Shown: positions 1 through 64,000 of the stretch, one piece after another
Position numbering within the stretch: position 1 is the stretch's first letter
Layout of the letters: the number at the start of each line of letters is the position of its first letter
Source: Bacteroidota bacterium
GTDB lineage: Bacteria > Bacteroidota > Bacteroidia > Flavobacteriales > Weeksellaceae
Length of the DNA: 64,000 bases
Assembly (NCBI GenBank): GCA_018266955.1
Contig: JAFDZI010000031.1
Coordinates: 1-64,000, forward strand
Direction of reading: 5' to 3'
Translations under genes and position numbers: made by a program
Notes under the pieces: generated by a model
What the model was told of the DNA's origin: nothing
What the model saw: only the letters and a program-made list of their open reading frames with translations
Databases searched by the model: none

Positions 1-70
1 TTTAAGAGTTATAAACTTTTTTTTTGATAAAATTTAAACAGGCTCTGATATTAATTATATATTTTAAAGC

Positions 71-661
71 ATGTTTACAGGTATTGTAGAGGCCATTGGC
101 ATCGTAAAAAAAATAGAAAAAATCGGGACAAATATTCATTTTACATTGACTTGTCCTTTCACGCAAGAATTAAAAATAGACCAAAGTTTAGCTCATAACG
201 GGACTTGTCTTACGGTTGTTGCAATACAAGGAGAGGAATATACCGTTACCGCCATTAATGAGACTTTAGAGAAAACCAATTTGGGCTTTTGGACAGTAGG
301 TACTCTTGTAAATCTGGAAAGATGCATGAAAATGGATGGCCGTTTGGATGGGCACATCGTTCAAGGACATGTGGATACTACAGGTGTTGTGAAGTCTATC
401 GAAAATATTGAGGGGAGTTATTTGGTAACGATACAGTACAATAGTTCATTTGTTACGGTGCCACAAGGTTCTATTACAGTGAATGGGATTAGCTTAACGG
501 TAGCCAGAAGTGAGGCCCATGAGTTTTCTGTTGCTTTAATTCCTTATACATGGGAAAATACCAATATGAAATTGGTAAACATAGGTGATGTAGTGAATTT
601 AGAATTTGATATTGTAGGAAAATACATCGCCAGACTCTTAGAAAAACAAAATGTCATTTAG
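71..661 (+). CDS. ribE: Riboflavin synthase, alpha chain
   Basis: Makes riboflavin from two molecules of 6,7-dimethyl-8-ribityllumazine. The 196-residue protein is normal length for the family and consists of two tandem lumazine-binding barrels. Visible signatures are the N-terminal MFTGIVE, the duplicated NGTCLTV (about residue 43) and NGISLTV (about residue 139), and HIVQGHVD at the start of the second repeat. The last 11 bases overlap the following histidine kinase gene, so the two are probably co-transcribed. Ends in TAG. Confidence 0.97.
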   Translation: MFTGIVEAIGIVKKIEKIGTNIHFTLTCPFTQELKIDQSLAHNGTCLTVVAIQGEEYTVTAINETLEKTNLGFWTVGTLVNLERCMKMDGRLDGHIVQGHVDTTGVVKSIENIEGSYLVTIQYNSSFVTVPQGSITVNGISLTVARSEAHEFSVALIPYTWENTNMKLVNIGDVVNLEFDIVGKYIARLLEKQNVI

Positions 662-2105
662 AGATAAATACAAAGGCTACAGCTTAAAAAATAGAATATT
701 TTTTAGCTTTTTGTGGGTTTGCCTGTTGTCAGTTTTGGGAACAGGTCTTTTGTCTTATCTTATTCTGAAAGACCATTTGGAAGAAGAAGACCGAACGGAA
801 TTACAAAAAGTTTCAGAAGAAATTATGGGTGCCTTTGACTATGCACTCAGTCATAAGGAAATGCATGCCTCCGATTTGCCATTGGCTCTTGGGAACAAAA
901 TAATGGAAATTTCCGACATCAATAGGCAAGATTTAATTATCTATGACCTCCAAGGAAATTATCTATTGTCCAATAAAGAAGCCAATCTGGTGGGTCAAAA
1001 AAAAGTCCCACAATCCGTCATAAAACAAATTTTGAATACCGGAAAAAGAGTGGATGTACAAACCGAAGATGCCAAAAACAAAACGAGCATTACCTCTTCT
1101 TATATGCTATTGAAAAATAATTTGTTGCAGCCTATTGCCGTGTTGTATTTACCCTATTACCACAACGATTCCAAGTATGTGGAATTTTTTGATCGATACT
1201 TTAAGTATATCGTTTTGGTTTGTGCCGGGATTTTGGCTTTTGGCTTGTTGATTTCTTGGGTCATTTCTAAAAATTTAATCCATACTCTTTCAGGGTTTTC
1301 CAATAAAATAGGCAAACTTACGCTGTTTGACGACCACTATGAGCCAATTCCATATTACCATAACGACGAATTGGGAACTCTGGTTAAAGCCTACAATAAA
1401 ATGGTCTTAAAAATTAGTGAACAAAAAGATCGTTTGGCTCAAGTACAAAAAGAAGAAGCTTGGAAGGAAATGGCAAAGCAAGTAGCACATGAGGTGAAAA
1501 ATCCTTTAACTCCAATGAAATTGAGAATTCAAAATTTTCAAAGAAGATTTGACCCTCATGATCCAGAAATAAGCCATAAAGTAAATGAATTAAGCAATTC
1601 ATTAATCAATCAAATCGATTTGATAGCCACGGTTGCTACTGCCTTTTCTCAGTTTACTCAATTGCCAGAAAAGAACGACGAGGTCTTTAATTTGAATTTT
1701 GAAGTAAAGAATATTCTACAGATCTTTAACGATGATAAAATTTATCTTCATGCCAACAAACAAATTGAGATGAAGATGGATAAAATATACCTCAATAGAA
1801 TTATTACCAATCTAATTACCAATGCGAAACAAGCTGCAAGTGATGACAGAGAATTGATAATTAATGTAGATTTGGAACAAAATAATAAGAGAATCACCAT
1901 TGTGGTACAGGATAATGGAGTAGGAATACCTACCGATATGTATGAGAAGATTTTTGAACCTAATTTTACTTCCAAAAATTCGGGTATGGGATTAGGATTA
2001 ACCATGGTCCGAAAAATGATTCATGACTACCAAGGTGAGATAAGCGTGGATTCTGAATTGGACAAAGGAACTAAATTTACCATTTCATTACCCTCTAACT
2101 TATAA
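651..2105 (+). CDS. Membrane sensor histidine kinase (NtrY-like)
   Basis: A 484-residue sensor kinase. A membrane segment at about 16-38 and another at about 184-206 enclose an extracytoplasmic sensor region. A HAMP linker follows (about 207-257), then an H-box AHEVKNPLTPMK with the phospho-accepting His near residue 280. The HATPase domain shows the N box NLITNAKQA (about 386), DNGVGI (about 420) and GMGLGL (about 445). The H-box wording resembles the NtrY group. No response regulator is adjacent, so the partner is unknown. The gene overlaps ribE by 11 bases. Confidence 0.93.
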   Translation: MSFRDKYKGYSLKNRIFFSFLWVCLLSVLGTGLLSYLILKDHLEEEDRTELQKVSEEIMGAFDYALSHKEMHASDLPLALGNKIMEISDINRQDLIIYDLQGNYLLSNKEANLVGQKKVPQSVIKQILNTGKRVDVQTEDAKNKTSITSSYMLLKNNLLQPIAVLYLPYYHNDSKYVEFFDRYFKYIVLVCAGILAFGLLISWVISKNLIHTLSGFSNKIGKLTLFDDHYEPIPYYHNDELGTLVKAYNKMVLKISEQKDRLAQVQKEEAWKEMAKQVAHEVKNPLTPMKLRIQNFQRRFDPHDPEISHKVNELSNSLINQIDLIATVATAFSQFTQLPEKNDEVFNLNFEVKNILQIFNDDKIYLHANKQIEMKMDKIYLNRIITNLITNAKQAASDDRELIINVDLEQNNKRITIVVQDNGVGIPTDMYEKIFEPNFTSKNSGMGLGLTMVRKMIHDYQGEISVDSELDKGTKFTISLPSNL

Positions 2106-2111
2106 AATACT

Positions 2112-2807
2112 GTGAAGCCTTTTAAGTTTAAGCAATTTCAAATTCAACAATCTAAATCCGTTTTCAGAGTAGGTACAGATGGGGTTTTGCTAGGTGCCTT
2201 ATCTTGTGTGGAAGGGGCAAAAAATATTTTGGAAATAGGCACTGGGACAGGACTTATATCGCTGATGCTGGCACAGAGAAATCCCGATGCGATGATTACA
2301 GCCTTGGATATTGATGAAAATGCAGTACAATTGTCGGATCAAAATTTTAAAAACTCCAAATTTTCTTCCCGACTGACCAGTGTTTGTGCGGATTTCAAAT
2401 CATTTCAATCCGAAGCACAATATGATTTAATCATTAGCAATCCCCCTTATTTTCCGGAAAATGATTCGGAAAAAGATGTATTGGCAAGACAATGCGTTGC
2501 TTTGGATTTTTCTACTTTAATTCAAAATTCAGCTCGTTTACTGAGCTCCGAAGGTAGGATTTCTATCATCATACCTACCTCTGTTATTGCAGAAATAAAA
2601 CGATTCGCCTTGAGTGAAGGATTGAATTTGGTGAGACAAATTAATCTATTTGGCGTGGAAGGTGGAGAAGCAAAAAGAGGAATTTTAGAATTTTCTAAGG
2701 CGGTGCATCCGGTAGAAATATTCGATTTTGTTATAGAAAAAAGTCCGAGACAATACTCGGACTCCTATTTGGAACTTACCAAAGAATTTCATGTCTTTGG
2801 AGGATGA
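2112..2807 (+). CDS. trmN6: tRNA1(Val) adenine-N6 methyltransferase
   Basis: Class I SAM-dependent methyltransferase of the TrmN6/YfiC group, which methylates A37 of tRNA1(Val). The SAM loop reads EIGTGTGL near residue 41, and the N6-adenine catalytic motif NPPY is near residue 108. The start is GTG, six bases after the kinase stop. It ends in TGA; the protein finishes at the usual ELTKEFHVF-type C terminus, so UGA is a genuine stop in this chromosome. This matters for reading the recoded genes further right. Confidence 0.93.
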   Translation: MKPFKFKQFQIQQSKSVFRVGTDGVLLGALSCVEGAKNILEIGTGTGLISLMLAQRNPDAMITALDIDENAVQLSDQNFKNSKFSSRLTSVCADFKSFQSEAQYDLIISNPPYFPENDSEKDVLARQCVALDFSTLIQNSARLLSSEGRISIIIPTSVIAEIKRFALSEGLNLVRQINLFGVEGGEAKRGILEFSKAVHPVEIFDFVIEKSPRQYSDSYLELTKEFHVFGG

Positions 2808-2875
2808 TTTTATTGTTATTTTACTAATAATTCAGTTTGTTGTATAATGAATTTTCATAAAATGATCTTTTAATA

Positions 2876-2903
2876 TTTGATATTGATAAAATTGTTATAT
2901 TTG
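2876..2903 (+). promoter_or_regulatory. Bacteroidetes-type promoter (TTTG / TATATTTG)
   Basis: TTTG at 2876-2879 and TATATTTG at 2896-2903 match the -33 and -7 boxes of the Bacteroidetes primary sigma factor. They lie 24 bases upstream of the ATG chosen for the type IX secreted protein. Confidence 0.5.
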
Positions 2904-2927
2904 TTTTCAATTAATAATACATGTATT

Positions 2928-4751
2928 ATGAGAAAATCTATACTTTTTTTTGCTGTTATAGTCAATGTTCTAGTATGGGGACAAGGGGTTTTTGAATATA
3001 AAAAAGATTGGGCAACCTATTATGGTCCGGTAGGGTGTAGTATTCATTCTCAATTAATGCTAGACACACATAGTAATCCATTTATTTCTGGAGAGGTAGA
3101 TAGAACGATTTACAATTATTATATCGATTATTACGAACAATTTTTAGTGGGTAACAAGCAATATAATATACCAGTTATTGGAAATATGAGTTATAAGGCG
3201 CAATTTGCTCCTAATGGAATTTTAGAAAACTATGAATTGACAGGTAGTGATTGTGCAACTAAAGAAACAAAAAAACAATTGGTACATATAGATAATCAGA
3301 ATAATAAGTTTGTTATTTATACGACAGATAAACCCAATTTTCTACCTGAAACAACAACAACTGGATCTTGGTATTATAATAATCCACACTTTAATACTAA
3401 TAATTATGCTTCTTTCATGATGTTGGCTAAATATTCAGAAACAGGAAGTCTGATTTTCTGCACATATATTCCAGATAATTGTTTCGTTAAAACGGATAAT
3501 GATGGAAATGTATATTTGTTAGGAAGTACTTATTATAAAACAATTACTCCTACATCAGGTAGTTTTCAAAATTCATTTCATGATGTTATTGATAGCAATG
3601 GTAATAGTGAGAGGAATTTGTTTTTCACCAAGCTAAATCCAAATGGTGGATTATTGTGGTCTTCTTATGTGCCTGTAAGTTTTGTTTACGATATGGAAGT
3701 GTATAATAATGAAGTTTATTTCCTATTTTCTAACCCTTTAGAAGGTGCACCCCAACCAATAGTAACGAATAATGCTTTTCAAACATCTCCATCGACTTTT
3801 GGAATAATGAAATTTAATGGAGCTGATGGATCTCGGCTATGGAGTACTTTTTATGGACCTAATAGAGATCAATCTTACACTATTTCGGATTTAAAAGTGA
3901 ATGAAAACGGAATGTTTCTATCTGGAACAGACTATATTGTATCCAATGCAAATCACACTAATTTTTTTGCAACTTCGGGTAGTTATAGAGAAACTGTTAG
4001 TGGTGGTTCTGATCTTTTTGTAAGTAAGTTTACTCATGATGGAAGCAGAGTTTGGAGTACTTATTTTGGTACTTCTGCTAAAGATGCAAATGAATATGGT
4101 GGTAATAGCCTAGCTCTAATGGGAGATGATATTTTTATTACAGGAACAGCTTATGGTAGCCATTCGTCAATTGCTACCATTGGTTCTTATCAAGAAACTC
4201 CTGAGATTAATAATAATTTAAACCACTATTTTGCAAAACTTAATAAAAAAGGATTTCCTATTTGGTGCTCTTATTATGGTGGTACAAGTAGCTATTATTG
4301 GGATGTGAGAATGAATATAGAAGTGAAAAATAAAAATCTTTACCTATATGGTATTACGAATTCTAATCAACAGTTTTCTTCTGTTTATAGTTGGCAACCA
4401 AACATTATTTATCCTATGAATTCTCCTCAACGAGGACAGGTTTCCTTTTTGGCTAAATTTTCAATGGAGGACAAATCACCTTTGCCTATTGCTAGCGACG
4501 CTTTTGATTTGCAATTGGTTGATAACCCAAACAACGGAAATTTCAGCCTTATTGGTACAACATTGCAGCAAGAAAATTTAAAAATGAAAATTTACGATAG
4601 AGCTGGTAGATTGATTTTCACTTCAGATTTGAATAATGATTTTAAACAGCAATTCTCAATGAACTCACAATTGATTAAAGGAGTTTATATTATATCCGTC
4701 ACAAGATTGAATGACAAAAATTTGAAAATTTTTAAAATGATTGTTCAATAA
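2928..4751 (+). CDS. Secreted protein with type IX (Por) sorting domain
   Basis: A 607-residue exported protein. The ATG at 2928 is chosen because it gives a clean signal peptide (about residues 1-19) and lies just downstream of a good promoter; an upstream alternative start would overlap that promoter. The body has repeated W-S-x-Y-F/Y-G blades (WATYYG, WSTFYG, WSTYFG, WCSYYG), suggesting beta-propeller (SBBP-like) repeats. The last ~75 residues (NPNNGNFSL ... GVYIISV ... KMIVQ) are a type A T9SS sorting domain, so it should be secreted or anchored outside the cell. Specific function unknown. Confidence 0.88.
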   Translation: MRKSILFFAVIVNVLVWGQGVFEYKKDWATYYGPVGCSIHSQLMLDTHSNPFISGEVDRTIYNYYIDYYEQFLVGNKQYNIPVIGNMSYKAQFAPNGILENYELTGSDCATKETKKQLVHIDNQNNKFVIYTTDKPNFLPETTTTGSWYYNNPHFNTNNYASFMMLAKYSETGSLIFCTYIPDNCFVKTDNDGNVYLLGSTYYKTITPTSGSFQNSFHDVIDSNGNSERNLFFTKLNPNGGLLWSSYVPVSFVYDMEVYNNEVYFLFSNPLEGAPQPIVTNNAFQTSPSTFGIMKFNGADGSRLWSTFYGPNRDQSYTISDLKVNENGMFLSGTDYIVSNANHTNFFATSGSYRETVSGGSDLFVSKFTHDGSRVWSTYFGTSAKDANEYGGNSLALMGDDIFITGTAYGSHSSIATIGSYQETPEINNNLNHYFAKLNKKGFPIWCSYYGGTSSYYWDVRMNIEVKNKNLYLYGITNSNQQFSSVYSWQPNIIYPMNSPQRGQVSFLAKFSMEDKSPLPIASDAFDLQLVDNPNNGNFSLIGTTLQQENLKMKIYDRAGRLIFTSDLNNDFKQQFSMNSQLIKGVYIISVTRLNDKNLKIFKMIVQ

Positions 4752-4878
4752 TTATAAAATTCATTTTACGAAATAGTTAAACTGAATTTTAATGACTTGC
4801 TAATTTTTTTGGATATTTCTTTATGAACCACTCCTCAATTACATTATAAAAATAGAATAAATGAGAGGGTGAGTAAAA

Positions 4879-5589
4879 TTATTCAAATAAATCCGAAGTT
4901 TGCATAATGCTTAGTTTCCCATCTTCGCAACGGATGGCTTCTCCAGGGTAATTTTGTATCATGTGGTAGTCATGGGTAGCCATTACTACGGCACAATGAT
5001 TTTCGTAGGCCACTCTTTTTAGCAAAGACATAATGTCGTTGGAGGTTTCTGGATCCAAATTCCCCGTAGGTTCATCGGCCAAAATAAGTTCAGGATGATT
5101 CAGCAATGCTCTGGCTATCGCAATTCTTTGTTGTTCGCCACCCGATAATTCGTGAGGCATTTTGTGTTTTTTGGTTTTCATACCTACCGATTCCAATACT
5201 TCATTCATTCGGATGTCTATGGCTTTGTCATCCGTCCATCCTGTGGCTTTGAGCACAAAAGATAGGTTTTTTTCTACCGTTCTGTCGCTCAGCAATTGAA
5301 AGTCTTGGAACACAATGCCTAGTTTTCTTCTTAATCCAGGGATTTCAGCTGGTTTCAATTTTGCCAAATTGTATCCAGCTACCGTTCCGTAGCCACCAGC
5401 CAAAGGAATGTGTCCGTATAAAGTTTTTAAAAGTGAACTTTTACCGCTTCCAGTTTTACCAATAAGGTAGCAGAATTTGCCTTTTTGTATGTTCAGTTCT
5501 ACTTGGCTTAGTACGGTTAGCTTTTTTTGAGCAATGGTTGCTTGGCTAAGACTAATGATGTTTTCTCCCGTTTCGTGTGTATGTGGCAT
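4879..5589 (-). CDS. ftsE: Cell-division ABC transporter ATP-binding protein FtsE
   Basis: A 236-residue ABC ATPase with Walker A GKTGSGKSS, Q-loop FQDFQLL, signature LSGGEQQR, Walker B LILADEPTGNLD and switch THDYH. Sequence and size fit FtsE, the partner of membrane protein FtsX in control of cell-wall hydrolases. No ftsX is adjacent, so the LolD/MacB-type assignment cannot be fully excluded, but FtsE is more likely. Confidence 0.85.
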   Translation of the reverse strand: MPHTHETGENIISLSQATIAQKKLTVLSQVELNIQKGKFCYLIGKTGSGKSSLLKTLYGHIPLAGGYGTVAGYNLAKLKPAEIPGLRRKLGIVFQDFQLLSDRTVEKNLSFVLKATGWTDDKAIDIRMNEVLESVGMKTKKHKMPHELSGGEQQRIAIARALLNHPELILADEPTGNLDPETSNDIMSLLKRVAYENHCAVVMATHDYHMIQNYPGEAIRCEDGKLSIMQTSDLFE

Positions 5590-5760
5590 GTAGTGTATGT
5601 CTTTGTGGTTAATCGTTCAACAGGGTTCTGTTGTGCTTTTTATTTATTCTTCAAAAATAACAAAAACCTTGTGATGTGCCTAAGTTTTAGCAAAATTTTA
5701 ACAACAAAAAATGCTCAGAATAGTCATTCCAAGCATTTGATTTGTATGATAGATAAAAGA

Positions 5761-5919
5761 TTATCTCTTAGCGCGTGCTGCACTCACAGTTAAGCTTTTT
5801 CTTCCTTTTGCTCTTCTTGCTGCCAATACTCTTCTACCGTTAGGTGTTGACATTCTTTCACGGAAACCATGTTTGTTTCTCTTTTTTCTCTCTGACGGTT
5901 GGAATGTTCTCTTACTCAT
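5761..5919 (-). CDS. rpmH: 50S ribosomal protein L34
   Basis: A 52-residue, very basic protein: [20 protein letters not shown], then a segment with [20 protein letters not shown] and a C-terminal ARAKR. This is unmistakably bacterial L34. ATG at 5917-5919 and TAA at 5761-5763 on the minus strand. Confidence 0.97.
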
Positions 5920-6047
5920 TGTTGTATATCTTTAGTGTATGACTATTTATATTTTTCAGGTTGCAAATGTACTTATATTTTTTATAATTACAAATTTTTA
6001 TTACTCTTTATTTTTATTTTTACTCTTTTCCTCTCGCTTATTAGTTT

Positions 6048-6074
6048 TATCTTTGCCAACTAAATTTATCTTTG
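6048..6074 (+). promoter_or_regulatory. Tandem TATCTTTG boxes upstream of nrnA
   Basis: TTTATCTTTGCCA occurs twice; the embedded TATCTTTG boxes lie at 6048-6055 and 6067-6074, each a match to the Bacteroidetes -7 consensus. The first suits an ordinary short leader. The second lies only 2 bases before the ATG and would give a leaderless message or be inactive. Confidence 0.5.
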
Positions 6075-6076
6075 CC

Positions 6077-7087
6077 ATGTTCAGTCCATTAGAATTAGAA
6101 AAAATACAACAATTACTACAACCCAATACACCCGTTGTAATTATTACCCATTACAACCCAGATGGCGATGCTATTGGTAGTTCCTTGGGTTTAAAGCATT
6201 TTTTAGAAGCCAATGGACTAAACCCCGAAGTAGTGGTACCCAACGATTTTCCTAAATTCTTGAAATGGATGCCCGATGCAAAAAAAATAACCATTGCCGA
6301 TTATAAAAGAAAAAAAGCAGCTGAGCTCATCGCCCAAGCCGAAGTTATTTTTATTCTCGATTTTAACGCCGCACATCGTAGTGGCGACAGGGTAGGAGAA
6401 TGGTTGCAAAAGTCCAAAGCCACCAAAATACTTATAGACCACCACCAGCAACCCGATACTTTTGATTTTGTATATTCCGACACTTTGGTGCCAGCTACTT
6501 GCCAAATGGTTTATCATTTCATAGAAGCTTTACAAAAGGAACACCTTGTCAATAAATCCATTGCCGATTGCCTTTATTGTGGTATAATGACCGATACAGG
6601 TGGTTTTAGATTTCGCTCGACCAGTGCAGAAACCCATAGGATTACCGCCAAATTAATTGATGCTGGAGCCGATCCTGCTTTTATTTCATCCAATACTTGG
6701 GATACTAGTAGCCTTTCCAGAATGCATCTTTTGTCTTTGGTGCTCAGTAGGTTGGAGCTTACTGCCGATGGGAAGGTAGCTATTTTGAGCCTTAAAAGAA
6801 GCGAACTGAAAGAATTGGGTTTTGAAAAAGGCGATACCGAAGGTTTTGTTAATTACGGTTTGGGAATTGCTGGTGTACAAATGGCCGCCTTTTTTATGGA
6901 AGATCTTTTTGAAGATTTTATCAAAATTTCCTTCCGAAGCAAAGAAAATATTGACTGTAATGTATTCTCCCGAAAATACTTCAATGGAGGTGGACACATC
7001 AATGCGGCGGGCGGAAAATATTTGAAAAACCTAGAAGATACCATTGCCGACTTTAAAGAAAAAGTACAAACCATCGACTTTGGATAA
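6077..7087 (+). CDS. nrnA: DHH/DHHA1 phosphoesterase, NrnA-like
   Basis: A 336-residue bifunctional oligoribonuclease/pAp-phosphatase type enzyme that degrades nanoRNAs and 3'-phosphoadenosine 5'-phosphate. Motifs in order: DGDAIGS (about 33), the DHH motif in LIDHHQQPD (about 118), DTGGFRF (about 175), and the DHHA1 signature NGGGHINAAGG near the C terminus. The ATG at 6077 is chosen over in-frame upstream starts because it follows the promoter boxes and begins the conserved domain. Confidence 0.93.
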   Translation: MFSPLELEKIQQLLQPNTPVVIITHYNPDGDAIGSSLGLKHFLEANGLNPEVVVPNDFPKFLKWMPDAKKITIADYKRKKAAELIAQAEVIFILDFNAAHRSGDRVGEWLQKSKATKILIDHHQQPDTFDFVYSDTLVPATCQMVYHFIEALQKEHLVNKSIADCLYCGIMTDTGGFRFRSTSAETHRITAKLIDAGADPAFISSNTWDTSSLSRMHLLSLVLSRLELTADGKVAILSLKRSELKELGFEKGDTEGFVNYGLGIAGVQMAAFFMEDLFEDFIKISFRSKENIDCNVFSRKYFNGGGHINAAGGKYLKNLEDTIADFKEKVQTIDFG

Positions 7088-7123
7088 GGTGTTTTAGAAA
7101 AATAAACTTGTAGATTACTCGAA

Positions 7124-7891
7124 CTATCCTATAATAGGCAGCAACTCTGTGTTTATGATTTCTGAGCAAATACTCGGTCTTTCCCAATGTCCACTATGAC
7201 CACAATCCAATATATAAGATTTTATATGGCTGCTTTCTGGTAAATTGTTTATCATATTATTGGTATCTACGGCATTGTCGTTTTTTCCAGCGATAATCAA
7301 AATTTTTTCTTTGAAATTGTTTAATATTTCTCTTCTGTCCTTTCTCTCTACCATCCCTTTGGCACATGCCAAGGCTCCAAGAGGGTCGGTTTCCATGGCG
7401 ATGTCTTTGGCTAGCTCAACTTTGTCTTGCAATTCAGAGAGTTCGTAAGAGTTAAAATAATTCGGAATACCAGCGTGAACATAATGCCCAAAAGCTTCTT
7501 CTATAATGCGGTAACTCTTGCGTCTTTGTTCCTTTTTTTCTTCGGAATCGGCAAAATAGGTGGAGAAAAACAAGGTGAGACTTTTTAAATATTCTGGGAA
7601 AATCTCAGCAAATGCCAAACCAATGTATCCACCCATCGAGTGACCCAGCAAATGGTATTGGCTATACTGAAGTTGGTCCAAAGTTTTTTTTACTTCGGTA
7701 GCCATGGCTTCCATTCTTTGTATTTCGCCTAATCGTGGGCTTTTTCCATGTCCCGGTAGGTCTATTTTTATCAGAGTGAATTGCGGGGAAAGTGTTTTTT
7801 CCATTTCAACCCATATCTTAGAATTTTCCAAAAAACCGTGGAGCAAAACCAAGTTCTCTTTTCCGCTGCCGGATATTTCGTAGTGTAGCAT
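7124..7891 (-). CDS. Alpha/beta-fold hydrolase
   Basis: A 255-residue hydrolase with the oxyanion motif HGFLEN, nucleophile elbow GHSMGG (catalytic Ser) near residue 86, a late acidic residue in GKNDNAVD and catalytic His in CGHSGHW. The closest known type is the small esterase/MenH-like group; the substrate cannot be told. Ends in TAG. Confidence 0.85.
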   Translation of the reverse strand: MLHYEISGSGKENLVLLHGFLENSKIWVEMEKTLSPQFTLIKIDLPGHGKSPRLGEIQRMEAMATEVKKTLDQLQYSQYHLLGHSMGGYIGLAFAEIFPEYLKSLTLFFSTYFADSEEKKEQRRKSYRIIEEAFGHYVHAGIPNYFNSYELSELQDKVELAKDIAMETDPLGALACAKGMVERKDRREILNNFKEKILIIAGKNDNAVDTNNMINNLPESSHIKSYILDCGHSGHWERPSICSEIINTELLPIIG

Positions 7892-7942
7892 TTTGTTTTT
7901 TTACAAAAATAAAGAGAAAATCGGTAAGGTAAACCATTAAAA

Positions 7943-7971
7943 AAAACCTTGCAGATGCTCTACAAGGTTTT
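7943..7971 (-). terminator. Rho-independent terminator of the OmpA-family gene
   Basis: AAAACCTTGCAG / CTACAAGGTTTT form a 12-bp stem (one G-T pair) with a 5-base loop. On the minus strand the stem is followed by a long T run. Confidence 0.8.
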
Positions 7972-7991
7972 GTGCTCTATGGAAAGGGATT

Positions 7992-8828
7992 TTATTTTTT
8001 CACAGGCGCGATGTCCATGAGTTTCATAAACTCGTCCAACTTCGGCATGATGATAATTTCCGTTCTACGGTTTTCGGCTCTGCCGGAAATGGAAGCATTG
8101 GTGGTTTTCGGATTGTATTCACTTCTACCTCCTGCGGTAATTCTGCTAGGATTTACCCCAAAATCAGATTGTAGTAATTTCGCCATAGAAGTCGCTCTAA
8201 GGGCAGAAAGATCCCAGTTGTCTTTTGGTAAATTAGCGGAACTTAAAGGAACATTGTCGGTGTTTCCTTCGATGAGTACGGAGTAAGTGTCATAATCGTT
8301 GATTACCTTGGCTACTTTGCCCAGTACTTCTTTGGCCGAAGGTTGTATGTTGTAATCTCCTGTTTTGTAAAGCATTTTATCGGAAAGCGAAATCATTACA
8401 ACCCCTTTCAGTACTTTTACATCCACATCTTGGTCTTGTACATTTTCCAAAGAGCGTTTCAACTTGTTGGATAATGCCAAATTCAAACTATCGTTTTTGG
8501 TTTTCCCAGCAATCAATTGTTTTATATACGCATTGGAAGAATTAATTTCGCCAATTAATTTGTCTATGTTGGCCGAGCCTTTTCCAGTATTGGCCAAACA
8601 AGCATCCAAAGAAGATTTTAAAGCGTTATTTTGACCTTTCAATAGGTTGTTTTCACTGTTTAGTCCAGCGTTTGCCGATTTCAAATCTTGAATTTCCCTT
8701 TGTCTTTCCGCAACATTGTCTATACATTGTTTGTAATTGGAGTTAAGCGCATCAAATTGCTTTTTAGATACACAGCTCGTAAGAGTGAGGGCTACCGCTC
8801 CGATGGATAAATAAGATACAATTTTCAT
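7992..8828 (-). CDS. OmpA-family outer-membrane lipoprotein
   Basis: A 278-residue lipoprotein. The start at 8828 gives a signal peptide with lipobox LTSC. An alpha-helical coiled region (about 25-130) follows, then a C-terminal OmpA-like peptidoglycan-binding domain (IEGNTDNVP, then the LSALRATSMAKLL helix and RAENRRTEI). It probably tethers the outer membrane to the cell wall. A longer in-frame start at 8927 is rejected because it lacks a signal peptide. Confidence 0.9.
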   Translation of the reverse strand: MKIVSYLSIGAVALTLTSCVSKKQFDALNSNYKQCIDNVAERQREIQDLKSANAGLNSENNLLKGQNNALKSSLDACLANTGKGSANIDKLIGEINSSNAYIKQLIAGKTKNDSLNLALSNKLKRSLENVQDQDVDVKVLKGVVMISLSDKMLYKTGDYNIQPSAKEVLGKVAKVINDYDTYSVLIEGNTDNVPLSSANLPKDNWDLSALRATSMAKLLQSDFGVNPSRITAGGRSEYNPKTTNASISGRAENRRTEIIIMPKLDEFMKLMDIAPVKK

Positions 8829-8905
8829 TTGATTATATTTATTGGTTTCTAATTGTTGTATGTAAACAAAGTTCAAAAGTACGAAATGCTTTCTTAAAGA
8901 AAGAT

Positions 8906-8913
8906 TATCTTTG
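8906..8913 (+). promoter_or_regulatory. -7 box TATCTTTG before tilS
   Basis: Matches TAnnTTTG. Because it overlaps the TTG at 8911, that codon is unlikely to be the tilS start. Confidence 0.5.
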
Positions 8914-8940
8914 TCATGTTTTCCCAAACTATCAAAAACC

Positions 8941-10272
8941 TTGCTAAACTCAATTCAATTTACAAAAGAAATAGAAAAACTTCTCCCAGATTACCAGGAA
9001 AAGACTTTTTTGTGTGCTGCTAGTGGTGGTGCCGACTCTATGGTGTTGCTTCATTTTATGTTGTCTGTGGGACTTAAAATACAAGTGGCACATGTTAATT
9101 ATAAATTGAGAGGAGAGGCTTCTGATAAAGATCAAAAGGTGGTTGAAGAATTTTGTGCAAAGCACACGGTGCAATGTCATATTTATACCGTTACCGAAAA
9201 AGATGCTCAACCGGAAAATTCCATCCAACTTTGGGCTCGAGATCTGAGGTATCGTTTTTTTAATGATCTTCTAAATAAAGAAAATATCGACTTCATTGTC
9301 ACTGCCCATCATCTGAATGATGAATTGGAAACTTTCCTTATCAACCTTTCTCGCGGTGCTGGGATAAAAGGATTGTCGGGTATTCCAAACAATCAAAATA
9401 AAATCATAAGACCATTGTTGGGCTTTTCCAAACAAGAAATTTATAATTTTGCCAAAACCAACCAAATAGCATACAGAGAAGATGCCTCTAACCAAAAAAA
9501 CGATTATCTCCGCAATCGTTTTAGAAATTTACTGATTCCAGAGTTGGTTTCAATTTGCCCCGATTTTTTACAGCAATTTTCTAGAAGTATTCATTATTTG
9601 GCTCAAGCCAATACTTTTATTGAAGAGGAGTCAGAGACTGTTTTTTCAGATTTATCAATTGATAAAGGAAGTTATTGGATTTTAGATAAAACACAATTAT
9701 TGCAACAACGGGACTTGGTACAATTTCAAATTTTAAAAAAATTCGGAATTACCCATCCTTTGGAGATAAATAAAATGCTTCGTGCCCAAAGTGGAAGCCG
9801 TTTTGTATTGGGTGAATATTATTTTTGGATCAATAGAAATGAACTACTTATTTCCACTGATGAAGCCGTTTTTCGAGAAAATTCAGATGACATTTTATTG
9901 ATTGAATCTTTTGAAAAGGCACAACAAATGAATTTTCAAATGGACTTAACTGAGTATATGCAGGATTTGGATTGTGCTCCATCCATGAACAAAAATAAAT
10001 GGGTATTTGATTCGTGCAAAATGATTTTTCCAATAAAACTAAGGAGGAAGAAAAAAGATGATGTTTTTTACCCATTGGGAATGAAAGGGAAAAAGAAAGT
10101 TTCAAAGTTTTTTAAAGACGAAAAAATATCTATTTTAGCAAAGCCAAAAATTTGGCTTTTGGTTGATGGAAACGACTGTGTATTAGGGGTTTTGCCTTTT
10201 CGTCAGGATGGTAGATGTGCCCAAGGTGAATTGAAAAATGCCGAGTTTTGTTTTTTTTGGTCAATCATTTAA
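8941..10272 (+). CDS. tilS: tRNA(Ile)-lysidine synthase
   Basis: Converts C34 of tRNA-Ile(CAU) to lysidine so it reads AUA. N-terminal PP-loop ATPase with SGGADSM, then AHHLNDELETF and RNRFRNLLIP; the C-terminal TilS substrate-binding region contains RRKKKDDVFYPLGMKGKKKV. The start is uncertain. TTG at 8911 lies in the promoter box; TTG at 8941 gives a sensible length of 443 residues. An ATG at 8916 is in another frame and would need a frameshift. Confidence 0.9.
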   Translation: MLNSIQFTKEIEKLLPDYQEKTFLCAASGGADSMVLLHFMLSVGLKIQVAHVNYKLRGEASDKDQKVVEEFCAKHTVQCHIYTVTEKDAQPENSIQLWARDLRYRFFNDLLNKENIDFIVTAHHLNDELETFLINLSRGAGIKGLSGIPNNQNKIIRPLLGFSKQEIYNFAKTNQIAYREDASNQKNDYLRNRFRNLLIPELVSICPDFLQQFSRSIHYLAQANTFIEEESETVFSDLSIDKGSYWILDKTQLLQQRDLVQFQILKKFGITHPLEINKMLRAQSGSRFVLGEYYFWINRNELLISTDEAVFRENSDDILLIESFEKAQQMNFQMDLTEYMQDLDCAPSMNKNKWVFDSCKMIFPIKLRRKKKDDVFYPLGMKGKKKVSKFFKDEKISILAKPKIWLLVDGNDCVLGVLPFRQDGRCAQGELKNAEFCFFWSII

Positions 10273-10324
10273 GTTAAAATTACGGGAAAATTTAATAATA
10301 TCTAAAAATCTAAATAGTTACGAA

Positions 10325-12391
10325 ATGAAAATAAAGAACATCTTTATGCTCTTTTTATCGTTTGCATTTTCTTTATTGCTATCGCAGGGAAAAGATCCGG
10401 TAAAATTAACCTACAAAGTAAACGATCTTGGAAACCAACAATACGAAGCTGTCCTTACAGCTACCATAGATAAAGGTTTTCACATCAACTCCAAAGATAA
10501 TTCTCCAGATACCGTTATCCCTACCGAAATGAAAGTGTCGTCCAAGGAAGGAATTACACTGGTGGGTGGCATTGTAGAAGTAGGAAAATTGCATAGAGAA
10601 TTTAGTGAAGCTTTTGGAGGTGAAGTAGCCAATTATTCGGGAACGGTTTCTTTTAAACAAAAATTTAAACTGAAGAATGCAGATAAACCAGCCAACATTG
10701 TTTCTGAGATTACCTATCAAACATGTAATGATCAAGTATGTTTTGCACCTAAAACTTTAGAATTCGAACAAAAAATAACACCAAAAGGGACAGAAGAAGA
10801 TCTTGCTAAGACACCAACAGAAGAAACGGATTCCATAGCAAGTACTGTGGCAAAACCTGCGGATACCGCTGCGGTAGCAACCACCACCACTGTGGTAGAT
10901 CAAAATCCTAAAGATTTGAAAATAGCCTCTATCGATTTGGAGAATCCTTTAACGGATTGTGGCGTAGCAAAAGAGAAAAAATCCGAAAATTATATCACTT
11001 ATCTCTTTTTAGGATTCTTGGGTGGGCTTATCGCATTGCTTACCCCATGCGTGTTCCCAATGATTCCGCTTACGGTTTCTTTCTTCACCAAAGGAACGAA
11101 AAACAAAGCCAAAGGTAAGAGGGATGCCCTTTTGTACGGATTTTTTATTTTGTTAATCTTCGTATTGCTTTCCGTACCGTTTCATATTATTGACGGAATA
11201 GCAGGGAATATTTTTAATCAAATTTCCACGAGTGTTTGGTTGAATATTTTCTTCTTTGTCATTTTTATTTTCTTCGCAGGTTCATTCTTCGGATTTTATG
11301 AAATTACTTTGCCTAGCTCTATTGCCAATAAATCTGCCAAAGCAGAAGAAGCAGGTGGAATTATCGGAATATTCTTCATGGCGCTTACCTTGGTTATTGT
11401 GTCGTTCTCTTGTACTGGTCCTATTTTAGGAAGCCTCTTGGGAACTGCTGTAAGTGGTTCGTCCAATGTGCCTATGATGCTCACCTTTGCCTTAGCAGGT
11501 TTTGGACTTTCTTGGGCTATTATTTTCGGAGCTTTGGCACTATTTCCTCAAGCATTACAAAGTTTGCCAAAATCTGGAGGTTGGATGAATACCGTGAAGG
11601 TAGTTTTAGGATTTATAGAACTTGGTTTGGCACTTAAGTTTTTATCTAAGGCGGATTTGGTATCCAAAACCTTCTTGTTGAAAAGAGAATTGTTTATCGG
11701 GATTTGGATAGTGATTGCACTTGGATTGGCTTTGTATCTTTTAGGTAAAATAAAATTCCCGCATGATGATAAAAATGCAAAAATATCCCTCACCAGAAAA
11801 GTCTTGGGTGTGCTAGGATTAGGATTTGTAGTGTATCTTGTTCAAGGATTAATCCCATCAGACAAGCCAAAATTACAGATGCTTTCCGGGATTTTGCCTC
11901 CACTGAATGTGAGTTATTTCCATAAAGAAGGCGATGGTATTTTGGGAATGTATCCAGAACACGATTATTTTAAAGCCATTGAAATGGCTAAAAAAGAAAA
12001 CAAACCACTCCTGATCGACTTTACGGGCTATGGTTGTGAAAACTGTAGAAAAATGGAAGAATTTGTTTGGACTCAGCCCGATGTGCTATCCCTATTACAA
12101 AACGAAGTAGTCTTAGCTTCTTTGTATGTGGATGATAAAGAAGAATTGCCTGAAAACGAACAAGTATCCATTGATTTGGGAGGTGGACAAAAACAAAAAA
12201 TAAAAACCATTGGCGATCGTTGGTCGCAGTTTCAGAAAGTGAACTTCCAAGAATATACACAACCGCATTATGTATTGGTAACTCCAGACGGAAAACTCAT
12301 CAATACGCCGGTGGGAGGCTATATGGACAAAGAAAAGTTTAAAAATTTCTTGGAATGTGCCATTAATTATTACAAACAAAATCAAAAATAA
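10325..12391 (+). CDS. dsbD: Thiol:disulfide interchange protein DsbD
   Basis: A 688-residue inner-membrane electron carrier. Signal peptide (about 1-20), periplasmic alpha domain with TCNDQVCFAP (about 135), Thr/Ala-rich linker, eight-helix membrane domain beginning LTPCVFPMIPLTV and including SCTGPILGS, then a thioredoxin-like gamma domain with YGCENCRKME (CxxC). It passes electrons from cytoplasmic thioredoxin to the periplasm. The ATG at 10325 is chosen because it begins the signal peptide. Confidence 0.93.
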   Translation: MKIKNIFMLFLSFAFSLLLSQGKDPVKLTYKVNDLGNQQYEAVLTATIDKGFHINSKDNSPDTVIPTEMKVSSKEGITLVGGIVEVGKLHREFSEAFGGEVANYSGTVSFKQKFKLKNADKPANIVSEITYQTCNDQVCFAPKTLEFEQKITPKGTEEDLAKTPTEETDSIASTVAKPADTAAVATTTTVVDQNPKDLKIASIDLENPLTDCGVAKEKKSENYITYLFLGFLGGLIALLTPCVFPMIPLTVSFFTKGTKNKAKGKRDALLYGFFILLIFVLLSVPFHIIDGIAGNIFNQISTSVWLNIFFFVIFIFFAGSFFGFYEITLPSSIANKSAKAEEAGGIIGIFFMALTLVIVSFSCTGPILGSLLGTAVSGSSNVPMMLTFALAGFGLSWAIIFGALALFPQALQSLPKSGGWMNTVKVVLGFIELGLALKFLSKADLVSKTFLLKRELFIGIWIVIALGLALYLLGKIKFPHDDKNAKISLTRKVLGVLGLGFVVYLVQGLIPSDKPKLQMLSGILPPLNVSYFHKEGDGILGMYPEHDYFKAIEMAKKENKPLLIDFTGYGCENCRKMEEFVWTQPDVLSLLQNEVVLASLYVDDKEELPENEQVSIDLGGGQKQKIKTIGDRWSQFQKVNFQEYTQPHYVLVTPDGKLINTPVGGYMDKEKFKNFLECAINYYKQNQK

Positions 12392-12398
12392 AATGATA

Positions 12399-12436
12399 AA
12401 AACCTTGTCCCAGTCTTGTGCTTCGACAAGGTTTTT
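12399..12436 (+). terminator. Rho-independent terminator after dsbD
   Basis: AAAACCTTGTC (12399-12409) pairs perfectly with GACAAGGTTTT (12425-12435), followed by T residues. Confidence 0.85.
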
Positions 12437-12498
12437 TGACTTATTTTTGTTGTATGAACTTTCACTAATGTAAGGTGAAAATATTAATCCCAATACGC

Positions 12499-13146
12499 AT
12501 GAGTTTTTTTGAAGAATTGAGCCCAGAAATGGATCGCTATTTAGAAAATAATTGTTCCCAAGAACCGGAATTGCTAAGAAAGTTAAGACGAGAGACTTTT
12601 CAGAAAACCACACAACCCCACATGATTTCAGGTTACCAGCAGGGTCGCTTGTTGTCTGTTATTTCTAAATTGAAACAACCCAAACGAATTTTAGAAATAG
12701 GTACTTTTACCGGCTATGCAACTCTTTGTTTGGCAGAAGGACTTATGCAAGATGGCTTACTAACAACGCTGGACATCAATGAGGAGTTGGCGTATCTTCC
12801 GAAAAAATATTTTGCAGCCAGTGATTATGCAGCACGAATTGATTTTAGACTGCAAAATGCATTGGAATTTTTAGACCAAACACAAGAGGTTTTTGATTTG
12901 GTTTTTATCGATGCCGATAAAGAAAACTACCTTCAATATTTTGAAAAAATAAAACGAGTGCTCAGTCCAGGTGCCATGGTATTGTTTGATAATGTGTTGT
13001 GGTATGGCAAAGTGTTGGAAGAAAACCCAAAGCAAAAATCCACTCAAGTAATCCAAGAGCTCAACAAAAAAATAACCGAAGATCCCGATTTTGAAAATCT
13101 TATCTTACCTTTGAGGGATGGAGTACATTTGCTCCTGAAGAAATAA
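12499..13146 (+). CDS. SAM-dependent O-methyltransferase (CCoAOMT/COMT-like)
   Basis: A 215-residue class I methyltransferase of the O-methyltransferase family 3. It shows the SAM motif EIGTFTGYATLCLAEGL (about 60-76), the metal/SAM-binding DLVFIDADKENY (about 138) and DNVLWYGKV (about 165), all diagnostic. The substrate is not evident. Its TAA shares bases with the ATG of the next gene (TAATG), implying translational coupling. Confidence 0.9.
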   Translation: MSFFEELSPEMDRYLENNCSQEPELLRKLRRETFQKTTQPHMISGYQQGRLLSVISKLKQPKRILEIGTFTGYATLCLAEGLMQDGLLTTLDINEELAYLPKKYFAASDYAARIDFRLQNALEFLDQTQEVFDLVFIDADKENYLQYFEKIKRVLSPGAMVLFDNVLWYGKVLEENPKQKSTQVIQELNKKITEDPDFENLILPLRDGVHLLLKK

Positions 13147-13868
13147 TGGATACTAAAACCGTTTTGCCAATGCTTGCCCACTGTATCGTCGCTGCTTCTC
13201 CAATCAGGATTTCTCCACAGCATTCCGCTGAAATGATTTCTCAACTACTCTTTGGAGAAACTTGTGAAATTCTTGAAAAAGATTCGGATTTTGTTAAAAT
13301 AAAAATGAATTTTGATGGAGTAGAAGGATGGGTTTTGGACTTGCATCTAGAAGAAATAAGTACTGTACAAACCTCGTATTTGGTTCGTACGCCTTGGTTG
13401 CATTACTCGCATTTTAGCGGAAATTATTTTCTCTCTTTGGGTGCCGAAGTACTGGAAAATGTAACGCCAGAGCATGATGTAACATCCAAAGAAAAACTCC
13501 AAAAGTTGTTCGTGGAATTATTGAATGTTCCGTTTTTTTCAGGCGGTAGAACCGTTATGGGATTCGATGCTGATGGTTTTGTGCAAATTTGTTTTAAAAC
13601 CATAGGAATTTCTTTGCCAAGAAATGTAGGGCAGCAATCAGAAAAAGGGTTGGTACTCGATTTTTTGTGGGAAAGTGATCTTGGTGATTTGGCGTTTTTC
13701 GAAGATGAAAGTGGTGTCATTGTGCATGTGGGAATTATGCTGAACAATGCACAGGTAATCCATTGTTACGATAAAGTAAGGATAGATGATTTAGATTCTA
13801 TGGGAATTTACAATCGAGATTTGAAGAAGCACACGCACAAACTAAGATTTATAAAAAGAATTTTGTAA
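13146..13868 (+). CDS. SH3 plus NlpC/P60-like protein lacking catalytic Cys
   Basis: A 240-residue protein with an N-terminal bacterial SH3-like domain (about 10-75, GWVLDLHLEEI) and a C-terminal NlpC/P60 (C40 peptidase) fold. In active enzymes the nucleophile sits in a DCSGF motif; here the equivalent reads GFDADGFVQ, so Cys is replaced by Ala. The His segment (IVHVGIML) is still present. It is therefore probably an inactive, perhaps cell-wall-binding or regulatory, member. It overlaps the methyltransferase upstream by one base. No signal peptide is evident. Confidence 0.75.
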   Translation: MDTKTVLPMLAHCIVAASPIRISPQHSAEMISQLLFGETCEILEKDSDFVKIKMNFDGVEGWVLDLHLEEISTVQTSYLVRTPWLHYSHFSGNYFLSLGAEVLENVTPEHDVTSKEKLQKLFVELLNVPFFSGGRTVMGFDADGFVQICFKTIGISLPRNVGQQSEKGLVLDFLWESDLGDLAFFEDESGVIVHVGIMLNNAQVIHCYDKVRIDDLDSMGIYNRDLKKHTHKLRFIKRIL

Positions 13869-13874
13869 ACGAAA

Positions 13875-14330
13875 ATGAAGTATTTGTCCATTTTTCTTAT
13901 AGTGTTCAACTTTGCTATCCTGCTGGGTAATTGGGTTTATGTATTGTTTTATTTTTTTAATTTACCCCAATTAATTCCTACTCATTATGATTTGGGCGGA
14001 AATGCAGATGCTTTTGGCGATAAGAAATCCATATTTGTTTTAATGTTTGTAGCAACAGCACTTTGGATGTTGTTGCAATACATGTCCGAAAATCCCTACT
14101 CACCAGGGTTGAATATACCCGAAAAATTAAGAAAAGATAAAAATTTGACCAAGCTTTTTGTACAGGGAATGTTGTTCTTTGTGATGGTCTTGTTTTTCGG
14201 AATTTCTTATACTATTGTTCAGGATGCAATTGGGGGTATCGAAGGTTTAGAGTTTTTTCCATTGATCATCATTGCAGTGATGTTTCTCTATATGTTCGCC
14301 TTTTTTGCTTTTGTTCATTTAAAAAAATAA
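13875..14330 (+). CDS. DUF1648 (SdpI N-terminal-like) membrane protein
   Basis: A 151-residue protein with four predicted membrane helices. The segment LIPTHYDLGGNADAFGDKKS after the first helix is the DUF1648 signature seen at the N terminus of SdpI immunity proteins. Only this domain is present. It lies 6 bases after the NlpC/P60-like gene and 11 before waaA, so it is probably in one operon with them. Confidence 0.8.
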   Translation: MKYLSIFLIVFNFAILLGNWVYVLFYFFNLPQLIPTHYDLGGNADAFGDKKSIFVLMFVATALWMLLQYMSENPYSPGLNIPEKLRKDKNLTKLFVQGMLFFVMVLFFGISYTIVQDAIGGIEGLEFFPLIIIAVMFLYMFAFFAFVHLKK

Positions 14331-14341
14331 TAGTTTTTATT

Positions 14342-15586
14342 TTGAAATTTTTGTATTCTATTTTTATATCGATTTTTGCCTTTCTAATGAAGGTTGGCGC
14401 TTTGTTTAACAAAAAACTAAGCAAAGGAATTCTGGGTAGAAAAGAATCTCTAGCCAAAGTAAAATCTGCCATTAAGACTAACGACAAAGTAATTTGGATG
14501 CATGCGGCCAGTCTTGGAGAATACGAACAAGGATTGCCAGTTTTGGAAAAATTAAAAACAAAATTCCCCAATTATAAACTGTTGGTTACTTTTTTCTCGC
14601 CATCGGGTTATGACAATGTGAGTAAAAAAAACACCCTTGCCGATGTATTGTGTTACCTGCCTTTCGATAAAAAAAAGGAAATAGAAACTTTTGTCAATGC
14701 AGTACATCCTTCCCTATTTTTTACGGTAAAGTACGATTATTGGTACCATTTGTTTGAGGGATTAAAAAAAATAGATTGCCCAATATATGTGGTTTCAGCC
14801 TTGTTTTACCCAGAGCAGGTGTTTTTTAAACCTTATGGAAAATGGATGGTTGCCCAATTGAAAAAATATGTCGATTGTTTTTTTCACCAAACAGAAACTT
14901 CTTTTTCTTGGGCCAAACAAATAGGACTTCATAATGGAATTGTTGCTGGAGATACCCGTTTTGATAGGGTGAAACAAATAAAAAATCGCAATAATTTTGT
15001 TGAGTTTATAAAAGAATTTAAACAAGACAAACCCTTATTCGTTTTCGGTTCTTCTTGGGAAGTGGAAGAAAATATTGCACTAGAATTAAAAAGTTCGGTT
15101 TCTAAAATAATTATTGCACCCCACGATTTGAAGCGAGTTGATTATTTAAAGAAAATTTTCCCTAATGCCTTGCTGTATAGTAGTTTAAAGGAATTTGGAA
15201 TAAAAGATTACTCAACCCATCCAATACTTATTATCGATAATATCGGATTGTTGTCCAGAATTTATTCCTATTCCGATGTTGCTGTGGTGGGGGGTGGATT
15301 TCACTCCAAAGGCCTGCACAATATATTGGAAGCTGCCACTTTTGGGGTTCCTGTGTTGTTTGGAAGTCATTATCGAAAAAATCCTGAAGCCGATGCCTTG
15401 GTGCAATTTGGAGGAGCCCAATCGTTTTCTAAAGAATTGGATATGGTGGTTTTTATCAAAAAATTATTGAGCCAACCCACAGAAATGGTAAAAATGGGCC
15501 AAAAAGCATCCGAATTTATTGAGTCCCAACCCAATTCTACAGCTATAATATTGGATAGAATGGTTAATTATCAAAAAATGCTTTAA
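14342..15586 (+). CDS. waaA: 3-deoxy-D-manno-octulosonate transferase
   Basis: Attaches Kdo to lipid A. A 414-residue GT30 enzyme with N-terminal membrane anchor (about 4-22), acceptor motif WMHAASLGEYEQG (about 51), GDTRFDRV (about 203) and the donor-binding segment AVVGGGFHSKGLHNILE (about 316). The start codon is TTG at 14342, 11 bases after the preceding stop; translation upstream is blocked. Confidence 0.93.
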   Translation: MKFLYSIFISIFAFLMKVGALFNKKLSKGILGRKESLAKVKSAIKTNDKVIWMHAASLGEYEQGLPVLEKLKTKFPNYKLLVTFFSPSGYDNVSKKNTLADVLCYLPFDKKKEIETFVNAVHPSLFFTVKYDYWYHLFEGLKKIDCPIYVVSALFYPEQVFFKPYGKWMVAQLKKYVDCFFHQTETSFSWAKQIGLHNGIVAGDTRFDRVKQIKNRNNFVEFIKEFKQDKPLFVFGSSWEVEENIALELKSSVSKIIIAPHDLKRVDYLKKIFPNALLYSSLKEFGIKDYSTHPILIIDNIGLLSRIYSYSDVAVVGGGFHSKGLHNILEAATFGVPVLFGSHYRKNPEADALVQFGGAQSFSKELDMVVFIKKLLSQPTEMVKMGQKASEFIESQPNSTAIILDRMVNYQKML

Positions 15587-15631
15587 TTTATAAACTCTTT
15601 CCTCTTTATTCTTTTCTCTTTCCTCTTTTTT

Positions 15632-16387
15632 CTAATTAAAAATTTTCGAATATTTCATAAAACCGTTGAAGGCCCAATTGACGGTATAATAAAGAGATTT
15701 TATGGTAGAAAACTTCATATAATCTTTATAGACCAAATACTGGTCTTTTACAATATTGCTTTTTTTTCTGGATACACTCGAAGGGTGCATTCTGTATTGG
15801 GCTAAGGTTTTATTTAAAGGTTTACCAGTTTTAATTTTTTTTAACAAATTCAGCCACATCACATGGTCTTCTCTTTTGCTGCCTTTTGGGAAATATTCTT
15901 TGCCCACCCTTTGGCTGTCGTACATAGAACTCAATAATGAAAGTCGGCATGTTTTGAGTAGATTATTAAAATTAACCTCTTTATCTGCGATAAAATCGGA
16001 CAGTTGAGGTTGTAAATTTTCATTACATCGTGCATAGTTAGAGTAGGCGAGTTCTGCATTTTCTTTTTTCATAAAGCCAAGCATTTCTTCCAAAAATGCA
16101 GGCTCCCAATAGTCGTCGGCATCCAAAAAAGTGATGTATCTACCATTGGCTCTTTCCAGCGATAAGTTTCTGGCATGTCCTGCGCCACCATTTTCTTTGG
16201 ATTGAATTAAAATAATTCTATCGTCTTGGATTTGCTTAATTATTTCCACAGATGAGTCGCTGGATTGATCGTCGGTTATGATCCATTCCCAATCCTGAAA
16301 ACTTTGATCAAGAACCGATTTTATCGTAGTGGGTAGAAATTTAGCAGAATTATAACAAGGAGTAATAATGGATATCTCAGGCATCAA
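15632..16387 (-). CDS. Family 2 glycosyltransferase
   Basis: A 251-residue GT-A enzyme with the family opening ISIITPCYNSAKFL, nucleotide-binding ITDDQSSDSS and the catalytic-metal motif FLDADDYW (about 90). Probably acts in lipopolysaccharide or capsule assembly, consistent with neighbouring waaA, though convergent in orientation. Ends in TAG. Confidence 0.9.
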   Translation of the reverse strand: MMPEISIITPCYNSAKFLPTTIKSVLDQSFQDWEWIITDDQSSDSSVEIIKQIQDDRIILIQSKENGGAGHARNLSLERANGRYITFLDADDYWEPAFLEEMLGFMKKENAELAYSNYARCNENLQPQLSDFIADKEVNFNNLLKTCRLSLLSSMYDSQRVGKEYFPKGSKREDHVMWLNLLKKIKTGKPLNKTLAQYRMHPSSVSRKKSNIVKDQYLVYKDYMKFSTIKSLYYTVNWAFNGFMKYSKIFN

Positions 16388-16525
16388 AAAGTGTTTTTGA
16401 CAAAGGTAGAATTTTAATGATTTGAAAGCAATTTATTTTTTTTCTCATGGTCTGAGTAGGATTTTTAGTAAAAACTAGCATTATTAATAAAAAAAATTAT
16501 AATTTTAGCCCGATAAAAAATTAAC

Positions 16526-16975
16526 ATGAAAAAATTAGCTTTATACTTTGGGATTTTATTATTATCGGTAAATATTGGATGTAAACAAGACAGTACCGAA
16601 ACACCTCAATATTCTGTAGAAGGAACTTGGCAGCCGTACAAAATTGTAGAAACCACCATTACCAATGGCGTGTCAGATTCTCAGATTTATAATTTCTCTG
16701 CTTGTCAATTAGAGTCCAGATGGGTTTTGAATGCAGACAATACAGGGAATCAAACCACCAAAGATGAGGTGGCAGGCAACTGTGATGTGGTATTGAATGA
16801 CAATATAACCTATACTTATGATAAAATTAATAATGCTATGGTTATAACCCACCAAAATGGAGATGTAGAATACGGAAGGGTAATTTCACAAACAGAAACC
16901 CAAATGAATATGGTGTTGGAAACCAATACAGGAACAGTTTACCATTCTTTAACCTATTCTTTTAATAAAAAATAA
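16526..16975 (+). CDS. Lipocalin-like lipoprotein
   Basis: A 149-residue lipoprotein. Signal peptide with lipobox NIGC at about 16-19, then a small beta-barrel domain (VEGTWQPYKI, WVLNADNTG, YTYDKINNAMVI) of the lipocalin-like type common in Bacteroidetes. Role unknown. Confidence 0.75.
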   Translation: MKKLALYFGILLLSVNIGCKQDSTETPQYSVEGTWQPYKIVETTITNGVSDSQIYNFSACQLESRWVLNADNTGNQTTKDEVAGNCDVVLNDNITYTYDKINNAMVITHQNGDVEYGRVISQTETQMNMVLETNTGTVYHSLTYSFNKK

Positions 16976-16999
16976 AAATTTCATTTTTATAATATACCC

Positions 17000-17027
17000 A
17001 AACACCTCCAATTCGAGGTGTTTTTTT
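17000..17027 (+). terminator. Rho-independent terminator
   Basis: AAACACCTC (17000-17008) pairs with GAGGTGTTT (17015-17023), followed by a T run. Confidence 0.85.
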
Positions 17028-17102
17028 GTTGAGATGAACCTAATTTGTATTTTAATATAGCGCATTTAGTTGTAATTGACTAAAATGTTTTTTAAAATTC
17101 AC

Positions 17103-17110
17103 TAAATTTG
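17103..17110 (+). promoter_or_regulatory. -7 box TAAATTTG before leuS
   Basis: Matches the Bacteroidetes TAnnTTTG -7 consensus 26 bases upstream of the leuS ATG. Confidence 0.45.
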
Positions 17111-17136
17111 TGCCTTTATAAATTTAATTTCATAGA

Positions 17137-19950
17137 ATGTTCTACAATCATCAGCAAATCGAAAAAAAGTGGCAAAAATATTGGGAAGAAAATCAAACCT
17201 ATAAAACGGATAACACAACCGATAAACCCAAATTTTATGTTTTGGACATGTTTCCTTACCCTTCTGGTGCTGGGTTGCATGTAGGGCATCCGTTGGGCTA
17301 CATCGCTTCCGATATTTATGCGAGATACAAAAGGCATCAAGGGTACAATGTGCTTCACCCAATAGGATATGACTCTTTTGGTTTGCCGGCCGAACAATAT
17401 GCCATTCAAACGGGGCAACATCCAGCGGTAACTACCGAAGAAAATATTACCCGATATGAACAGCAAATGCGCAAAATCGGTTTTTCCTTCGATTGGAGTA
17501 GGGAACTAAGAACCTCCGATGCCTCTTATTATCAATGGACACAATGGATTTTTATTCAATTATTCGATTCTTGGTACAATCAATCCACCGATAAAGCAGA
17601 ACCCATTTCAGCATTAATTCAGCATTTCGAACAATTCGGTTCTCAAAATATTTCTGCCGTTCAGAACGATGCTTTAGATTTTACTGCAGATGAATGGAAC
17701 ACGGCCTCCGAGTTGGATCAGCAAGATATTTTGTTAAACTATCGTTTGGCATATCGTGCCGAAACCACCGTAAATTGGTGCCCGGGATTAGGAACCGTTT
17801 TGGCGAATGACGAGGTGAAAGATGGGAAATCGGAGAGAGGAGGTTTTCCTGTTTTCCAAAAGAAAATGATGCAGTGGAGCATGAGAATTACCGCCTATTC
17901 CGAAAGATTACTGCAAGGTTTGCAATCTTTGGATTGGCCACAACCACTGAAAGATGCCCAAGAATACTGGATCGGAAAATCGCAAGGGGCACAAGTAACT
18001 TTTGATGTTAGCGATTCAGCAGAGCAAATATCTGTATTTACAACAAGGCCGGACACTATTTTCGGAGCGACTTTTATGGTGTTGGCACCAGAAAATCCTT
18101 TGGTTCAAAAAATAACCACCGAAGGTCAGTTAATCGAGGTTGAAAACTACATTGAGCAAACTTCCAAAAAATCCGAAAGAGACCGAATGTCCGATGTGAA
18201 AAATGTAAGTGGAGCATTTACAGGTGCTTTTGCGGTGAATCCGTTTAGCCAAGAAAAAATGCCGATTTATATTTCGGATTATGTGCTGATGGGGTACGGA
18301 ACAGGAGCGGTTATGGCGGTTCCGGCGCATGACGAAAGAGACCATCGTTTTGCAAAAAAGTTCGGTTTGCCCATTGTTAATGTCATCGAAAACGACAACG
18401 ATGTTCAAGTTGAATCCTATGATTCTAAAGATTCAGTCTGTGTAAATTCGGATTTCCTGAATGGATTGAATTATAATGATGCCAAAAAACAGATAATTTC
18501 GGAAATCGAAAACAGAAATATCGGTCACGGAACCACCAATTACAGACAGCGAGATGCCATTTTCTCTCGACAAAGATATTGGGGCGAACCCGTTCCGGTC
18601 TATTATAAAGAAGGAATGCCTTATACATTGCCCATTGCTGCTTTGCCTTTGGAATTGCCAGAAGTGGAGAAATACTTGCCTACAGAAGATGGTGATCCTC
18701 CATTAGGAAATGCAAAGAATTTTGCTTGGGATGAAGGCAATCAAAAAATTGTTTCTACGGATTTAATTAATAATGAGACCGTATTTCCAATTGAATTATC
18801 CACCATGCCAGGTTGGGCGGGAAGTTCATGGTATTTCTTGCGCTACATGAATCCGAAAAATGAGCTAGCTTTTGTAGATAAAAATTTGTCGGATTATTGG
18901 GGACAAGTCGATTTGTATATTGGCGGAAGCGAACACGCAACGGGACATTTGTTGTATGCTCGTTTTTGGAATATGTTTTTGAAGGATAGAGGATTTGTGC
19001 AACACGACGAGCCATTTAAAAAACTCATCAATCAAGGGATGATTTTGGGAATGAGTGCCTTCGTTTTGAGAATTGATGGTACGAATCAGTATGTGTCAAA
19101 ATCGTTGGCAAAAGAACATCAAGTACAAAAAATTCATGTTGATGTTTCTTTGTTAAAGGGCGGTACTGATGAATTGGATATAGATGCTTTTAAAAATTGG
19201 AGAAAAGAATTCCAAGATGCCGAATTTATTTTGGAAGATGGAAAATATATATGTGAACGGGAAGTAGAAAAAATGTCCAAATCCAAATACAATGTGGTGA
19301 ATCCCGATGATATTTGTGATGAATATGGCGCCGATTGTTTGCGTTTGTATGAAATGTTCCTCGGTCCATTGGAGCAGTCCAAACCATGGAATACCCAAGG
19401 ATTGAGTGGGGTTTATGGGTTTTTGAAAAAATTCTATAACCTTTATTTTAATGGAGATGATTTTGAAGTTTCTGAAGAAGAACCTACCCGAGAAGAATAT
19501 AAAGTTTTGCATCAATTAATTAAGAAATTTACTTTTGACATCGATCATTTCTCGTTTAATACTTCGGTTTCTCAATTTATGATTGCGGTTAATGAATTGC
19601 AAAAATTAAAATGTAACAAAAAGAAAATCCTTGAACCTTTGGCAGTTATCATTTCTCCCTATGCACCACATGTATGTGAAGAGCTTTGGCAACAATTGGG
19701 GCACGATACTTGTATAGAGTTTCAATCTTTTCCTGTATTTGTTGAGGATTATTTAAAAGAATCCGATTATGAATATCCGGTGAGCATTAATGGGAAGATG
19801 AAATTAAAAATGAGTCTTTCAGCGGATTTAAATGCAGCTGAGATAGAAGAAATCATCATGAAAGAAGATAAGGTATTGCAAATATTGGAAGGAAAACAGC
19901 CCCAAAAAATCATCATAGTCCCAAAAAAGATTATCAATTTAGTACTATAA
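17137..19950 (+). CDS. leuS: Leucyl-tRNA synthetase
   Basis: A 937-residue class Ia synthetase. The HIGH-type motif is AGLHVGHPLGY (about 43), and KMSKS occurs as KMSKSKYN (about 710). The CP1 editing domain contains TTRPDTIFGATF and MAVPAHDERD. A lineage-typical insertion (DKAEPISALIQHFEQFG) follows the first catalytic part. The conserved SRQRYWGEP uses CGA for Arg, showing that this chromosome reads CGA in the standard way. Confidence 0.97.
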   Translation: MFYNHQQIEKKWQKYWEENQTYKTDNTTDKPKFYVLDMFPYPSGAGLHVGHPLGYIASDIYARYKRHQGYNVLHPIGYDSFGLPAEQYAIQTGQHPAVTTEENITRYEQQMRKIGFSFDWSRELRTSDASYYQWTQWIFIQLFDSWYNQSTDKAEPISALIQHFEQFGSQNISAVQNDALDFTADEWNTASELDQQDILLNYRLAYRAETTVNWCPGLGTVLANDEVKDGKSERGGFPVFQKKMMQWSMRITAYSERLLQGLQSLDWPQPLKDAQEYWIGKSQGAQVTFDVSDSAEQISVFTTRPDTIFGATFMVLAPENPLVQKITTEGQLIEVENYIEQTSKKSERDRMSDVKNVSGAFTGAFAVNPFSQEKMPIYISDYVLMGYGTGAVMAVPAHDERDHRFAKKFGLPIVNVIENDNDVQVESYDSKDSVCVNSDFLNGLNYNDAKKQIISEIENRNIGHGTTNYRQRDAIFSRQRYWGEPVPVYYKEGMPYTLPIAALPLELPEVEKYLPTEDGDPPLGNAKNFAWDEGNQKIVSTDLINNETVFPIELSTMPGWAGSSWYFLRYMNPKNELAFVDKNLSDYWGQVDLYIGGSEHATGHLLYARFWNMFLKDRGFVQHDEPFKKLINQGMILGMSAFVLRIDGTNQYVSKSLAKEHQVQKIHVDVSLLKGGTDELDIDAFKNWRKEFQDAEFILEDGKYICEREVEKMSKSKYNVVNPDDICDEYGADCLRLYEMFLGPLEQSKPWNTQGLSGVYGFLKKFYNLYFNGDDFEVSEEEPTREEYKVLHQLIKKFTFDIDHFSFNTSVSQFMIAVNELQKLKCNKKKILEPLAVIISPYAPHVCEELWQQLGHDTCIEFQSFPVFVEDYLKESDYEYPVSINGKMKLKMSLSADLNAAEIEEIIMKEDKVLQILEGKQPQKIIIVPKKIINLVL

Positions 19951-20203
19951 TTCAAAAATGAGTCTAAATATAATATTAAATGATTGTTTAGAAAAAAGGA
20001 TATTTTTCATTATTATGTTAAATAAACTTAAAATAAGAACAAAAAAAGATAATATATACAGTTTATTTTGAATTAAATACAATAATAAAACAGATTTTGA
20101 TGATAAAAAAAATGTTAAGTTTTGTCTAAAGTCTTGCAAGAAAGAAAAATTTAACTTTATTTTACGCTCTCAAAAAATTAAAAACAATATAATTTAGTTT
20201 AAT

Positions 20204-21067
20204 ATGGAAATGAATGTTTCAAACACAGACGAGCAATTAGTTGCTAAAAAAGCAGGAGGATTAAACCCAGCTTTCATTATCCCAATATTATTTGCAATTG
20301 GGGTGTTAATTTATTTATTTGTACTAGGTGCTCCTGGTAACTTTAAAGATGCAGACAAGTTAGGAGCAGGTTCTGTTGCTTTTTCTGATGTAGAAGGGAA
20401 AGATATTCACCCTGAATCTTTCTTGGGTATTATCTACAAAGGTGGGGTTATCGTACCTATCTTGATTACTTTTATGATTACCGTAATCGTTTTCTCTTTC
20501 GAAAGATTTTTTGTTTTGGGTAAGGCTGCTGGTAAAGGTAACTTGGATAACTTCGTAGTTAAAGTAAGAAGCTTATTAAACCAAAATAAAGTGGACGATG
20601 CTATTGCTGAATGCGACGGACAAGAAGGTTCTGTAGGGAATGTGGTTAAAGAAGGTCTTACAACTTACAAGGCTTTAGCACATGACAACAACTTGAATAA
20701 AGAGCAAAAAATGGTGGCTTTAAATAAAGCAATTGAAGAAGCTACAACTCTAGAAATGCCAATGTTGGAAAAGAATATGATGATTCTTTCTACACTAGGT
20801 ACTGTGGCAACTTTGGTAGCACTATTGGGTACGGTAATCGGGATGATCAAGGCGTTCTTCGCTTTAGGTTCTGGTGGTGGTACTCCGGATGCTGCTGCAC
20901 TTTCAACTGGTATCTCCGAGGCTTTGATTAACACGGCTTTAGGTATTGGTACTTCTGCAATCGCAATTATCTTGTACAACTATTTTACTTCTAAAATCGA
21001 TGGATTAACTTATAAAATCGATGAGATTTCTATGAGTATCCAACAATCTTTTGCTGAATTCCACTAA
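20204..21067 (+). CDS. exbB: MotA/TolQ/ExbB proton-channel protein
   Basis: A 287-residue inner-membrane protein. Hydrophobic segments lie at about 24-43, 88-110, 195-220 and 245-265. The last two carry the conserved TLGTVATLVALLGTVIGMI and GIGTSAIAI. It forms the proton channel that energises TonB. First of four same-strand genes (exbB, two exbD, tonB). Confidence 0.92.
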   Translation: MEMNVSNTDEQLVAKKAGGLNPAFIIPILFAIGVLIYLFVLGAPGNFKDADKLGAGSVAFSDVEGKDIHPESFLGIIYKGGVIVPILITFMITVIVFSFERFFVLGKAAGKGNLDNFVVKVRSLLNQNKVDDAIAECDGQEGSVGNVVKEGLTTYKALAHDNNLNKEQKMVALNKAIEEATTLEMPMLEKNMMILSTLGTVATLVALLGTVIGMIKAFFALGSGGGTPDAAALSTGISEALINTALGIGTSAIAIILYNYFTSKIDGLTYKIDEISMSIQQSFAEFH

Positions 21068-21127
21068 GAATTAGGCAAGATTATTGCAGTTGATTTTTTA
21101 GAAGTTTAATTTAAAATATTTGTACAA

Positions 21128-21733
21128 ATGGCGAGAGTCAAACCAAAAAGACACGGTGTAATAACAGATATGACGGCAATGTGTGATGTTGCCTTCTTGT
21201 TACTTACATTCTTTATCTTGACGACCCAGTTTAAAAAACCGGATGTCGAGCAGATCAAACCGCCATCTTCAATTTCGGAAAAATTATTACCCGATACAAG
21301 TCTGATGACCATTAATGCAACACCCGACGGAAAATTTTATTTTCAACCGGTTGAAAATGGGTCAGAAAGAGTACAGGTTTTGGAAAATATGGGAAAAAAA
21401 TACGGCTTAACTTTTACTAATGAAGAAAAAGCCTCTTTCCAAAAAGTTCAAGCCATCGGTGTTCCAATGTCACAACTGAAAGGCTATCTCGATATGCCTG
21501 GAGATGAGCAGAAAAATTTTAAAAGTCCTACCGGTATTCCGATGGACAGTACGCATAAAGAATTGATTGATTGGGTACAACAAAGCTTAGCCGTAAATCC
21601 TGATTACAAATTAGCGATAAAAGGCGATGTGAGTACAAAATATCCAAAAATCAAAAATTTATTCGAAGGTTTAAGAGATATCGAGTTTCTTAAATTCTGG
21701 CTAATTACTTCACAAGAAAGTAAACCTCAATAA
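21128..21733 (+). CDS. exbD: ExbD/TolR biopolymer transport protein (copy 1)
   Basis: A 201-residue protein with a short cytoplasmic start, one membrane helix bearing the essential Asp (MCDVAFLLLTFFIL, about 18-31) and a periplasmic domain. Longer than classical ExbD, as is usual for the first of the paired ExbD proteins in Flavobacteriia. 61 bases after exbB. Confidence 0.9.
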   Translation: MARVKPKRHGVITDMTAMCDVAFLLLTFFILTTQFKKPDVEQIKPPSSISEKLLPDTSLMTINATPDGKFYFQPVENGSERVQVLENMGKKYGLTFTNEEKASFQKVQAIGVPMSQLKGYLDMPGDEQKNFKSPTGIPMDSTHKELIDWVQQSLAVNPDYKLAIKGDVSTKYPKIKNLFEGLRDIEFLKFWLITSQESKPQ

Positions 21734-21747
21734 CCTAATTATTAACT

Positions 21748-22314
21748 ATGGCAGAAGTACAAGTACAAGAAAAAGGCGGAAAGGGCGGTAAAGTCCGTTC
21801 CAAAAAGCAGAGTACAAGAGTAGATATGACTCCAATGGTGGATTTGGGTTTCCTTTTGATTACTTTCTTTATGTTTACTACCACATTTAGTAAACCTAAT
21901 GTATTGGATCTTGGTCTTCCGGCAAAACCGAAAAAAGACCAAAAAGCTCCAGATACTGAAATTAAACTTTCTAACTCCATTACCATTATCATTGGTAAAG
22001 ACAATAGGGTGTTTTGGCATCAACAAGATAATACATCACTTACTGATGCTAACCTGAATGAAACCACCTTTGATAGAGATGGAATTAGAAAAGTAATAGA
22101 GCAAGCAAAAGCCAATGCGGCAGATCAAAAACTGTTTACAGTGATTATTAAGCCAACGGATGATGCAGTATTTAAAAACTTTGTCGATTTATTAGACGAA
22201 ATGGCCATTACCAAAAACGAACAATACGGGGTAACCGAATTGAAACCTTGGGAAAAAGCCATTTACGAGAAAAAAGTAGGTACAGCAACAACTGCTGCTC
22301 CAGCGACAAAGTAA
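21748..22314 (+). CDS. exbD: ExbD/TolR biopolymer transport protein (copy 2)
   Basis: A 188-residue paralogue of the preceding gene; its helix reads TPMVDLGFLLITFFMF with the essential Asp at about residue 29, followed by a periplasmic domain and an Ala/Thr-rich tail. Begins 14 bases after copy 1, clearly in the same operon. Confidence 0.9.
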   Translation: MAEVQVQEKGGKGGKVRSKKQSTRVDMTPMVDLGFLLITFFMFTTTFSKPNVLDLGLPAKPKKDQKAPDTEIKLSNSITIIIGKDNRVFWHQQDNTSLTDANLNETTFDRDGIRKVIEQAKANAADQKLFTVIIKPTDDAVFKNFVDLLDEMAITKNEQYGVTELKPWEKAIYEKKVGTATTAAPATK

Positions 22315-22338
22315 TTGTAATTTATATTTAAATACATT

Positions 22339-23157
22339 ATGGCAAACGATTATAACATAGACGAAATCGTCTTTGAACACAGAAATAAAGAATACGGCGC
22401 GTATGATCTTAGAACCAAGTATCCAAAATTACTGACTAAGTCATTCCTTGTGGGTACTTCTTTATTTGCCTTGGTAGCTTTTTCTCCTTTGATTTATTTA
22501 ACCATCAAAAATCTAACAAAACCTGAAAAAGTGGAAGTAGATTCTAAATTGATGAACATTATCCAAGAAGATAAAGTATTTGAAAAACCAGAAGATACAC
22601 CGCCACCGCCACCACCACCTAAAGTAGAACCTCCAAAACAAGAGGTAATTCAAAATGTGGTTCCGGAACCTAAAAAGGCACCAAAAGTGGAAACTCCACC
22701 GCCACCAATTACCAAACAATTGGAAACAACAACTGGCTTGCAAAACCAAGAAGGTGTAAAAACACCTACTTATGCACCACCTCCACCTCCACCTTCTACA
22801 GGTAAAGGGAATACAGTGGAAGTGAAGCCGCAAGTGAGTGAGACCCAAGTGTATAGTGAAGTGGAGCAGTTAGCGGAATTCCCTGGTGGAATTAATACAT
22901 TCAGAAACAAAGTACAGTCTAATTTTGATGGCTCTGTAATGGATGGCGACGAAGGAGTTTTGAAAACTGAAATTACTTTCGTTGTTGAACGAGATGGTTC
23001 ATTAACCGATGTTAAGGCATCAGGATCTAATAAAACTTTTAACGACGAAGCTATAAGAACCGTTAAGTCTATTAAAAATAAATGGACTCCAGCAAAAATT
23101 AATGGCCAAGCTGTTAGATACCGTTTTAGATTACCATTATCCATGCAGTTTGAATAA
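22339..23157 (+). CDS. tonB: Energy transducer TonB
   Basis: A 272-residue protein. One membrane helix at about 34-54, a periplasmic Pro-rich spacer with three runs of prolines, and a C-terminal TonB domain (about 180-272; EGVLKTEITFVVERDGSL, FNDEAIRTVKSI, VRYRFRLPLSMQF). It transmits proton-motive force from ExbBD to outer-membrane receptors. Confidence 0.92.
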   Translation: MANDYNIDEIVFEHRNKEYGAYDLRTKYPKLLTKSFLVGTSLFALVAFSPLIYLTIKNLTKPEKVEVDSKLMNIIQEDKVFEKPEDTPPPPPPPKVEPPKQEVIQNVVPEPKKAPKVETPPPPITKQLETTTGLQNQEGVKTPTYAPPPPPPSTGKGNTVEVKPQVSETQVYSEVEQLAEFPGGINTFRNKVQSNFDGSVMDGDEGVLKTEITFVVERDGSLTDVKASGSNKTFNDEAIRTVKSIKNKWTPAKINGQAVRYRFRLPLSMQFE

Positions 23158-23178
23158 ACTTTAATAGGGTAATTTAAT

Positions 23179-23210
23179 AAAAGAGAAGTCACTTTGGCTT
23201 CTCTTTTTTT
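23179..23210 (+). terminator. Rho-independent terminator of exbB-tonB operon
   Basis: AAAAGAGAAG (23179-23188) pairs with CTTCTCTTTT (23198-23207) and is followed by T residues. Confidence 0.85.
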
Positions 23211-23212
23211 AT

Positions 23213-23220
23213 TATATTTG
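23213..23220 (+). promoter_or_regulatory. -7 box TATATTTG, possible leaderless start
   Basis: Perfect TAnnTTTG only 5 bases before the ATG at 23226. Initiation 5-8 bases downstream would give a leaderless or almost leaderless message. Confidence 0.5.
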
Positions 23221-23225
23221 CCCTT

Positions 23226-23417
23226 ATGTTCAATTGGTTATCTTTAGTTACAGGTTTTTTCTATGTTGTTTTAGGCATAGTAGTGATAATTTATAAGTTC
23301 TTAATTATAGTATTAGAACCCAACATCGCCTATGCCATGGGTTCATTACTTATTGTTTATGGGTTATTCAGGATCTACAGAGCTTATAAAGGAATAAAAG
23401 AAAATAATAATGCGTAA
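23226..23417 (+). CDS. Small two-helix membrane protein
   Basis: A 63-residue protein with two hydrophobic helices (about 4-28 and 36-50) and a short basic tail. Overlaps the next gene by 8 bases, so it is co-transcribed with the PstS-like lipoprotein. No specific family recognised. Confidence 0.75.
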   Translation: MFNWLSLVTGFFYVVLGIVVIIYKFLIIVLEPNIAYAMGSLLIVYGLFRIYRAYKGIKENNNA

Positions 23418-24282
23418 ATTAATACTACTTTCTTTAGCCCTATTTTCTTTATCTTGTCACAAGAAAGAAGACAAGAAAAATAGTCCGTCTTATAATAAAG
23501 GAGAAATGACCATTTTGACTGATGATTCCTATCATTCAGTGGTTGAGGCTCTTGCGGATGGTTATCAAATTCACTATCCAGAGACCAAATTTACAGTAAA
23601 AACAATGAAGGAAGATTTGGCATTCATAGAGTTTTTAAAAGGAAATGTGAAACTCATTGCCATGTCGCGAGACTTATCTCCTAAAGAGAAAAAAGAATAC
23701 GAAAAACATATTGAATTAAAGTATCAACCTGCTAAATTTGCTGCTGATGCGGTACTTTTTGTGGTATCCAAAGATTCTCCCATACAACATCTGAACCTGG
23801 AGGATATAAAAAAAGGTTTGGTATCACCAGAAAAGCCTTTTGTTTTTGATGGTGCCAATTCCAGTAATTTGAATTTTGTCAGTCAACAACTTGGGTTGAA
23901 TCCAGCACAGCTTAAGTTTTTGGTGGTTCCTGGAAATGAGCATTTAACCAAAGAAATCACGAAACATCCCAATAAAATTGCTGTCATCGGGCTGAATACC
24001 ATTAGTAGAATGTATTCCAATAAAGTGGATGAACTGAGAAAAAATATCCGAGTACTTCCAATACAATCTCAGGGCAAGTTACTTCAAGCGGATGCCAATA
24101 CACTGAAGGATATGTCTTATCCATTTACTCGAGTGCTTTATTTTTTAGCCAACGAAGGCAATTTTAATTTGGCCAATGGATTTATCCGTTTTTCATGTAC
24201 ACAGCTAGGGCAAATGATTGTGGAGAAAGAAGGGCTACAACCTTACAACTTGTACAAGAGAGAAGTACAAATGAATGAATAA
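23410..24282 (+). CDS. PstS-like phosphate-binding lipoprotein
   Basis: A 290-residue periplasmic binding protein with lipobox LSLSC (about 12-16). The fold begins MTILTDDSYHSVVEALADGY, and AMSRDLSPKEKKEY resembles the PstS group. No pst permease genes adjoin it. Flavobacterial relatives of this type stand alone beside TPR proteins and may be scavenging or structural. Function beyond ligand binding is uncertain. Confidence 0.75.
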   Translation: MRKLILLSLALFSLSCHKKEDKKNSPSYNKGEMTILTDDSYHSVVEALADGYQIHYPETKFTVKTMKEDLAFIEFLKGNVKLIAMSRDLSPKEKKEYEKHIELKYQPAKFAADAVLFVVSKDSPIQHLNLEDIKKGLVSPEKPFVFDGANSSNLNFVSQQLGLNPAQLKFLVVPGNEHLTKEITKHPNKIAVIGLNTISRMYSNKVDELRKNIRVLPIQSQGKLLQADANTLKDMSYPFTRVLYFLANEGNFNLANGFIRFSCTQLGQMIVEKEGLQPYNLYKREVQMNE

Positions 24283-24355
24283 ATTTCTAACATAATATCA
24301 ATTTTGGTCTGATTATTGAGGACTAATACAAACAAATAATTAAAATCTTTATCAA

Positions 24356-26008
24356 ATGAATAGTACAAAAAAAATATTTTTTGGAATAGCAGTAGGTTTT
24401 TTGTCCAATATGGCTGTAGCGCAATCGGTACAAGATGGTATTAATTATATTGATGCCAATAAATACGCTCTTGCTAAAAAGAATTTCGAAGAAATGATTG
24501 CAAAGTCACCTTCCGCTGAAAATTATTTCTATTTAGGAAATACATTCTTAAGCCAAAATGAACCCAATTTTGATCAAGCGAATGATTATTTTAGTAAAGG
24601 ATTAGCTGCCGATAAAAAAAGTTATCTAAATAAAATTGGTTTGGCGACCATTAAATTAGGAAATGGAGACAAAGCTGCAATTGCAGAAATCCAAGCAATA
24701 GTTTCAGATTCTAGAGAAAAAGACGCCGAAGTACTCTACAGAGCGGGAGAAGCACTTACCCTTTTTGATAAGAATAATGCTCCGGATTTGGCCATAGATT
24801 ATTTAACCAAAGCGATAGATAAGTCCATGAAAAATGGAGTACCTGCACATTATTACTATACTTTAGGAGATGCTTATCGTTTGAAAAGAGATCCAGGAAA
24901 TGCCATGACGGCGTATGACAAAGCTTCTGTTGTGGCTAAAAATAAGGCTTCTGTCTTTACCAGAATGGGAACTTTATGGATGGCAGCCCAGCAATGGCCT
25001 TTAGCTAAAGAAAAAATAGATGCGGCAATAGCGGTAGATCCAACTTATGCCCCTGCATATAAAGCCAAAGCAAGTTATGATATTAAATATCAAAAGAATG
25101 ACTTGGCAACTCAAGATTTAATTAATTATGCAAAATATGCAGATGAGGATCCTTATACTCAGCTAGAAATTGCAAAATTGTATTTTACAAATGATGATTA
25201 TGCAAACTCAAAAACAACATTAGATAAGGTTTTTGATAAAGTAGATGACCCTATTAAATATAAATTGAAAGCGTATTTGGATTTCCAAGCAGATAATAAT
25301 TATGCTTCGGCCAAAAATAATTTAGAAAAATTTATGTCCACGGTAAAAGAAAAAAATAGAATTTTACCTGCAGACCAAGGGCTTATGGGGCTTATTTTAG
25401 CAGGATTGGCTTCTACTGAAAAAAATACAGAGATCAAATCCAAGATGATGGAAGAAGCAACGCAAAAAGTTGCTATTGCCACTGCTGCGAAAGACCTAAC
25501 CATGGATTGGAAAGCGGAATTGATGAAAGTACAAAGCGGCGGAGGTATTTCTGATGATGCCGTTAATGCAGGGCCAACCAACCCAACCATAGAAGGATTG
25601 AAGGCCAAAGTAAAAGCCAATCCAAAAGATGCTGATGCATTAGTAAAATTGGGAACGGCCTATACGGAAGCCAAAAACTGGAATGGAGCAGTAGTTACTT
25701 GGGATAAAATGATTGCCTTAGCTCCGGATTGGGTGTATTCTTATTATGCAAAAGGTTCTGCCTATCAACAATTAGGAAACAACGACATGGCAGAGGGGTC
25801 GTATCAAAAGTTTATCGACTTAGTGACTAAAAAACCTCAAGCCGAACAAGATCAGAACAAAGAATCTTTGTCGTATGCTTATTTTTTGGTCGCTTACTTT
25901 AATCAAACCAAAGATTTGGCCAAAGCGAAAGACTATGCAGCAAAAGCCGTTCAGTTGAACCCTGAATACCAAGACGCTGTAAATCTTAATAAACAATTAA
26001 ATAAATAA
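24356..26008 (+). CDS. Exported tetratricopeptide-repeat protein
   Basis: A 550-residue protein with a signal peptide (cleavage near MAVAQS, about residue 24) and many TPR units, for example YFYLGNTFLSQNEPNF, YYYTLGDAYRLKRD and DALVKLGTAYTEAKNW near the C terminus. Likely a periplasmic scaffold for an envelope complex. Follows the PstS-like gene after 73 bases on the same strand. Confidence 0.85.
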   Translation: MNSTKKIFFGIAVGFLSNMAVAQSVQDGINYIDANKYALAKKNFEEMIAKSPSAENYFYLGNTFLSQNEPNFDQANDYFSKGLAADKKSYLNKIGLATIKLGNGDKAAIAEIQAIVSDSREKDAEVLYRAGEALTLFDKNNAPDLAIDYLTKAIDKSMKNGVPAHYYYTLGDAYRLKRDPGNAMTAYDKASVVAKNKASVFTRMGTLWMAAQQWPLAKEKIDAAIAVDPTYAPAYKAKASYDIKYQKNDLATQDLINYAKYADEDPYTQLEIAKLYFTNDDYANSKTTLDKVFDKVDDPIKYKLKAYLDFQADNNYASAKNNLEKFMSTVKEKNRILPADQGLMGLILAGLASTEKNTEIKSKMMEEATQKVAIATAAKDLTMDWKAELMKVQSGGGISDDAVNAGPTNPTIEGLKAKVKANPKDADALVKLGTAYTEAKNWNGAVVTWDKMIALAPDWVYSYYAKGSAYQQLGNNDMAEGSYQKFIDLVTKKPQAEQDQNKESLSYAYFLVAYFNQTKDLAKAKDYAAKAVQLNPEYQDAVNLNKQLNK

Positions 26009-26014
26009 ATCAAT

Positions 26015-26050
26015 ACTTTGTCAAGGTGAAAGCCTTGACAAAGTTTTTTT
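26015..26050 (+). terminator. Rho-independent terminator
   Basis: ACTTTGTCAAGG (26015-26026) pairs perfectly with CCTTGACAAAGT (26033-26044), followed by seven Ts. It ends 5 bases before the bshB1 ATG, so any bshB1 promoter must overlap it, or bshB1 is expressed by readthrough. Confidence 0.85.
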
Positions 26051-26055
26051 ACCCT

Positions 26056-26775
26056 ATGAAAGTAGATATAGTAGCATTTGGAGCACATCCTGATGATGTA
26101 GAGTTAGGCTGTGGTGGCACGCTAGCCAAATTGATAGCGAAAGGAAAAAAAGTGGCGATTGTTGATCTTACCAAAGGTGAATTGGGAACCCGAGGTACTG
26201 AAATGACAAGAAAAAAAGAAGCTGAAGATGCAAAAAATATTTTAGGTGTACACTTCAGGGAAAATCTACACATGAAAGATGGTTTTTTGGTAAATTCTCA
26301 AGATTACCAAATGAGAATCGTGGAAATGATTCGTAAATACCAACCAGAAATTATCTTTGCCAATGCCATTGATGATCGGCATCCTGACCATGCCAAAGGA
26401 GCAAAGCTGGTTGCAGATGCGTGTTTTTTATCAGGACTAGTAAAGATAGAAACCGAATTAGAGGGCAGCAGACAAGAGGTTTGGAGACCGAAACATATAT
26501 TTAATTATATCCAATGGAAGCACATCGAACCTGATTTTGTTGTGGATATTTCCGATTTTATGACGCATAAGATAGATGCCTGTTTGGCTTATCAAACTCA
26601 ATTTTATAATCCAGAGTCAAAAGAACCACTCACGCCTATCGCGACCAAAGATTTTTTAGAAAGCCTTACATATAGGGCGCAAGACTTAGGTAGGTTGTCG
26701 GGTGTGCAATATGCAGAAGGGTTTACCACAGAAAAGTTAATGGCTTTTAAAAATTTTGATGGATTAGTTTTGTAA
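26056..26775 (+). CDS. bshB1: Bacillithiol biosynthesis deacetylase BshB1
   Basis: Removes acetyl from GlcNAc-malate in bacillithiol synthesis. A 239-residue LmbE-family zinc hydrolase with AHPDDVELGCGGTL (zinc ligands HPDD, about residues 10-13), DDRHPDHAKGA (about 115) and typical C-terminal residues. The ATG at 26056 starts exactly at the family N terminus; an upstream in-frame start at 26026 would lie within the terminator stem. Confidence 0.95.
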   Translation: MKVDIVAFGAHPDDVELGCGGTLAKLIAKGKKVAIVDLTKGELGTRGTEMTRKKEAEDAKNILGVHFRENLHMKDGFLVNSQDYQMRIVEMIRKYQPEIIFANAIDDRHPDHAKGAKLVADACFLSGLVKIETELEGSRQEVWRPKHIFNYIQWKHIEPDFVVDISDFMTHKIDACLAYQTQFYNPESKEPLTPIATKDFLESLTYRAQDLGRLSGVQYAEGFTTEKLMAFKNFDGLVL

Positions 26776-26790
26776 ATTAAAAAATATTCC

Positions 26791-26798
26791 TATATTTG
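26791..26798 (+). promoter_or_regulatory. -7 box TATATTTG of tRNA-His
   Basis: Perfect TAnnTTTG 13 bases upstream of the tRNA 5' end. Confidence 0.6.
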
Positions 26799-26811
26799 CA
26801 CCACTGAAAAC

Positions 26812-26886
<75 letters not shown>

Positions 26887-26897
26887 CATCATAGGTC

Positions 26898-26923
26898 ATC
26901 CCGCTTTTTTAAGCGGGATTTCG
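26898..26923 (+). terminator. Rho-independent terminator after tRNA-His
   Basis: ATCCCGCTT (26898-26906) pairs perfectly with AAGCGGGAT (26911-26919). Confidence 0.75.
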
Positions 26924-26988
26924 CTTTAAATAAACCCTGTATTTCTTTAATTTTCAAACACTTACAAAAACTAAAAAACTACAAAAAA

Positions 26989-27044
26989 GCGGTTCGATAT
27001 TGCTTGTTTTTTTAGTGCATTTTTTTCGTTCAATATCGAACCGC
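26989..27044. repeat. Perfect 14-bp inverted repeat
   Basis: GCGGTTCGATATTG (26989-27002) is exactly complementary to CAATATCGAACCGC (27031-27044), with a 28-base T-rich spacer. The 12-base core GGTTCGATATTG recurs as a direct repeat at 34353 near the recombinase gene. The rest of the gene-free stretch 26924-27245 shows nothing else I can name. Confidence 0.8.
26991..27002 (+). repeat. Left 12-bp direct repeat, candidate att site
   Basis: GGTTCGATATTG, identical to 34353-34364. The two copies bracket the recombinase and three defence-type genes, as attL/attR of an integrative element would. Twelve bases is short, so this is tentative. Confidence 0.4.
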
Positions 27045-27245
27045 ACACCAAAAACGACATAAATTTTCCGTAATAAAAATGAAAAATCCCTTTATTAGAA
27101 AGAGATTGAAAAGAATAGAAAATTTTAAAATCTGTGGTTCGATCCCTACTATACAGTTATAGTTTTTGCTGTTTAATTTCTATAATATCGAATAAATTTC
27201 TAAGAGATTCAAAAATTGTTCTTCATGATAAATATTGAAGATATT

Positions 27246-29282
27246 TCATATTGCCACTTTTTTTAAAGAAGAATTGTATTTTCCAAAATCAATTCCTTCA
27301 AAATCTTTTGCTGCTTTTTCTTCAACATCAATATCCTTAGTATGAAGAATGTGCGACATATAAGTTAGTTTTCTTTTTAAATTCTCTATCAAATCGCACC
27401 ATTTCATAACTTGGATTTCAATATTCTTATTCTCATTTATAAAATAGAAATATGGATTATCTTGTCCCTTCTGCCTTCCCGTAATATCAAATTGAGCATC
27501 ATCATTAATATCTGAACTTATCAATAATATTTTGAAACTAATATCTCTGCTTATAGAATTTGATTTTTCAATTTCACGAGCGTACTTCATTACCTGCCCA
27601 AGCTCTTTAGGACTAATTTTTACTTTTGGTGCTTTTAATTCAACAATTAAAACTTCTCTTCTTTTGTGATCTAAAATTCGTTCATTGTACATAAACAAAT
27701 CTGTAATAGATTTAATTGGCTTTTCATTGATTTCAGATATATTATCATCCTTTTTTGACGCTTTGTATTCCATGCAATCATTTCTCAATTGTAAGAGATT
27801 TTTTTCTAAATTTTTATCTGATAATAGCTTAGTTGTTTCGTTATATTCTTCGCCAAAAATCCATAACATTTTTTCTAAAAATTTATGTAATTCTTTTCGT
27901 TCCTTCACATTTTTGGCTATTTCACTATACACCAATTTTTCGACAAAATTCAATTCATCATTTTTCTTAGCTACTTTATCTGAAAATTCTATTATATTTT
28001 CTAAATCTGTCTTTTCTAAAAGTTCCGAAAACTTATTTGCCATTTTAGAATTAAGATGAAGAATATTCTTGAGTATATTATCTAATTCTCCGTTAGATAT
28101 AGTTCTGTCAATTAAAGGATAAATTATTTCTCTCAATCTATTATCTTGATTCAGTAAATTGTATTTATCCTCAACTAAAAACGCTAATTTGTCAAATACA
28201 ACCACTTTTGATTTAGAGCTACTGGTGTTGTTTTTGAATGGATAAAACTCATCATTTTTCAATTTTTCCGTGAAATTATCAAACTCGGCATTTCTACTTT
28301 TATAAAAATCACTTAAATTTTCTTTTATAAATTGCCTAAAGTTTTTCCAATCTTCATCCATGTCATCCAAATCTATATTTCTATATAAGTCAGTAGGTAG
28401 CGTATTTGATTCTACATATACATACCAACCACCAATTTTTGGACTTAACCAAGAAGCATCAAATTCAAATCCATTTGCAATAGTTTGTATTCCAGCATTA
28501 TTAGTTGTTAAAAAAACTTTTATTTTATCAACTTTTTTAATTTGAATAAAATTAAATAAAACTTTATGTTCAACACCTTTTAAATCCATAAAAGTATGGA
28601 TTTTGGGTATTGGTTTATCAATAATAAACTGATTTGGTTCTATCTTTTTCCCATTAATAAAGAAAGTAATTTCATTATTAAATATTTTTAAAGGATATTT
28701 TTCAAAAATAGCATCAGCAATATTCTGTTTTAAAAACTTATCTATTAATTTCTTTTTGTGTTCTTTGTCAGTGACAACACTATCATAAAACTCAGTAATA
28801 CTAACTTGGTAATACGTTTTATGATCTTTACCCTTTAATATTTGTTCTTGAGAATCAATATCAATATCAGAAACATTTAAGTTTTTTCCAAACATATTAA
28901 AATGTAACGGAATAAGGGACTTTGAAAATTCCTTTTGTTTATCAGAATATCCAACGGTTTCAATTATAACATTTTTTCCAAGTTGAAAACAAGCAAAACG
29001 CCCAATACCTTTTCCTCCGTCCTTATTTGTTGTTCCAATATCTAATAGCTTTCTATCCAAGTCTGAGGTATGTACTCCAATTCCATCATCTTTAATTTTT
29101 AAATTTTTAATTAATGTGGGAGTAATTTCAGACTCATGAGCATAATCAATGTCAATCCAAATATTTTTAGCCTTAGCTTGGATTGAATTATTCATTAATT
29201 CGCTAAATGCCGCAAACGTACTAATGTAGTTTGCAAATAATTCATTAATTAGTCTTGAATTGGTTGTTAGCTTTCTACTCAT
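27246..29282 (-). CDS. GHKL (MORC/Hsp90-like) ATPase with possible nuclease tail
   Basis: A 678-residue protein. The N-terminal Bergerat fold shows N box ELMNNSIQAKAKNIWID (about 27), DDGIG (about 67) and GKGIGRFA (about 90), as in MORC/Hsp90-like ATPases. The C-terminal part has REVLIVELKAPK (about 540-555), which fits the E-x-K half of a PD-(D/E)xK nuclease. ATPase-nuclease fusions of this kind are typical of anti-phage genes, but no named system is recognised. AT-rich like its neighbours. Ends in TGA. Confidence 0.7.
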   Translation of the reverse strand: MSRKLTTNSRLINELFANYISTFAAFSELMNNSIQAKAKNIWIDIDYAHESEITPTLIKNLKIKDDGIGVHTSDLDRKLLDIGTTNKDGGKGIGRFACFQLGKNVIIETVGYSDKQKEFSKSLIPLHFNMFGKNLNVSDIDIDSQEQILKGKDHKTYYQVSITEFYDSVVTDKEHKKKLIDKFLKQNIADAIFEKYPLKIFNNEITFFINGKKIEPNQFIIDKPIPKIHTFMDLKGVEHKVLFNFIQIKKVDKIKVFLTTNNAGIQTIANGFEFDASWLSPKIGGWYVYVESNTLPTDLYRNIDLDDMDEDWKNFRQFIKENLSDFYKSRNAEFDNFTEKLKNDEFYPFKNNTSSSKSKVVVFDKLAFLVEDKYNLLNQDNRLREIIYPLIDRTISNGELDNILKNILHLNSKMANKFSELLEKTDLENIIEFSDKVAKKNDELNFVEKLVYSEIAKNVKERKELHKFLEKMLWIFGEEYNETTKLLSDKNLEKNLLQLRNDCMEYKASKKDDNISEINEKPIKSITDLFMYNERILDHKRREVLIVELKAPKVKISPKELGQVMKYAREIEKSNSISRDISFKILLISSDINDDAQFDITGRQKGQDNPYFYFINENKNIEIQVMKWCDLIENLKRKLTYMSHILHTKDIDVEEKAAKDFEGIDFGKYNSSLKKVAI

Positions 29283-29502
29283 TTTAATATTTCTAAATGT
29301 AGATTTTTTTCAAATATACAAAATAGTAAATGAGAAAATAAAAAATCCTTTTTCTTTAAAAAATCCAACGAGATAAGATCTTAAATTTCTATTTAGCAAA
29401 GGAATTTTTAAATAATTACTAACAGATTCAAAAAATTTAATAAATAATGCCAAAGTACATATAAAAAGAAATCGATAAATCTAACTGGCTTTTTATTCGA
29501 AG

Positions 29503-29534
29503 AGAAGATTCTGAGGCTTGCCTCAGTATCTTCT
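29503..29534 (-). terminator. Strong hairpin downstream of the TOPRIM gene
   Basis: AGAAGATTCTGAGGC and GCCTCAGTATCTTCT form a 15-bp stem with one mismatch and a 2-base loop. It lies just beyond the stop of the minus-strand TOPRIM gene; there is no long T run, so termination is likely but not certain. Confidence 0.55.
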
Positions 29535-29539
29535 ATTAA

Positions 29540-30415
29540 TTATTTTACCACTTTGCTAATAAATTCATAAATATTTTGACATGTGATATTGTTAAGTATT
29601 TTAACATCGTTCAAATAGTCTGTTTCTCTTATACAAATAGTATTTGATTTCCCTGATTTTTGCAATTGACCAACAGTTCCAACCAATGATTTTTTATGTG
29701 CGAATTTTATACCATTTACTTTTTTAAGAATAGTATTTGAAGCATCATACGTTAAAACATCTTTAAATAGATTTGTTGACGGGTGCATAGTAATAATCTT
29801 TTCTGCTACATCAAAAATATCTTCATTATCTTGTTTCATTAGAGGAATAAGAACGTCCTCTAATATTCCTTTATCCGTATCCTCTTCCTTAAATATAAAT
29901 GCCCCTAAAGAAATATCTTCACATTGAATTATTTCTAATTCTTTTATAGGTTCATCGAATTCTAATTTAGTAAATACTTGTTTAAGTTCGTTGGTTACTT
30001 GTTCCATTCTTTTTATTGTGCCTATTTCATCAGCATCAAAAAAATATAAAACAGAGATTGTACTATTAGGTGAAGCTTGTATTGCTTCAGGATCTTGAAC
30101 ATTAAATGTGTTAATTGCTTTTACAAGTGAAATTCTTAAAGCATCTTTTGCATCACCTCCTAATGAATAGATTAGTATCAGATTATTATCTTTTTTCAAT
30201 ACTTCAGCAGGTAAAAATCGACTTCTTGCTTCCTGTATTCTTACTTCTGGAATAGATACATTTTTAATATCGCTTTGTAAAAAATAGTTTAAGGGATTAG
30301 GAAAATCTTTAATAAATTTAGAATATGTTGAAAATCCATTGGATTTAAGAATTCTATAAATAAATGAGGCATCATGATCTCCTTCAGTAAGAATATATAT
30401 AAAATTATTTTCCAT
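29540..30415 (-). CDS. TOPRIM-domain protein (DUF3226-like nuclease)
   Basis: A 291-residue protein beginning IYILTEGDHDASFIYRIL. The early Glu (TEG) and later DADE (VLYFFDADEIG, about 129-137) match the E...DxD metal-binding residues of TOPRIM nucleases/primases. Its ATG overlaps the stop of the preceding ATPase gene (TAATG), so the two are translationally coupled. By analogy with OLD and PARIS-like systems it is probably the effector nuclease controlled by that ATPase. Confidence 0.65.
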   Translation of the reverse strand: MENNFIYILTEGDHDASFIYRILKSNGFSTYSKFIKDFPNPLNYFLQSDIKNVSIPEVRIQEARSRFLPAEVLKKDNNLILIYSLGGDAKDALRISLVKAINTFNVQDPEAIQASPNSTISVLYFFDADEIGTIKRMEQVTNELKQVFTKLEFDEPIKELEIIQCEDISLGAFIFKEEDTDKGILEDVLIPLMKQDNEDIFDVAEKIITMHPSTNLFKDVLTYDASNTILKKVNGIKFAHKKSLVGTVGQLQKSGKSNTICIRETDYLNDVKILNNITCQNIYEFISKVVK

Positions 30416-32541
30416 TATCGTATATCAAAATTTATAGATTCAATAAGTTGCTCTAATCTTTCTCCGTCAATATATTTTGCCTTAATTAATTCATTTTCTT
30501 TTACTAAAGCATATGCGGTAAGTTCATTATTTTTATAATTATTTTTTACAAAGGCATCTATACATTCTTTACTATGTGTTGAAAGAAATACTTGAACATT
30601 AAATTTTTCAGCCAATTGCTGTACGAATTTTGTAAATGGAATTAATAAACTTGTATGTATTGCACTGTCGATTTCATCTATACAAATAATTCCATTTTTA
30701 CTATATACCATTAGAAGAGCTATTTCGAATACTCGTTGCAAACCTTCTCCATATTTAGTAATATCAATAACATCATTCATTATGGACGATGTAACAACAA
30801 AACGACTTTCCCCGTCACTATTAATCATCTCAATTTTTTCAATAGATGGATCTAAATGTTGTTGTATGAATTGAATTACTTCATCAAAGTACTTTTCTTC
30901 TACTGCAAAGGCATGAGCTTTTCTCAACAACTCACTATTATATCTGTAAGGACTCGTAAATGTGGCAGTGCACAAAATAGCTGATTTTGTAAATTTTAAT
31001 TCCGCTCCTTTATTAGAATATAAATGTAGATTACTTTCAAACTTTGTGGTTTCAATATTTGCTTCTGCTATTATTGTTGTGATATATCCTGATTTATCTA
31101 TATTTTCCTCTGTATTTTCCTTATCAATAAATATTAATGTTTTAGATGTATTAAAAATTGATTCTATTTCAATATTACTGGTAAAGTTATCATTTATCCA
31201 ATTTGGATTTAACTCTTTTTCAAATTTACCTCTATATCTTTCTAGCTGTAAAAATGAATTAAGATCATTAAGTTGACTTGCTAAATAAAAAGCTTCTAAA
31301 ATGGAAGTTTTGCCCATATTATTTCCTCCTGCAAAAATGTTAACCCTAGAAAGGTTTTTAATACTTATTCTATTAAGTTTTCTGTATTGATGAATAAAAG
31401 TATCTTCAAAATGTTTGTTTATTGCTGGAAAATAATTTAATGTTGATTTATTACCCACAAACAATTTAGCCTGTGTCATAGGAATTAATCTGTCCAGTTT
31501 TGTTTTAAGTTTTTCTATTTCAGAATAATCGTTTTGATTCAAATATTCGCTAAAGTTGAAAGCAACTTGTACTTCACTATTAATATTTTGCAAGGCATTT
31601 TTTAATCTATTTTCTCCAATAGCTTCACTATAAGAATATCCCTCAGCAATACTTCTACTTTCTTCCATTTTTCTTAGGGCGGTCGGATCATTAACAAATT
31701 CAGCTACCTCTTTTATTTGGCGATATTGAGTAATTATAGGTTCTCTAATGATAATTCTTTCAATGCTTTCTTCGTTTTCTTCGATTTCTTCAGTTTCGGA
31801 GATCCAAGTGAAAAATCTTTCTAAGTTTGGATTGTTTTCGGCTACATAATCTGTATCATTCCAACCAATCCATTCTCTCATAATAGGGCTACTTATTACA
31901 GCATCAAACATATAATACATGTCAGTCTGAAATTGGTCTCCGTAATCACTTTCTTTATACTGCTTTATGAGAAATAGCGTTCTTCTACTTCTTCTTAATT
32001 TAACTTTTGATATACCCAAAGCATTACATACTTCATCTTCTGATTTTGAATGCTGTTCTATTAAATCGTTTACTAATTGTGCTTCATTTACAGCACTCCA
32101 TCTTTTTTTTCCACTAATATGATGAAGTCCCATTGTAATTAAATGTTGAACAGGATCTTCATCAATTATTTCTACCAAGTTAATGCTTTTAAAATCAGAT
32201 TCTTGTAATTTACCTACGTCACCCCCGTTTTTAAATTCCTCCCATAGATATTTTAATGTTGCGGTTCGTCTATTGCCTTCCAAAACCAAATATCTATCTC
32301 CAATTGGTTTAACTTGTATTTGCTCCATATCTAAAAAGCCATTAGTGGTAAAACTACTAATCAAGTCTCGAATGTTTTCTTGATTTTTGCCCCAAATGAA
32401 ATTTAGAGTTCTTTGTTGGATACGAGGATCGGCAACTTGTTCATCAGAGACAAATTTATAATCAGATCTATCTATAAATCTATAATTATTGGGATCTAAT
32501 AATAGCCTATCTACATGACGTTTTATTCTGTTACTTTCCAT
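30415..32541 (-). CDS. ParB-like domain fused to AAA (OLD-type) ATPase
   Basis: A 708-residue fusion. The N-terminal ~240 residues resemble a ParB/sulfiredoxin-type domain (VLEGNRRTATLKYL, about 88, corresponding to the ParB GxRR box) plus an HTH-like segment. The second half is an SMC/OLD-type ATPase with Walker A GGNNMGKTSIL (about 402), Walker B GIICIDEID (about 617) and the late His motif STHSKECID (about 645). First gene of a two-gene unit with the TOPRIM protein; a probable phage-defence ATPase. Confidence 0.7.
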   Translation of the reverse strand: MESNRIKRHVDRLLLDPNNYRFIDRSDYKFVSDEQVADPRIQQRTLNFIWGKNQENIRDLISSFTTNGFLDMEQIQVKPIGDRYLVLEGNRRTATLKYLWEEFKNGGDVGKLQESDFKSINLVEIIDEDPVQHLITMGLHHISGKKRWSAVNEAQLVNDLIEQHSKSEDEVCNALGISKVKLRRSRRTLFLIKQYKESDYGDQFQTDMYYMFDAVISSPIMREWIGWNDTDYVAENNPNLERFFTWISETEEIEENEESIERIIIREPIITQYRQIKEVAEFVNDPTALRKMEESRSIAEGYSYSEAIGENRLKNALQNINSEVQVAFNFSEYLNQNDYSEIEKLKTKLDRLIPMTQAKLFVGNKSTLNYFPAINKHFEDTFIHQYRKLNRISIKNLSRVNIFAGGNNMGKTSILEAFYLASQLNDLNSFLQLERYRGKFEKELNPNWINDNFTSNIEIESIFNTSKTLIFIDKENTEENIDKSGYITTIIAEANIETTKFESNLHLYSNKGAELKFTKSAILCTATFTSPYRYNSELLRKAHAFAVEEKYFDEVIQFIQQHLDPSIEKIEMINSDGESRFVVTSSIMNDVIDITKYGEGLQRVFEIALLMVYSKNGIICIDEIDSAIHTSLLIPFTKFVQQLAEKFNVQVFLSTHSKECIDAFVKNNYKNNELTAYALVKENELIKAKYIDGERLEQLIESINFDIR

Positions 32542-32674
32542 TTTAGTTGGATGTTATTTTTTACTTGATATTTTATAAATACAATTAATTCCAAATTCAA
32601 TAAGGTAATCGCACAAATTTAATTCAAATTTTGCGTTTATTATATAGCAATAGTTTAAAATACATTTTCAAATA

Positions 32675-32701
32675 CAAAAAAGCAGGTAAATACTACCTGC
32701 T
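32675..32701 (-). terminator. Rho-independent terminator of the recombinase gene
   Basis: AGCAGGTA (32681-32688) pairs with TACCTGCT (32694-32701); on the minus strand a run of six Ts follows. Confidence 0.8.
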
Positions 32702-32728
32702 AATATTATTTAGGAAATTTTGAAATAC

Positions 32729-34225
32729 TTACTTAACCCTCAAAAACTTAAGTTTCTTCATCTGTGTAAGCACCAGCTTAATAGTTTCGTCCAAATGGGA
32801 AGTTTTAAAATACTTGGGTGTGTAGATGAGTTTTTCGTTAAAAATAGACTTTATAATCTGTCTTTTTCCCTCTAGGGTAGCATTCTCATAAAACCCGTTT
32901 ACATTCTTAAAAATTGAAATTCCCTCTTCGAGATGCTTTTGAAAATCTTTGCCCCTGCTTTTGATCTGCTCCAGCTCCATTTTTATTTCGCCCATCTGAA
33001 CATCCGTTTTACGCTTCATCTCGTTATAGGTTTTCACATCAATCACATCATCGAAAAACTTCTGCTCCACCGATTCCAGTCGGGATTGCAGTTTCCCCAA
33101 TTCTCTTTTTAAAGACTGGATATGCACCTCTTTCGTTTCGCCCTCGTCCTGAAAAACTTCTGCCAGGATTTTTTTGTAAAGCATCTTTATTTGATCCTCT
33201 TGTATAGAAAATTCGTCCAACAACTGACCAAACAGCGAATGAACTTCGCCTATCTTATACCGTACCTTGCAAGGCGGATTACAATGGTAATACCAATAGG
33301 AGTTAACTCCGTTATGTCCTTTGGATGCACTTCCCGTTAAAACTCTTCCACAATCAGGACAAAGCAGAAATCCACGAAGAGGAAGTTGTTCCACAATATT
33401 TTCGGTTGCCCTTCTGGGCTTCGGGCATTTACCAGCCATCACTTTTTGCACTTGCTCGAAAGTATTCGTATCGACAATGGCATCGTGCAAACCTTCCACA
33501 ATCATTTCGGGTTCTTTTTTCCATTCGGAAATATAGATTTTACCAGTGTACATTACATTTTTCAAAAGGTGTGTAAAACCGTTTTTGCTCATCTTTAATC
33601 CTTTATTGTAATATTTTTTTCGAATATCTTCCGTAGAATAAATCCCTTTTGCATATTCAGCAAATACTTTTTTTACCAAAACGGATAATTCAGGATGGGG
33701 AGTGAGTGTAGACTTTCCTTCTTCGTTTCTGATTTTTATATATCCGAAAGGAGCAGCACCGCCCATATAGCAGCCTTCTTTTAACCCTTTTCTTAATCCT
33801 TGTCTTGTTCTGAGACTTATGGAATCGTTCTCAATTTCTGGTAAAGTAAGGCTAATCGCCAATAACATTTTAGCACTGCTTTGTGTTAAATCTAATGGCT
33901 GTTCTGTTGAGTTTATTCCAATTTCCCAGTCCTTAAACTGACGAATAACGCTATAGGCTTGCTCTGTATTACGGCTAAATCGATCCCATCGGGTAAACAA
34001 AACCGAATCAACAATTTTTTTATTGGCTTTTATATAGGTCATTAGTTTTTTCCATTCGGGACGGTTTTCAAAATTTTTAGCAGAATAGTCTTCCTCAAAG
34101 TGCCTTAATATATTGTATCCTTTCTGATTACAATAATTTTCTAAAGATTCCTTTTGATGCTTTAAAGAAAAACCTTTATCTGCCTGCTCGTCCGTACTCA
34201 CACGGGTGTAAATAATCACGTTCAT
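32729..34225 (-). CDS. Large serine recombinase
   Basis: A 498-residue site-specific recombinase. The N-terminal resolvase domain has YTRVSTDEQ with the catalytic Ser and WDRFSRN. The recombinase domain contains GGAAPFGY. A zinc-ribbon-like segment (CPDCGRVLTG ... HCNPPCK) precedes a long coiled coil. The ATG at 34225 is chosen because it starts MNVIIYTRVS and overlaps the TGA of a small upstream gene (ATGA); an in-frame start at 34252 also exists. Probably moves the 27-34 kb module. Confidence 0.9.
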   Translation of the reverse strand: MNVIIYTRVSTDEQADKGFSLKHQKESLENYCNQKGYNILRHFEEDYSAKNFENRPEWKKLMTYIKANKKIVDSVLFTRWDRFSRNTEQAYSVIRQFKDWEIGINSTEQPLDLTQSSAKMLLAISLTLPEIENDSISLRTRQGLRKGLKEGCYMGGAAPFGYIKIRNEEGKSTLTPHPELSVLVKKVFAEYAKGIYSTEDIRKKYYNKGLKMSKNGFTHLLKNVMYTGKIYISEWKKEPEMIVEGLHDAIVDTNTFEQVQKVMAGKCPKPRRATENIVEQLPLRGFLLCPDCGRVLTGSASKGHNGVNSYWYYHCNPPCKVRYKIGEVHSLFGQLLDEFSIQEDQIKMLYKKILAEVFQDEGETKEVHIQSLKRELGKLQSRLESVEQKFFDDVIDVKTYNEMKRKTDVQMGEIKMELEQIKSRGKDFQKHLEEGISIFKNVNGFYENATLEGKRQIIKSIFNEKLIYTPKYFKTSHLDETIKLVLTQMKKLKFLRVK

Positions 34226-34371
34226 TTCTTCTTCATTTTTTGTTGATAACATTCATATTCAATCAACGCCCAAACCCGTAATTTTTGGGCAATCCTTGCC
34301 CATTCCATTTCGGAGTATTTCGGCGTATTGTCTTGATTTTTAGGGGCTTTTGGGTTCGATATTGATTTCAT
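34222..34371 (-). CDS. Small protein upstream of the recombinase
   Basis: A 49-residue reading frame (MKSISNPKAPKNQDNTPKYS, then EMEWARIAQKLRVWALIEYE). Its TGA overlaps the recombinase ATG as ATGA, the usual mark of translational coupling. It may be an accessory or directionality protein, but there is no recognisable family. The right-hand 12-bp repeat lies inside its first codons. Confidence 0.5.
   Translation of the reverse strand: MKSISNPKAPKNQDNTPKYSEMEWARIAQKLRVWALIEYECYQQKMKKK
34353..34364 (+). repeat. Right 12-bp direct repeat, candidate att site
   Basis: GGTTCGATATTG, identical to 26991-27002, immediately upstream of the recombinase operon, where large serine recombinases often have their att site. 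Confidence 0.4.
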
Positions 34372-34586
34372 GCGAACATAATGGTATTAAGTTGAAAATC
34401 AAAGGAAAGAGGGCAGAATCTGGGCTGTAAACCGCCGATTTTATGCAGTTCTTAACAAAAGAAAAGAGTTGGGTAATTCCTGCTGAAAATTTGAAATTTT
34501 ATAGCTGTTTTGGAGAATACAGCAGTGCAGAGGAGTGCGAAAGCAGGAAATTAGAAGTTAGTTCTAAACAAGGTTTAGAAAAAAAA

Positions 34587-35174
34587 TTAAACCTGTCTGG
34601 TAAAGATTGTTTTCGCAGATTTTAAATATTCAATGGCGAACTGACGCTGATTCTTCACAAATTCTTTGTGTACGCTGTAGTATTGGTTTTGCCCCAAAAT
34701 TTCAATCATCACAAGTTCTTTCTCGAAAATCCAGTCTGATGGGAGCATAGAACATTGAATAGAAGCAACAATGGACTCACCAGCAAAAGAAAATCCTGAG
34801 CGGTGGGTAATGTGAATGTAGTCATGCCAGCATCGAAACATCAAATTTCCTTTTTCTGAGCCATAAATATTGTCGGAACTCGCTCCGTTCCATATAAGGA
34901 TGGTATTGGTAGAATTAAAATGTTCAACATAAAGTTGTAAAGTCTCCTGTATACTTTTTGCGTCAAAAAAATCGTCTTTGTCAGTAAAAACAAACAGAGA
35001 TTGGTGCAGTTTGAACCATTTTTCAATCCACAAATTTAAACGAGGGCTAAAAGGGACAGAAGACTTTAATCTTGAGAAGTTGGAAATTAAATATTCCTTT
35101 CTGTGAAAATTCTGTTCCACTGCATCAAGATCTTTTAGGATATCCATATAATTTTTTTGAGATAAATTTTTCAT
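34587..35174 (-). CDS. Uncharacterised protein of mobile-element cluster
   Basis: A 195-residue soluble protein, no signal or membrane segment. The centre contains FRCWHDYIHITH, a His-rich patch that could bind metal, followed by GFSFAGESIVAS. Not recognised as a known family. Last gene of the minus-strand cluster running down from 39.5 kb. Confidence 0.6.
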   Translation of the reverse strand: MKNLSQKNYMDILKDLDAVEQNFHRKEYLISNFSRLKSSVPFSPRLNLWIEKWFKLHQSLFVFTDKDDFFDAKSIQETLQLYVEHFNSTNTILIWNGASSDNIYGSEKGNLMFRCWHDYIHITHRSGFSFAGESIVASIQCSMLPSDWIFEKELVMIEILGQNQYYSVHKEFVKNQRQFAIEYLKSAKTIFTRQV

Positions 35175-35206
35175 GATGTTTGAATTTAAGTTAATTTAGG
35201 TTTAAA

Positions 35207-35235
35207 ACAGAGGCAGTATTTTAAACCGCCTCTGT
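35207..35235 (-). terminator. Hairpin between VWA lipoprotein and downstream gene
   Basis: ACAGAGGC (35207-35214) pairs with GCCTCTGT (35228-35235), followed on the minus strand by TTTTAAA. Confidence 0.6.
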
Positions 35236-35250
35236 GAAAGTTGAATTGGA

Positions 35251-36069
35251 TTATAAAGAATTCCACTCAATAGGTTTAGAATACCCAAAATTCCCAAACA
35301 AGATATTGTAATAATACTGAGGTGTAATGGTTTTCTCTTTGTCAACCGAAGCAGGAATCAGGACGGAAATTTGTGTTACCTTACCTAGAGCGGAGTCAGA
35401 AAGCCCAAACACCTTTTTCAGCTTTTCAGTATCAATTTGTGCTTTATTCTCCGCATCTTTTTTGTCTTTCGGGAGATCGGAATCCCAATTAGACAGATTG
35501 CTGGACTGCACCATATCACTGATAAAAAGCACTTTAATATTGGAATACTGACCATTGAGTTTCTCAAACTCCGCCAAAAGCTCAATGATTTCCGTCCGTG
35601 AAGACTTTTGTTGCGGCATTTCATCAAACAGCTTTTTACACAGTTTATTAATCATTGCCGATTTTTGCTCCTCATTTTCGGATTCCATTGCAGACTCCTC
35701 AAGCATTTTGGCACTCTTGCTTTGGTAGCCCGAAGAGGCTTTCTCTGTTACTTGCCACTCGATTTTAAAATTATTGGTTACCGAATTTGAAGTCGAATTA
35801 GAATACAGTAACATTAAATCGAAGTTAGAGCTCATTTCTTTCTCTAAAAATCGAGATACAAACTTCCGTTCCTGAGCGATTTCTGCCGAAGAAGGATTCA
35901 GGGACATTGAAAGATCCTGAACGACAACGATCACAGATTTTTCCTGTTGGGAATTGTTTTCCTGCTTTTTGTTGCAGGATAAAAGCAGGAGACAAAATAC
36001 TGCAACTAAAAAATTAGTTTTTGCTAAATCGGTTTTAATTCTGATGAAGAATGGATTGAATTTTTTCAT
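35251..36069 (-). CDS. VWA-like lipoprotein
   Basis: A 272-residue exported lipoprotein; the lipobox LLLSC follows a basic N terminus of unusual length (about 20 residues before the helix). The mature part opens VIVVVQDLSMSLNPS, where D-x-S-x-S matches the metal-ion-dependent adhesion site of von Willebrand factor A domains, and later has VLFISDMVQSS, the typical fifth strand. Two membrane-protein genes lie directly upstream on the same strand, suggesting a shared envelope complex. Confidence 0.65.
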   Translation of the reverse strand: MKKFNPFFIRIKTDLAKTNFLVAVFCLLLLSCNKKQENNSQQEKSVIVVVQDLSMSLNPSSAEIAQERKFVSRFLEKEMSSNFDLMLLYSNSTSNSVTNNFKIEWQVTEKASSGYQSKSAKMLEESAMESENEEQKSAMINKLCKKLFDEMPQQKSSRTEIIELLAEFEKLNGQYSNIKVLFISDMVQSSNLSNWDSDLPKDKKDAENKAQIDTEKLKKVFGLSDSALGKVTQISVLIPASVDKEKTITPQYYYNILFGNFGYSKPIEWNSL

Positions 36070-36093
36070 TGTGAAAATTTTAAATGTTAAATA

Positions 36094-37923
36094 TTAAGAA
36101 GTATGATTTTGATAATTATGCGAAGAGCGGTTTTTACCATTAAGCGGTAAGAAAGTTTCCTCGAAATTTTTTGACTGTTGGATCGTTGTATGCGGAGACA
36201 GGTTATTATCCGTCAAGCGGTGTAGATACTCTAATTCAAAATACAGTCTTATAATACGTTGGCTTTTAGCACGGAATAATCCCAGTTCTGTTTTAGTGGT
36301 ATCAAAATGCTCCTGCAAATGAGTGATGCTTTTGACTGCTATCTCCAGTCTTCTTCTCAGGAAAAGCGATGTGCCCAAGATGAATCCGATAGCATTCAAT
36401 AAACTGGAACATAAAAGCGTAATCGCCATGGTACAACAAATTGTGATGATCTGTAGAAGCGTAGGTTCATCATTTGCGACAAATAGTTTGTCTTTTAAGC
36501 GTTTCAACTGTTGCTCATGATCTCTCATTTCCTGTGCTGAAGCGGTGGAAGTGTCATCTTGCAGAGCTGCATTTTTTGTTGCACTTACATATTCCTTTTT
36601 AAGCAAAACATACTTTTGGGTCAGTTGCTCGTTATAGGACATTTCAAGGAATAAGTTAGATACCGAAATACAATACAAAAACGAGAGTATGAATACCGTA
36701 AACATCAGTCGGTTAACTGCCACTTTCTTTATTCGGAATAATTGACCGTTTCGTTTAAAGTATTTCAAAACCGGATTGATAAGCAGTATTGCATTAATCT
36801 TAGCGAATAATAGAAATGCTAATCCCATCAGCCAAAACTCCCAACTCTCATGATCTACATGAAAAATAAAACTTACCGCAGTAGCCATAATAATGGTTTC
36901 AGGAATTACCGCCAGTAAATTGATTCCATTGATGACATAAACCTCCTTTTTTTCTACAGTAGCCAACACCGAATTTTCTTTTATAGGCGGAATATGAATC
37001 GATTGAGATGTGTTGTTTTCAAGCACTATATCCTCTTCAGGCGTTTCTTCTTCATTGTAAATTTCTCCGAATCGATACCCAAAAGTCATTTGTTTTTCCA
37101 AATGATTTGATAATAAAGTAAATTCCTCAACAGGTTTGGTAAATTCTATTTTGCGAGCGAAATTGGCTAACTTATCGGCAATTTTTTCAGTTTTCTTTTG
37201 AGCATTTGCCGCATATTTTGGGGTACTTTTTATGTCAAAAGAAGAAGTGGCGTTAGTGTTACTTTCATTACCCACACCCATGTTTACATTCAAATCAAAT
37301 TCAGGGGCATCAGGATAGTGAGGTGCTTCAAATTCTTTCGGTAAGGAACCCAATTCCTCTAAAGCCTTTTTAGGATTTTCAATACTTAATTCCTTTAATC
37401 GTTCGTGTTCTGCGTGTGCTAGATGAATAACCGTCCCTTTCATCTCTACCATTTTTAAATGATCGGTAGCCTTTAAAGATTCTGATTGTAATTTTTTTAA
37501 TGCAATATCCGATTGTGTAGCATGAATATCACTTACTAAAAGATCAGAATGATTTTGATGCAGTTGGTGTAACCTCAATTTTTCTTCATCCAGCTCTTTC
37601 TGCTCTACAACTGCCATTATTTCATTGCTTTTATCTTCAAGTAAAACAAAGTTTAAATAGCGTTTAAGATCAGTTTTAAAGTTTTTGCATTGAGCCAAGT
37701 GTTTGTTTTTAATGACGTTGAGTTCGGAGATAAACCTTGCGATAGAACTATCTTTAAATTCAAAAATTGAAATTTTTTGAGGGATTTTAGTCAAGGCTAA
37801 CTTTCGTAAATCTTCTGTTTCCGAATTTATTAACCGCTGAAGGAAATCTTTAGAACGAGCCAGTTCGTCTCTTTTTCTGAAGGTAGGAAGAAGCGAGGCT
37901 AAGAATTGTTTAAACTTTTGCAT
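36094..37923 (-). CDS. Multi-helix membrane protein with coiled coils
   Basis: A 609-residue protein. A basic, coiled-coil-rich cytoplasmic N-terminal half (about 1-340) is followed by hydrophobic helices at about 345-365, 370-390, 408-430 and 500-530, with a short coiled coil between the last two. No catalytic motif seen. It sits between the VWA lipoprotein and another membrane protein, all on the minus strand; probably a structural membrane component of a mobile-element function I cannot name. Confidence 0.6.
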   Translation of the reverse strand: MQKFKQFLASLLPTFRKRDELARSKDFLQRLINSETEDLRKLALTKIPQKISIFEFKDSSIARFISELNVIKNKHLAQCKNFKTDLKRYLNFVLLEDKSNEIMAVVEQKELDEEKLRLHQLHQNHSDLLVSDIHATQSDIALKKLQSESLKATDHLKMVEMKGTVIHLAHAEHERLKELSIENPKKALEELGSLPKEFEAPHYPDAPEFDLNVNMGVGNESNTNATSSFDIKSTPKYAANAQKKTEKIADKLANFARKIEFTKPVEEFTLLSNHLEKQMTFGYRFGEIYNEEETPEEDIVLENNTSQSIHIPPIKENSVLATVEKKEVYVINGINLLAVIPETIIMATAVSFIFHVDHESWEFWLMGLAFLLFAKINAILLINPVLKYFKRNGQLFRIKKVAVNRLMFTVFILSFLYCISVSNLFLEMSYNEQLTQKYVLLKKEYVSATKNAALQDDTSTASAQEMRDHEQQLKRLKDKLFVANDEPTLLQIITICCTMAITLLCSSLLNAIGFILGTSLFLRRRLEIAVKSITHLQEHFDTTKTELGLFRAKSQRIIRLYFELEYLHRLTDNNLSPHTTIQQSKNFEETFLPLNGKNRSSHNYQNHTS

Positions 37924-37985
37924 GATGTATAATTTTTATGTTAATTTCTAGTGATAATGGATTTTTTGATAAGAGGGAGTTGTTT

Positions 37986-38765
37986 TCACAAAATATCCTG
38001 TAAACTGTGCTTTAAATGGTTAATTTGATTGAGGAGTTCTTCCGCTTTCTTTTTACGATCTTCGCCAGATAGGAAATCTTCTTGGAATACTCCATCAGAT
38101 TCTACAGCGTTAAAAAGTTGGGTGTATTCCCGTTTTTTAGCTTCCAATTCTGCTACAATCTGTTGTCTGAGTTCATCGGATTTCATTTCCGGGCTGTTGA
38201 ATGCATCTTGTTGGATGAGTAAAGACTGTATCAGCAGTGGAATAAGTGAAATAATAAAAACGATGGCTAAAACACTAAATTGATACTGGCGATAGGCTTT
38301 TTGCTCATTGGGTTGAAGAGTTTCCGTAACGGTTTGCATGGCAGAGAAGCGTTCCAAAGGAGAATCTATATTCTGTAACAGAACCATTTTTTCCTCTAAA
38401 AGGTAAAAACAGAATACATCACAAACGATCAGATAAGCTGAAATGGAATACAGAATAATATAAACCAGAATAAACTTTAATTTCCCTTTTTGATGGGTTC
38501 CGGATGAGAATAAGAAGTAAGCACGGTTTAGCATGGTATAAATAATGAAAGAGAAAACCCATGTGCCTACTAATAAAAATGAATTATTAGAATGGAGGTA
38601 CACCCAAACTGAAGCAGATGTAGCAAAGAGCAATGAAACTAAAACTGAAGCGGTGGCAAGCATAACCAAATGGCGTTGCTGTTTGGAGCTTATAAAAGAG
38701 CTATTCTCTTTGCCTGTTATAAATAGAATGATTTCGCTGGGTTGAGAGGTGTTAATTTCTGTCAT
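37986..38765 (-). CDS. Membrane protein, five helices with C-terminal coiled coil
   Basis: A 259-residue protein with helices at about 28-50, 58-78, 95-120 and 168-190, and a C-terminal charged coiled coil (KSDELRQQIVAELEAKKREY). Shares layout with the neighbouring 609-residue protein (membrane block plus coiled coil). Family not recognised. Ends in TGA. Confidence 0.6.
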   Translation of the reverse strand: MTEINTSQPSEIILFITGKENSSFISSKQQRHLVMLATASVLVSLLFATSASVWVYLHSNNSFLLVGTWVFSFIIYTMLNRAYFLFSSGTHQKGKLKFILVYIILYSISAYLIVCDVFCFYLLEEKMVLLQNIDSPLERFSAMQTVTETLQPNEQKAYRQYQFSVLAIVFIISLIPLLIQSLLIQQDAFNSPEMKSDELRQQIVAELEAKKREYTQLFNAVESDGVFQEDFLSGEDRKKKAEELLNQINHLKHSLQDIL

Positions 38766-38803
38766 GATGAGATATTTTGATTTTTTAGTAATTTTTTAAA
38801 GAA

Positions 38804-38848
38804 AGCCTCTTCGGAGTTGGAGAATCCTCATAGAACTAGGAAGAGGCT
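38804..38848. repeat. Inverted repeat (9-bp arms)
   Basis: AGCCTCTTC (38804-38812) and GAAGAGGCT (38840-38848) are perfectly complementary, between two minus-strand genes; may act as a terminator or processing stem. Confidence 0.45.
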
Positions 38849-38887
38849 GTTGCAATTGACCGTTAAGATTAGGTCGGAAAATTGCGA

Positions 38888-39277
38888 TTAAGAAATAGGT
38901 AGATTAAATGTTGTGTTGTTTAGCATATAGCTTACTTGATTTTGGGAAGTTTTTTCACCAAATTTTAATAATGCTGTAATAATAATTTCCAAATCATTGG
39001 TGGTTATGAGGTAATCTGAATTGTGAATAGTAATTATTAGTATTTCTTCTTGGATAATTTGATAATGTTTAGACATTGCATAATTTATTACAGTATCGAA
39101 AAGACACTCAAAAGTTGCTGGAATTTGGTCAACAACGTAATATTGCCACTTGTCGAAAACGTCTTGATTAATAAGTTCTCCGTTCTGATTTCTTGTAGAC
39201 AAGAATAATGTTACTGGCAAGTTAGTAAGGCAGGTAGCTTTCGTTTTGCTCCAAAATGAGCGAATTAGATTTTTCAT
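38888..39277 (-). CDS. Uncharacterised small protein
   Basis: A 129-residue soluble protein with no motif I recognise. First long gene of the minus-strand cluster that runs down to 34.6 kb. Confidence 0.55.
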   Translation of the reverse strand: MKNLIRSFWSKTKATCLTNLPVTLFLSTRNQNGELINQDVFDKWQYYVVDQIPATFECLFDTVINYAMSKHYQIIQEEILIITIHNSDYLITTNDLEIIITALLKFGEKTSQNQVSYMLNNTTFNLPIS

Positions 39278-39295
39278 ATATTTGGTATTTAAAAT

Positions 39296-39451
39296 TTAAT
39301 TTGTTGAAGAACAAGCCTCCCATCTTATGGGATTAGGTTTAAAATTGGGAGACTTGTGTAAGCAAATGGCAACAGTAAAATATTGAACAATAGTTGCGGA
39401 AACATGAGCTTGTGAAGTATTATTATTTTTATGTATATTATTTTTTTTCAT
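39296..39451 (-). CDS. Possible very small protein
   Basis: A 51-residue frame beginning MKKNNIHKNNN, 18 bases before the next same-strand gene. Composition is plausible but there is no family support. Confidence 0.3.
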   Translation of the reverse strand: MKKNNIHKNNNTSQAHVSATIVQYFTVAICLHKSPNFKPNPIRWEACSSTN

Positions 39452-39568
39452 TATTTTAATCTCACAGGACAAAATTATTTTGTTGCTATGAGTTATGAAA
39501 TGCAAGATGAAACAAGATGAAACAAGATTAGGGCGAGATGGTAACTAATTGACTTTTAATTAGAAAAA

Positions 39569-42500
39569 ATGGGATTAGATGAAATAAAGAAAGACGAAAT
39601 AAGATTGATAATTAAAGAAAAGTATCAATCTGCAAGTAAATGGTCGGAAACTGATTATATTAATTTAGAAAAAGTTTTTGAAAAAAAACTTAGAAACATC
39701 TATTTAGAAGCTCAAAAAATTTACTACGATGTTATAGAAAATATACAAGCTGATGATTTACGTACGGAAATAACAGCGTTGAAGAAAACATTAAAAAAGA
39801 CTTATAATTCAACTAAATACAAGAGTTTTTTTGATGATTTAACTATTGATGGGTTTACACTAACTGACAAAATTGAAGACTTAAAAGCAGATGATCGCTC
39901 TGTCGAAAGTTTTTTAAATAATGGTGATATTAAAGGAAGTACAAAAGATTTTTATGCCGTGTGTATAGGCAGAAAAGGATGGAAAGATTTTACTTCAGAA
40001 ATAAATAACAATTTAGAAAATGAATATTTAAATATTCCTGTTTCTTCATTTATTGATGATCCCCGACAACTCAAAATAGCTGGAGCTATTATTATAAATC
40101 AGCCGTTCATAGAGAGTATTAAAACACTGCACTTTTCAATGGCAGAATTTTATACGGCGATACAATCAGAAAACGGTCTGTGTCAATTTTATGGAATTGC
40201 GAATCATTTAGATATTGAAAGAAGATACTATAGGAAACTTGAGCAGGCAGTTATTACAAGCCTTAATCAAAAAAGAGAGTATAAAATATGTGGTATTGTT
40301 CACGGCACGGGTGGTTCAGGTAAATCAACAGTTTTAAGGCGTCTGTGTGTAGATATTCAAAAAAATGAAAATGTCACAGTAGTTTGGATAACCGATGTAA
40401 TGCAATTTTTCCAGTATAGTATACCAACTATTAAGCAAGATTTAGAAACTAATAATGAAAAAAAGTATTTAATTGTTATAGAAGATTGGTACAGGATGTT
40501 TCATAACGATTCAGAAATTGGTTCTGAACTCCTTAAGCAATTACATAAACATAATAATGTCAGAATAGTTATAGGCGACAGAACTACTGTTGGTAAGCCC
40601 TATGAATACTATGGGAGTGATTATAACCTTTTGTTATCATCTAATGAGAACAGAGAAATTATAGAACAGATAATTAAAAAACATCCCGTTTGGCAGGAGG
40701 CTTCGGATAGACTATTTGAAAGTTTAAAGAATGATGAGACTACATTATTTCTACTGCTTTTTATTTTAGCCCGAATCAGTCAAGAGAATTCAGGGAATAC
40801 TTCAGATAATCTCTCAGATCCTTTAGTAGTTTTCAAAAATATCATAAAGAGTGATCTAAATTTTATAGCCAAACAGGAGGAAGAATCATATAAGGGATTG
40901 GCGAAAGCACTTTATTACTGGGCTTGCATTTATGTTGAATATAAAGTATTGATTTCTTATGAAACATTTTTAAAAATCGCAGATCATTATAATGGAAAGA
41001 AGACTTCTGAAATAAGAGATTTATTTAGCTTATGGAATGCAGATGAAGATATACTGGACAGATTGAAAATTTACGTCAACAAAAGTGAAAATGGGCAAAT
41101 TCAATTTAATCATGACATTTTAGCTGAAGCTATAAGTAACATAAATATTGATGGATGGAAAAAGTTTGGAACTAAAATTAAACTTGATCTATTGGATGTC
41201 ATTACTGAAAAGGGAGATGATATTTCTGCATCGCAATTTCTATATTTTATGATGTTTAAAGATCAAAATATTTTCTTGTTAAATAGAGAGAAAAAAATAT
41301 TTTATATTGTAAATTTAATTAAAAAAGGCAATAGGCATGCCCTATATCTATCAAGATTACTAGAAATAATCAGGACTGAAAAGGAACAAAATCAGTTTGC
41401 GGAATTGTTATGGGAAAAAGAAATTTATTCTTCTAGTTTCTGGAGGAATTTTTTGTCTAAAACGTCCAACAAAGAATACTGGATAAACAAAATATTTCGT
41501 TTTGAAAATGTTGGGAAAGTTGATCCAGCAACAATAAAAGCAACATTTTATTATAAATATAGTGAACCATTGTTGAAAAATTATTTGGAACATTTTTTTG
41601 AAGAAAACAATTGGAAAAAATATCCAATAAACTTGATTGATATATTTAACTTTTTTCCAGATGAAAATATAGTACAATCTATAATTAAGGAAATTTTGTA
41701 TGATGTAGAATGGAAAAAACGAGAATATTATGTTATCAGTAGGGCTTTGTCTACATGTAATGATGCAATGTTGTCTCAAAGGTTTTCCGATAATATATTA
41801 AAAAATAAAAATTGGCTAGATTATCATCCCTTTCTTATAGCAACAGCCATACGTTATTCATCAATAGAAGTTCAACAAAACTTCATTAAATCTATTTTTA
41901 AGAAAAATTTCGTTGAAATTAATATAGAATTGCTATATGAAAGTTTATATTATTCTGATGATAATTTAAGGCGAAAATTTGCATTAAAATTTCTGCGTGA
42001 TATAAATTGGAAAGAGACTAGCCATGTAATTGTTCCATTAGCAATTAAAGAGCTATCGAACAATGAAAAGCAAAATCTGTTTAAAGGAGTATTAACTTCA
42101 AACAATTGGATGAAAATAAATTATACTATAATAGATTTTTGTCTTAAAGATTGTGAAAATGAAATTATAAAAAATCAATTTTTATTTAAAGTTCTTAATT
42201 CTCCTTTTTCAAAGGAAATATTTGAAACCTTTTTTGTGGCATTAACCCATTCAAAAGATGAAATTTTAAAGAAGGATTGGTGTGATAATTTTCTGATGAA
42301 ATCAGCTTGTCTAAATGATCATTTACAGCGAGGAATTATTTACAAGTCTCTAGAAATATCTAAAGATAAAAAAACAGCATTGTATTATTTAAAGGATTGG
42401 ACGGAGAATGAATTTAGATATAATGTTATGGATAATATGTTTTTAATTTGCCTATCCTGCTTTGAAAATGAAATTAATTTACCCGATGAAGTTAAATTAA

Positions 42501-42952
42501 TAATCAAAACAATAATTGATGATTTTAATAATGATTTCGCCAAAGGTACTTTTTTCTATTATAAAGGGTTAATGAAATTAAGTTTTCACAATGATTTTTA
42601 TTGGAAAAATGAAGTTCAACACATTATCAGAAAATGGAGAAAATATGACAGGCGCATAATTACTAACCTCTTATATAGCCATCTTAGGTATTTTGATGTC
42701 ATTAAACGTTTATGTTTGCATATTCTAATTGGTTATAGAAGAGAAATATGTAAAATCTCTTTTAGTGAATATAGTTCGAAAGAGTATGGAGGTCATGTTA
42801 AAATTGCTTTTGGACACCCCGATTTAAGAACGCAAGCTAAACAAATAGCATTTTTAATATTCTCATCACAGAATATTAAAGCACCTGAATGTATCAAAGA
42901 AATTTCCCAACAAATCGTAGAAAACGACATCTATCCCGAATGGAAAATCTAA
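39569..42952 (+). CDS. Large STAND-type P-loop NTPase
   Basis: A 1127-residue protein. A helical N-terminal region of ~240 residues lacks a recognised effector motif. It is followed by a NACHT/STAND-like NTPase with Walker A GIVHGTGGSGKST (about 243-255) and Walker B YLIVIEDWYR (about 298), then a long C-terminal helical region with repeating W-K-x-Y/N units (NNWKKY, VEWKKREY, INWKETSH, NNWMKIN) that look like degenerate repeats used as a sensor. This layout is typical of anti-phage STAND proteins such as Avs. It has no in-frame TGA across 1127 codons, so it is standard code. Confidence 0.7.
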   Translation: MGLDEIKKDEIRLIIKEKYQSASKWSETDYINLEKVFEKKLRNIYLEAQKIYYDVIENIQADDLRTEITALKKTLKKTYNSTKYKSFFDDLTIDGFTLTDKIEDLKADDRSVESFLNNGDIKGSTKDFYAVCIGRKGWKDFTSEINNNLENEYLNIPVSSFIDDPRQLKIAGAIIINQPFIESIKTLHFSMAEFYTAIQSENGLCQFYGIANHLDIERRYYRKLEQAVITSLNQKREYKICGIVHGTGGSGKSTVLRRLCVDIQKNENVTVVWITDVMQFFQYSIPTIKQDLETNNEKKYLIVIEDWYRMFHNDSEIGSELLKQLHKHNNVRIVIGDRTTVGKPYEYYGSDYNLLLSSNENREIIEQIIKKHPVWQEASDRLFESLKNDETTLFLLLFILARISQENSGNTSDNLSDPLVVFKNIIKSDLNFIAKQEEESYKGLAKALYYWACIYVEYKVLISYETFLKIADHYNGKKTSEIRDLFSLWNADEDILDRLKIYVNKSENGQIQFNHDILAEAISNINIDGWKKFGTKIKLDLLDVITEKGDDISASQFLYFMMFKDQNIFLLNREKKIFYIVNLIKKGNRHALYLSRLLEIIRTEKEQNQFAELLWEKEIYSSSFWRNFLSKTSNKEYWINKIFRFENVGKVDPATIKATFYYKYSEPLLKNYLEHFFEENNWKKYPINLIDIFNFFPDENIVQSIIKEILYDVEWKKREYYVISRALSTCNDAMLSQRFSDNILKNKNWLDYHPFLIATAIRYSSIEVQQNFIKSIFKKNFVEINIELLYESLYYSDDNLRRKFALKFLRDINWKETSHVIVPLAIKELSNNEKQNLFKGVLTSNNWMKINYTIIDFCLKDCENEIIKNQFLFKVLNSPFSKEIFETFFVALTHSKDEILKKDWCDNFLMKSACLNDHLQRGIIYKSLEISKDKKTALYYLKDWTENEFRYNVMDNMFLICLSCFENEINLPDEVKLIIKTIIDDFNNDFAKGTFFYYKGLMKLSFHNDFYWKNEVQHIIRKWRKYDRRIITNLLYSHLRYFDVIKRLCLHILIGYRREICKISFSEYSSKEYGGHVKIAFGHPDLRTQAKQIAFLIFSSQNIKAPECIKEISQQIVENDIYPEWKI

Positions 42953-43072
42953 CTTCATGAAATTGGGTTGACTTTTACAAACAATTCATTATAAATGAGT
43001 TATGTTATAAATGTGAATTTATGGCATGGCTATACCGGCAGCCTTCTTGTCGGAAAATAAAACAAAATTATA

Positions 43073-43435
43073 ATGAAAATTAAAGTCGAAGTCGAAGACA
43101 TTGAAGTCAAGAAAATCTTGTCTGATATTATGAATTTGGGAGGTATTCCTATTATAAAGTATCAGCCTGAAAAAGAATTTGAAGAATTATCTACTGAAGA
43201 TGTGAAAGAAATTGTTGTAATTGTTCCTTCAGAAAATGAAAGTATTGATGAAAAAGGGAGCAGTTCCATTAAAATTGGGGATATTGATATTGAAAAGAGC
43301 AATGGTACTTGGCTTTCGTGTAAAAGCAAAGAGCAATATATCGCTTTAACTCCTAAAATGTTTAATAATCTCTTATTTCTTAAACTGTATTCAGAAGGTT
43401 ACGGAATGATTACTGACGAGGATTTTTCTTCATAA
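43073..43435 (+). CDS. Small acidic protein downstream of STAND NTPase
   Basis: A 120-residue acidic protein; begins MKIKVEVEDIEVKKILSDIM and contains several Glu/Asp clusters. It lies 120 bases after the STAND gene and ends in a clear terminator. Function unknown; could be an accessory protein of the NTPase. Confidence 0.6.
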   Translation: MKIKVEVEDIEVKKILSDIMNLGGIPIIKYQPEKEFEELSTEDVKEIVVIVPSENESIDEKGSSSIKIGDIDIEKSNGTWLSCKSKEQYIALTPKMFNNLLFLKLYSEGYGMITDEDFSS

Positions 43436-43450
43436 GTAAATCCAAAATTT

Positions 43451-43480
43451 AAATTGATATGGCACTCCATATCAATTTTT
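43451..43480 (+). terminator. Rho-independent terminator
   Basis: AAATTGATATGG (43451-43462) and CCATATCAATTT (43467-43478) form a perfect 12-bp stem with a 4-base loop, followed by Ts. Confidence 0.88.
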
Positions 43481-43781
43481 CATGAATAAAGATTCCCCAA
43501 CTGTTCCAAAATTTAGAACAATTATTTCCAAAAAACTATAAAATCACACCATCAACATGAAAAATCCTTTTACCTTGCACAAGTACGATTGTGCGAAGCT
43601 ACGAAATATGTTTTCCAGTCTATATTTTCTAAAGATTTTCACAAAATATGCCAAGTTAAATTTCAAGTAGTTGAAAAATTATATACAGTATTAATGAAAA
43701 CTTTACTCAAAAAAAATTCCCTTGCAATCCATCAAAATTTGATTATAAATACCATCATTATTTATCTTTTACAAACTACAA
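43481..43781. other. Gap upstream of toxin-antitoxin pair
   Basis: AT-rich, no convincing gene. A small hairpin (GCACAA gtacga TTGTGC, near 43576) is the only structure I see. Any promoter of the toxin-antitoxin pair should be here. Confidence 0.5.
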
Positions 43782-44036
43782 ATGCTCGCAGACCAAATGA
43801 TTTCGGTAAGTGATTTAAGATACAAAACCAGATCGGTCATTGATTCTCTAAATACCTGAGCCAAATATGTTTTGCTCAATAACAAACTTGAGGCAGTAAT
43901 TCTTACACCTACAGAATATGAATATTTTAAACAGTTGCAAAAAGCAGAAGAATGGCGCTTAGATATTGAAGAGGCTAAGAAAAACAGTCCTGTGTATAAT
44001 AATGCAGAAGATTTATTGTCTGAACTTTTAGCCTAA
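43782..44036 (+). CDS. Phd/YefM-type antitoxin with one in-frame UGA (Gly)
   Basis: An 84-residue antitoxin if the TGA at 43857-43859 is read as an amino acid. N terminus MISVSDLRYKTRSVIDSLNT, then UGA, then AKYVLLNNKLEAVILTPTEY. In Phd antitoxins the equivalent position is normally glycine (LxxGxxVxLxxN). The reading frame is otherwise intact up to TAA, and the downstream toxin begins with the very next base, so the pair is organised as a working module. Start could be 43782 or 43797. In a standard-code host it would be cut off after 25 residues. Confidence 0.7.
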
Positions 44037-44300
44037 ATGAAATTTCAAAGGACTTCCAAGTTCAAAAGACAGTTTAAAAAATATCATAATCAGCCAAAGG
44101 TTTTGGAAAAATTTTCAGAATGTATCTCCCAATTATTATCTTGAAACCTTTCTCCCAAACGAAAAAATCATAAACTTCAATGAGCTTTTAAAGATTTTCG
44201 GGAACTTCATCTCGCTCCAGATATCCTACTGATCTATTATATAGAAGGTGATATTTGCTTTTTATCACAAATCGGAAGTCATTCTGATTTGTTTGGATAA
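44037..44300 (+). CDS. YafQ/RelE-type toxin with two in-frame UGA (Gly)
   Basis: An 87-residue mRNA interferase-type toxin if two TGAs are decoded (44142-44144 and 44181-44183). The second gives HKLQ-Gly-AFKDF, exactly where YafQ proteins have the conserved Gly of the DHxLxG motif. The family signature continues with ELHLAPDILLIY and IGSHSDLF. CGA at 44160 falls in the S-P-K-x-K-N-H segment, where the family has an aromatic residue, consistent with Trp; CGG at 44199 follows F in DFxELH, where Arg or Trp are both plausible. Directly after the antitoxin stop. Confidence 0.72.
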
Positions 44301-44330
44301 AACCTATGAATTTATGTATATCGAAAAATA

Positions 44331-45092
44331 TCAATCATAATAGGTAATCTTCCTTATACTTTTCGAATATTTTTTTCCGTTTTTGAATACCATTTTCTGT
44401 ATCCAATTTCCAGATGAGTCATAGAAATATTCGTAGGTAAATTCGTTCTCTGATTTTTTTAGACCATTCGAGAAAAATTCGATGGTAGTGTTATCGTTAA
44501 GTTCTGTTTGTGTTAGTATGCTTCCATTTTCATAGTAAGTATAGGTAAATTCATACTTTTTGCTTATTTCTCCTTTTTTATAGTTGGTTTGCGAAATAAC
44601 GTTTCCATGGTCGTCATATACAAATTCTGTTACTCGACTTTCTCCGTTCTTTTCTCCGAAATATTTTATAAGAAGATCATCTTTCAGAACAGCTGTAAAA
44701 GATTTGTTGGACTTCTTTCCATCATCCGTAATATCTGTGCTTATAAAAACTGAATCGTTACTGTATCTGAATGTCATTATGCTTTCGGTAACGAGTCTGT
44801 TTTTATCAAAATTCCGAAACCATACTTTCTCCTGCCTATCCTGTGAATCATACGAAAATGCTGTGCTAGATTTTCTGTCTGCACTAATTTCTTCTTTCTT
44901 CAAAATTTTCCCTTTCAGACTGAATTCCAATATTGTGGTTTCTCTATTTTTTTTCTTTTTGGCAACGTAGTTTTCCTCAATTAATTTTACCCTTCCCTGC
45001 AAAAGAAAATCTTTCCAATTCTCGGGTTGATTGAGTTGAGCTTGAGAAAAAGCAAAGAATATTAGAAAAGAGACAGTGAAAAATAATCTCAT
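44331..45092 (-). CDS. Secreted YD-repeat-like protein
   Basis: A 253-residue protein with signal peptide (cleavage near FSQA, residue 18) and repeated Y-D-x-x-G-N/D motifs (FSYDSQDRQEK, FVYDDHGNVISQ, YFYDSSGNWIQK), the pattern of RHS/YD beta-repeats. Single small repeat protein, not a full toxin. Last gene of a short minus-strand group; ends in TGA. Confidence 0.65.
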   Translation of the reverse strand: MRLFFTVSFLIFFAFSQAQLNQPENWKDFLLQGRVKLIEENYVAKKKKNRETTILEFSLKGKILKKEEISADRKSSTAFSYDSQDRQEKVWFRNFDKNRLVTESIMTFRYSNDSVFISTDITDDGKKSNKSFTAVLKDDLLIKYFGEKNGESRVTEFVYDDHGNVISQTNYKKGEISKKYEFTYTYYENGSILTQTELNDNTTIEFFSNGLKKSENEFTYEYFYDSSGNWIQKMVFKNGKKYSKSIRKITYYD

Positions 45093-45103
45093 AGATGGAG
45101 TTT

Positions 45104-45709
45104 TTAATTGTTAAACTTGGAAATTAATTCAATACTTTTTTGTATTTCTTCGGGAGTTAGATAATTTTTTCTTTTATAATTTTTGTATTCTTCCGAGGCG
45201 TTAGAATGATTTAAAACAAAATCTGACCAAGTCTTTAAATAAAGTCCCAAACCTCTTTGTATGGTTAATTGGTCTATAAATGTTTCGTAAGATCTGATAT
45301 CTCCTTTGGTTAAATAGGTTCTTCCAATTTTCATTAATTTAAAAAAAGATTTATTTTCGTAATCTAGAATATGAGCGAACTCATGACCAAACAAACCAAT
45401 TTTTGCATCTAAAGGAACTTCGGAAACGAGAATTCCAAAATTATTTTCAATAGTTGTGTCAACAAATATTTTATATTTTCTTTTTTTAGAAAATAAAAAA
45501 CCAATAACAGGTCTTGTTTCCATGGTGGTTTTTGTATTTGCATAGATCACTTCAATATCTATATTTTTTAGCTCTGGGAAATATTGAAGCGCAATGTAAG
45601 CAGCTTCTTTTAAATTGTTAGGGATAATCAGTTTATCATAAGAAGATAATTTTTCTTGACCATAAAAATTGGTATTGATTAAAAATAATGCGAGCAAAAT
45701 AATTTTCAT
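45104..45709 (-). CDS. Secreted HExxH metallopeptidase-like protein
   Basis: A 201-residue exported protein (signal peptide ends near FYGQ, about residue 17) with zinc-peptidase motif GHEFAHILDYEN (about 109). No other catalytic landmark. Its ATG overlaps the stop of the upstream symporter-like gene, so they are co-translated. Confidence 0.65.
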   Translation of the reverse strand: MKIILLALFLINTNFYGQEKLSSYDKLIIPNNLKEAAYIALQYFPELKNIDIEVIYANTKTTMETRPVIGFLFSKKRKYKIFVDTTIENNFGILVSEVPLDAKIGLFGHEFAHILDYENKSFFKLMKIGRTYLTKGDIRSYETFIDQLTIQRGLGLYLKTWSDFVLNHSNASEEYKNYKRKNYLTPEEIQKSIELISKFNN

Positions 45710-46569
45710 TTAGTTTGTAATTTTGAGATAATGAAACAGAATAATAAGGCTGTCCAAAATGAAAACATCGCATACACTAAAGATACTTTCCCAAATTGTT
45801 CATTATGAAGTAATGTTCCTGAAATAAGAAATGCCATAGTGGTATTGTGAACGGCACTTTCTACAGAAAGAGAAATCTCATTCTTTACTCCGAGTTTGAA
45901 CAATTTGGACATTAAAAATCCAGTTGAGAAGCATACTACATTTAAAATTAATGCGAAAGGGAGTATTTCGAAAATTTCTGTATCGGTTATTCCTGCTTTG
46001 CCATTATCTCCAAGAAATTTGAGCAAAAAAACGAATCCTAAAAGAATCATAAGAACAGGTTTTGCATACTTCCCGATTTTTTCAGCAAGGGATTTATTTT
46101 TTGTTCTTAGCAAGATACCAAGAGAAGCTGGTATAGCGGTCAGAACAAAAATTTCTACCATAGTATCTTTAAAAGGGAGATGAAATTCTGTGCTACTACC
46201 ATAATAAATATGTAGTGCAAAGTTGACAATTAGTGGTATGGTAAAAATTGTTAAAATAGCATTGATTGTTGTAAGGATAATGGAAAGAGCGGTATTCCCT
46301 TTGAAAAGATAGGTAATAAATCCTGCTGTGGTTCCTCCTGGGCTGGTTGCCAAAATAATCATTCCTATTTTGATGTAATTAGGGGTATTTATAATACTGC
46401 ATATTATAAAAGCAATTGATGGTAACAGAATCATTTGCGAAAACAAAGCAACAAGTAATGCCTTAGGCGATGACAATACATTAGCTGTATCTTTCCAATT
46501 AAGAGAAACGCCAATACCAAACATAATCAACACCAAAACTGAAGCAACAAGTAGGTCAATTATTCCCAT
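45706..46569 (-). CDS. Bile acid:sodium symporter family protein
   Basis: A 287-residue membrane protein with about nine helices. The segment ATSPGGTTAGFITYLFKGN (about 73) matches the BASS/SBF motif PGG near the sodium-binding crossover. It ends at TGA that overlaps the next ATG (ATGA), showing UGA used as a stop in the accessory region. Substrate unknown. Confidence 0.8.
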   Translation of the reverse strand: MGIIDLLVASVLVLIMFGIGVSLNWKDTANVLSSPKALLVALFSQMILLPSIAFIICSIINTPNYIKIGMIILATSPGGTTAGFITYLFKGNTALSIILTTINAILTIFTIPLIVNFALHIYYGSSTEFHLPFKDTMVEIFVLTAIPASLGILLRTKNKSLAEKIGKYAKPVLMILLGFVFLLKFLGDNGKAGITDTEIFEILPFALILNVVCFSTGFLMSKLFKLGVKNEISLSVESAVHNTTMAFLISGTLLHNEQFGKVSLVYAMFSFWTALLFCFIISKLQTK

Positions 46570-46581
46570 ATAACTATGAAT

Positions 46582-46614
46582 AAAAAAAGGATTGATGGAA
46601 TTTCAATCCTTTTT
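46582..46614 (-). terminator. Rho-independent terminator
   Basis: AAAAGGATTGA (46585-46595) pairs with TCAATCCTTTT (46603-46613); T run on the minus strand, downstream of the 46632 gene. Confidence 0.8.
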
Positions 46615-46631
46615 ATAAGATGATTTTAAAT

Positions 46632-47069
46632 TTAAAATGAGCAATCCCTTGAACATCCAGATTTGAATCCTCCACTATCATTTATTTTTAACCATTCTTT
46701 GGCTCCATTGGAATTAATAATGAGTTTACCTTGGATCCAATAATGTGTACCAGTTAATGAACCATACCAACCAATAACCATAGGAACGGTAAAAGCTCCA
46801 GTGGTTGTATTTTGTCTTACGTTCAAATAATCTACTTGAGAATAGACATTTTTACCACCCCAAGTTGAGCAGCAATTCATGAGTCGGTTGGCTACCGTGA
46901 GCCCCACATCGTCAATATCTTTTTTCAATTGTACTTCCTTGTCGAGATTTACTACAGAGCCTTCGCCACCGCCAGTTCCTCCTGAAGCGCCTGGAAGTCT
47001 TGTTTGTGAATAAAACATTATTGAGACAAGTAAAAATAATACTGATAAAGTTTTTGTTTTGAACATCAT
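46632..47069 (-). CDS. Small secreted protein, function unknown
   Basis: A 145-residue protein with signal peptide (ends near FYSQ, about residue 22), a Gly-rich segment (GASGGTGGGEGS) and a Cys-containing C terminus (GCSRDCSF). No family recognised. Confidence 0.6.
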   Translation of the reverse strand: MMFKTKTLSVLFLLVSIMFYSQTRLPGASGGTGGGEGSVVNLDKEVQLKKDIDDVGLTVANRLMNCCSTWGGKNVYSQVDYLNVRQNTTTGAFTVPMVIGWYGSLTGTHYWIQGKLIINSNGAKEWLKINDSGGFKSGCSRDCSF

Positions 47070-47148
47070 TTATATATTTTTAAAATTAGTTTGAAATTTG
47101 CATTGTAAAATTATAGGTGCAAATATGGCTACATCTCATTGATTTTAT

Positions 47149-47176
47149 TACCTTTGTGAGGTTATAATATATAACC
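47149..47176 (+). promoter_or_regulatory. Promoter with palindromic operator before XRE gene
   Basis: -7 box TACCTTTG (47149-47156) is followed by the palindrome GGTTATA-ATA-TATAACC (47160-47176) in the early transcribed region, as expected for autorepression by the adjacent regulator. Confidence 0.6.
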
Positions 47177-47197
47177 AAACCGTTATAATTTATTACT

Positions 47198-47578
47198 ATG
47201 ATATTGGGAAATAAAGTAAAAAGGATTAGAGAACTAAAAAATTATTCGCAAAAGTACTTGGCAGATAGAATGGATATTAGTCAGGCTGCTTATAGTAAGT
47301 TGGAGAGTGGGGAAACTAAAATTTCTGATGAAAAGCTCTCTCAGATAGCAGAAATTCTGGAGGTGAAACCTGAAGACATAAGAGAATTTGACAGCCAAAA
47401 ATATTTTAATAGTTTTAACAATGTGACGGGTGATAAAAATGGAAGCTTCATTATTGAGATTGAAGATACTGAACTGATCAAAAAACTTTATGAAGACAAA
47501 ATCACTTTATTAGAAGAGTTAATGAGTCAACAGAAAAAAGAACTTGAAAAATACAGATCAAAATATGGAGAGCTTTAA
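47198..47578 (+). CDS. XRE-family transcriptional regulator
   Basis: A 126-residue regulator. The N-terminal helix-turn-helix (about 8-62; KVKRIRELKNYSQKYLADRM ... YSKLESGETKIS) is followed by a C-terminal coiled coil (LYEDKITLLEELMSQQ). Convergent with acpS (5-base gap). Probably autoregulates through the palindrome upstream. Confidence 0.85.
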   Translation: MILGNKVKRIRELKNYSQKYLADRMDISQAAYSKLESGETKISDEKLSQIAEILEVKPEDIREFDSQKYFNSFNNVTGDKNGSFIIEIEDTELIKKLYEDKITLLEELMSQQKKELEKYRSKYGEL

Positions 47579-47583
47579 CGGTT

Positions 47584-47979
47584 CTAAAGAGGCTTTATAC
47601 TTAACTCGCTCTCAGCAACTACATATGCCATACTGAAATTTAAGCTATGTGTGATGGTTATATGCCAAAAGTTAATTCCTAATTTTTCAGAAATCTTTAA
47701 AACATTACCTTGCAGTTGTGCGTATGGTTTACCACTTTCAGATTGTAAAATCTGAACATCGGACAAAGCAATCCCATCTTCCATTCCTGTTCCTAGACAT
47801 TTAAGAATTGCTTCTTTAGCTGCAAATCTCCCACAAAGGAATTTTATTGAATTTGACCATGAGTAAATTTCTAATTCTTTTTTTGAAAAAATTTTTTTTT
47901 GAACAGCGGAGTTTGAATCCCATTTTAATTTTTGTGCCTCTTGATGCTCAACAATATCACACCCTATCCCTATAATCAT
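47584..47979 (-). CDS. acpS: Holo-acyl-carrier-protein synthase
   Basis: A 131-residue phosphopantetheinyl transferase: GIGCDIVEHQEA at the N terminus, RFAAKEAILKCLGTG in the centre (Mg and CoA binding) and ITHSLNFSMAYVVAE at the end, all AcpS signatures. It is the last gene of an operon whose first gene encodes an acyl-carrier-like protein, so it probably arms that protein rather than serving fatty-acid synthesis in general. TAATG overlap with the upstream gene. Ends in TAG. Confidence 0.88.
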   Translation of the reverse strand: MIIGIGCDIVEHQEAQKLKWDSNSAVQKKIFSKKELEIYSWSNSIKFLCGRFAAKEAILKCLGTGMEDGIALSDVQILQSESGKPYAQLQGNVLKISEKLGINFWHITITHSLNFSMAYVVAESELSIKPL

Positions 47980-48569
47980 TAGTTTAAAGAATATCTTATT
48001 TCTCTATTAATTGCATTAAAATGAACAATTCCTCCATTGTTTTTTGTAAGCAGTCTAAAAATTTCATACGCTTTCAAAATAGCAAATTCCCATTCTTTTG
48101 TTGTTCTAATTTTAACCTCGAAATTCTCGGTCATCTCTTTTATAATTCTCAGCGTCGTTCTAGAAACATTAGAAGTATTTGCAAAGAATTTTTTTCTCTT
48201 CGCCTCATTAAAAATAACCATTGAAACAGCTTCTTCAGTAATGATAGCTCTTGCTCCATCTTCAATTCTATCCAACAATTCATTGCTTTTTCTTTTTCTT
48301 TTCATCATGGCTCTTGCACACGGTGACCAACCTAAAAGTGTTGCAAAGGTATAATGAAAAATATCATGATAACGATAAAAATCATTTATATAAGAGTTAT
48401 CGTTAATCACATCTCCAAGTTGTCTTTCATTGTTGAGAACAACTCTTAATTCATTTTTTACATCATTTCCAACTTCAGTAAAAGATAAAGAGAATTCCCT
48501 TGGAAATTGTTCTTGTGGCATAAATCCTTCATCAAAGAATTGCGTGGAATTAATTTTATTTTGTATCAT
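47979..48569 (-). CDS. MazG-like nucleotide pyrophosphohydrolase
   Basis: A 196-residue all-helical protein. The segment FTEVGNDVKNELRVVLNNER (about 30) and INDFYRYHDIFHYTFATLLG (about 62) look like the acidic helices of the MazG/all-alpha NTP pyrophosphohydrolase superfamily. Would remove pyrophosphate from a (possibly modified) nucleoside triphosphate. Overlaps the gene upstream by 14 bases. Confidence 0.55.
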   Translation of the reverse strand: MIQNKINSTQFFDEGFMPQEQFPREFSLSFTEVGNDVKNELRVVLNNERQLGDVINDNSYINDFYRYHDIFHYTFATLLGWSPCARAMMKRKRKSNELLDRIEDGARAIITEEAVSMVIFNEAKRKKFFANTSNVSRTTLRIIKEMTENFEVKIRTTKEWEFAILKAYEIFRLLTKNNGGIVHFNAINREIRYSLN

Positions 48570-49341
48570 TTTGTTTGGTGTTTTCTTTTAAAATAGTATT
48601 AACTCTTTCTGTAACAATGCTATCTATATTAGATTTTTTAATAATACTGTCAACAGATTTTTCAATTCTTTTTTCTTTCAAACCAGCATAATATCCATCA
48701 TTGAATTTGGATGAATCAGTAAATAATTTTAGGAACATCGCAATACCTAAAGTCATAAGTATTCCCAAAGCCCAAAAAACATTTTTCAGATGAGACTCAT
48801 TTGTTTTTATTCTTTCAAGCAAAACATTTGGAGAAGCAAGTTTTCCACTTAAAGCACTTATGTTGTCAGCAGAAATTTCCATTTGACCTTTATGCTTTCC
48901 ATTGTAAGGATCAGAAGAACTTGTTAAGTTACTAAACCAAATCATAAAATATGGGCTTCCTTTATCCAAGATAATCGTAGCAGGGCCTGCATTGTAAACT
49001 GAGAAAATAATTTTTCCTTTGAATCCAGGATCAACATGAAATCCGGAAACATTAATTAGTCCTTTTATCTTTTGACTGAATTTTATAGAAATAAAAGCAA
49101 TTATATTATCTGGTATTGTTACAAACTCATCTGTAATCAAAAGAGCAAATTGTCCTGGTTTTATTACTACTTGAGTATTTTTCTCATCTAATACTTCTTT
49201 TTTTCCTTTTTTAGAATCTGTTAGATATGCTTCGCCACCTAATGATAATTCATAAGCAACATTGTTTATTCTTTTTGAATCGAATTTGTCAATACAATTT
49301 GGAAGAATAGTTTCTAGTTCTCTTGTTCCTAAGTATGCCAT
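48556..49341 (-). CDS. dCTP deaminase/dUTPase-fold protein with membrane anchor
   Basis: A 261-residue protein. Residues ~1-150 resemble dCTP deaminase (VAYELSLG, PGQFALLITDEFVTIP, INVSGFHVDPGFKGKI), but the catalytic R-S-S segment is replaced by SIKFSQKIKG, so standard deaminase activity is doubtful. A helix at about 189-208 (FWALGILMTLGIAMFLKLF) anchors it in the membrane, and a charged coiled tail follows. The anchor is unusual. In the same operon as thymidylate-synthase-like and MazG-like genes. Confidence 0.65.
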   Translation of the reverse strand: MAYLGTRELETILPNCIDKFDSKRINNVAYELSLGGEAYLTDSKKGKKEVLDEKNTQVVIKPGQFALLITDEFVTIPDNIIAFISIKFSQKIKGLINVSGFHVDPGFKGKIIFSVYNAGPATIILDKGSPYFMIWFSNLTSSSDPYNGKHKGQMEISADNISALSGKLASPNVLLERIKTNESHLKNVFWALGILMTLGIAMFLKLFTDSSKFNDGYYAGLKEKRIEKSVDSIIKKSNIDSIVTERVNTILKENTKQNDTK

Positions 49342-49387
49342 ATTTCAGTATATCAGTTTGTTAATGACGTTATAAAATTACAATTTT

Positions 49388-50434
49388 TTATTTATTGAAT
49401 GTAGTTGTTAATAATTCCTTACCAGTGATAATTCTATCATTAATACCCCATTTCGGCGGAAACCAGTAATTGATGGGTTTTGCGTTAGTTTTGTACACTT
49501 GTTTTATTCTCACTCTATCACTCGTTCCCTTAATTTCAGGATGCATTACTCTTGCATATTTATCAGTTTCACAAAAAAGATTTTGACAATCAATAAGCTG
49601 TAGTCTTCTGCCCCAAAGATTTTTAAAAGATAATCCAAGTCTTTCAAATTCTTTTTCTTGCCTATCTGTCATTAATTTAATAATTTCCACATTACTAAGA
49701 CCAGCGGTATCACTAAAACATTTACTAATGCCACCAATAGCACCTGGTCCCGGAACTACAAATTCTGATTCTGAAAAATCTATAATTGTTGAATAATTAA
49801 TATCGATTAACAACTGGTAAGCCAAAAAATCCCCTAGTCCGGGAAAGCTTTTGATGAGTTCAAATGCTTGCTGCATCTTTTTGGCTTCCATAAGTCTTTC
49901 AACGGTATTGTTTTCCAATATATATTCAATCAGTTTTAAATGATTTGAATGTTTTCGGATATGACCAAAACGAGACTTGCAAGATGGCATTATATAAGCT
50001 GCAGAATATATAGTTTTTTTATTTGTAAGAACCTTATTTAATATTTTGTCGTAAAGTTTAAAATCAAAATCTTCATATACGAGGTGACCTAGTTCAGAGG
50101 TCAGTAATTCCCATGTTTCTATTTTATTAAATAATTTAAAAAGTAATATTCTAAAAAGAATCTCTTTTGGTTCGGAAGGTAGATCATCATTATAAATTAC
50201 ATTTCTTATAAGATATTGGCTAACTCTATCCGCAGCACGATAGGTATTTGTAAATTTATATTTACTTATGACAGGATCTTTAGTCCAAGGGAATTCTTTA
50301 CCATTGATTCTATTAAAGAACGTTTCTTGTCTCAATACCGCAAATTTCCAATAACTATCATAAACTTCTGTTACTTTTGCAGGTGCTAAAGGCTTATATA
50401 TTGTAAAACCAGATGTTTTTTTATCCTTGTTCAT
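49388..50434 (-). CDS. Thymine-hypermodification-like enzyme (HMUDK/aGPT-PPlase family)
   Basis: A 348-residue protein with a helix-hairpin-helix centre (IKSFPGLGDFLAYQLLIDIN, about 196-215) and conserved VVPGPGAIGGISKCF. It resembles the helical family annotated as 5-hydroxymethyl-dU DNA kinase helical domain or alpha-glutamyl/putrescinyl-thymine pyrophosphorylase, known from phage thymine hypermodification. I infer the family from memory of its motifs; the location beside a thymidylate-synthase-like gene supports it. Overlaps that gene by 14 bases. Confidence 0.55.
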   Translation of the reverse strand: MNKDKKTSGFTIYKPLAPAKVTEVYDSYWKFAVLRQETFFNRINGKEFPWTKDPVISKYKFTNTYRAADRVSQYLIRNVIYNDDLPSEPKEILFRILLFKLFNKIETWELLTSELGHLVYEDFDFKLYDKILNKVLTNKKTIYSAAYIMPSCKSRFGHIRKHSNHLKLIEYILENNTVERLMEAKKMQQAFELIKSFPGLGDFLAYQLLIDINYSTIIDFSESEFVVPGPGAIGGISKCFSDTAGLSNVEIIKLMTDRQEKEFERLGLSFKNLWGRRLQLIDCQNLFCETDKYARVMHPEIKGTSDRVRIKQVYKTNAKPINYWFPPKWGINDRIITGKELLTTTFNK

Positions 50435-51179
50435 TTCCTTCGTCTGGTTTTAATTTATTTAATAATCTTTTAGCTTCTGTTTTGGTGATTTCCAATTGTT
50501 CTACACCTATAAAACAGTTAAATCGTTCGAGCTCCAATCCACTTTCCCTTGCGATGAATTTACCCAGATTAATTAACCCGAGCCAGTTTCCATAAGCTTT
50601 TTGATATAAATACTGTACAGCATAAAAGCTATTAATTATTAAACCACCAGATTCTGATTTATAAAAAGTCACATGCTGTAAACACGGAAATCCTTGAAAC
50701 ATTTTATTGGTATGATCTCTTAAAGGGTCAAAAGTGGAGGCTTGCAATTTTGACCTTCTTTTTATAGTCGAATTTTGCAGAGAAGAAATAATAATTTCAA
50801 GTTGGTTCACTTGATGAGACTCTCCATAAGATATCAATCTTTCAAAGTAAGTGCCTTTAGCATTTCTTGTATCTAATTTTTTGATTCTTTTTGAACTGCC
50901 AATATAAGATTTATACAATTTTTTACGATCATAATCAAAATATTCATAAAGAGAGTTAGGAAAAATTGTTTCGGAAACAGTTTCAATAGAATTAAAATTA
51001 TTTCTTTTTAGATTAAGATTCAATTCATTTTTAATAATTTTATTTTCGGTAAAATCGGTAAGTGTTAATATTAAAGGGGAGATTTCTTTTCCAGAATAAT
51101 CTACTACCTTCTCAAAAATTTCGAGCCAAGCTGTTGATAAGTTTAAATTATCTCCTTGTATTAAAGTGGGAATATTCAT
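50421..51179 (-). CDS. Thymidylate-synthase-like (nucleotide hydroxymethylase-like) enzyme
   Basis: A 252-residue protein of TS fold. The catalytic Cys lies in GFPCLQHVTFY (about 164-174). The following SFYAVQYLYQKAYGNWLGLI corresponds to the TS substrate-binding RSxDxxxGxxxN region, though the Arg-Ser-x-Asp is altered. That divergence is typical of phage/bacterial dUMP or dCMP hydroxymethylases and other base-modifying TS homologues rather than housekeeping ThyA. Second of the nucleotide enzymes in the operon. Confidence 0.72.
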   Translation of the reverse strand: MNIPTLIQGDNLNLSTAWLEIFEKVVDYSGKEISPLILTLTDFTENKIIKNELNLNLKRNNFNSIETVSETIFPNSLYEYFDYDRKKLYKSYIGSSKRIKKLDTRNAKGTYFERLISYGESHQVNQLEIIISSLQNSTIKRRSKLQASTFDPLRDHTNKMFQGFPCLQHVTFYKSESGGLIINSFYAVQYLYQKAYGNWLGLINLGKFIARESGLELERFNCFIGVEQLEITKTEAKRLLNKLKPDEGNEQG

Positions 51180-51191
51180 TTGTTGTTTTTA

Positions 51192-52040
51192 TTAGTTTTC
51201 AAGATGTCTATAAGTTGCAAATCCAACATAATCTTTAGGCTGTATCCTTACAAAATAACTCATATCTCCAGATGCTGAGGTTATAGAGGTAATTCCAGTT
51301 TTTTTTGCAGAAAATATTGAAGACTTTTTAGTATTTATTTTTTTTTCTAAATAATCTTCATCAACAATATAACCTTCAGGTAGAATAAGATAATTGGATA
51401 TTTCTAAATCAATTGGCATAGGATCGCTTAAGCCATCAATAATCTTAAAATGAGATTTATCTCCCACATTACCAAATTCATTTTTAAAAATTTTAGAAGG
51501 AGTCACTTTAGACAATTCTATAGATTTAAATTCATTTATTAAACTATAAATTCTACAGTGGGTTACTAAAGATTGGTAACCCACTCCAAATACAGAACTG
51601 ATAATATAAAAATCCAAAGGAGATGCAGTTGAGGGATTGATATTACGCTTCAAAAATTCCGACTCGACTCCAGCAATCGGCATTAATAGGTTTGCGGAAA
51701 AGGTATCTACTAATTTTTCATCATCGTCCTTAAATTGATTATTTATGGTATCTTCATTAAGAATATCTAATTTAAGTCCATGGTTAAAAACATGATGCCC
51801 AAGCTCATGTCCACATGTAAAAACACGTCGAGCAAATGGACGCTTGTTCGAAATTAAAATTCTATTGAAATTAGGCTTACTAATATAGAAGCCTTCCATA
51901 TTTATATCAACAAATTGTACATCAACATCGAGTTTTTCGCAAACATCGTAAATATTTATTGGTTGATACAAATCGTAACCTAGCTTTAAACGGATTACAG
52001 AGGCTTTTTTAATTCCTTGAATGTATAAATTATTCATCAT
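51192..52040 (-). CDS. ImmA/IrrE-family metallo-endopeptidase
   Basis: A 282-residue protein with zinc motif TCGHELGHHVFNHG (about 75-88, HExxH) preceded by ISNKRPFARRVF, and a downstream acidic helix FKDDDEKLVDTFSANLLMP, the classical ImmA/IrrE signature. Such peptidases cut a partner XRE repressor; the XRE gene lies 9 bases upstream in the operon. Confidence 0.88.
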   Translation of the reverse strand: MMNNLYIQGIKKASVIRLKLGYDLYQPINIYDVCEKLDVDVQFVDINMEGFYISKPNFNRILISNKRPFARRVFTCGHELGHHVFNHGLKLDILNEDTINNQFKDDDEKLVDTFSANLLMPIAGVESEFLKRNINPSTASPLDFYIISSVFGVGYQSLVTHCRIYSLINEFKSIELSKVTPSKIFKNEFGNVGDKSHFKIIDGLSDPMPIDLEISNYLILPEGYIVDEDYLEKKINTKKSSIFSAKKTGITSITSASGDMSYFVRIQPKDYVGFATYRHLEN

Positions 52041-52049
52041 CCCGTTGTT

Positions 52050-52385
52050 TTACTTTTTTGTAAATACTTTAATGAGGTCAATGAACTTATTCCTATCACC
52101 AACATTCATTTTGTTTAGCTCTCTTGCAACCATTCGCAATTCTTCATCTATTTCAATTTCTTCATCATGTAATATCCAAGATGTACTTACTTTATAGAGC
52201 TCGCTAAATTGAATAATTTCTTCAGCACTTACTTTTCGTTTTCCTGATTCTATTTCAGAAATAGCAGGTCTTTGCAAGTTTAACATTTTTGCTGCATTTT
52301 CTTGAGATAAACCAGATAAAATCCTTGCTTCTTTAAGACGATTGGCGATTTTTTCTCTTTCTGAGATTTGTTCTTTATTTTCCAT
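52050..52385 (-). CDS. XRE-family repressor, partner of ImmA/IrrE
   Basis: A 111-residue protein with helix-turn-helix at about 12-66 (RLKEARILSGLSQENAAKML ... ISEIESGKRKVS) and a helical C-terminal tail. Overlaps the acyl-carrier-like gene by 11 bases. Likely binds the paired GTAAG...CTTAC sites around the operon promoter. Confidence 0.87.
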   Translation of the reverse strand: MENKEQISEREKIANRLKEARILSGLSQENAAKMLNLQRPAISEIESGKRKVSAEEIIQFSELYKVSTSWILHDEEIEIDEELRMVARELNKMNVGDRNKFIDLIKVFTKK

Positions 52386-52665
52386 TTAGCTGTACGGCTT
52401 TTTCTATAAGTTTTTGTGTTGCTTCTTTTATTGTTAATTGCCTATGACTCTTTTTATCATAAAAAATATAGCAATCCTCAGGTATTTCTAAACCTGTTTT
52501 AGCTTCGATAGTAGAAATAGCTACTGAAACCAATACAATGCTTTTGATAAAATTACCAGGACAAAAATCTGAATTTACTTCTTCATCGATGTTCTGCTTC
52601 TGACAGATCATTTTAATAACATCTATAATTTCTGTTTCTATTTCATCTGATTCTTGCGTTTTCAT
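52375..52665 (-). CDS. Acyl-carrier-protein-like protein
   Basis: A 96-residue acidic protein with ACP-like layout: helix 1 (EIETEIIDVIKMICQK), loop, then NFIKSIVLVSVAISTIEAKT followed by GLEIPED. The Ser in K-S-I sits where carrier proteins have the phosphopantetheine Ser of D-S-L; the TGLEIPED segment matches the ACP FGIEIPDE segment. First gene of the operon whose last gene is acpS, which makes the assignment much more credible. Confidence 0.6.
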   Translation of the reverse strand: MKTQESDEIETEIIDVIKMICQKQNIDEEVNSDFCPGNFIKSIVLVSVAISTIEAKTGLEIPEDCYIFYDKKSHRQLTIKEATQKLIEKAVQLNGK

Positions 52666-52668
52666 AAT

Positions 52669-52705
52669 GTAAGAATTTTTTACAAATATAGTAAGATTTT
52701 CTTAC
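52669..52705 (-). promoter_or_regulatory. Operon promoter between twin operators
   Basis: Two copies of the 15-base near-palindrome GTAAGAWTTTYTTAC (52669-52683 and 52691-52705) flank TATATTTG on the minus strand (52683-52690), a perfect Bacteroidetes -7 box 17 bases from the first ATG. The operon-encoded XRE protein very probably represses here. Confidence 0.75.
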
Positions 52706-52871
52706 AATCAAAATTTTTTCTATTTTTTTTTTCATTATCAAATTAGAGTAAATGTAATTTGAGAGTGTATAGCTGTTTAGCTAGAAAATATTATTGTCAA
52801 TTCAAAATGGTAAGGCAAAAAAATAATTTACAAAAAATCCTCAAAAAGTTGGCTCTTTACCAAAAAGTTTT

Positions 52872-53723
52872 TTAGTACATATTTACTTTCTCCCCGTCAA
52901 ACAGCCACCAATCCTCAAAAACATTTTGTTTAATCTCCTCTAAAGATTTAAATAAGAAGTGAAATTTCGCTTCTGTAAAACGTTCGTCTTCAAGAAGTCT
53001 CTTCATCGCCATTTGCTTATACACCTCGAGTTCGAAGATACAGAGAATACGGCTTCCATAATCTAGCCCAAACATTCTGCTCGGTTGCCCTACTGACAAT
53101 GCCCTCAAATGATGAAATAAAGACTTATGAACACGACTTGTATCATCTCCGTTATACATTTCAATGGCATACAACTCTTTTCTATTCGGTGTTTGAAGCA
53201 TACAAAGTGCATCAGCAATCAAATAATCGTTTTCAGAGATTTGAATGAACGATTCCGCTTTGTAACCCTTCTTCTTTCCCGTAGAAACCTTATCAAAATA
53301 GGTCAAGAATAGTAGCATTTCACAATCATCAATTTTAGAAATTCCTTTGTGTAAAGCGATTTGCACATTAATCGTGTTCATTCTATGGAAGTAATCCTTT
53401 TGATAAAATTGACCTTCATTTTTCGGAAACCTGACAACCTCTTCTCTCAAATAATCTTTAACAATTTCAGCACCATGAGCTTTTAAAAAATGTACATTTT
53501 CGAGTTTCCCTATTGCAGGATGAACTCCGAATGCAATAGAACCCACTAACGGATCTTTCCGAAGTCTGAGTTCTGCAATTTGCTTGTTGAGATTCGCTCT
53601 GTCAGACATAATTCCGAGACCGAGCAACTGCCCTGCTGTTAAATATTTGTAACGAGCCAAAGCTAAAAGGATTTTTTCCTGTGAGGGAGAAAGTGTTTGA
53701 AAGAATAATCTTTTAGTAACCAT
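52872..53723 (-). CDS. Replication-relaxation family protein
   Basis: A 283-residue protein with an N-terminal winged helix (QEKILLALARYKYLTAGQLL) and a C-terminal domain with IADALCML and ELYAIEMYNGDD, resembling the D...ExD/E pattern of plasmid replication-relaxation/mobilisation proteins. Lies next to the TraG-like ATPase on the same strand, fitting a mobilisation or replication role. Confidence 0.7.
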   Translation of the reverse strand: MVTKRLFFQTLSPSQEKILLALARYKYLTAGQLLGLGIMSDRANLNKQIAELRLRKDPLVGSIAFGVHPAIGKLENVHFLKAHGAEIVKDYLREEVVRFPKNEGQFYQKDYFHRMNTINVQIALHKGISKIDDCEMLLFLTYFDKVSTGKKKGYKAESFIQISENDYLIADALCMLQTPNRKELYAIEMYNGDDTSRVHKSLFHHLRALSVGQPSRMFGLDYGSRILCIFELEVYKQMAMKRLLEDERFTEAKFHFLFKSLEEIKQNVFEDWWLFDGEKVNMY

Positions 53724-53788
53724 TTTTTTTTGAGTTTTAAAAAATTAAAGAATTGGCGAAATGCCATCATTTTTATAAGAGGAAAACA

Positions 53789-55699
53789 TTAGAGATGAAA
53801 CTTAGGCTTAATACTTCCGCTGGACTCTGTGGAATTTTGAGGTACGGATTCAGAATTTTCTTTTGCTGGAAGAATTGTAGCTTCGGAATCCGATGCCGGA
53901 TTTACAGTTTCATTAGTTGTATCTGCTGAAGTCGATTTGGCTTTTGAAGGAATCAAAGTTGGCGCATGAACTGGATTTGATGTAGGTTCATGCGGCGGAT
54001 TCTGACTTTTATTTTGAAACTGCGTTTGTGTTTGAATTGGATTTACATTGATGATGTCTCTGTAAATTTCCGATTCAGACAACAAATAGGCTTTTAGTTT
54101 TTTCAGTTCTTCTTTGTTACAAAAGTATCTTTTCTGCTGTCTAATTAGAAAATCGGGACTTTTAATTTTTATGGCCGGAAAATGATCGTACTTTAAGTAG
54201 AACTCATAAGGTAACAAACTCTGCATTGCTGAATAAGAAACTCCAAAATCCCCTGCCAATTCTTTAAGTGCAGGCAAGCCGTTGATTCCTGCTAATTTAA
54301 CAGCTGAGTTATTCAAAACTGAATTCTTTAATGATAATGGGATTTGACCGACACTTTGTGTTCCAACAATCAAACGCAATTTGTACTTCCTGGCCTCAGA
54401 AAATATGGTTTGAATACTTCCGCTTTCTGTCGTGAAATTGTGAAATTCATCGATAAACAGATAACAGGGCTTTCTTGAATGTTCGGATTCGAACGCCCTC
54501 TGAAATACAATGCTCAGAATGGTTGCGGAAACAAATCTCCCGAGTGCTCTGCTCGTATCTTCTCCCAATTTTCCTTTGGATAAATTAAACAGGATTATCC
54601 TGCCTTCCTGCATTCCTTTCTTTAGGTCGATATTGCTTTTTCCGTTCATCATGTGGTAGAACATCATATTGTTTTGGAGGTGTTGCAATCTTGTATAGAT
54701 TGCCAGTTTGGTAGGAGCATATTTTTTACTAAGGAATGCTGTTTCAAAAAACTGGCGGTAGACCTGAAATGAAGATTTTTTGCCCAATTCCACCCATTTT
54801 GCATTTTGGGTGTCATCCATAAATATTTGCAAGTCGGATAGCCCACATCCTCCTCTTTCAAGCAAAACTGCTAAACACGGTTTCAGCAGCGCTTCCATTT
54901 GAAGCGACATTCCTGCTTCGGGAATTAATTCCGAAAACGCTTTGGCGAATTGCTGGGACATCACATCAATTAAAAACGGCTCGGAGACTCTCCGCCAAAA
55001 TGGGTTGATGCAGGGAATTTTTTCATTTTCCAATTGCGGATCGATGTACCAAACACGGTCGGGCTTTTGAAGATTGATACGGAATCCTAATAAGCTCTCG
55101 GATAGGTCTCCATGAGGATCCAAAAGAATTATTGAGTGTTGCTGTTTCAATTGGGATTGATGCTGAATTTGGTAAGCAATCGCTTTCATAAATTCCGTCT
55201 TTCCGGAACCTGTCCTGCCGCTAATAAAGCAATGCCTGTCTAAAGCGGAAACGGGAAATGGGACAGGCTTTGGAGCAAAAAATAATGCGTGTAGCGAAGG
55301 TAGACAAAGTGAAAGAAGTTTTTGATAGTCGTGTTCATCATCGCTGGTAAAAGAAGATAAAATTTTCGGGTGTTTCAATAAAAGATTCCAATATTCCAAA
55401 GCAGGCGAAACGCATACTGCCCTCTCCAATTTTTCTTTGCTTGTCGCTTTCTTGGTTCTCATTTCTTCAAATTTCTTGAAGGTCAGAAATCGTTTTTGAA
55501 GTTCTTTGCGGTAATGAATTGAATTTCTATCCAGTCGGGAGAGGTTTTTATCGATTGCTTTTATTCGTTCTGAAATTAAAGCATCCCGACCCGAAGGATG
55601 TCCGGCAAGTAAATAACTTCCTGCAAGTAGATAAGGTTCTTGGTTTCTGATCTTCCATAGAAAGGAAGTTTTATTCCAGAATTGAATTGTTGAATTCAT
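53789..55699 (-). CDS. TraG/VirD4-like conjugative coupling ATPase
   Basis: A 636-residue P-loop ATPase with Walker A ISGRTGSGKTEFMKA (about 160) and Walker B CYLFIDEFHNF (about 412), then GTQSVGQIP, as in DUF87/VirD4/TraG coupling proteins. The N-terminal part (about 1-140) has no obvious membrane helices; the last ~80 residues are a Pro/Ser/Thr-rich disordered tail. It probably feeds plasmid DNA to a type IV secretion channel encoded elsewhere. Standard code throughout. Confidence 0.8.
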   Translation of the reverse strand: MNSTIQFWNKTSFLWKIRNQEPYLLAGSYLLAGHPSGRDALISERIKAIDKNLSRLDRNSIHYRKELQKRFLTFKKFEEMRTKKATSKEKLERAVCVSPALEYWNLLLKHPKILSSFTSDDEHDYQKLLSLCLPSLHALFFAPKPVPFPVSALDRHCFISGRTGSGKTEFMKAIAYQIQHQSQLKQQHSIILLDPHGDLSESLLGFRINLQKPDRVWYIDPQLENEKIPCINPFWRRVSEPFLIDVMSQQFAKAFSELIPEAGMSLQMEALLKPCLAVLLERGGCGLSDLQIFMDDTQNAKWVELGKKSSFQVYRQFFETAFLSKKYAPTKLAIYTRLQHLQNNMMFYHMMNGKSNIDLKKGMQEGRIILFNLSKGKLGEDTSRALGRFVSATILSIVFQRAFESEHSRKPCYLFIDEFHNFTTESGSIQTIFSEARKYKLRLIVGTQSVGQIPLSLKNSVLNNSAVKLAGINGLPALKELAGDFGVSYSAMQSLLPYEFYLKYDHFPAIKIKSPDFLIRQQKRYFCNKEELKKLKAYLLSESEIYRDIINVNPIQTQTQFQNKSQNPPHEPTSNPVHAPTLIPSKAKSTSADTTNETVNPASDSEATILPAKENSESVPQNSTESSGSIKPKFHL

Positions 55700-56742
55700 G
55701 ATAAAATAATTTTTGTGTTTGAGTTTCAGTTTGAGTTTGAATTTTCAGATTAAATTTTTAAAGAATTCAGGTTTGAATTTTAAAAAATTGAGTGGTATTG
55801 CTTAACAAATTGCCTGACTCGGCAGAAGAAATAAAACAGAATAGAGATGCATTTGTTTTTTTGAATTAAAACTTGGCTTAAAAAAGCATGGTTTTGTAAC
55901 GGAAATAAAGAGAAGAATTCTTGGCTTTTGATTGAATTTCCGAGAATGGGTTGTTAAAATATATCGGAACTGTTTCTCACAAAAGTGATGGTGCTACTTA
56001 TGGATTTTTTATGTAAAGTCAAGTTCTTTCGATTAAGGTTTGTCGAGTGTCTATAAAATGTCAATATACTTTAGAATACCTTATTGAGAACCTTTTAGAC
56101 TACCTTTTTAGCAACCTCCAAAGGAAAGCGGAAATCGCCCTGTTTACCGAGCTTTTAACTGCAATTTCTATGCCATAATATCTTCCTTTTTCCACTTTCC
56201 ATTATTACCATCTTCCTATCTATAAAAAGTAAAAATGTAAAGTCAAACTGCATCAACTTCTCTTGCAAGTCAACCAAAAATCCATACAAGCACCATCGCC
56301 GGCAAACATACCAAATCAATTAAAACAAAAATGTAAAGACACAAAAAATCTATCAATGTATCAATCTACCAATTTAACAAAAACAAAAATTCAAAAAATT
56401 AAAATCCTAAAACAAAACGAAAAACAATCAACCAAAAATCACAAACAATGTAAAACAAACTATCAAAAAAAATCAATTCAAAGTCTATCAAAACACAAAA
56501 AATTAACAAAACCTATTCAAAATCAAAACTCAAAAACAGTCAACTGAAAAAATTCTTAACACAAAAAATCTCTAAACAAAATGAAACAATCCAAAACGAC
56601 AAACAACCATCAACAAATTAAAACCCCTTATAACAAAGAATGAAAAAATCAACAACGTAACAATCAACGAGTGACAAAAAAAATTAACAACAATCAAGAA
56701 AAACAAAATCTAAAAATTTAAAAATCCTAAAACAAAAACAAA
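55700..56742. other. Gene-free stretch with G-poor leader
   Basis: About 1 kb with no credible gene. From about 56230 to 56740 the plus strand is almost devoid of G and rich in A and C; AATCCTAAAACAAAA occurs twice (near 56400 and 56726). An open frame at 56263-56547 reflects composition only. It directly precedes eight plus-strand plasmid genes and probably holds their promoter and a long unstructured leader. Confidence 0.6.
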
Positions 56743-56976
56743 ATGGAAAACAAAATCAACAAAACCGTCAATCTAGACTTGACGACTATCGACAGTAACA
56801 TCTTCGCCATTTTTGGAGCGTTCTCCAGACAGGCAAGACGTGAGAAGTGGACGCAACAAGAAATTGATGCCGTCCTCGAAGAAGCCAAAAGCGGAGATTA
56901 TGATCATGCGATTGCTACCATCTGCGAGTATTGTGACCCTGAAGACGATTCTAACTCTGAAAACGAAGAAGACTAA
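56743..56976 (+). CDS. Small plasmid protein, function unknown
   Basis: A 77-residue acidic protein (FAIFGAFSRQARREKWTQQE near the middle, ending in a Glu/Asp tail). Its TAA overlaps the ATG of the next gene (TAATG). It begins a compact plus-strand run of small genes. Confidence 0.7.
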   Translation: MENKINKTVNLDLTTIDSNIFAIFGAFSRQARREKWTQQEIDAVLEEAKSGDYDHAIATICEYCDPEDDSNSENEED

Positions 56977-57581
56977 TGGGAACAAGAAATTTAACCGTGG
57001 TGGTACAAAACCAAGAAGTGAAAGTTGCTCAATATGGGCAGTATGACGGATTCCCCGATTCCCTTGGAGTAAAATTATTAAAATTCTTTAGCAATCCTGA
57101 GAACACCGAAAAATTAAAAGAAATCCTTCCGAAAGTACGTCTTTGGAATGAAAAAGACCAAAAGCTACAGGACGAATTTCTGGAATCAATCGGTTGTACC
57201 AACGGAATACTCAACGACAAGCAAAAGGAACAATTCAAAATGAAGTATCCTTTTCGCTATCGTGAACGCTACGGAAAATTAACCGAAGGGCAAATCTTGG
57301 AAATATTGCTGGAGTTTCATCATCTTGATGAAATCGCAACCATCGATGCTTACGATTTTGCTTCCGACAGTCTGTTCTGTGAATGGGCGTATGTGATTGA
57401 CTACGATAAAAATGCTTTTGAAGTGTACAAAGGTCTCAACACCTCGGGAATTTCAGAAGAAGACCGCTTCTTTCCGCTTTATGACGGAGAAAACGATTAT
57501 TATCCTGTCAAAATCATTGCCTCATTTCCTTTGGATCAACTTCCCGATGAAAACGAATTTCTTTTTCAATGCTCAACGTAG
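56976..57581 (+). CDS. Conserved mobile-element protein (MGTRNLT family)
   Basis: A 201-residue protein starting MGTRNLTVVVQNQEVKVAQY. Proteins with this opening and a following QYDGFPDSLG are widespread on phages and plasmids, without known function. Arg is encoded only by CGT/CGC here. Ends in TAG. Confidence 0.75.
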   Translation: MGTRNLTVVVQNQEVKVAQYGQYDGFPDSLGVKLLKFFSNPENTEKLKEILPKVRLWNEKDQKLQDEFLESIGCTNGILNDKQKEQFKMKYPFRYRERYGKLTEGQILEILLEFHHLDEIATIDAYDFASDSLFCEWAYVIDYDKNAFEVYKGLNTSGISEEDRFFPLYDGENDYYPVKIIASFPLDQLPDENEFLFQCST

Positions 57582-57660
57582 TAAGCAATATGCGGTAGGC
57601 TTTAAGCTCTCAATTTTAATGTCTGCTATCTAGTGTCTAACCTCTAAAATCTAAAAAACA

Positions 57661-58245
57661 ATGAACAAAAACAAAAACCGCCTACTGGTAATGTGCTTTA
57701 TGAAAATGCTTCAGCAAAGAATCGAAAGAGACAAAGTGGAAACCCTAAGTCCTATATTCGGTAACATCTTAAGTAAAGAAGAGCTTCAAAACATTTTGAA
57801 GTGGCTGTACTTGGATAAAGTGCCTGAACACTACGATTTGAAAACGATGGACAGTCAGGATTTGCTTGAAGCCATCGGAGATGACATTCATATCCTTTCG
57901 TATTCCATAGAAAAATGGAAAAAGGAACTGGAAGAGAAAATCACGCCACAGAAAGTCTATGAGGTACTTTGCCAGCTCCAACTCGAAACCCATTATCTGA
58001 TGACCAAAATTTTGGCAGATTGGGACGAGTACGACCACAGCAACTTCAAGGCACTCTGCCGAAAGGCGGGAACTCCTCAACCCTTATTTGCTGTATTTGA
58101 ATCTTCTGTACTAGAAGAGGACAAATATATTTCTGTTCCTCTTTCTAAATATTATGCTACCGAGTGGGAAGCAACATCTAAAAAATCACTTCTCATTTCG
58201 GAAGAACAGTTTGAGGAACATCAGCTCCAGATCCTAAGCCTGTAA
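57661..58245 (+). CDS. Plasmid protein A of a paralogous pair
   Basis: A 194-residue soluble protein. Residues ~35-90 (KEELQNILKWLYLDKVPEHY ... LLEAIGDDIHILSYSIEKW) match residues of the protein encoded at 59477 (KELIEII ... LLQLIGDDFKIISYVMSRW), so the two are paralogues. Unknown function. Confidence 0.7.
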   Translation: MNKNKNRLLVMCFMKMLQQRIERDKVETLSPIFGNILSKEELQNILKWLYLDKVPEHYDLKTMDSQDLLEAIGDDIHILSYSIEKWKKELEEKITPQKVYEVLCQLQLETHYLMTKILADWDEYDHSNFKALCRKAGTPQPLFAVFESSVLEEDKYISVPLSKYYATEWEATSKKSLLISEEQFEEHQLQILSL

Positions 58246-58275
58246 TCTTTTATCCAATTATTTTATAAAACAAAA

Positions 58276-58710
58276 ATGAAACAATCAATCTTAGAATTTT
58301 ATTCTAATCTGGACAAAGCCAGAGACAGAGCTTTATGGCTGGAGTTTGAGTACAGAAATATTCCCAAGCATTTTATGGTATTTGATGGGCCTGAAAACAA
58401 TTTCGCCGTTGCCGATTTAGAAACGGCAGAAGAAATGGAAATGACGCATCATTACTACTCTCTTCCTGAAAATTATCAACATCTTTCTTACGGAGATTTG
58501 AAAGGAATTTCGGGCGACCCAGAGATGTTAGGACACTGGGAAAATATCCTTGGAAAGTTCTCGGTAATGGAAGGCGAATTACTTCGCTTTATCCTGAAAT
58601 ATCAGGTTCCTCTAGATAAAATTATTCGTTACGAACTTGGGTGTAGAGGATTTGACCATAACAATCAATGGATTGGATTTAATGAATCTGAAAAACTATG
58701 GCAACAATAA
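58276..58710 (+). CDS. Uncharacterised plasmid protein
   Basis: A 144-residue acidic protein containing MVFDGPENNFAVADLETAEE and a C-terminal CRGFDHNNQWIGF. Small acidic plasmid proteins near a leading region are often anti-restriction proteins, but I cannot show that here. Confidence 0.65.
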   Translation: MKQSILEFYSNLDKARDRALWLEFEYRNIPKHFMVFDGPENNFAVADLETAEEMEMTHHYYSLPENYQHLSYGDLKGISGDPEMLGHWENILGKFSVMEGELLRFILKYQVPLDKIIRYELGCRGFDHNNQWIGFNESEKLWQQ

Positions 58711-58715
58711 ATAGT

Positions 58716-58943
58716 ATGGATACAGAAAACAATAAGACAACTCTGGAGGAAGTCTATGTGATTGCTCTTGCCGAAAATGACGGGGAATTTGATTGGGTTT
58801 ATATTCTTCCAAAACCCTATTATCTTACCGAAACAGAAGCCTTGGAAATCAGAAATTCATTAATCGAAAATGAAGAATTTATTACCGAAAGTAACTGTAT
58901 CGTAAAAAAACTATACAGAGTAAAACCCATACAAGAAGAATAA
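58716..58943 (+). CDS. Small plasmid protein B1 (paralogue of 59171 gene)
   Basis: A 75-residue protein; ATG at 58716, five bases after the previous stop, is preferred over the ATG at 58698, which would overlap. The P-K-P-Y-Y-L-T ... E-I-R-N-S-L-I-E-N pattern recurs as P-K-P-F-Y-Q-T ... N-I-R-R-T-L-I-E-N in the gene at 59171. Confidence 0.65.
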   Translation: MDTENNKTTLEEVYVIALAENDGEFDWVYILPKPYYLTETEALEIRNSLIENEEFITESNCIVKKLYRVKPIQEE

Positions 58944-58961
58944 GAAACAATCAAAAACAAA

Positions 58962-59174
58962 ATGGAAAACAAAAAATGGGTAAAGCAAGTGATGATTATT
59001 GATGATAAACTGCATCAAAGCTATCTGCAAACTTTTGTGGAAGAACCATTGAACTTTGAGGAGTTCGTCAATTTTGAATTGGGAAACCTCTTTGATGAAG
59101 ACAGGAAGATTGAACAGATTATCCCGAATGAAAATGCCACTCAATTTGTCATCATTTATTCTATAAAGCTATGA
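58962..59174 (+). CDS. Small plasmid protein, function unknown
   Basis: A 70-residue acidic protein. It ends in TGA TGA TAA; under UGA=Gly it would gain only two glycines. Its stop overlaps the ATG at 59171 (ATGA). Confidence 0.6.
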   Translation: MENKKWVKQVMIIDDKLHQSYLQTFVEEPLNFEEFVNFELGNLFDEDRKIEQIIPNENATQFVIIYSIKL

Positions 59175-59392
59175 TGATAAAAGGAAACTATGTGTTTATT
59201 TATGTTCACTTTGTCATTCTCCAAAAGGCTCCTCAATTGGGAATGGATTACATTGTATGTCATCCCAAACCTTTTTATCAGACCTATAGAATGGCAAGAA
59301 ACATCAGAAGAACACTCATTGAAAACGGAAGTCTTTCCGAAGAAAACTCAAAAATTGGTGGATTTCAAATCCTTGCGATTAACCTTAATTGA
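59171..59392 (+). CDS. Small plasmid protein B2 (paralogue of 58716 gene)
   Basis: A 73-residue protein similar to the gene at 58716 over its central 45 residues. It ends in TGA at about the same length as its paralogue, so UGA is probably a real stop here. Confidence 0.6.
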   Translation: MMIKGNYVFIYVHFVILQKAPQLGMDYIVCHPKPFYQTYRMARNIRRTLIENGSLSEENSKIGGFQILAINLN

Positions 59393-59476
59393 ATTGCGTT
59401 AAGCCTTAAGCAATAGGCTTTAAGCTCTATTGTCTAATATCTAACCTCTTAAGTCTAACCTCTAATATCTAAATTT

Positions 59477-60079
59477 ATGAACGAAAACAGAACGGCACTC
59501 TTGAAAATATTCTCAGCAGTGCTAAAGGACAGAGTAAAATCTGAACCTCAGTATCAATCCATCAGTACGGAAATGGTCAAACATTTTTCCCGAAAAGAAT
59601 TGATTGAAATCATTACCCACAACTTCGAGGGCGAAGTTCCATCGGAATTTAACCTCGTGGAAATGGAAAATAATGAACTTTTGCAATTGATTGGAGATGA
59701 TTTCAAAATCATTTCTTATGTGATGAGCCGTTGGAGCAAGGAAGTTTCACTACTTCCAACCCTCCAAGAATGGATGCATTCTAAAGTTCATTCATCTCCT
59801 GAAAAGGAAATAGAAGAAAACTTGGAATCAAATTCATCAGAAACTTCATCAGAAAATTTGGAGAATCCTCCAACAAATGAAATGATTTCTGAACATCCAG
59901 ATTCTACTTCTGAAAATTCTGATAAAACCAATTCGGAATCTCCTAAACCTTCGGATGTATCATCTGAAGTTAAAAAATTTGAAGAGAAACTGAATTTCAA
60001 TCCTGATTCTAAACCTGCTTCAGAAAAACCGCATTTCGGTAGGAAGCAGGAGGACAAGAAAACTGAAAAAAGCAAGTAA
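59477..60079 (+). CDS. Plasmid protein A2 with acidic Ser/Pro-rich tail
   Basis: A 200-residue protein. The N-terminal ~95 residues are paralogous to the protein at 57661; the C-terminal half is disordered, rich in Ser, Glu and Pro (ENLESNSSETSSENLENPP) and ends in a Lys-rich patch. Uses CGA for Arg at a position where its paralogue has Glu/Lys, consistent with the standard code. Preceded by the flavobacterial-style intergenic phrase tctaacctctaatatctaaa. Confidence 0.68.
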   Translation: MNENRTALLKIFSAVLKDRVKSEPQYQSISTEMVKHFSRKELIEIITHNFEGEVPSEFNLVEMENNELLQLIGDDFKIISYVMSRWSKEVSLLPTLQEWMHSKVHSSPEKEIEENLESNSSETSSENLENPPTNEMISEHPDSTSENSDKTNSESPKPSDVSSEVKKFEEKLNFNPDSKPASEKPHFGRKQEDKKTEKSK

Positions 60080-60134
60080 CGCCTTTGGTATTCAAAGGCT
60101 GGGAATGGTTTCCGTTCCAACAATGAACTCATGG

Positions 60135-60168
60135 AAATAGCCCAAGTTTTTTACTCGGGCTATTTTAT
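60135..60168 (+). terminator. Rho-independent terminator
   Basis: AAATAGCCC (60135-60143) pairs with GGGCTATTT (60157-60165), followed by T-rich sequence. It separates the standard-code genes from the recoded methylase. Confidence 0.8.
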
Positions 60169-60289
60169 TTTCTTAAGCAACACTCCCCTGCAATAGATAC
60201 ATTTACTTTATTTACAAAAAGTGAAAATGAGCCATTCCTCTGAAAATAAAATAATTACCAAAAACAAAACTCCCCTGCTCAAAGCAAAA

Positions 60290-61081
60290 ATGAAAACCCC
60301 GATTACGTATTACGGTGGGAAACAGAATTTAGTAAAAGAACTTCTTTGATTAATTCCTCCTCATAAAATCTATGTAGAACCTTATTTTTGAGGCGGAGCA
60401 CTGTTTCGGGCTAAAGAGCCTTCTTCTTCTGAAATTATCAATGACACCAACATGAATGTGGTTAATTTCTACGAAGTTTTGAAGAAAAACTACAAAGCAC
60501 TGCACGAAAAAATCGAAGCCACTCTTCACAGTAGGGAAACTTACAAAAAAGCGCTTTTCATTTACGAAACTCCCCGGCTTTTTGCGGACAATCCTGTAAT
60601 AAGAGCACGAGCTTTCTATGTATCCTGCAATCAATGATTTTGCAGTCGTGTTGGGAGTTGGTGATATGATAAGGGAAAAAGATGTGCTTCGGTTTTTCAG
60701 AATAAAATAGAAAACTTTAAAGAAGAAATGAGCATTCGTCTTTCTTACACGCAAATCGAACAAAACTCGGCTCATCTTGTCATTCAGTCGAGGGATCATG
60801 AACATGCCTTCTTTTACTGTGATCCTCCTTATATCGGGACGAATCAATGACATTATGGAGGTTATTACGAAGACGATTTCATCAGAGACCTCACGGTATT
60901 ATCACAAATCAAGTGAAAGTTTTTATTGAGCAATTTTCCATCTAAAATACTCGATAGGTTTGTAAAGGAGCATCAATGGTATGTAAAAACCTTTGACCAA
61001 CCTTTGTCAGCCTCTCACAACAGCAAGAAGAACTTAAACAAAAGAAAAACGGAAGTGTTGGTGGCGAATTATCCGATATAA
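60290..61081 (+). CDS. DNA adenine methylase (Dam type), UGA read as Gly
   Basis: A 263-residue D12-class methylase if six in-frame UGAs are decoded (60347, 60389, 60635, 60662, 60848, 60914). Motif I is TYYGGKQNLV, the catalytic motif CDPPYIG. The UGAs fall in KELL-G-LIPPH, EPYF-G-GGALF, CNQ-G-FCS, GSW-G-YDK, TNQ-G-HYGGY and QIK-G-KFLL; at least five of these are strongly conserved glycines. CGG at 60407 and 60575 and CGA at 60608 occur where relatives have Trp (VFWAKEP, PWLF, RAWAF). No other frame disruption and a TAA stop. An ATG at 60227 would add 21 residues. Confidence 0.85.
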
Positions 61082-61092
61082 TACCCCAACAG

Positions 61093-61153
61093 AGCCCCCA
61101 AACCCCCAAAGGGGGCTTATTGAATATTTTCCCCTTTTGGGGGACAGGGGGCT
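61093..61153. repeat. Long imperfect palindrome (AGCCCCC...GGGGGCT)
   Basis: AGCCCCCAAACCCCCAAAGG and a complementary arm ending CCCTTTTGGGGGACAGGGGGCT-like, separated by a short AT-rich loop. Palindromes of this wording are common between genes in Flavobacteriia and usually act as terminators. Here it lies between two recoded genes. Confidence 0.75.
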
Positions 61154-61177
61154 TTTACATTAAAAAACAAAAATGAA

Positions 61178-61324
61178 ATGAACACCTCAAAACCAAAATA
61201 CAACAATCAAAGAAAAAATGTCGTGATGCGTAAGATCAAACCAAGAATGAAACAGAGAGTTTTCAAAAACGAAGAAATCCCCATCCATAAAATCAGAAAA
61301 GATTACGAAAAATTTAAAGTATGA
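61178..61324 (+). CDS. Small basic protein
   Basis: A 48-residue Lys/Arg-rich protein (RKNVVMRKIKPRMKQRVF) with stop TGA at 61322 sharing bases with an ATG at 61321 (ATGA). If UGA were Gly it would continue for 13 codons to TAA. The ATG at 61173 is in another frame and would run through UGAs into the methylase downstream; I consider that reading less likely. Confidence 0.5.
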   Translation: MNTSKPKYNNQRKNVVMRKIKPRMKQRVFKNEEIPIHKIRKDYEKFKV

Positions 61325-62345
61325 CCGAAGCTTAAAGCATGATTACCCTCCTCCAAATAATCTAAAAGTATTCTGAGCCTTTGTTGGTGGTGGCGGTTCT
61401 ACAATGGGATACAAACTCGCAGGATTTCAACATTTGGGTGGTGTAGAAATAGATGGCAGAATGGCAAAAATTTACCAAACCAACCATTCCCCTGAACATT
61501 TTTATCATGAAGACATCAGAGATTTTAACCAAAGAACTGATTTACCAAAAGAACTCTACGAATTAGATATTTTGGATGGCTCTCCTCCTTGCAGTGCCTT
61601 CTCGATGTCCTGAAAACGTGAGGAATACCGGGGAAGAGAAAAAGTATTTAAAGAATGACAGAAAAAACAAATTTTGGATGAACTTGTGTTTATATTCTGT
61701 GATATGGTAGAAAAGCTTATGCCCAAAGTTGTTGTAATGGAAAATGTTCCGGGACTCGTTGCCGGAAGAGCAAAAAAATATGCCATTGAAGTCTATGAGA
61801 GACTTAATTTGCTATGATATCAAGTCCAAATCTTCAGACTCAATTCAGCTACAATGGGTGTTCCCCAAGCTCGTGAACGTATTTTCTTTATTGCAAGAAA
61901 AAAGAGCTTGGAGCTCCCCCAATTAATTTTGGACTTCAATGAATCCCCTGTATATTTTGGAACAATTGCCGACAGAAATTCTACCACCCATCCTCCGCTC
62001 CGACCTTCCATTGAAAAAAGACGACCGTTTGTAGAATACGGAGATCAGAATTTAAAGTTTGCCGATGCAAAATACAGAAATTTAAATACCTTCAATGCGT
62101 TCTTCAGTACCTATATTTTGTACGATGATATTGTTGCTCCTACATTGACTTCAAGTGGAGCATGAGTATATTACCCCGAAAAACGCAATCTTAATGATAC
62201 CGAATATATTCGTATGAGTAGTTTTCCAAACGATTTTGATTTTTGCAACATATCAACCCGTTATGTTTGCGGAATGAGCGTTCCTCCATTGATGACCGCT
62301 AGAATTGCAAATGAAATAAGAAAACAATGGTTTTCAATAATTTAG
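61321..62345 (+). CDS. DNA cytosine methylase (Dcm type), UGA read as Gly, frameshifted start
   Basis: A C5-methylase of ~340 residues if five UGAs are decoded (61374, 61611, 61656, 61815, 62163). Motif I is FVGGGGSTMGYKLAGF, PC motif DGSPPCSAFSMS, ENV motif VVMENVPGLV, then GVPQARERIFFI. UGAs give KVF-G-AF, SMS-G-KRE, FKE-G-QKK, NLL-G-YQV and SGA-G-VYY; SMSGKRE and FKEGQ are conserved glycines. CGG at 61629 lies in EEY-x-G, where Trp is typical. ATG at 61321 opens MTEA, but one base is missing near 61333 to reach the conserved frame. Ends in TAG. Confidence 0.75.
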
Positions 62346-62905
62346 CAATCTGAAATGTACCAATGTTTAATTGAAATACATATTCAAAAAATTGTTAAAC
62401 TGTTACATTATTCGATTGTTACATTAATTCATACTCCTCTCCTCTACAACATTAACAAGGCTTTTCACAGCCTTTATAAAGATTACATTCACCGAAAAAT
62501 AAGATAAATAATTGTTTTTCTGAAACAATCAACAAGGTGGTTGTCAAAGGTTGATACACTCCTCTGCCAAACCTTAACAAGGCATTGTCAAAGTCTGCCA
62601 CAACTTTATCAATCCCATGACAAACCTTCTACAATGAATGTCAAGGCATTGTTAAAGTAAATCACTTGAAAAAGCCTTTTCGATGCTTATAAATCCGTAA
62701 GGAATTAAAAAGGGATGTTATAACCTTTAACAATCCCCTGACAAATGTTTGAAGAAGTTTTGTAAAACCTATGACAAAGATTTAATCATCTATTGTCAAA
62801 CGTAGAGCAAAGTAACTAAAAACAAGCATTCAATTGATTGTATTCTGTATGATAACCAAAAGTTATCGTGAAAAAAGCGAGTATTTATCCTATAAAAATA
62901 ATTCT
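62346..62905. repeat. Cluster of TTGTCAAA / TTTGACAA-type repeats (centromere-like)
   Basis: A 560-base gene-free stretch with at least eight copies of a TTGTCAAA-like word in both orientations, for example TTGTCAAAG near 62541 and 62586, TTGTTAAAG near 62650, TTGTCAAAC near 62793, and TGACAAA near 62618, 62739 and 62772; several extend to CAAGGCATTGTCAAAG. It directly precedes the HTH protein gene. The pattern suggests a partition (parS-like) or operator region for that protein. Confidence 0.65.
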
Positions 62906-63427
62906 ATGGAAATTTCAAAATCAGAGGCAGAAAGACTGCTGGGTGTAAGTTCCACCACCTTGTATAATCGGGCAAACAAAATGAATATCAAATTCATCAA
63001 TAAAGTAGACTCCAAAGGAAAGAGCAGTTACCTTGCCCAATCCGATTTGGAGAAAATGGCAGAAGCAATGGGTAAGACATTGAAAACCGAATCCGCCCCT
63101 GAAAAAGAAAATCCGAAAACGGAAAGCAGAGGAGCAGAGGAGTGAGAAGCCCAAGAATTTGTACAGGAAAAATTTATGCTTCAACTCAAAATCAAGGAAC
63201 AGGAAGAGGAGATCAAGTCCAACAACCAAATCATTGAATTTTATAAAGAAAATAATTCGCAATTGCTGATGAACCAACAGGAAGCTAAAAATCAAATCAC
63301 TACTATGTACTGAGAAATGCTTGGAATTTCGAAAAAAGCCACGACCTACTATATTATCTCTATTGCCGTATCGGTTGTGTTACTCCTGTTTGTTGTTCTT
63401 GTTGCCACAGGAAACCTGAAATTTTAA
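62906..63427 (+). CDS. HTH, coiled-coil, membrane-tail protein (Par-like), UGA read as Gly
   Basis: A 173-residue protein if UGAs at 63143 and 63311 are decoded. N-terminal HTH (ISKSEAERLLGVSSTTLYN, about 3-60), central coiled coil (LQLKIKEQEEEIKSNNQ) and a C-terminal membrane helix (YYIISIAVSVVLLLFVVLVA). The layout recalls the single-protein plasmid partition protein Par of staphylococcal pSK1 (HTH plus coiled coil). UGAs fall at AEE-G-EAQEF and TMY-G-EMLG. CGG near 62968 (LYN-x-ANK) could be Trp or Arg. ATG at 62906 begins the HTH; other in-frame starts lie upstream. Confidence 0.65.
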
Positions 63428-63443
63428 AGCAGAGGAGTCTGCA

Positions 63444-63580
63444 ACCCTGAAAATGTAGCCGTTGATAACATTACAAATGATAGATTTGGATGGTAAAATG
63501 ATAAAAACCAAGCAAAAAAGCCAATTTTAAAATATAGAACAGTTCTAATAAAATCCACCCTAAAAATGTAGCCGTTCATA
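63444..63580 (+). repeat. 24-bp direct repeat pair
   Basis: ACCCTGAAAATGTAGCCGTT at 63444 (24 bases in all) recurs at 63557 with two mismatches. Between them and the iterons (63581-63793) the DNA is very AT-rich and gene-free, as expected of a DNA-unwinding region. Confidence 0.6.
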
Positions 63581-63793
63581 GCTAAAAGCCATAAACAGAA
63601 AGCTATGAGCTGATAAAAAAAACCTTTTCCCATAATTGCTTTTAGACTTTCCCCTATAAAAACAAACCTAAAAATTATACAACAAAAGTTTTATTTATCC
63701 CTGTTATAAGATGTTATATATTTTAAGTTCTTATATTGTTTATAGCCCGAAAGTTTGTTTATGACAAAGGATTTACGAAGCATTTGGTATCAA

Positions 63794-63940
63794 ATTCAGG
63801 GTTAAGCATACCAAAAACAGGGTAAAGTATAACCGACTTGGGGCGAAGTATACCATTTTCAGGGTGGAAAGGCTACTAAAACAAGGGATATTGGCTACTT
63901 ATTTGGGGCATATCATCAAATATAAAAAATTCAGGGTGCA
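63794..63940 (+). repeat. Iteron array, probable plasmid origin
   Basis: Seven units of the type TTCAGGGTNAAGNATACC with the GGG core at 63799, 63820, 63841, 63862, 63885, 63906 and 63934, that is 21-bp spacing for the first four and 21-28 after. Two-helical-turn spacing is typical of iterons bound by a Rep initiator. An ATG at 63980 (MKIKNIF) could start the rep gene, cut by the window edge. Confidence 0.72.
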
Positions 63941-64000
63941 AGACAAACAAGCGAAAGAAGTAGGAAACACGATCAGATAATGAAAATTAAAAATATTTTT

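Follow-up and report, generated by a model that had tools for sequence, protein, structure and literature searches.

The window, a stretch of 64,000 nucleotides of a Bacteroidota genome (GCA_018266955.1, contig JAFDZI010000031.1), carries near its right end a frame that the standard code breaks at two TGA codons. The original prediction read both as glycine, obtained one partition-like protein with DNA-binding, coiled-coil and membrane parts, and proposed that decoding of UGA would control plasmid maintenance, should the plasmid need the protein for its stable inheritance. To our knowledge, mobile elements normally keep to the genetic code of their carrier, unless they come with a suppressor tRNA. 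Carrier genomes are given below by our own numbers (G071, G499, etc.) where they need to be told apart. The features in and around the frame are:

62346..62905, no strand: intergenic region with TTGTYAAR repeats, possible binding sites
62906..63427, + strand: HTH / long-helix / membrane-segment protein (HTH protein), UGA-coded, two TGA
63143..63145, + strand: in-frame TGA, codon 80 of the HTH protein; also TGA in Chryseobacterium limigenitum
63311..63313, + strand: in-frame TGA, codon 136 of the HTH protein; GGT in C. limigenitum, GGA in G071

The predicted HTH protein and its upstream repeats

With TGA as glycine, 62906-63427 reads without interruption for 173 residues up to a TAA; the standard code leaves 79 residues, instead of the 80 given originally. 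The AlphaFold2 model (four-sequence input; mean pLDDT 80.4, pTM 0.32) places a winged helix-turn-helix within residues 1-56, a low-confidence linker at residues 62-79 and a single helix spanning 77-168; the hydrophobic C-terminus was called by eye as a putative membrane segment. Among Pfam families, HTH_17 matched with an E-value of 1.5e-4, yet under the family cut-off, and DUF536 was absent in a scan up to E 10. A PHROG of excisionases matched weakly (E 5e-5), and a sequence search of the PDB yielded no relative (best E 0.03, to unrelated molecules). In Foldseek searches with the predicted DNA-binding domain, RacA (5i44) was nearest (E 6.8e-3) and pSK1 Par on centromere DNA (8csh_A) was among the first matches (E 0.032); no match reached E 0.001. 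The best superposition was that on 8csh_A (TM-score 0.84 over the target, rmsd 1.4 A, 54 columns).

The domain is thus, by weak E-values and a good superposition on 8csh, a MerR-like winged HTH as in RacA and pSK1 Par, and the partition-like architecture that had been proposed is supported, with these two as the nearest folds. The likeness to RacA, pSK1 Par and RocS covers the predicted fold of the DNA-binding domain and the position of the gene beside rep, and would extend to the predicted long helix and the putative C-terminal membrane segment; unlike them, the HTH protein is UGA-coded. In the passages cited, Par and RocS are said to carry DUF536 (PMC11500499), which was not found in the HTH protein. 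The helix of RocS is amphipathic, that of the HTH protein, by eye, hydrophobic. As modeled, the protein may work like RacA and pSK1 Par in layout; membership of the Par/RocS group is not claimed.

The motif TTGTYAAR occurs seven times within the 560 nt upstream of the gene (62346-62905), against a mean of 0.42 in shuffled sequence and with seven reached in 0 of 300 shuffles, a statistic that is descriptive because the motif was chosen after inspection of the window. It is found four times each in C. limigenitum and G499 and 0 or 1 times in six other copies. Since the 79-residue truncated product would retain the DNA-binding domain, a repressor-like role in a standard-code cell is possible.

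UGA as glycine in the element genes

Three neighboring genes share the coding of the HTH gene:

60221..61081, + strand: Dam-type adenine methyltransferase (MethyltransfD12, 6.8e-25), 6 TGA
61173..62345, + strand: cytosine-5 methyltransferase, Dcm (DNA_methylase, 9.1e-44), 8 TGA
contig C24 64055-65344, just past the window: Rep_3 initiator (Rep3_N, E 1.4e-36; Rep3_C, E 7e-15), 1 TGA

All nine copies of the HTH gene, including that of the window, carry one to three in-frame TGAs inside the aligned region, and homologues stopping at the first UGA, which would have marked the downstream part as a separate or absent gene, were not seen among them. Compared with C. limigenitum, codon 80 is TGA/TGA, codon 136 TGA/GGT and codon 68 GAA/TGA. 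The expectation of glycine at both UGA positions was borne out in part: at codon 136, C. limigenitum has GGT and G071 has GGA, but the two copies from metagenome-assembled genomes (MAGs) encode Thr and Ala; codon 80 is again TGA in C. limigenitum and falls into an alignment gap in the three distant copies.

Under genetic code 25, dN/dS between the window and C. limigenitum was 0.11 for Dam, 0.11 for Dcm, 0.13 for HTH and 0.08 for Rep, at dS values of 0.5-1.4. In standard-code homologues, 29 of 79 residues at the TGA columns of Dcm, Dam and Rep are glycine (15/31, 11/24 and 3/24, respectively), and four of the columns show glycine in every such homologue. Tryptophan accounts for 0 of the 79, which rules out UGA as tryptophan. 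Between the Dam genes of the window and of the second copy in G543 (G543b; 62% identity, dS saturated) the TGA sites pair as TGA/TGA 0, TGA/GGN 10 and TGA/other 1 times, and GGN makes up 7 of 23 other codons at TGA columns in HTH and 12 of 24 in Rep. The signal is weaker in the distant HTH copies, the protein being variable and many TGA columns non-glycine elsewhere; taken alone, the HTH columns would be weak evidence.

Low dN/dS and TGA/GGN exchange together indicate that these sequences diverged while UGA was read as glycine; by these comparisons, UGA as glycine is shown to be held under purifying selection in the element genes, and code 25 applies to them only. The same two observations bear out the glycine reading of the HTH gene as one coherent protein (dN/dS 0.13 vs C. 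limigenitum), and rule out a separate downstream gene or decay of the reading frame. That the TGAs are mutations in dead genes, or belong to contaminating contigs, might be thought of because UGA is a stop codon in the host and two copies lie on metagenome-assembled contigs. We regard this as extremely improbable: the substitution pattern, with dN/dS near 0.1 and TGA/GGN exchange, already contradicts it, and copies are found on megabase-scale contigs of near-complete genomes. Contigs with copies include ones of 3.46 Mb, 866 kb, 797 kb and 462 kb.

Carriers, copies and the division of genes by code

Twelve copies of the element were found, in ten Bacteroidota genomes. Nine encode both HTH and Rep (those of the window, C. 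limigenitum, G499, two in G543, G567, G071 and two MAGs); the other three are of a second type and came to light when the coupling protein was used as query. The HTH protein or its profile matched in 2 of 99 relatives, in 1 of 395 genomes of the class and in 5 of 320 of the family; each count includes the own genome, the samples overlap, and G556, one of the five, is C. limigenitum (identical coordinates). A scan of genome contigs from 84,980 species with the Rep alignment gave at least 11 loci, the best among the matches listed being Chryseobacterium limigenitum SUR2 (92% identity), followed, again among those listed, by a Saprospiraceae MAG and a Tenacibaculum MAG; three of the 11 loci were read for TGA and the other eight for tRNAs only. 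Relatives of the HTH protein were not found in plasmid and viral collections. Relatives from a UGA=Gly genome were absent from the viral contig scans, and none was so titled among the at least 11 Rep loci listed for the 84,980 species.

Outside the family, Rep, Dcm and Dam have their nearest named relatives on Bacteroidota plasmids and phages and one Bacillus plasmid (for Dam, phages only were searched). Rep relatives occur on plasmids of Aureispira, Emticicia, Runella and Saprospira; like these Rep_3 plasmids of Bacteroidota the element encodes a Rep with Rep3_N and Rep3_C, but the four Reps read from them have no in-frame stop. Among other Rep matches in 295 class genomes, 11 of 12 are stop-free. 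The twelfth, a distant match at G368 C5 986707-987654 (L043), contains one TGA and two TAA and is probably a decayed gene, an intact one being present in the same genome.

The carriers look like standard-code bacteria. The window belongs to a 91-kb contig of a 2.45-Mb, 97%-complete draft genome, and the element lies within this contig with chromosome-type genes, judged by eye, on either side. Release factor RF2 scored above cut-off in 5 of 5 genomes tested (the G388 match contains one TAA). Neither the own genome nor C. limigenitum yielded a UCA anticodon in the Rfam tRNA search and ARAGORN (150 of 196 and 150 of 410 first-look candidates scored): the former has 36 tRNA matches, with the anticodon read in all, and the latter 56 above cut-off, of which 54 coincide with ARAGORN calls, none UCA, and two are degenerate matches in a tRNA array that ARAGORN does not call, one of them GUC by eye. 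ARAGORN found no tRNA(UCA) in the locus of any copy and Rfam no tRNA in 52800-64000; a suppressor tRNA on the element was therefore rejected. A search pattern for UCA tRNAs gave hits, relative to its reversed control, of 16/11, 18/13, 29/25, 14/16 and 17/12 in five genomes, which, taken as totals, are at about control level. The combination that marks a code 25 genome, tRNA-Gly(UCA) present and RF2 absent, was accordingly not found. Two side observations concern tRNAs. C. limigenitum has a 13-tRNA array (L150 260-2541; G387 C18 14660-16939), presumably phage-like, with degenerate tRNA-like sequences about 6 kb beyond it. In the own genome, one of the 36 matches, a tRNA-like gene with a 'tta' anticodon that looks degenerate, lies beside tRNA-Val genes at L162 209-287 (G000 C2 59909-59986).

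With RF2 present and no recognised tRNA(UCA), the Bacteroidota hosts should not make the UGA proteins. UGA decoding as a control of plasmid maintenance in this cell is hence not supported in the form proposed: the element is chromosomal here, the genome has RF2 and no recognised UGA-reading tRNA, and Rep, the two methyltransferases and, elsewhere, recombinases are coded alike. It is more likely that the code decides in which kind of cell the UGA genes work. The hosts might instead read the UGAs by an unrecognised or inducible suppressor, as a switched programme in a single host like that of recoded phages. Phages with such a split of genes by suppressor tRNAs are known, and as far as searched the copies are in Bacteroidota only; RF2 in all five genomes, the failure to find tRNA(UCA) either in the two genomes read or next to any copy, pattern hits near the reversed control and the lack of an Rfam tRNA in 52800-64000 make this quite improbable.

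The genes to the left of Dam are coded differently:

52872..53723, - strand: neighbor of the coupling protein, perhaps replication-relaxation-like but with no family match; without TGA here and UGA-coded in three other copies
53789..55699, - strand: coupling-protein-like ATPase, UGA-free here, UGA-coded in four other copies
56976..57581, + strand: UGA-free block gene 1
57661..58245, + strand: UGA-free block gene 2
58276..58710, + strand: UGA-free block gene 3
58698..58943, + strand: UGA-free block gene 4 (3 copies found)
59477..60079, + strand: UGA-free block gene 5

From 52872 to 60079 in-frame TGA is absent, the exception being a short and doubtful frame at 59171. Over the aligned regions, all 34 copies of Rep, HTH, Dam and Dcm contain TGA, at 142 of their 512 glycine codons, whereas the block genes (starting at 56976, 57661, 58276, 58698 and 59477) use it for 0 of 266 glycine codons in 40 copies (Fisher p 1.2e-29, with related copies counted as independent and the classes drawn after inspection). 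The element is thus not of the kind compatible with codes 11 and 25 by being TGA-free in every gene. The coupling-protein genes are all-or-none, with 0 TGA in eight copies and 5-9 in four, as is the neighbor (0 in eight, 3-5 in three); a histidine kinase (four copies) and a LytTR regulator (five copies) have 0. Altogether 20 recoded ORFs contain 116 TGA; that they lack TAA and TAG is a consequence of how the frames were drawn. Avoidance of TGA as terminator was considered as a sign of dual use and is uninformative (1 of 28 UGA-free genes vs 4 of 50 in the chromosomal background).

The window, C. limigenitum, G499 and the first G543 copy have the same gene order, as does G543b apart from one duplicated block gene; the order persists where the coupling protein shares about 45% identity with that of the window. 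In the second element type (C. limigenitum contig C34, G521 and G509) the coupling protein and its neighbor are also UGA-coded, a UGA-coded serine recombinase (6, 15 and 11 TGA) replaces HTH and Rep, Dcm occurs only in the C34 copy, and the block is still UGA-free. Of the parts expected of an integrative mobilisable or conjugative element, coupling-protein domains were found and serine recombinases occur in these three copies, whereas genes for a transfer channel were not identified. In G071 the island is flanked by tRNA-Leu and a 46-nt, 89% partial copy of it 24.7 kb apart, an imperfect match that would be as expected of integration.

Further genes were noted around the copies. UGA-free genes at 44304-47069 and 47198-47578 recur near other copies and may be recurrent cargo: the gene at 44304-45092 near C. 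limigenitum, G499, G521 and G509, a transporter-like gene at 45679-46656 near C. limigenitum, G499 and G509, and an XRE-type regulator near G521 and G509. The regions 27180-34303 and 39569-42952, which follow tRNA-His (26813), hold large ATPase-like and recombinase genes and resemble, by eye, a defence or mobile island. On contig C34 of the C. limigenitum isolate genome, a gene with 28 in-frame TGAs encodes a surface-like protein of 1204 residues that matches thrombospondin type 1 (L177 2972-6586, - strand). Secreted or pilin-like UGA-rich genes, one with DUF4215, belong to the Saprospiraceae MAG and C. limigenitum copies (L102 6610-7416 and 11946-12764, 22 and 13 TGA; L100 9625-10281, - strand, 14 TGA). 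Such cargo may resemble proteins of Absconditabacteria and Gracilibacteria.

Proposed passage between two kinds of cell

In an element confined to UGA=Gly cells, the block would gather UGA as Dam and Dcm do; confinement to standard-code cells would leave Dam, Dcm, HTH and Rep dead. As neither is observed, the simplest account would be that the element passes through both repeatedly. We therefore favor, as the probable explanation, a family of integrative plasmids that alternates between standard-code Bacteroidota (Chryseobacterium relatives and a few others) and a UGA=Gly cell, with its gene set split by code. One class, comprising the Rep_3 initiator, the HTH protein and the two methyltransferases, in some copies also a recombinase, the coupling protein and secreted proteins, uses UGA as an ordinary glycine codon; the other, the block of small genes and in most copies also the coupling protein and its neighbor, never does so. 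In the UGA=Gly cell all genes would be readable and the element would replicate and partition as a plasmid, the HTH protein tying plasmid DNA to the membrane. In the Bacteroidota cell RF2 would end the UGA genes early and replication and partition would be off; the element would ride in the chromosome with only its UGA-free genes at work. Taken jointly with this cycle, and with the same degree of belief, the HTH protein is best explained as a partition-type accessory protein of the family.

Several observations count against this explanation. RadC is UGA-coded in the Saprospiraceae copy and not in the Tenacibaculum copy; the recombinases of three copies are UGA-coded and would not account for integration in the standard-code cell; relatives from a UGA=Gly genome were not seen in the scans above; and the named relatives nearest to Rep, Dcm and Dam outside the family are of Bacteroidota, apart from one Bacillus plasmid. 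The plasmids of a UGA=Gly bacterium might instead be captured one way and stuck as dead ends in Bacteroidota chromosomes, the UGA-free genes being later additions or avoiding UGA for other reasons, e.g., expression level. The UGA-coded recombinases, which would function only in the other cell, fit such a capture, as do the secreted and pilin-like UGA-rich genes, each found in a single copy of the element (22, 14, 13 and 28 TGA). The UGA-free block, however, stays beside the UGA genes, in order and without UGA over a large divergence, and was not found elsewhere in 390 class genomes. Later additions are thus unlikely to explain the block, and we consider capture of this kind unlikely.

Under the alternation of cells, passage would run in both directions, and the second cell would, by elimination, be an Absconditabacterium or Gracilibacterium, since the bacterial cases of UGA as glycine reviewed in the sections cited of PMC8629427 are those groups. 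Contact with Bacteroidota is plausible: the portions consulted of two papers describe read coverage of Absconditabacteria correlated with that of Bacteroidetes (PMC8406219), and Gracilibacteria phages with non-CPR spacers of which 5 of 9 match Bacteroidetes arrays (PMC10746230). A further and rather doubtful possibility is that the element senses its host by the genetic code: an epibiont or predator with UGA=Gly, from the Absconditabacteria or Gracilibacteria, would deliver the element into its Bacteroidota partner in the manner of T-DNA, with the UGA genes locked to the donor and the UGA-free block as a payload that the partner expresses. If so, the coupling protein, existing in a version for each code, would allow transfer out of either kind of cell.

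Known systems share parts of this arrangement. Phages and prophages of Absconditabacteria and Gracilibacteria that use code 25 have many genes with in-frame UGA as glycine; as described in the cited parts of PMC10746230 and PMC13059738, they are found in UGA=Gly cells or assigned to them, and a tRNA-Gly(TCA) is carried by one, whereas the present elements are in standard-code genomes and none was found to carry this tRNA. Dual-code phages are likewise mobile elements fitted to both kinds of host, but according to PMC10746230 they avoid TGA throughout, while here one class of genes avoids it and the other uses it freely. Stop-recoding phages also have genes unreadable in the normal code of the host and bring a suppressor tRNA; on the present element, which is plasmid-like and integrated and has glycine as the residue, none was found. 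In one open library we found no report of an element with genes split between codes, nor of UGA=Gly genes in Bacteroidota chromosomes. The novelty claimed is the element split by code; the HTH protein alone would be a variant of the RacA/Par kind.

The element joins a gene set conserved for a code that its carriers apparently do not use with genes conserved for the standard code. UGA genes of this kind are broken or missed by standard annotation, in isolate genomes as well. If the explanation by two kinds of cell is true, it is the genetic code that determines where each gene functions, and the elements record at the molecular level that DNA has passed between UGA=Gly bacteria and Bacteroidota. 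The text cited describes the hosts of Absconditabacteria and Gracilibacteria as for the most part unknown (PMC8406219); on the same condition, the elements would name culturable candidate partners, Chryseobacterium among them.
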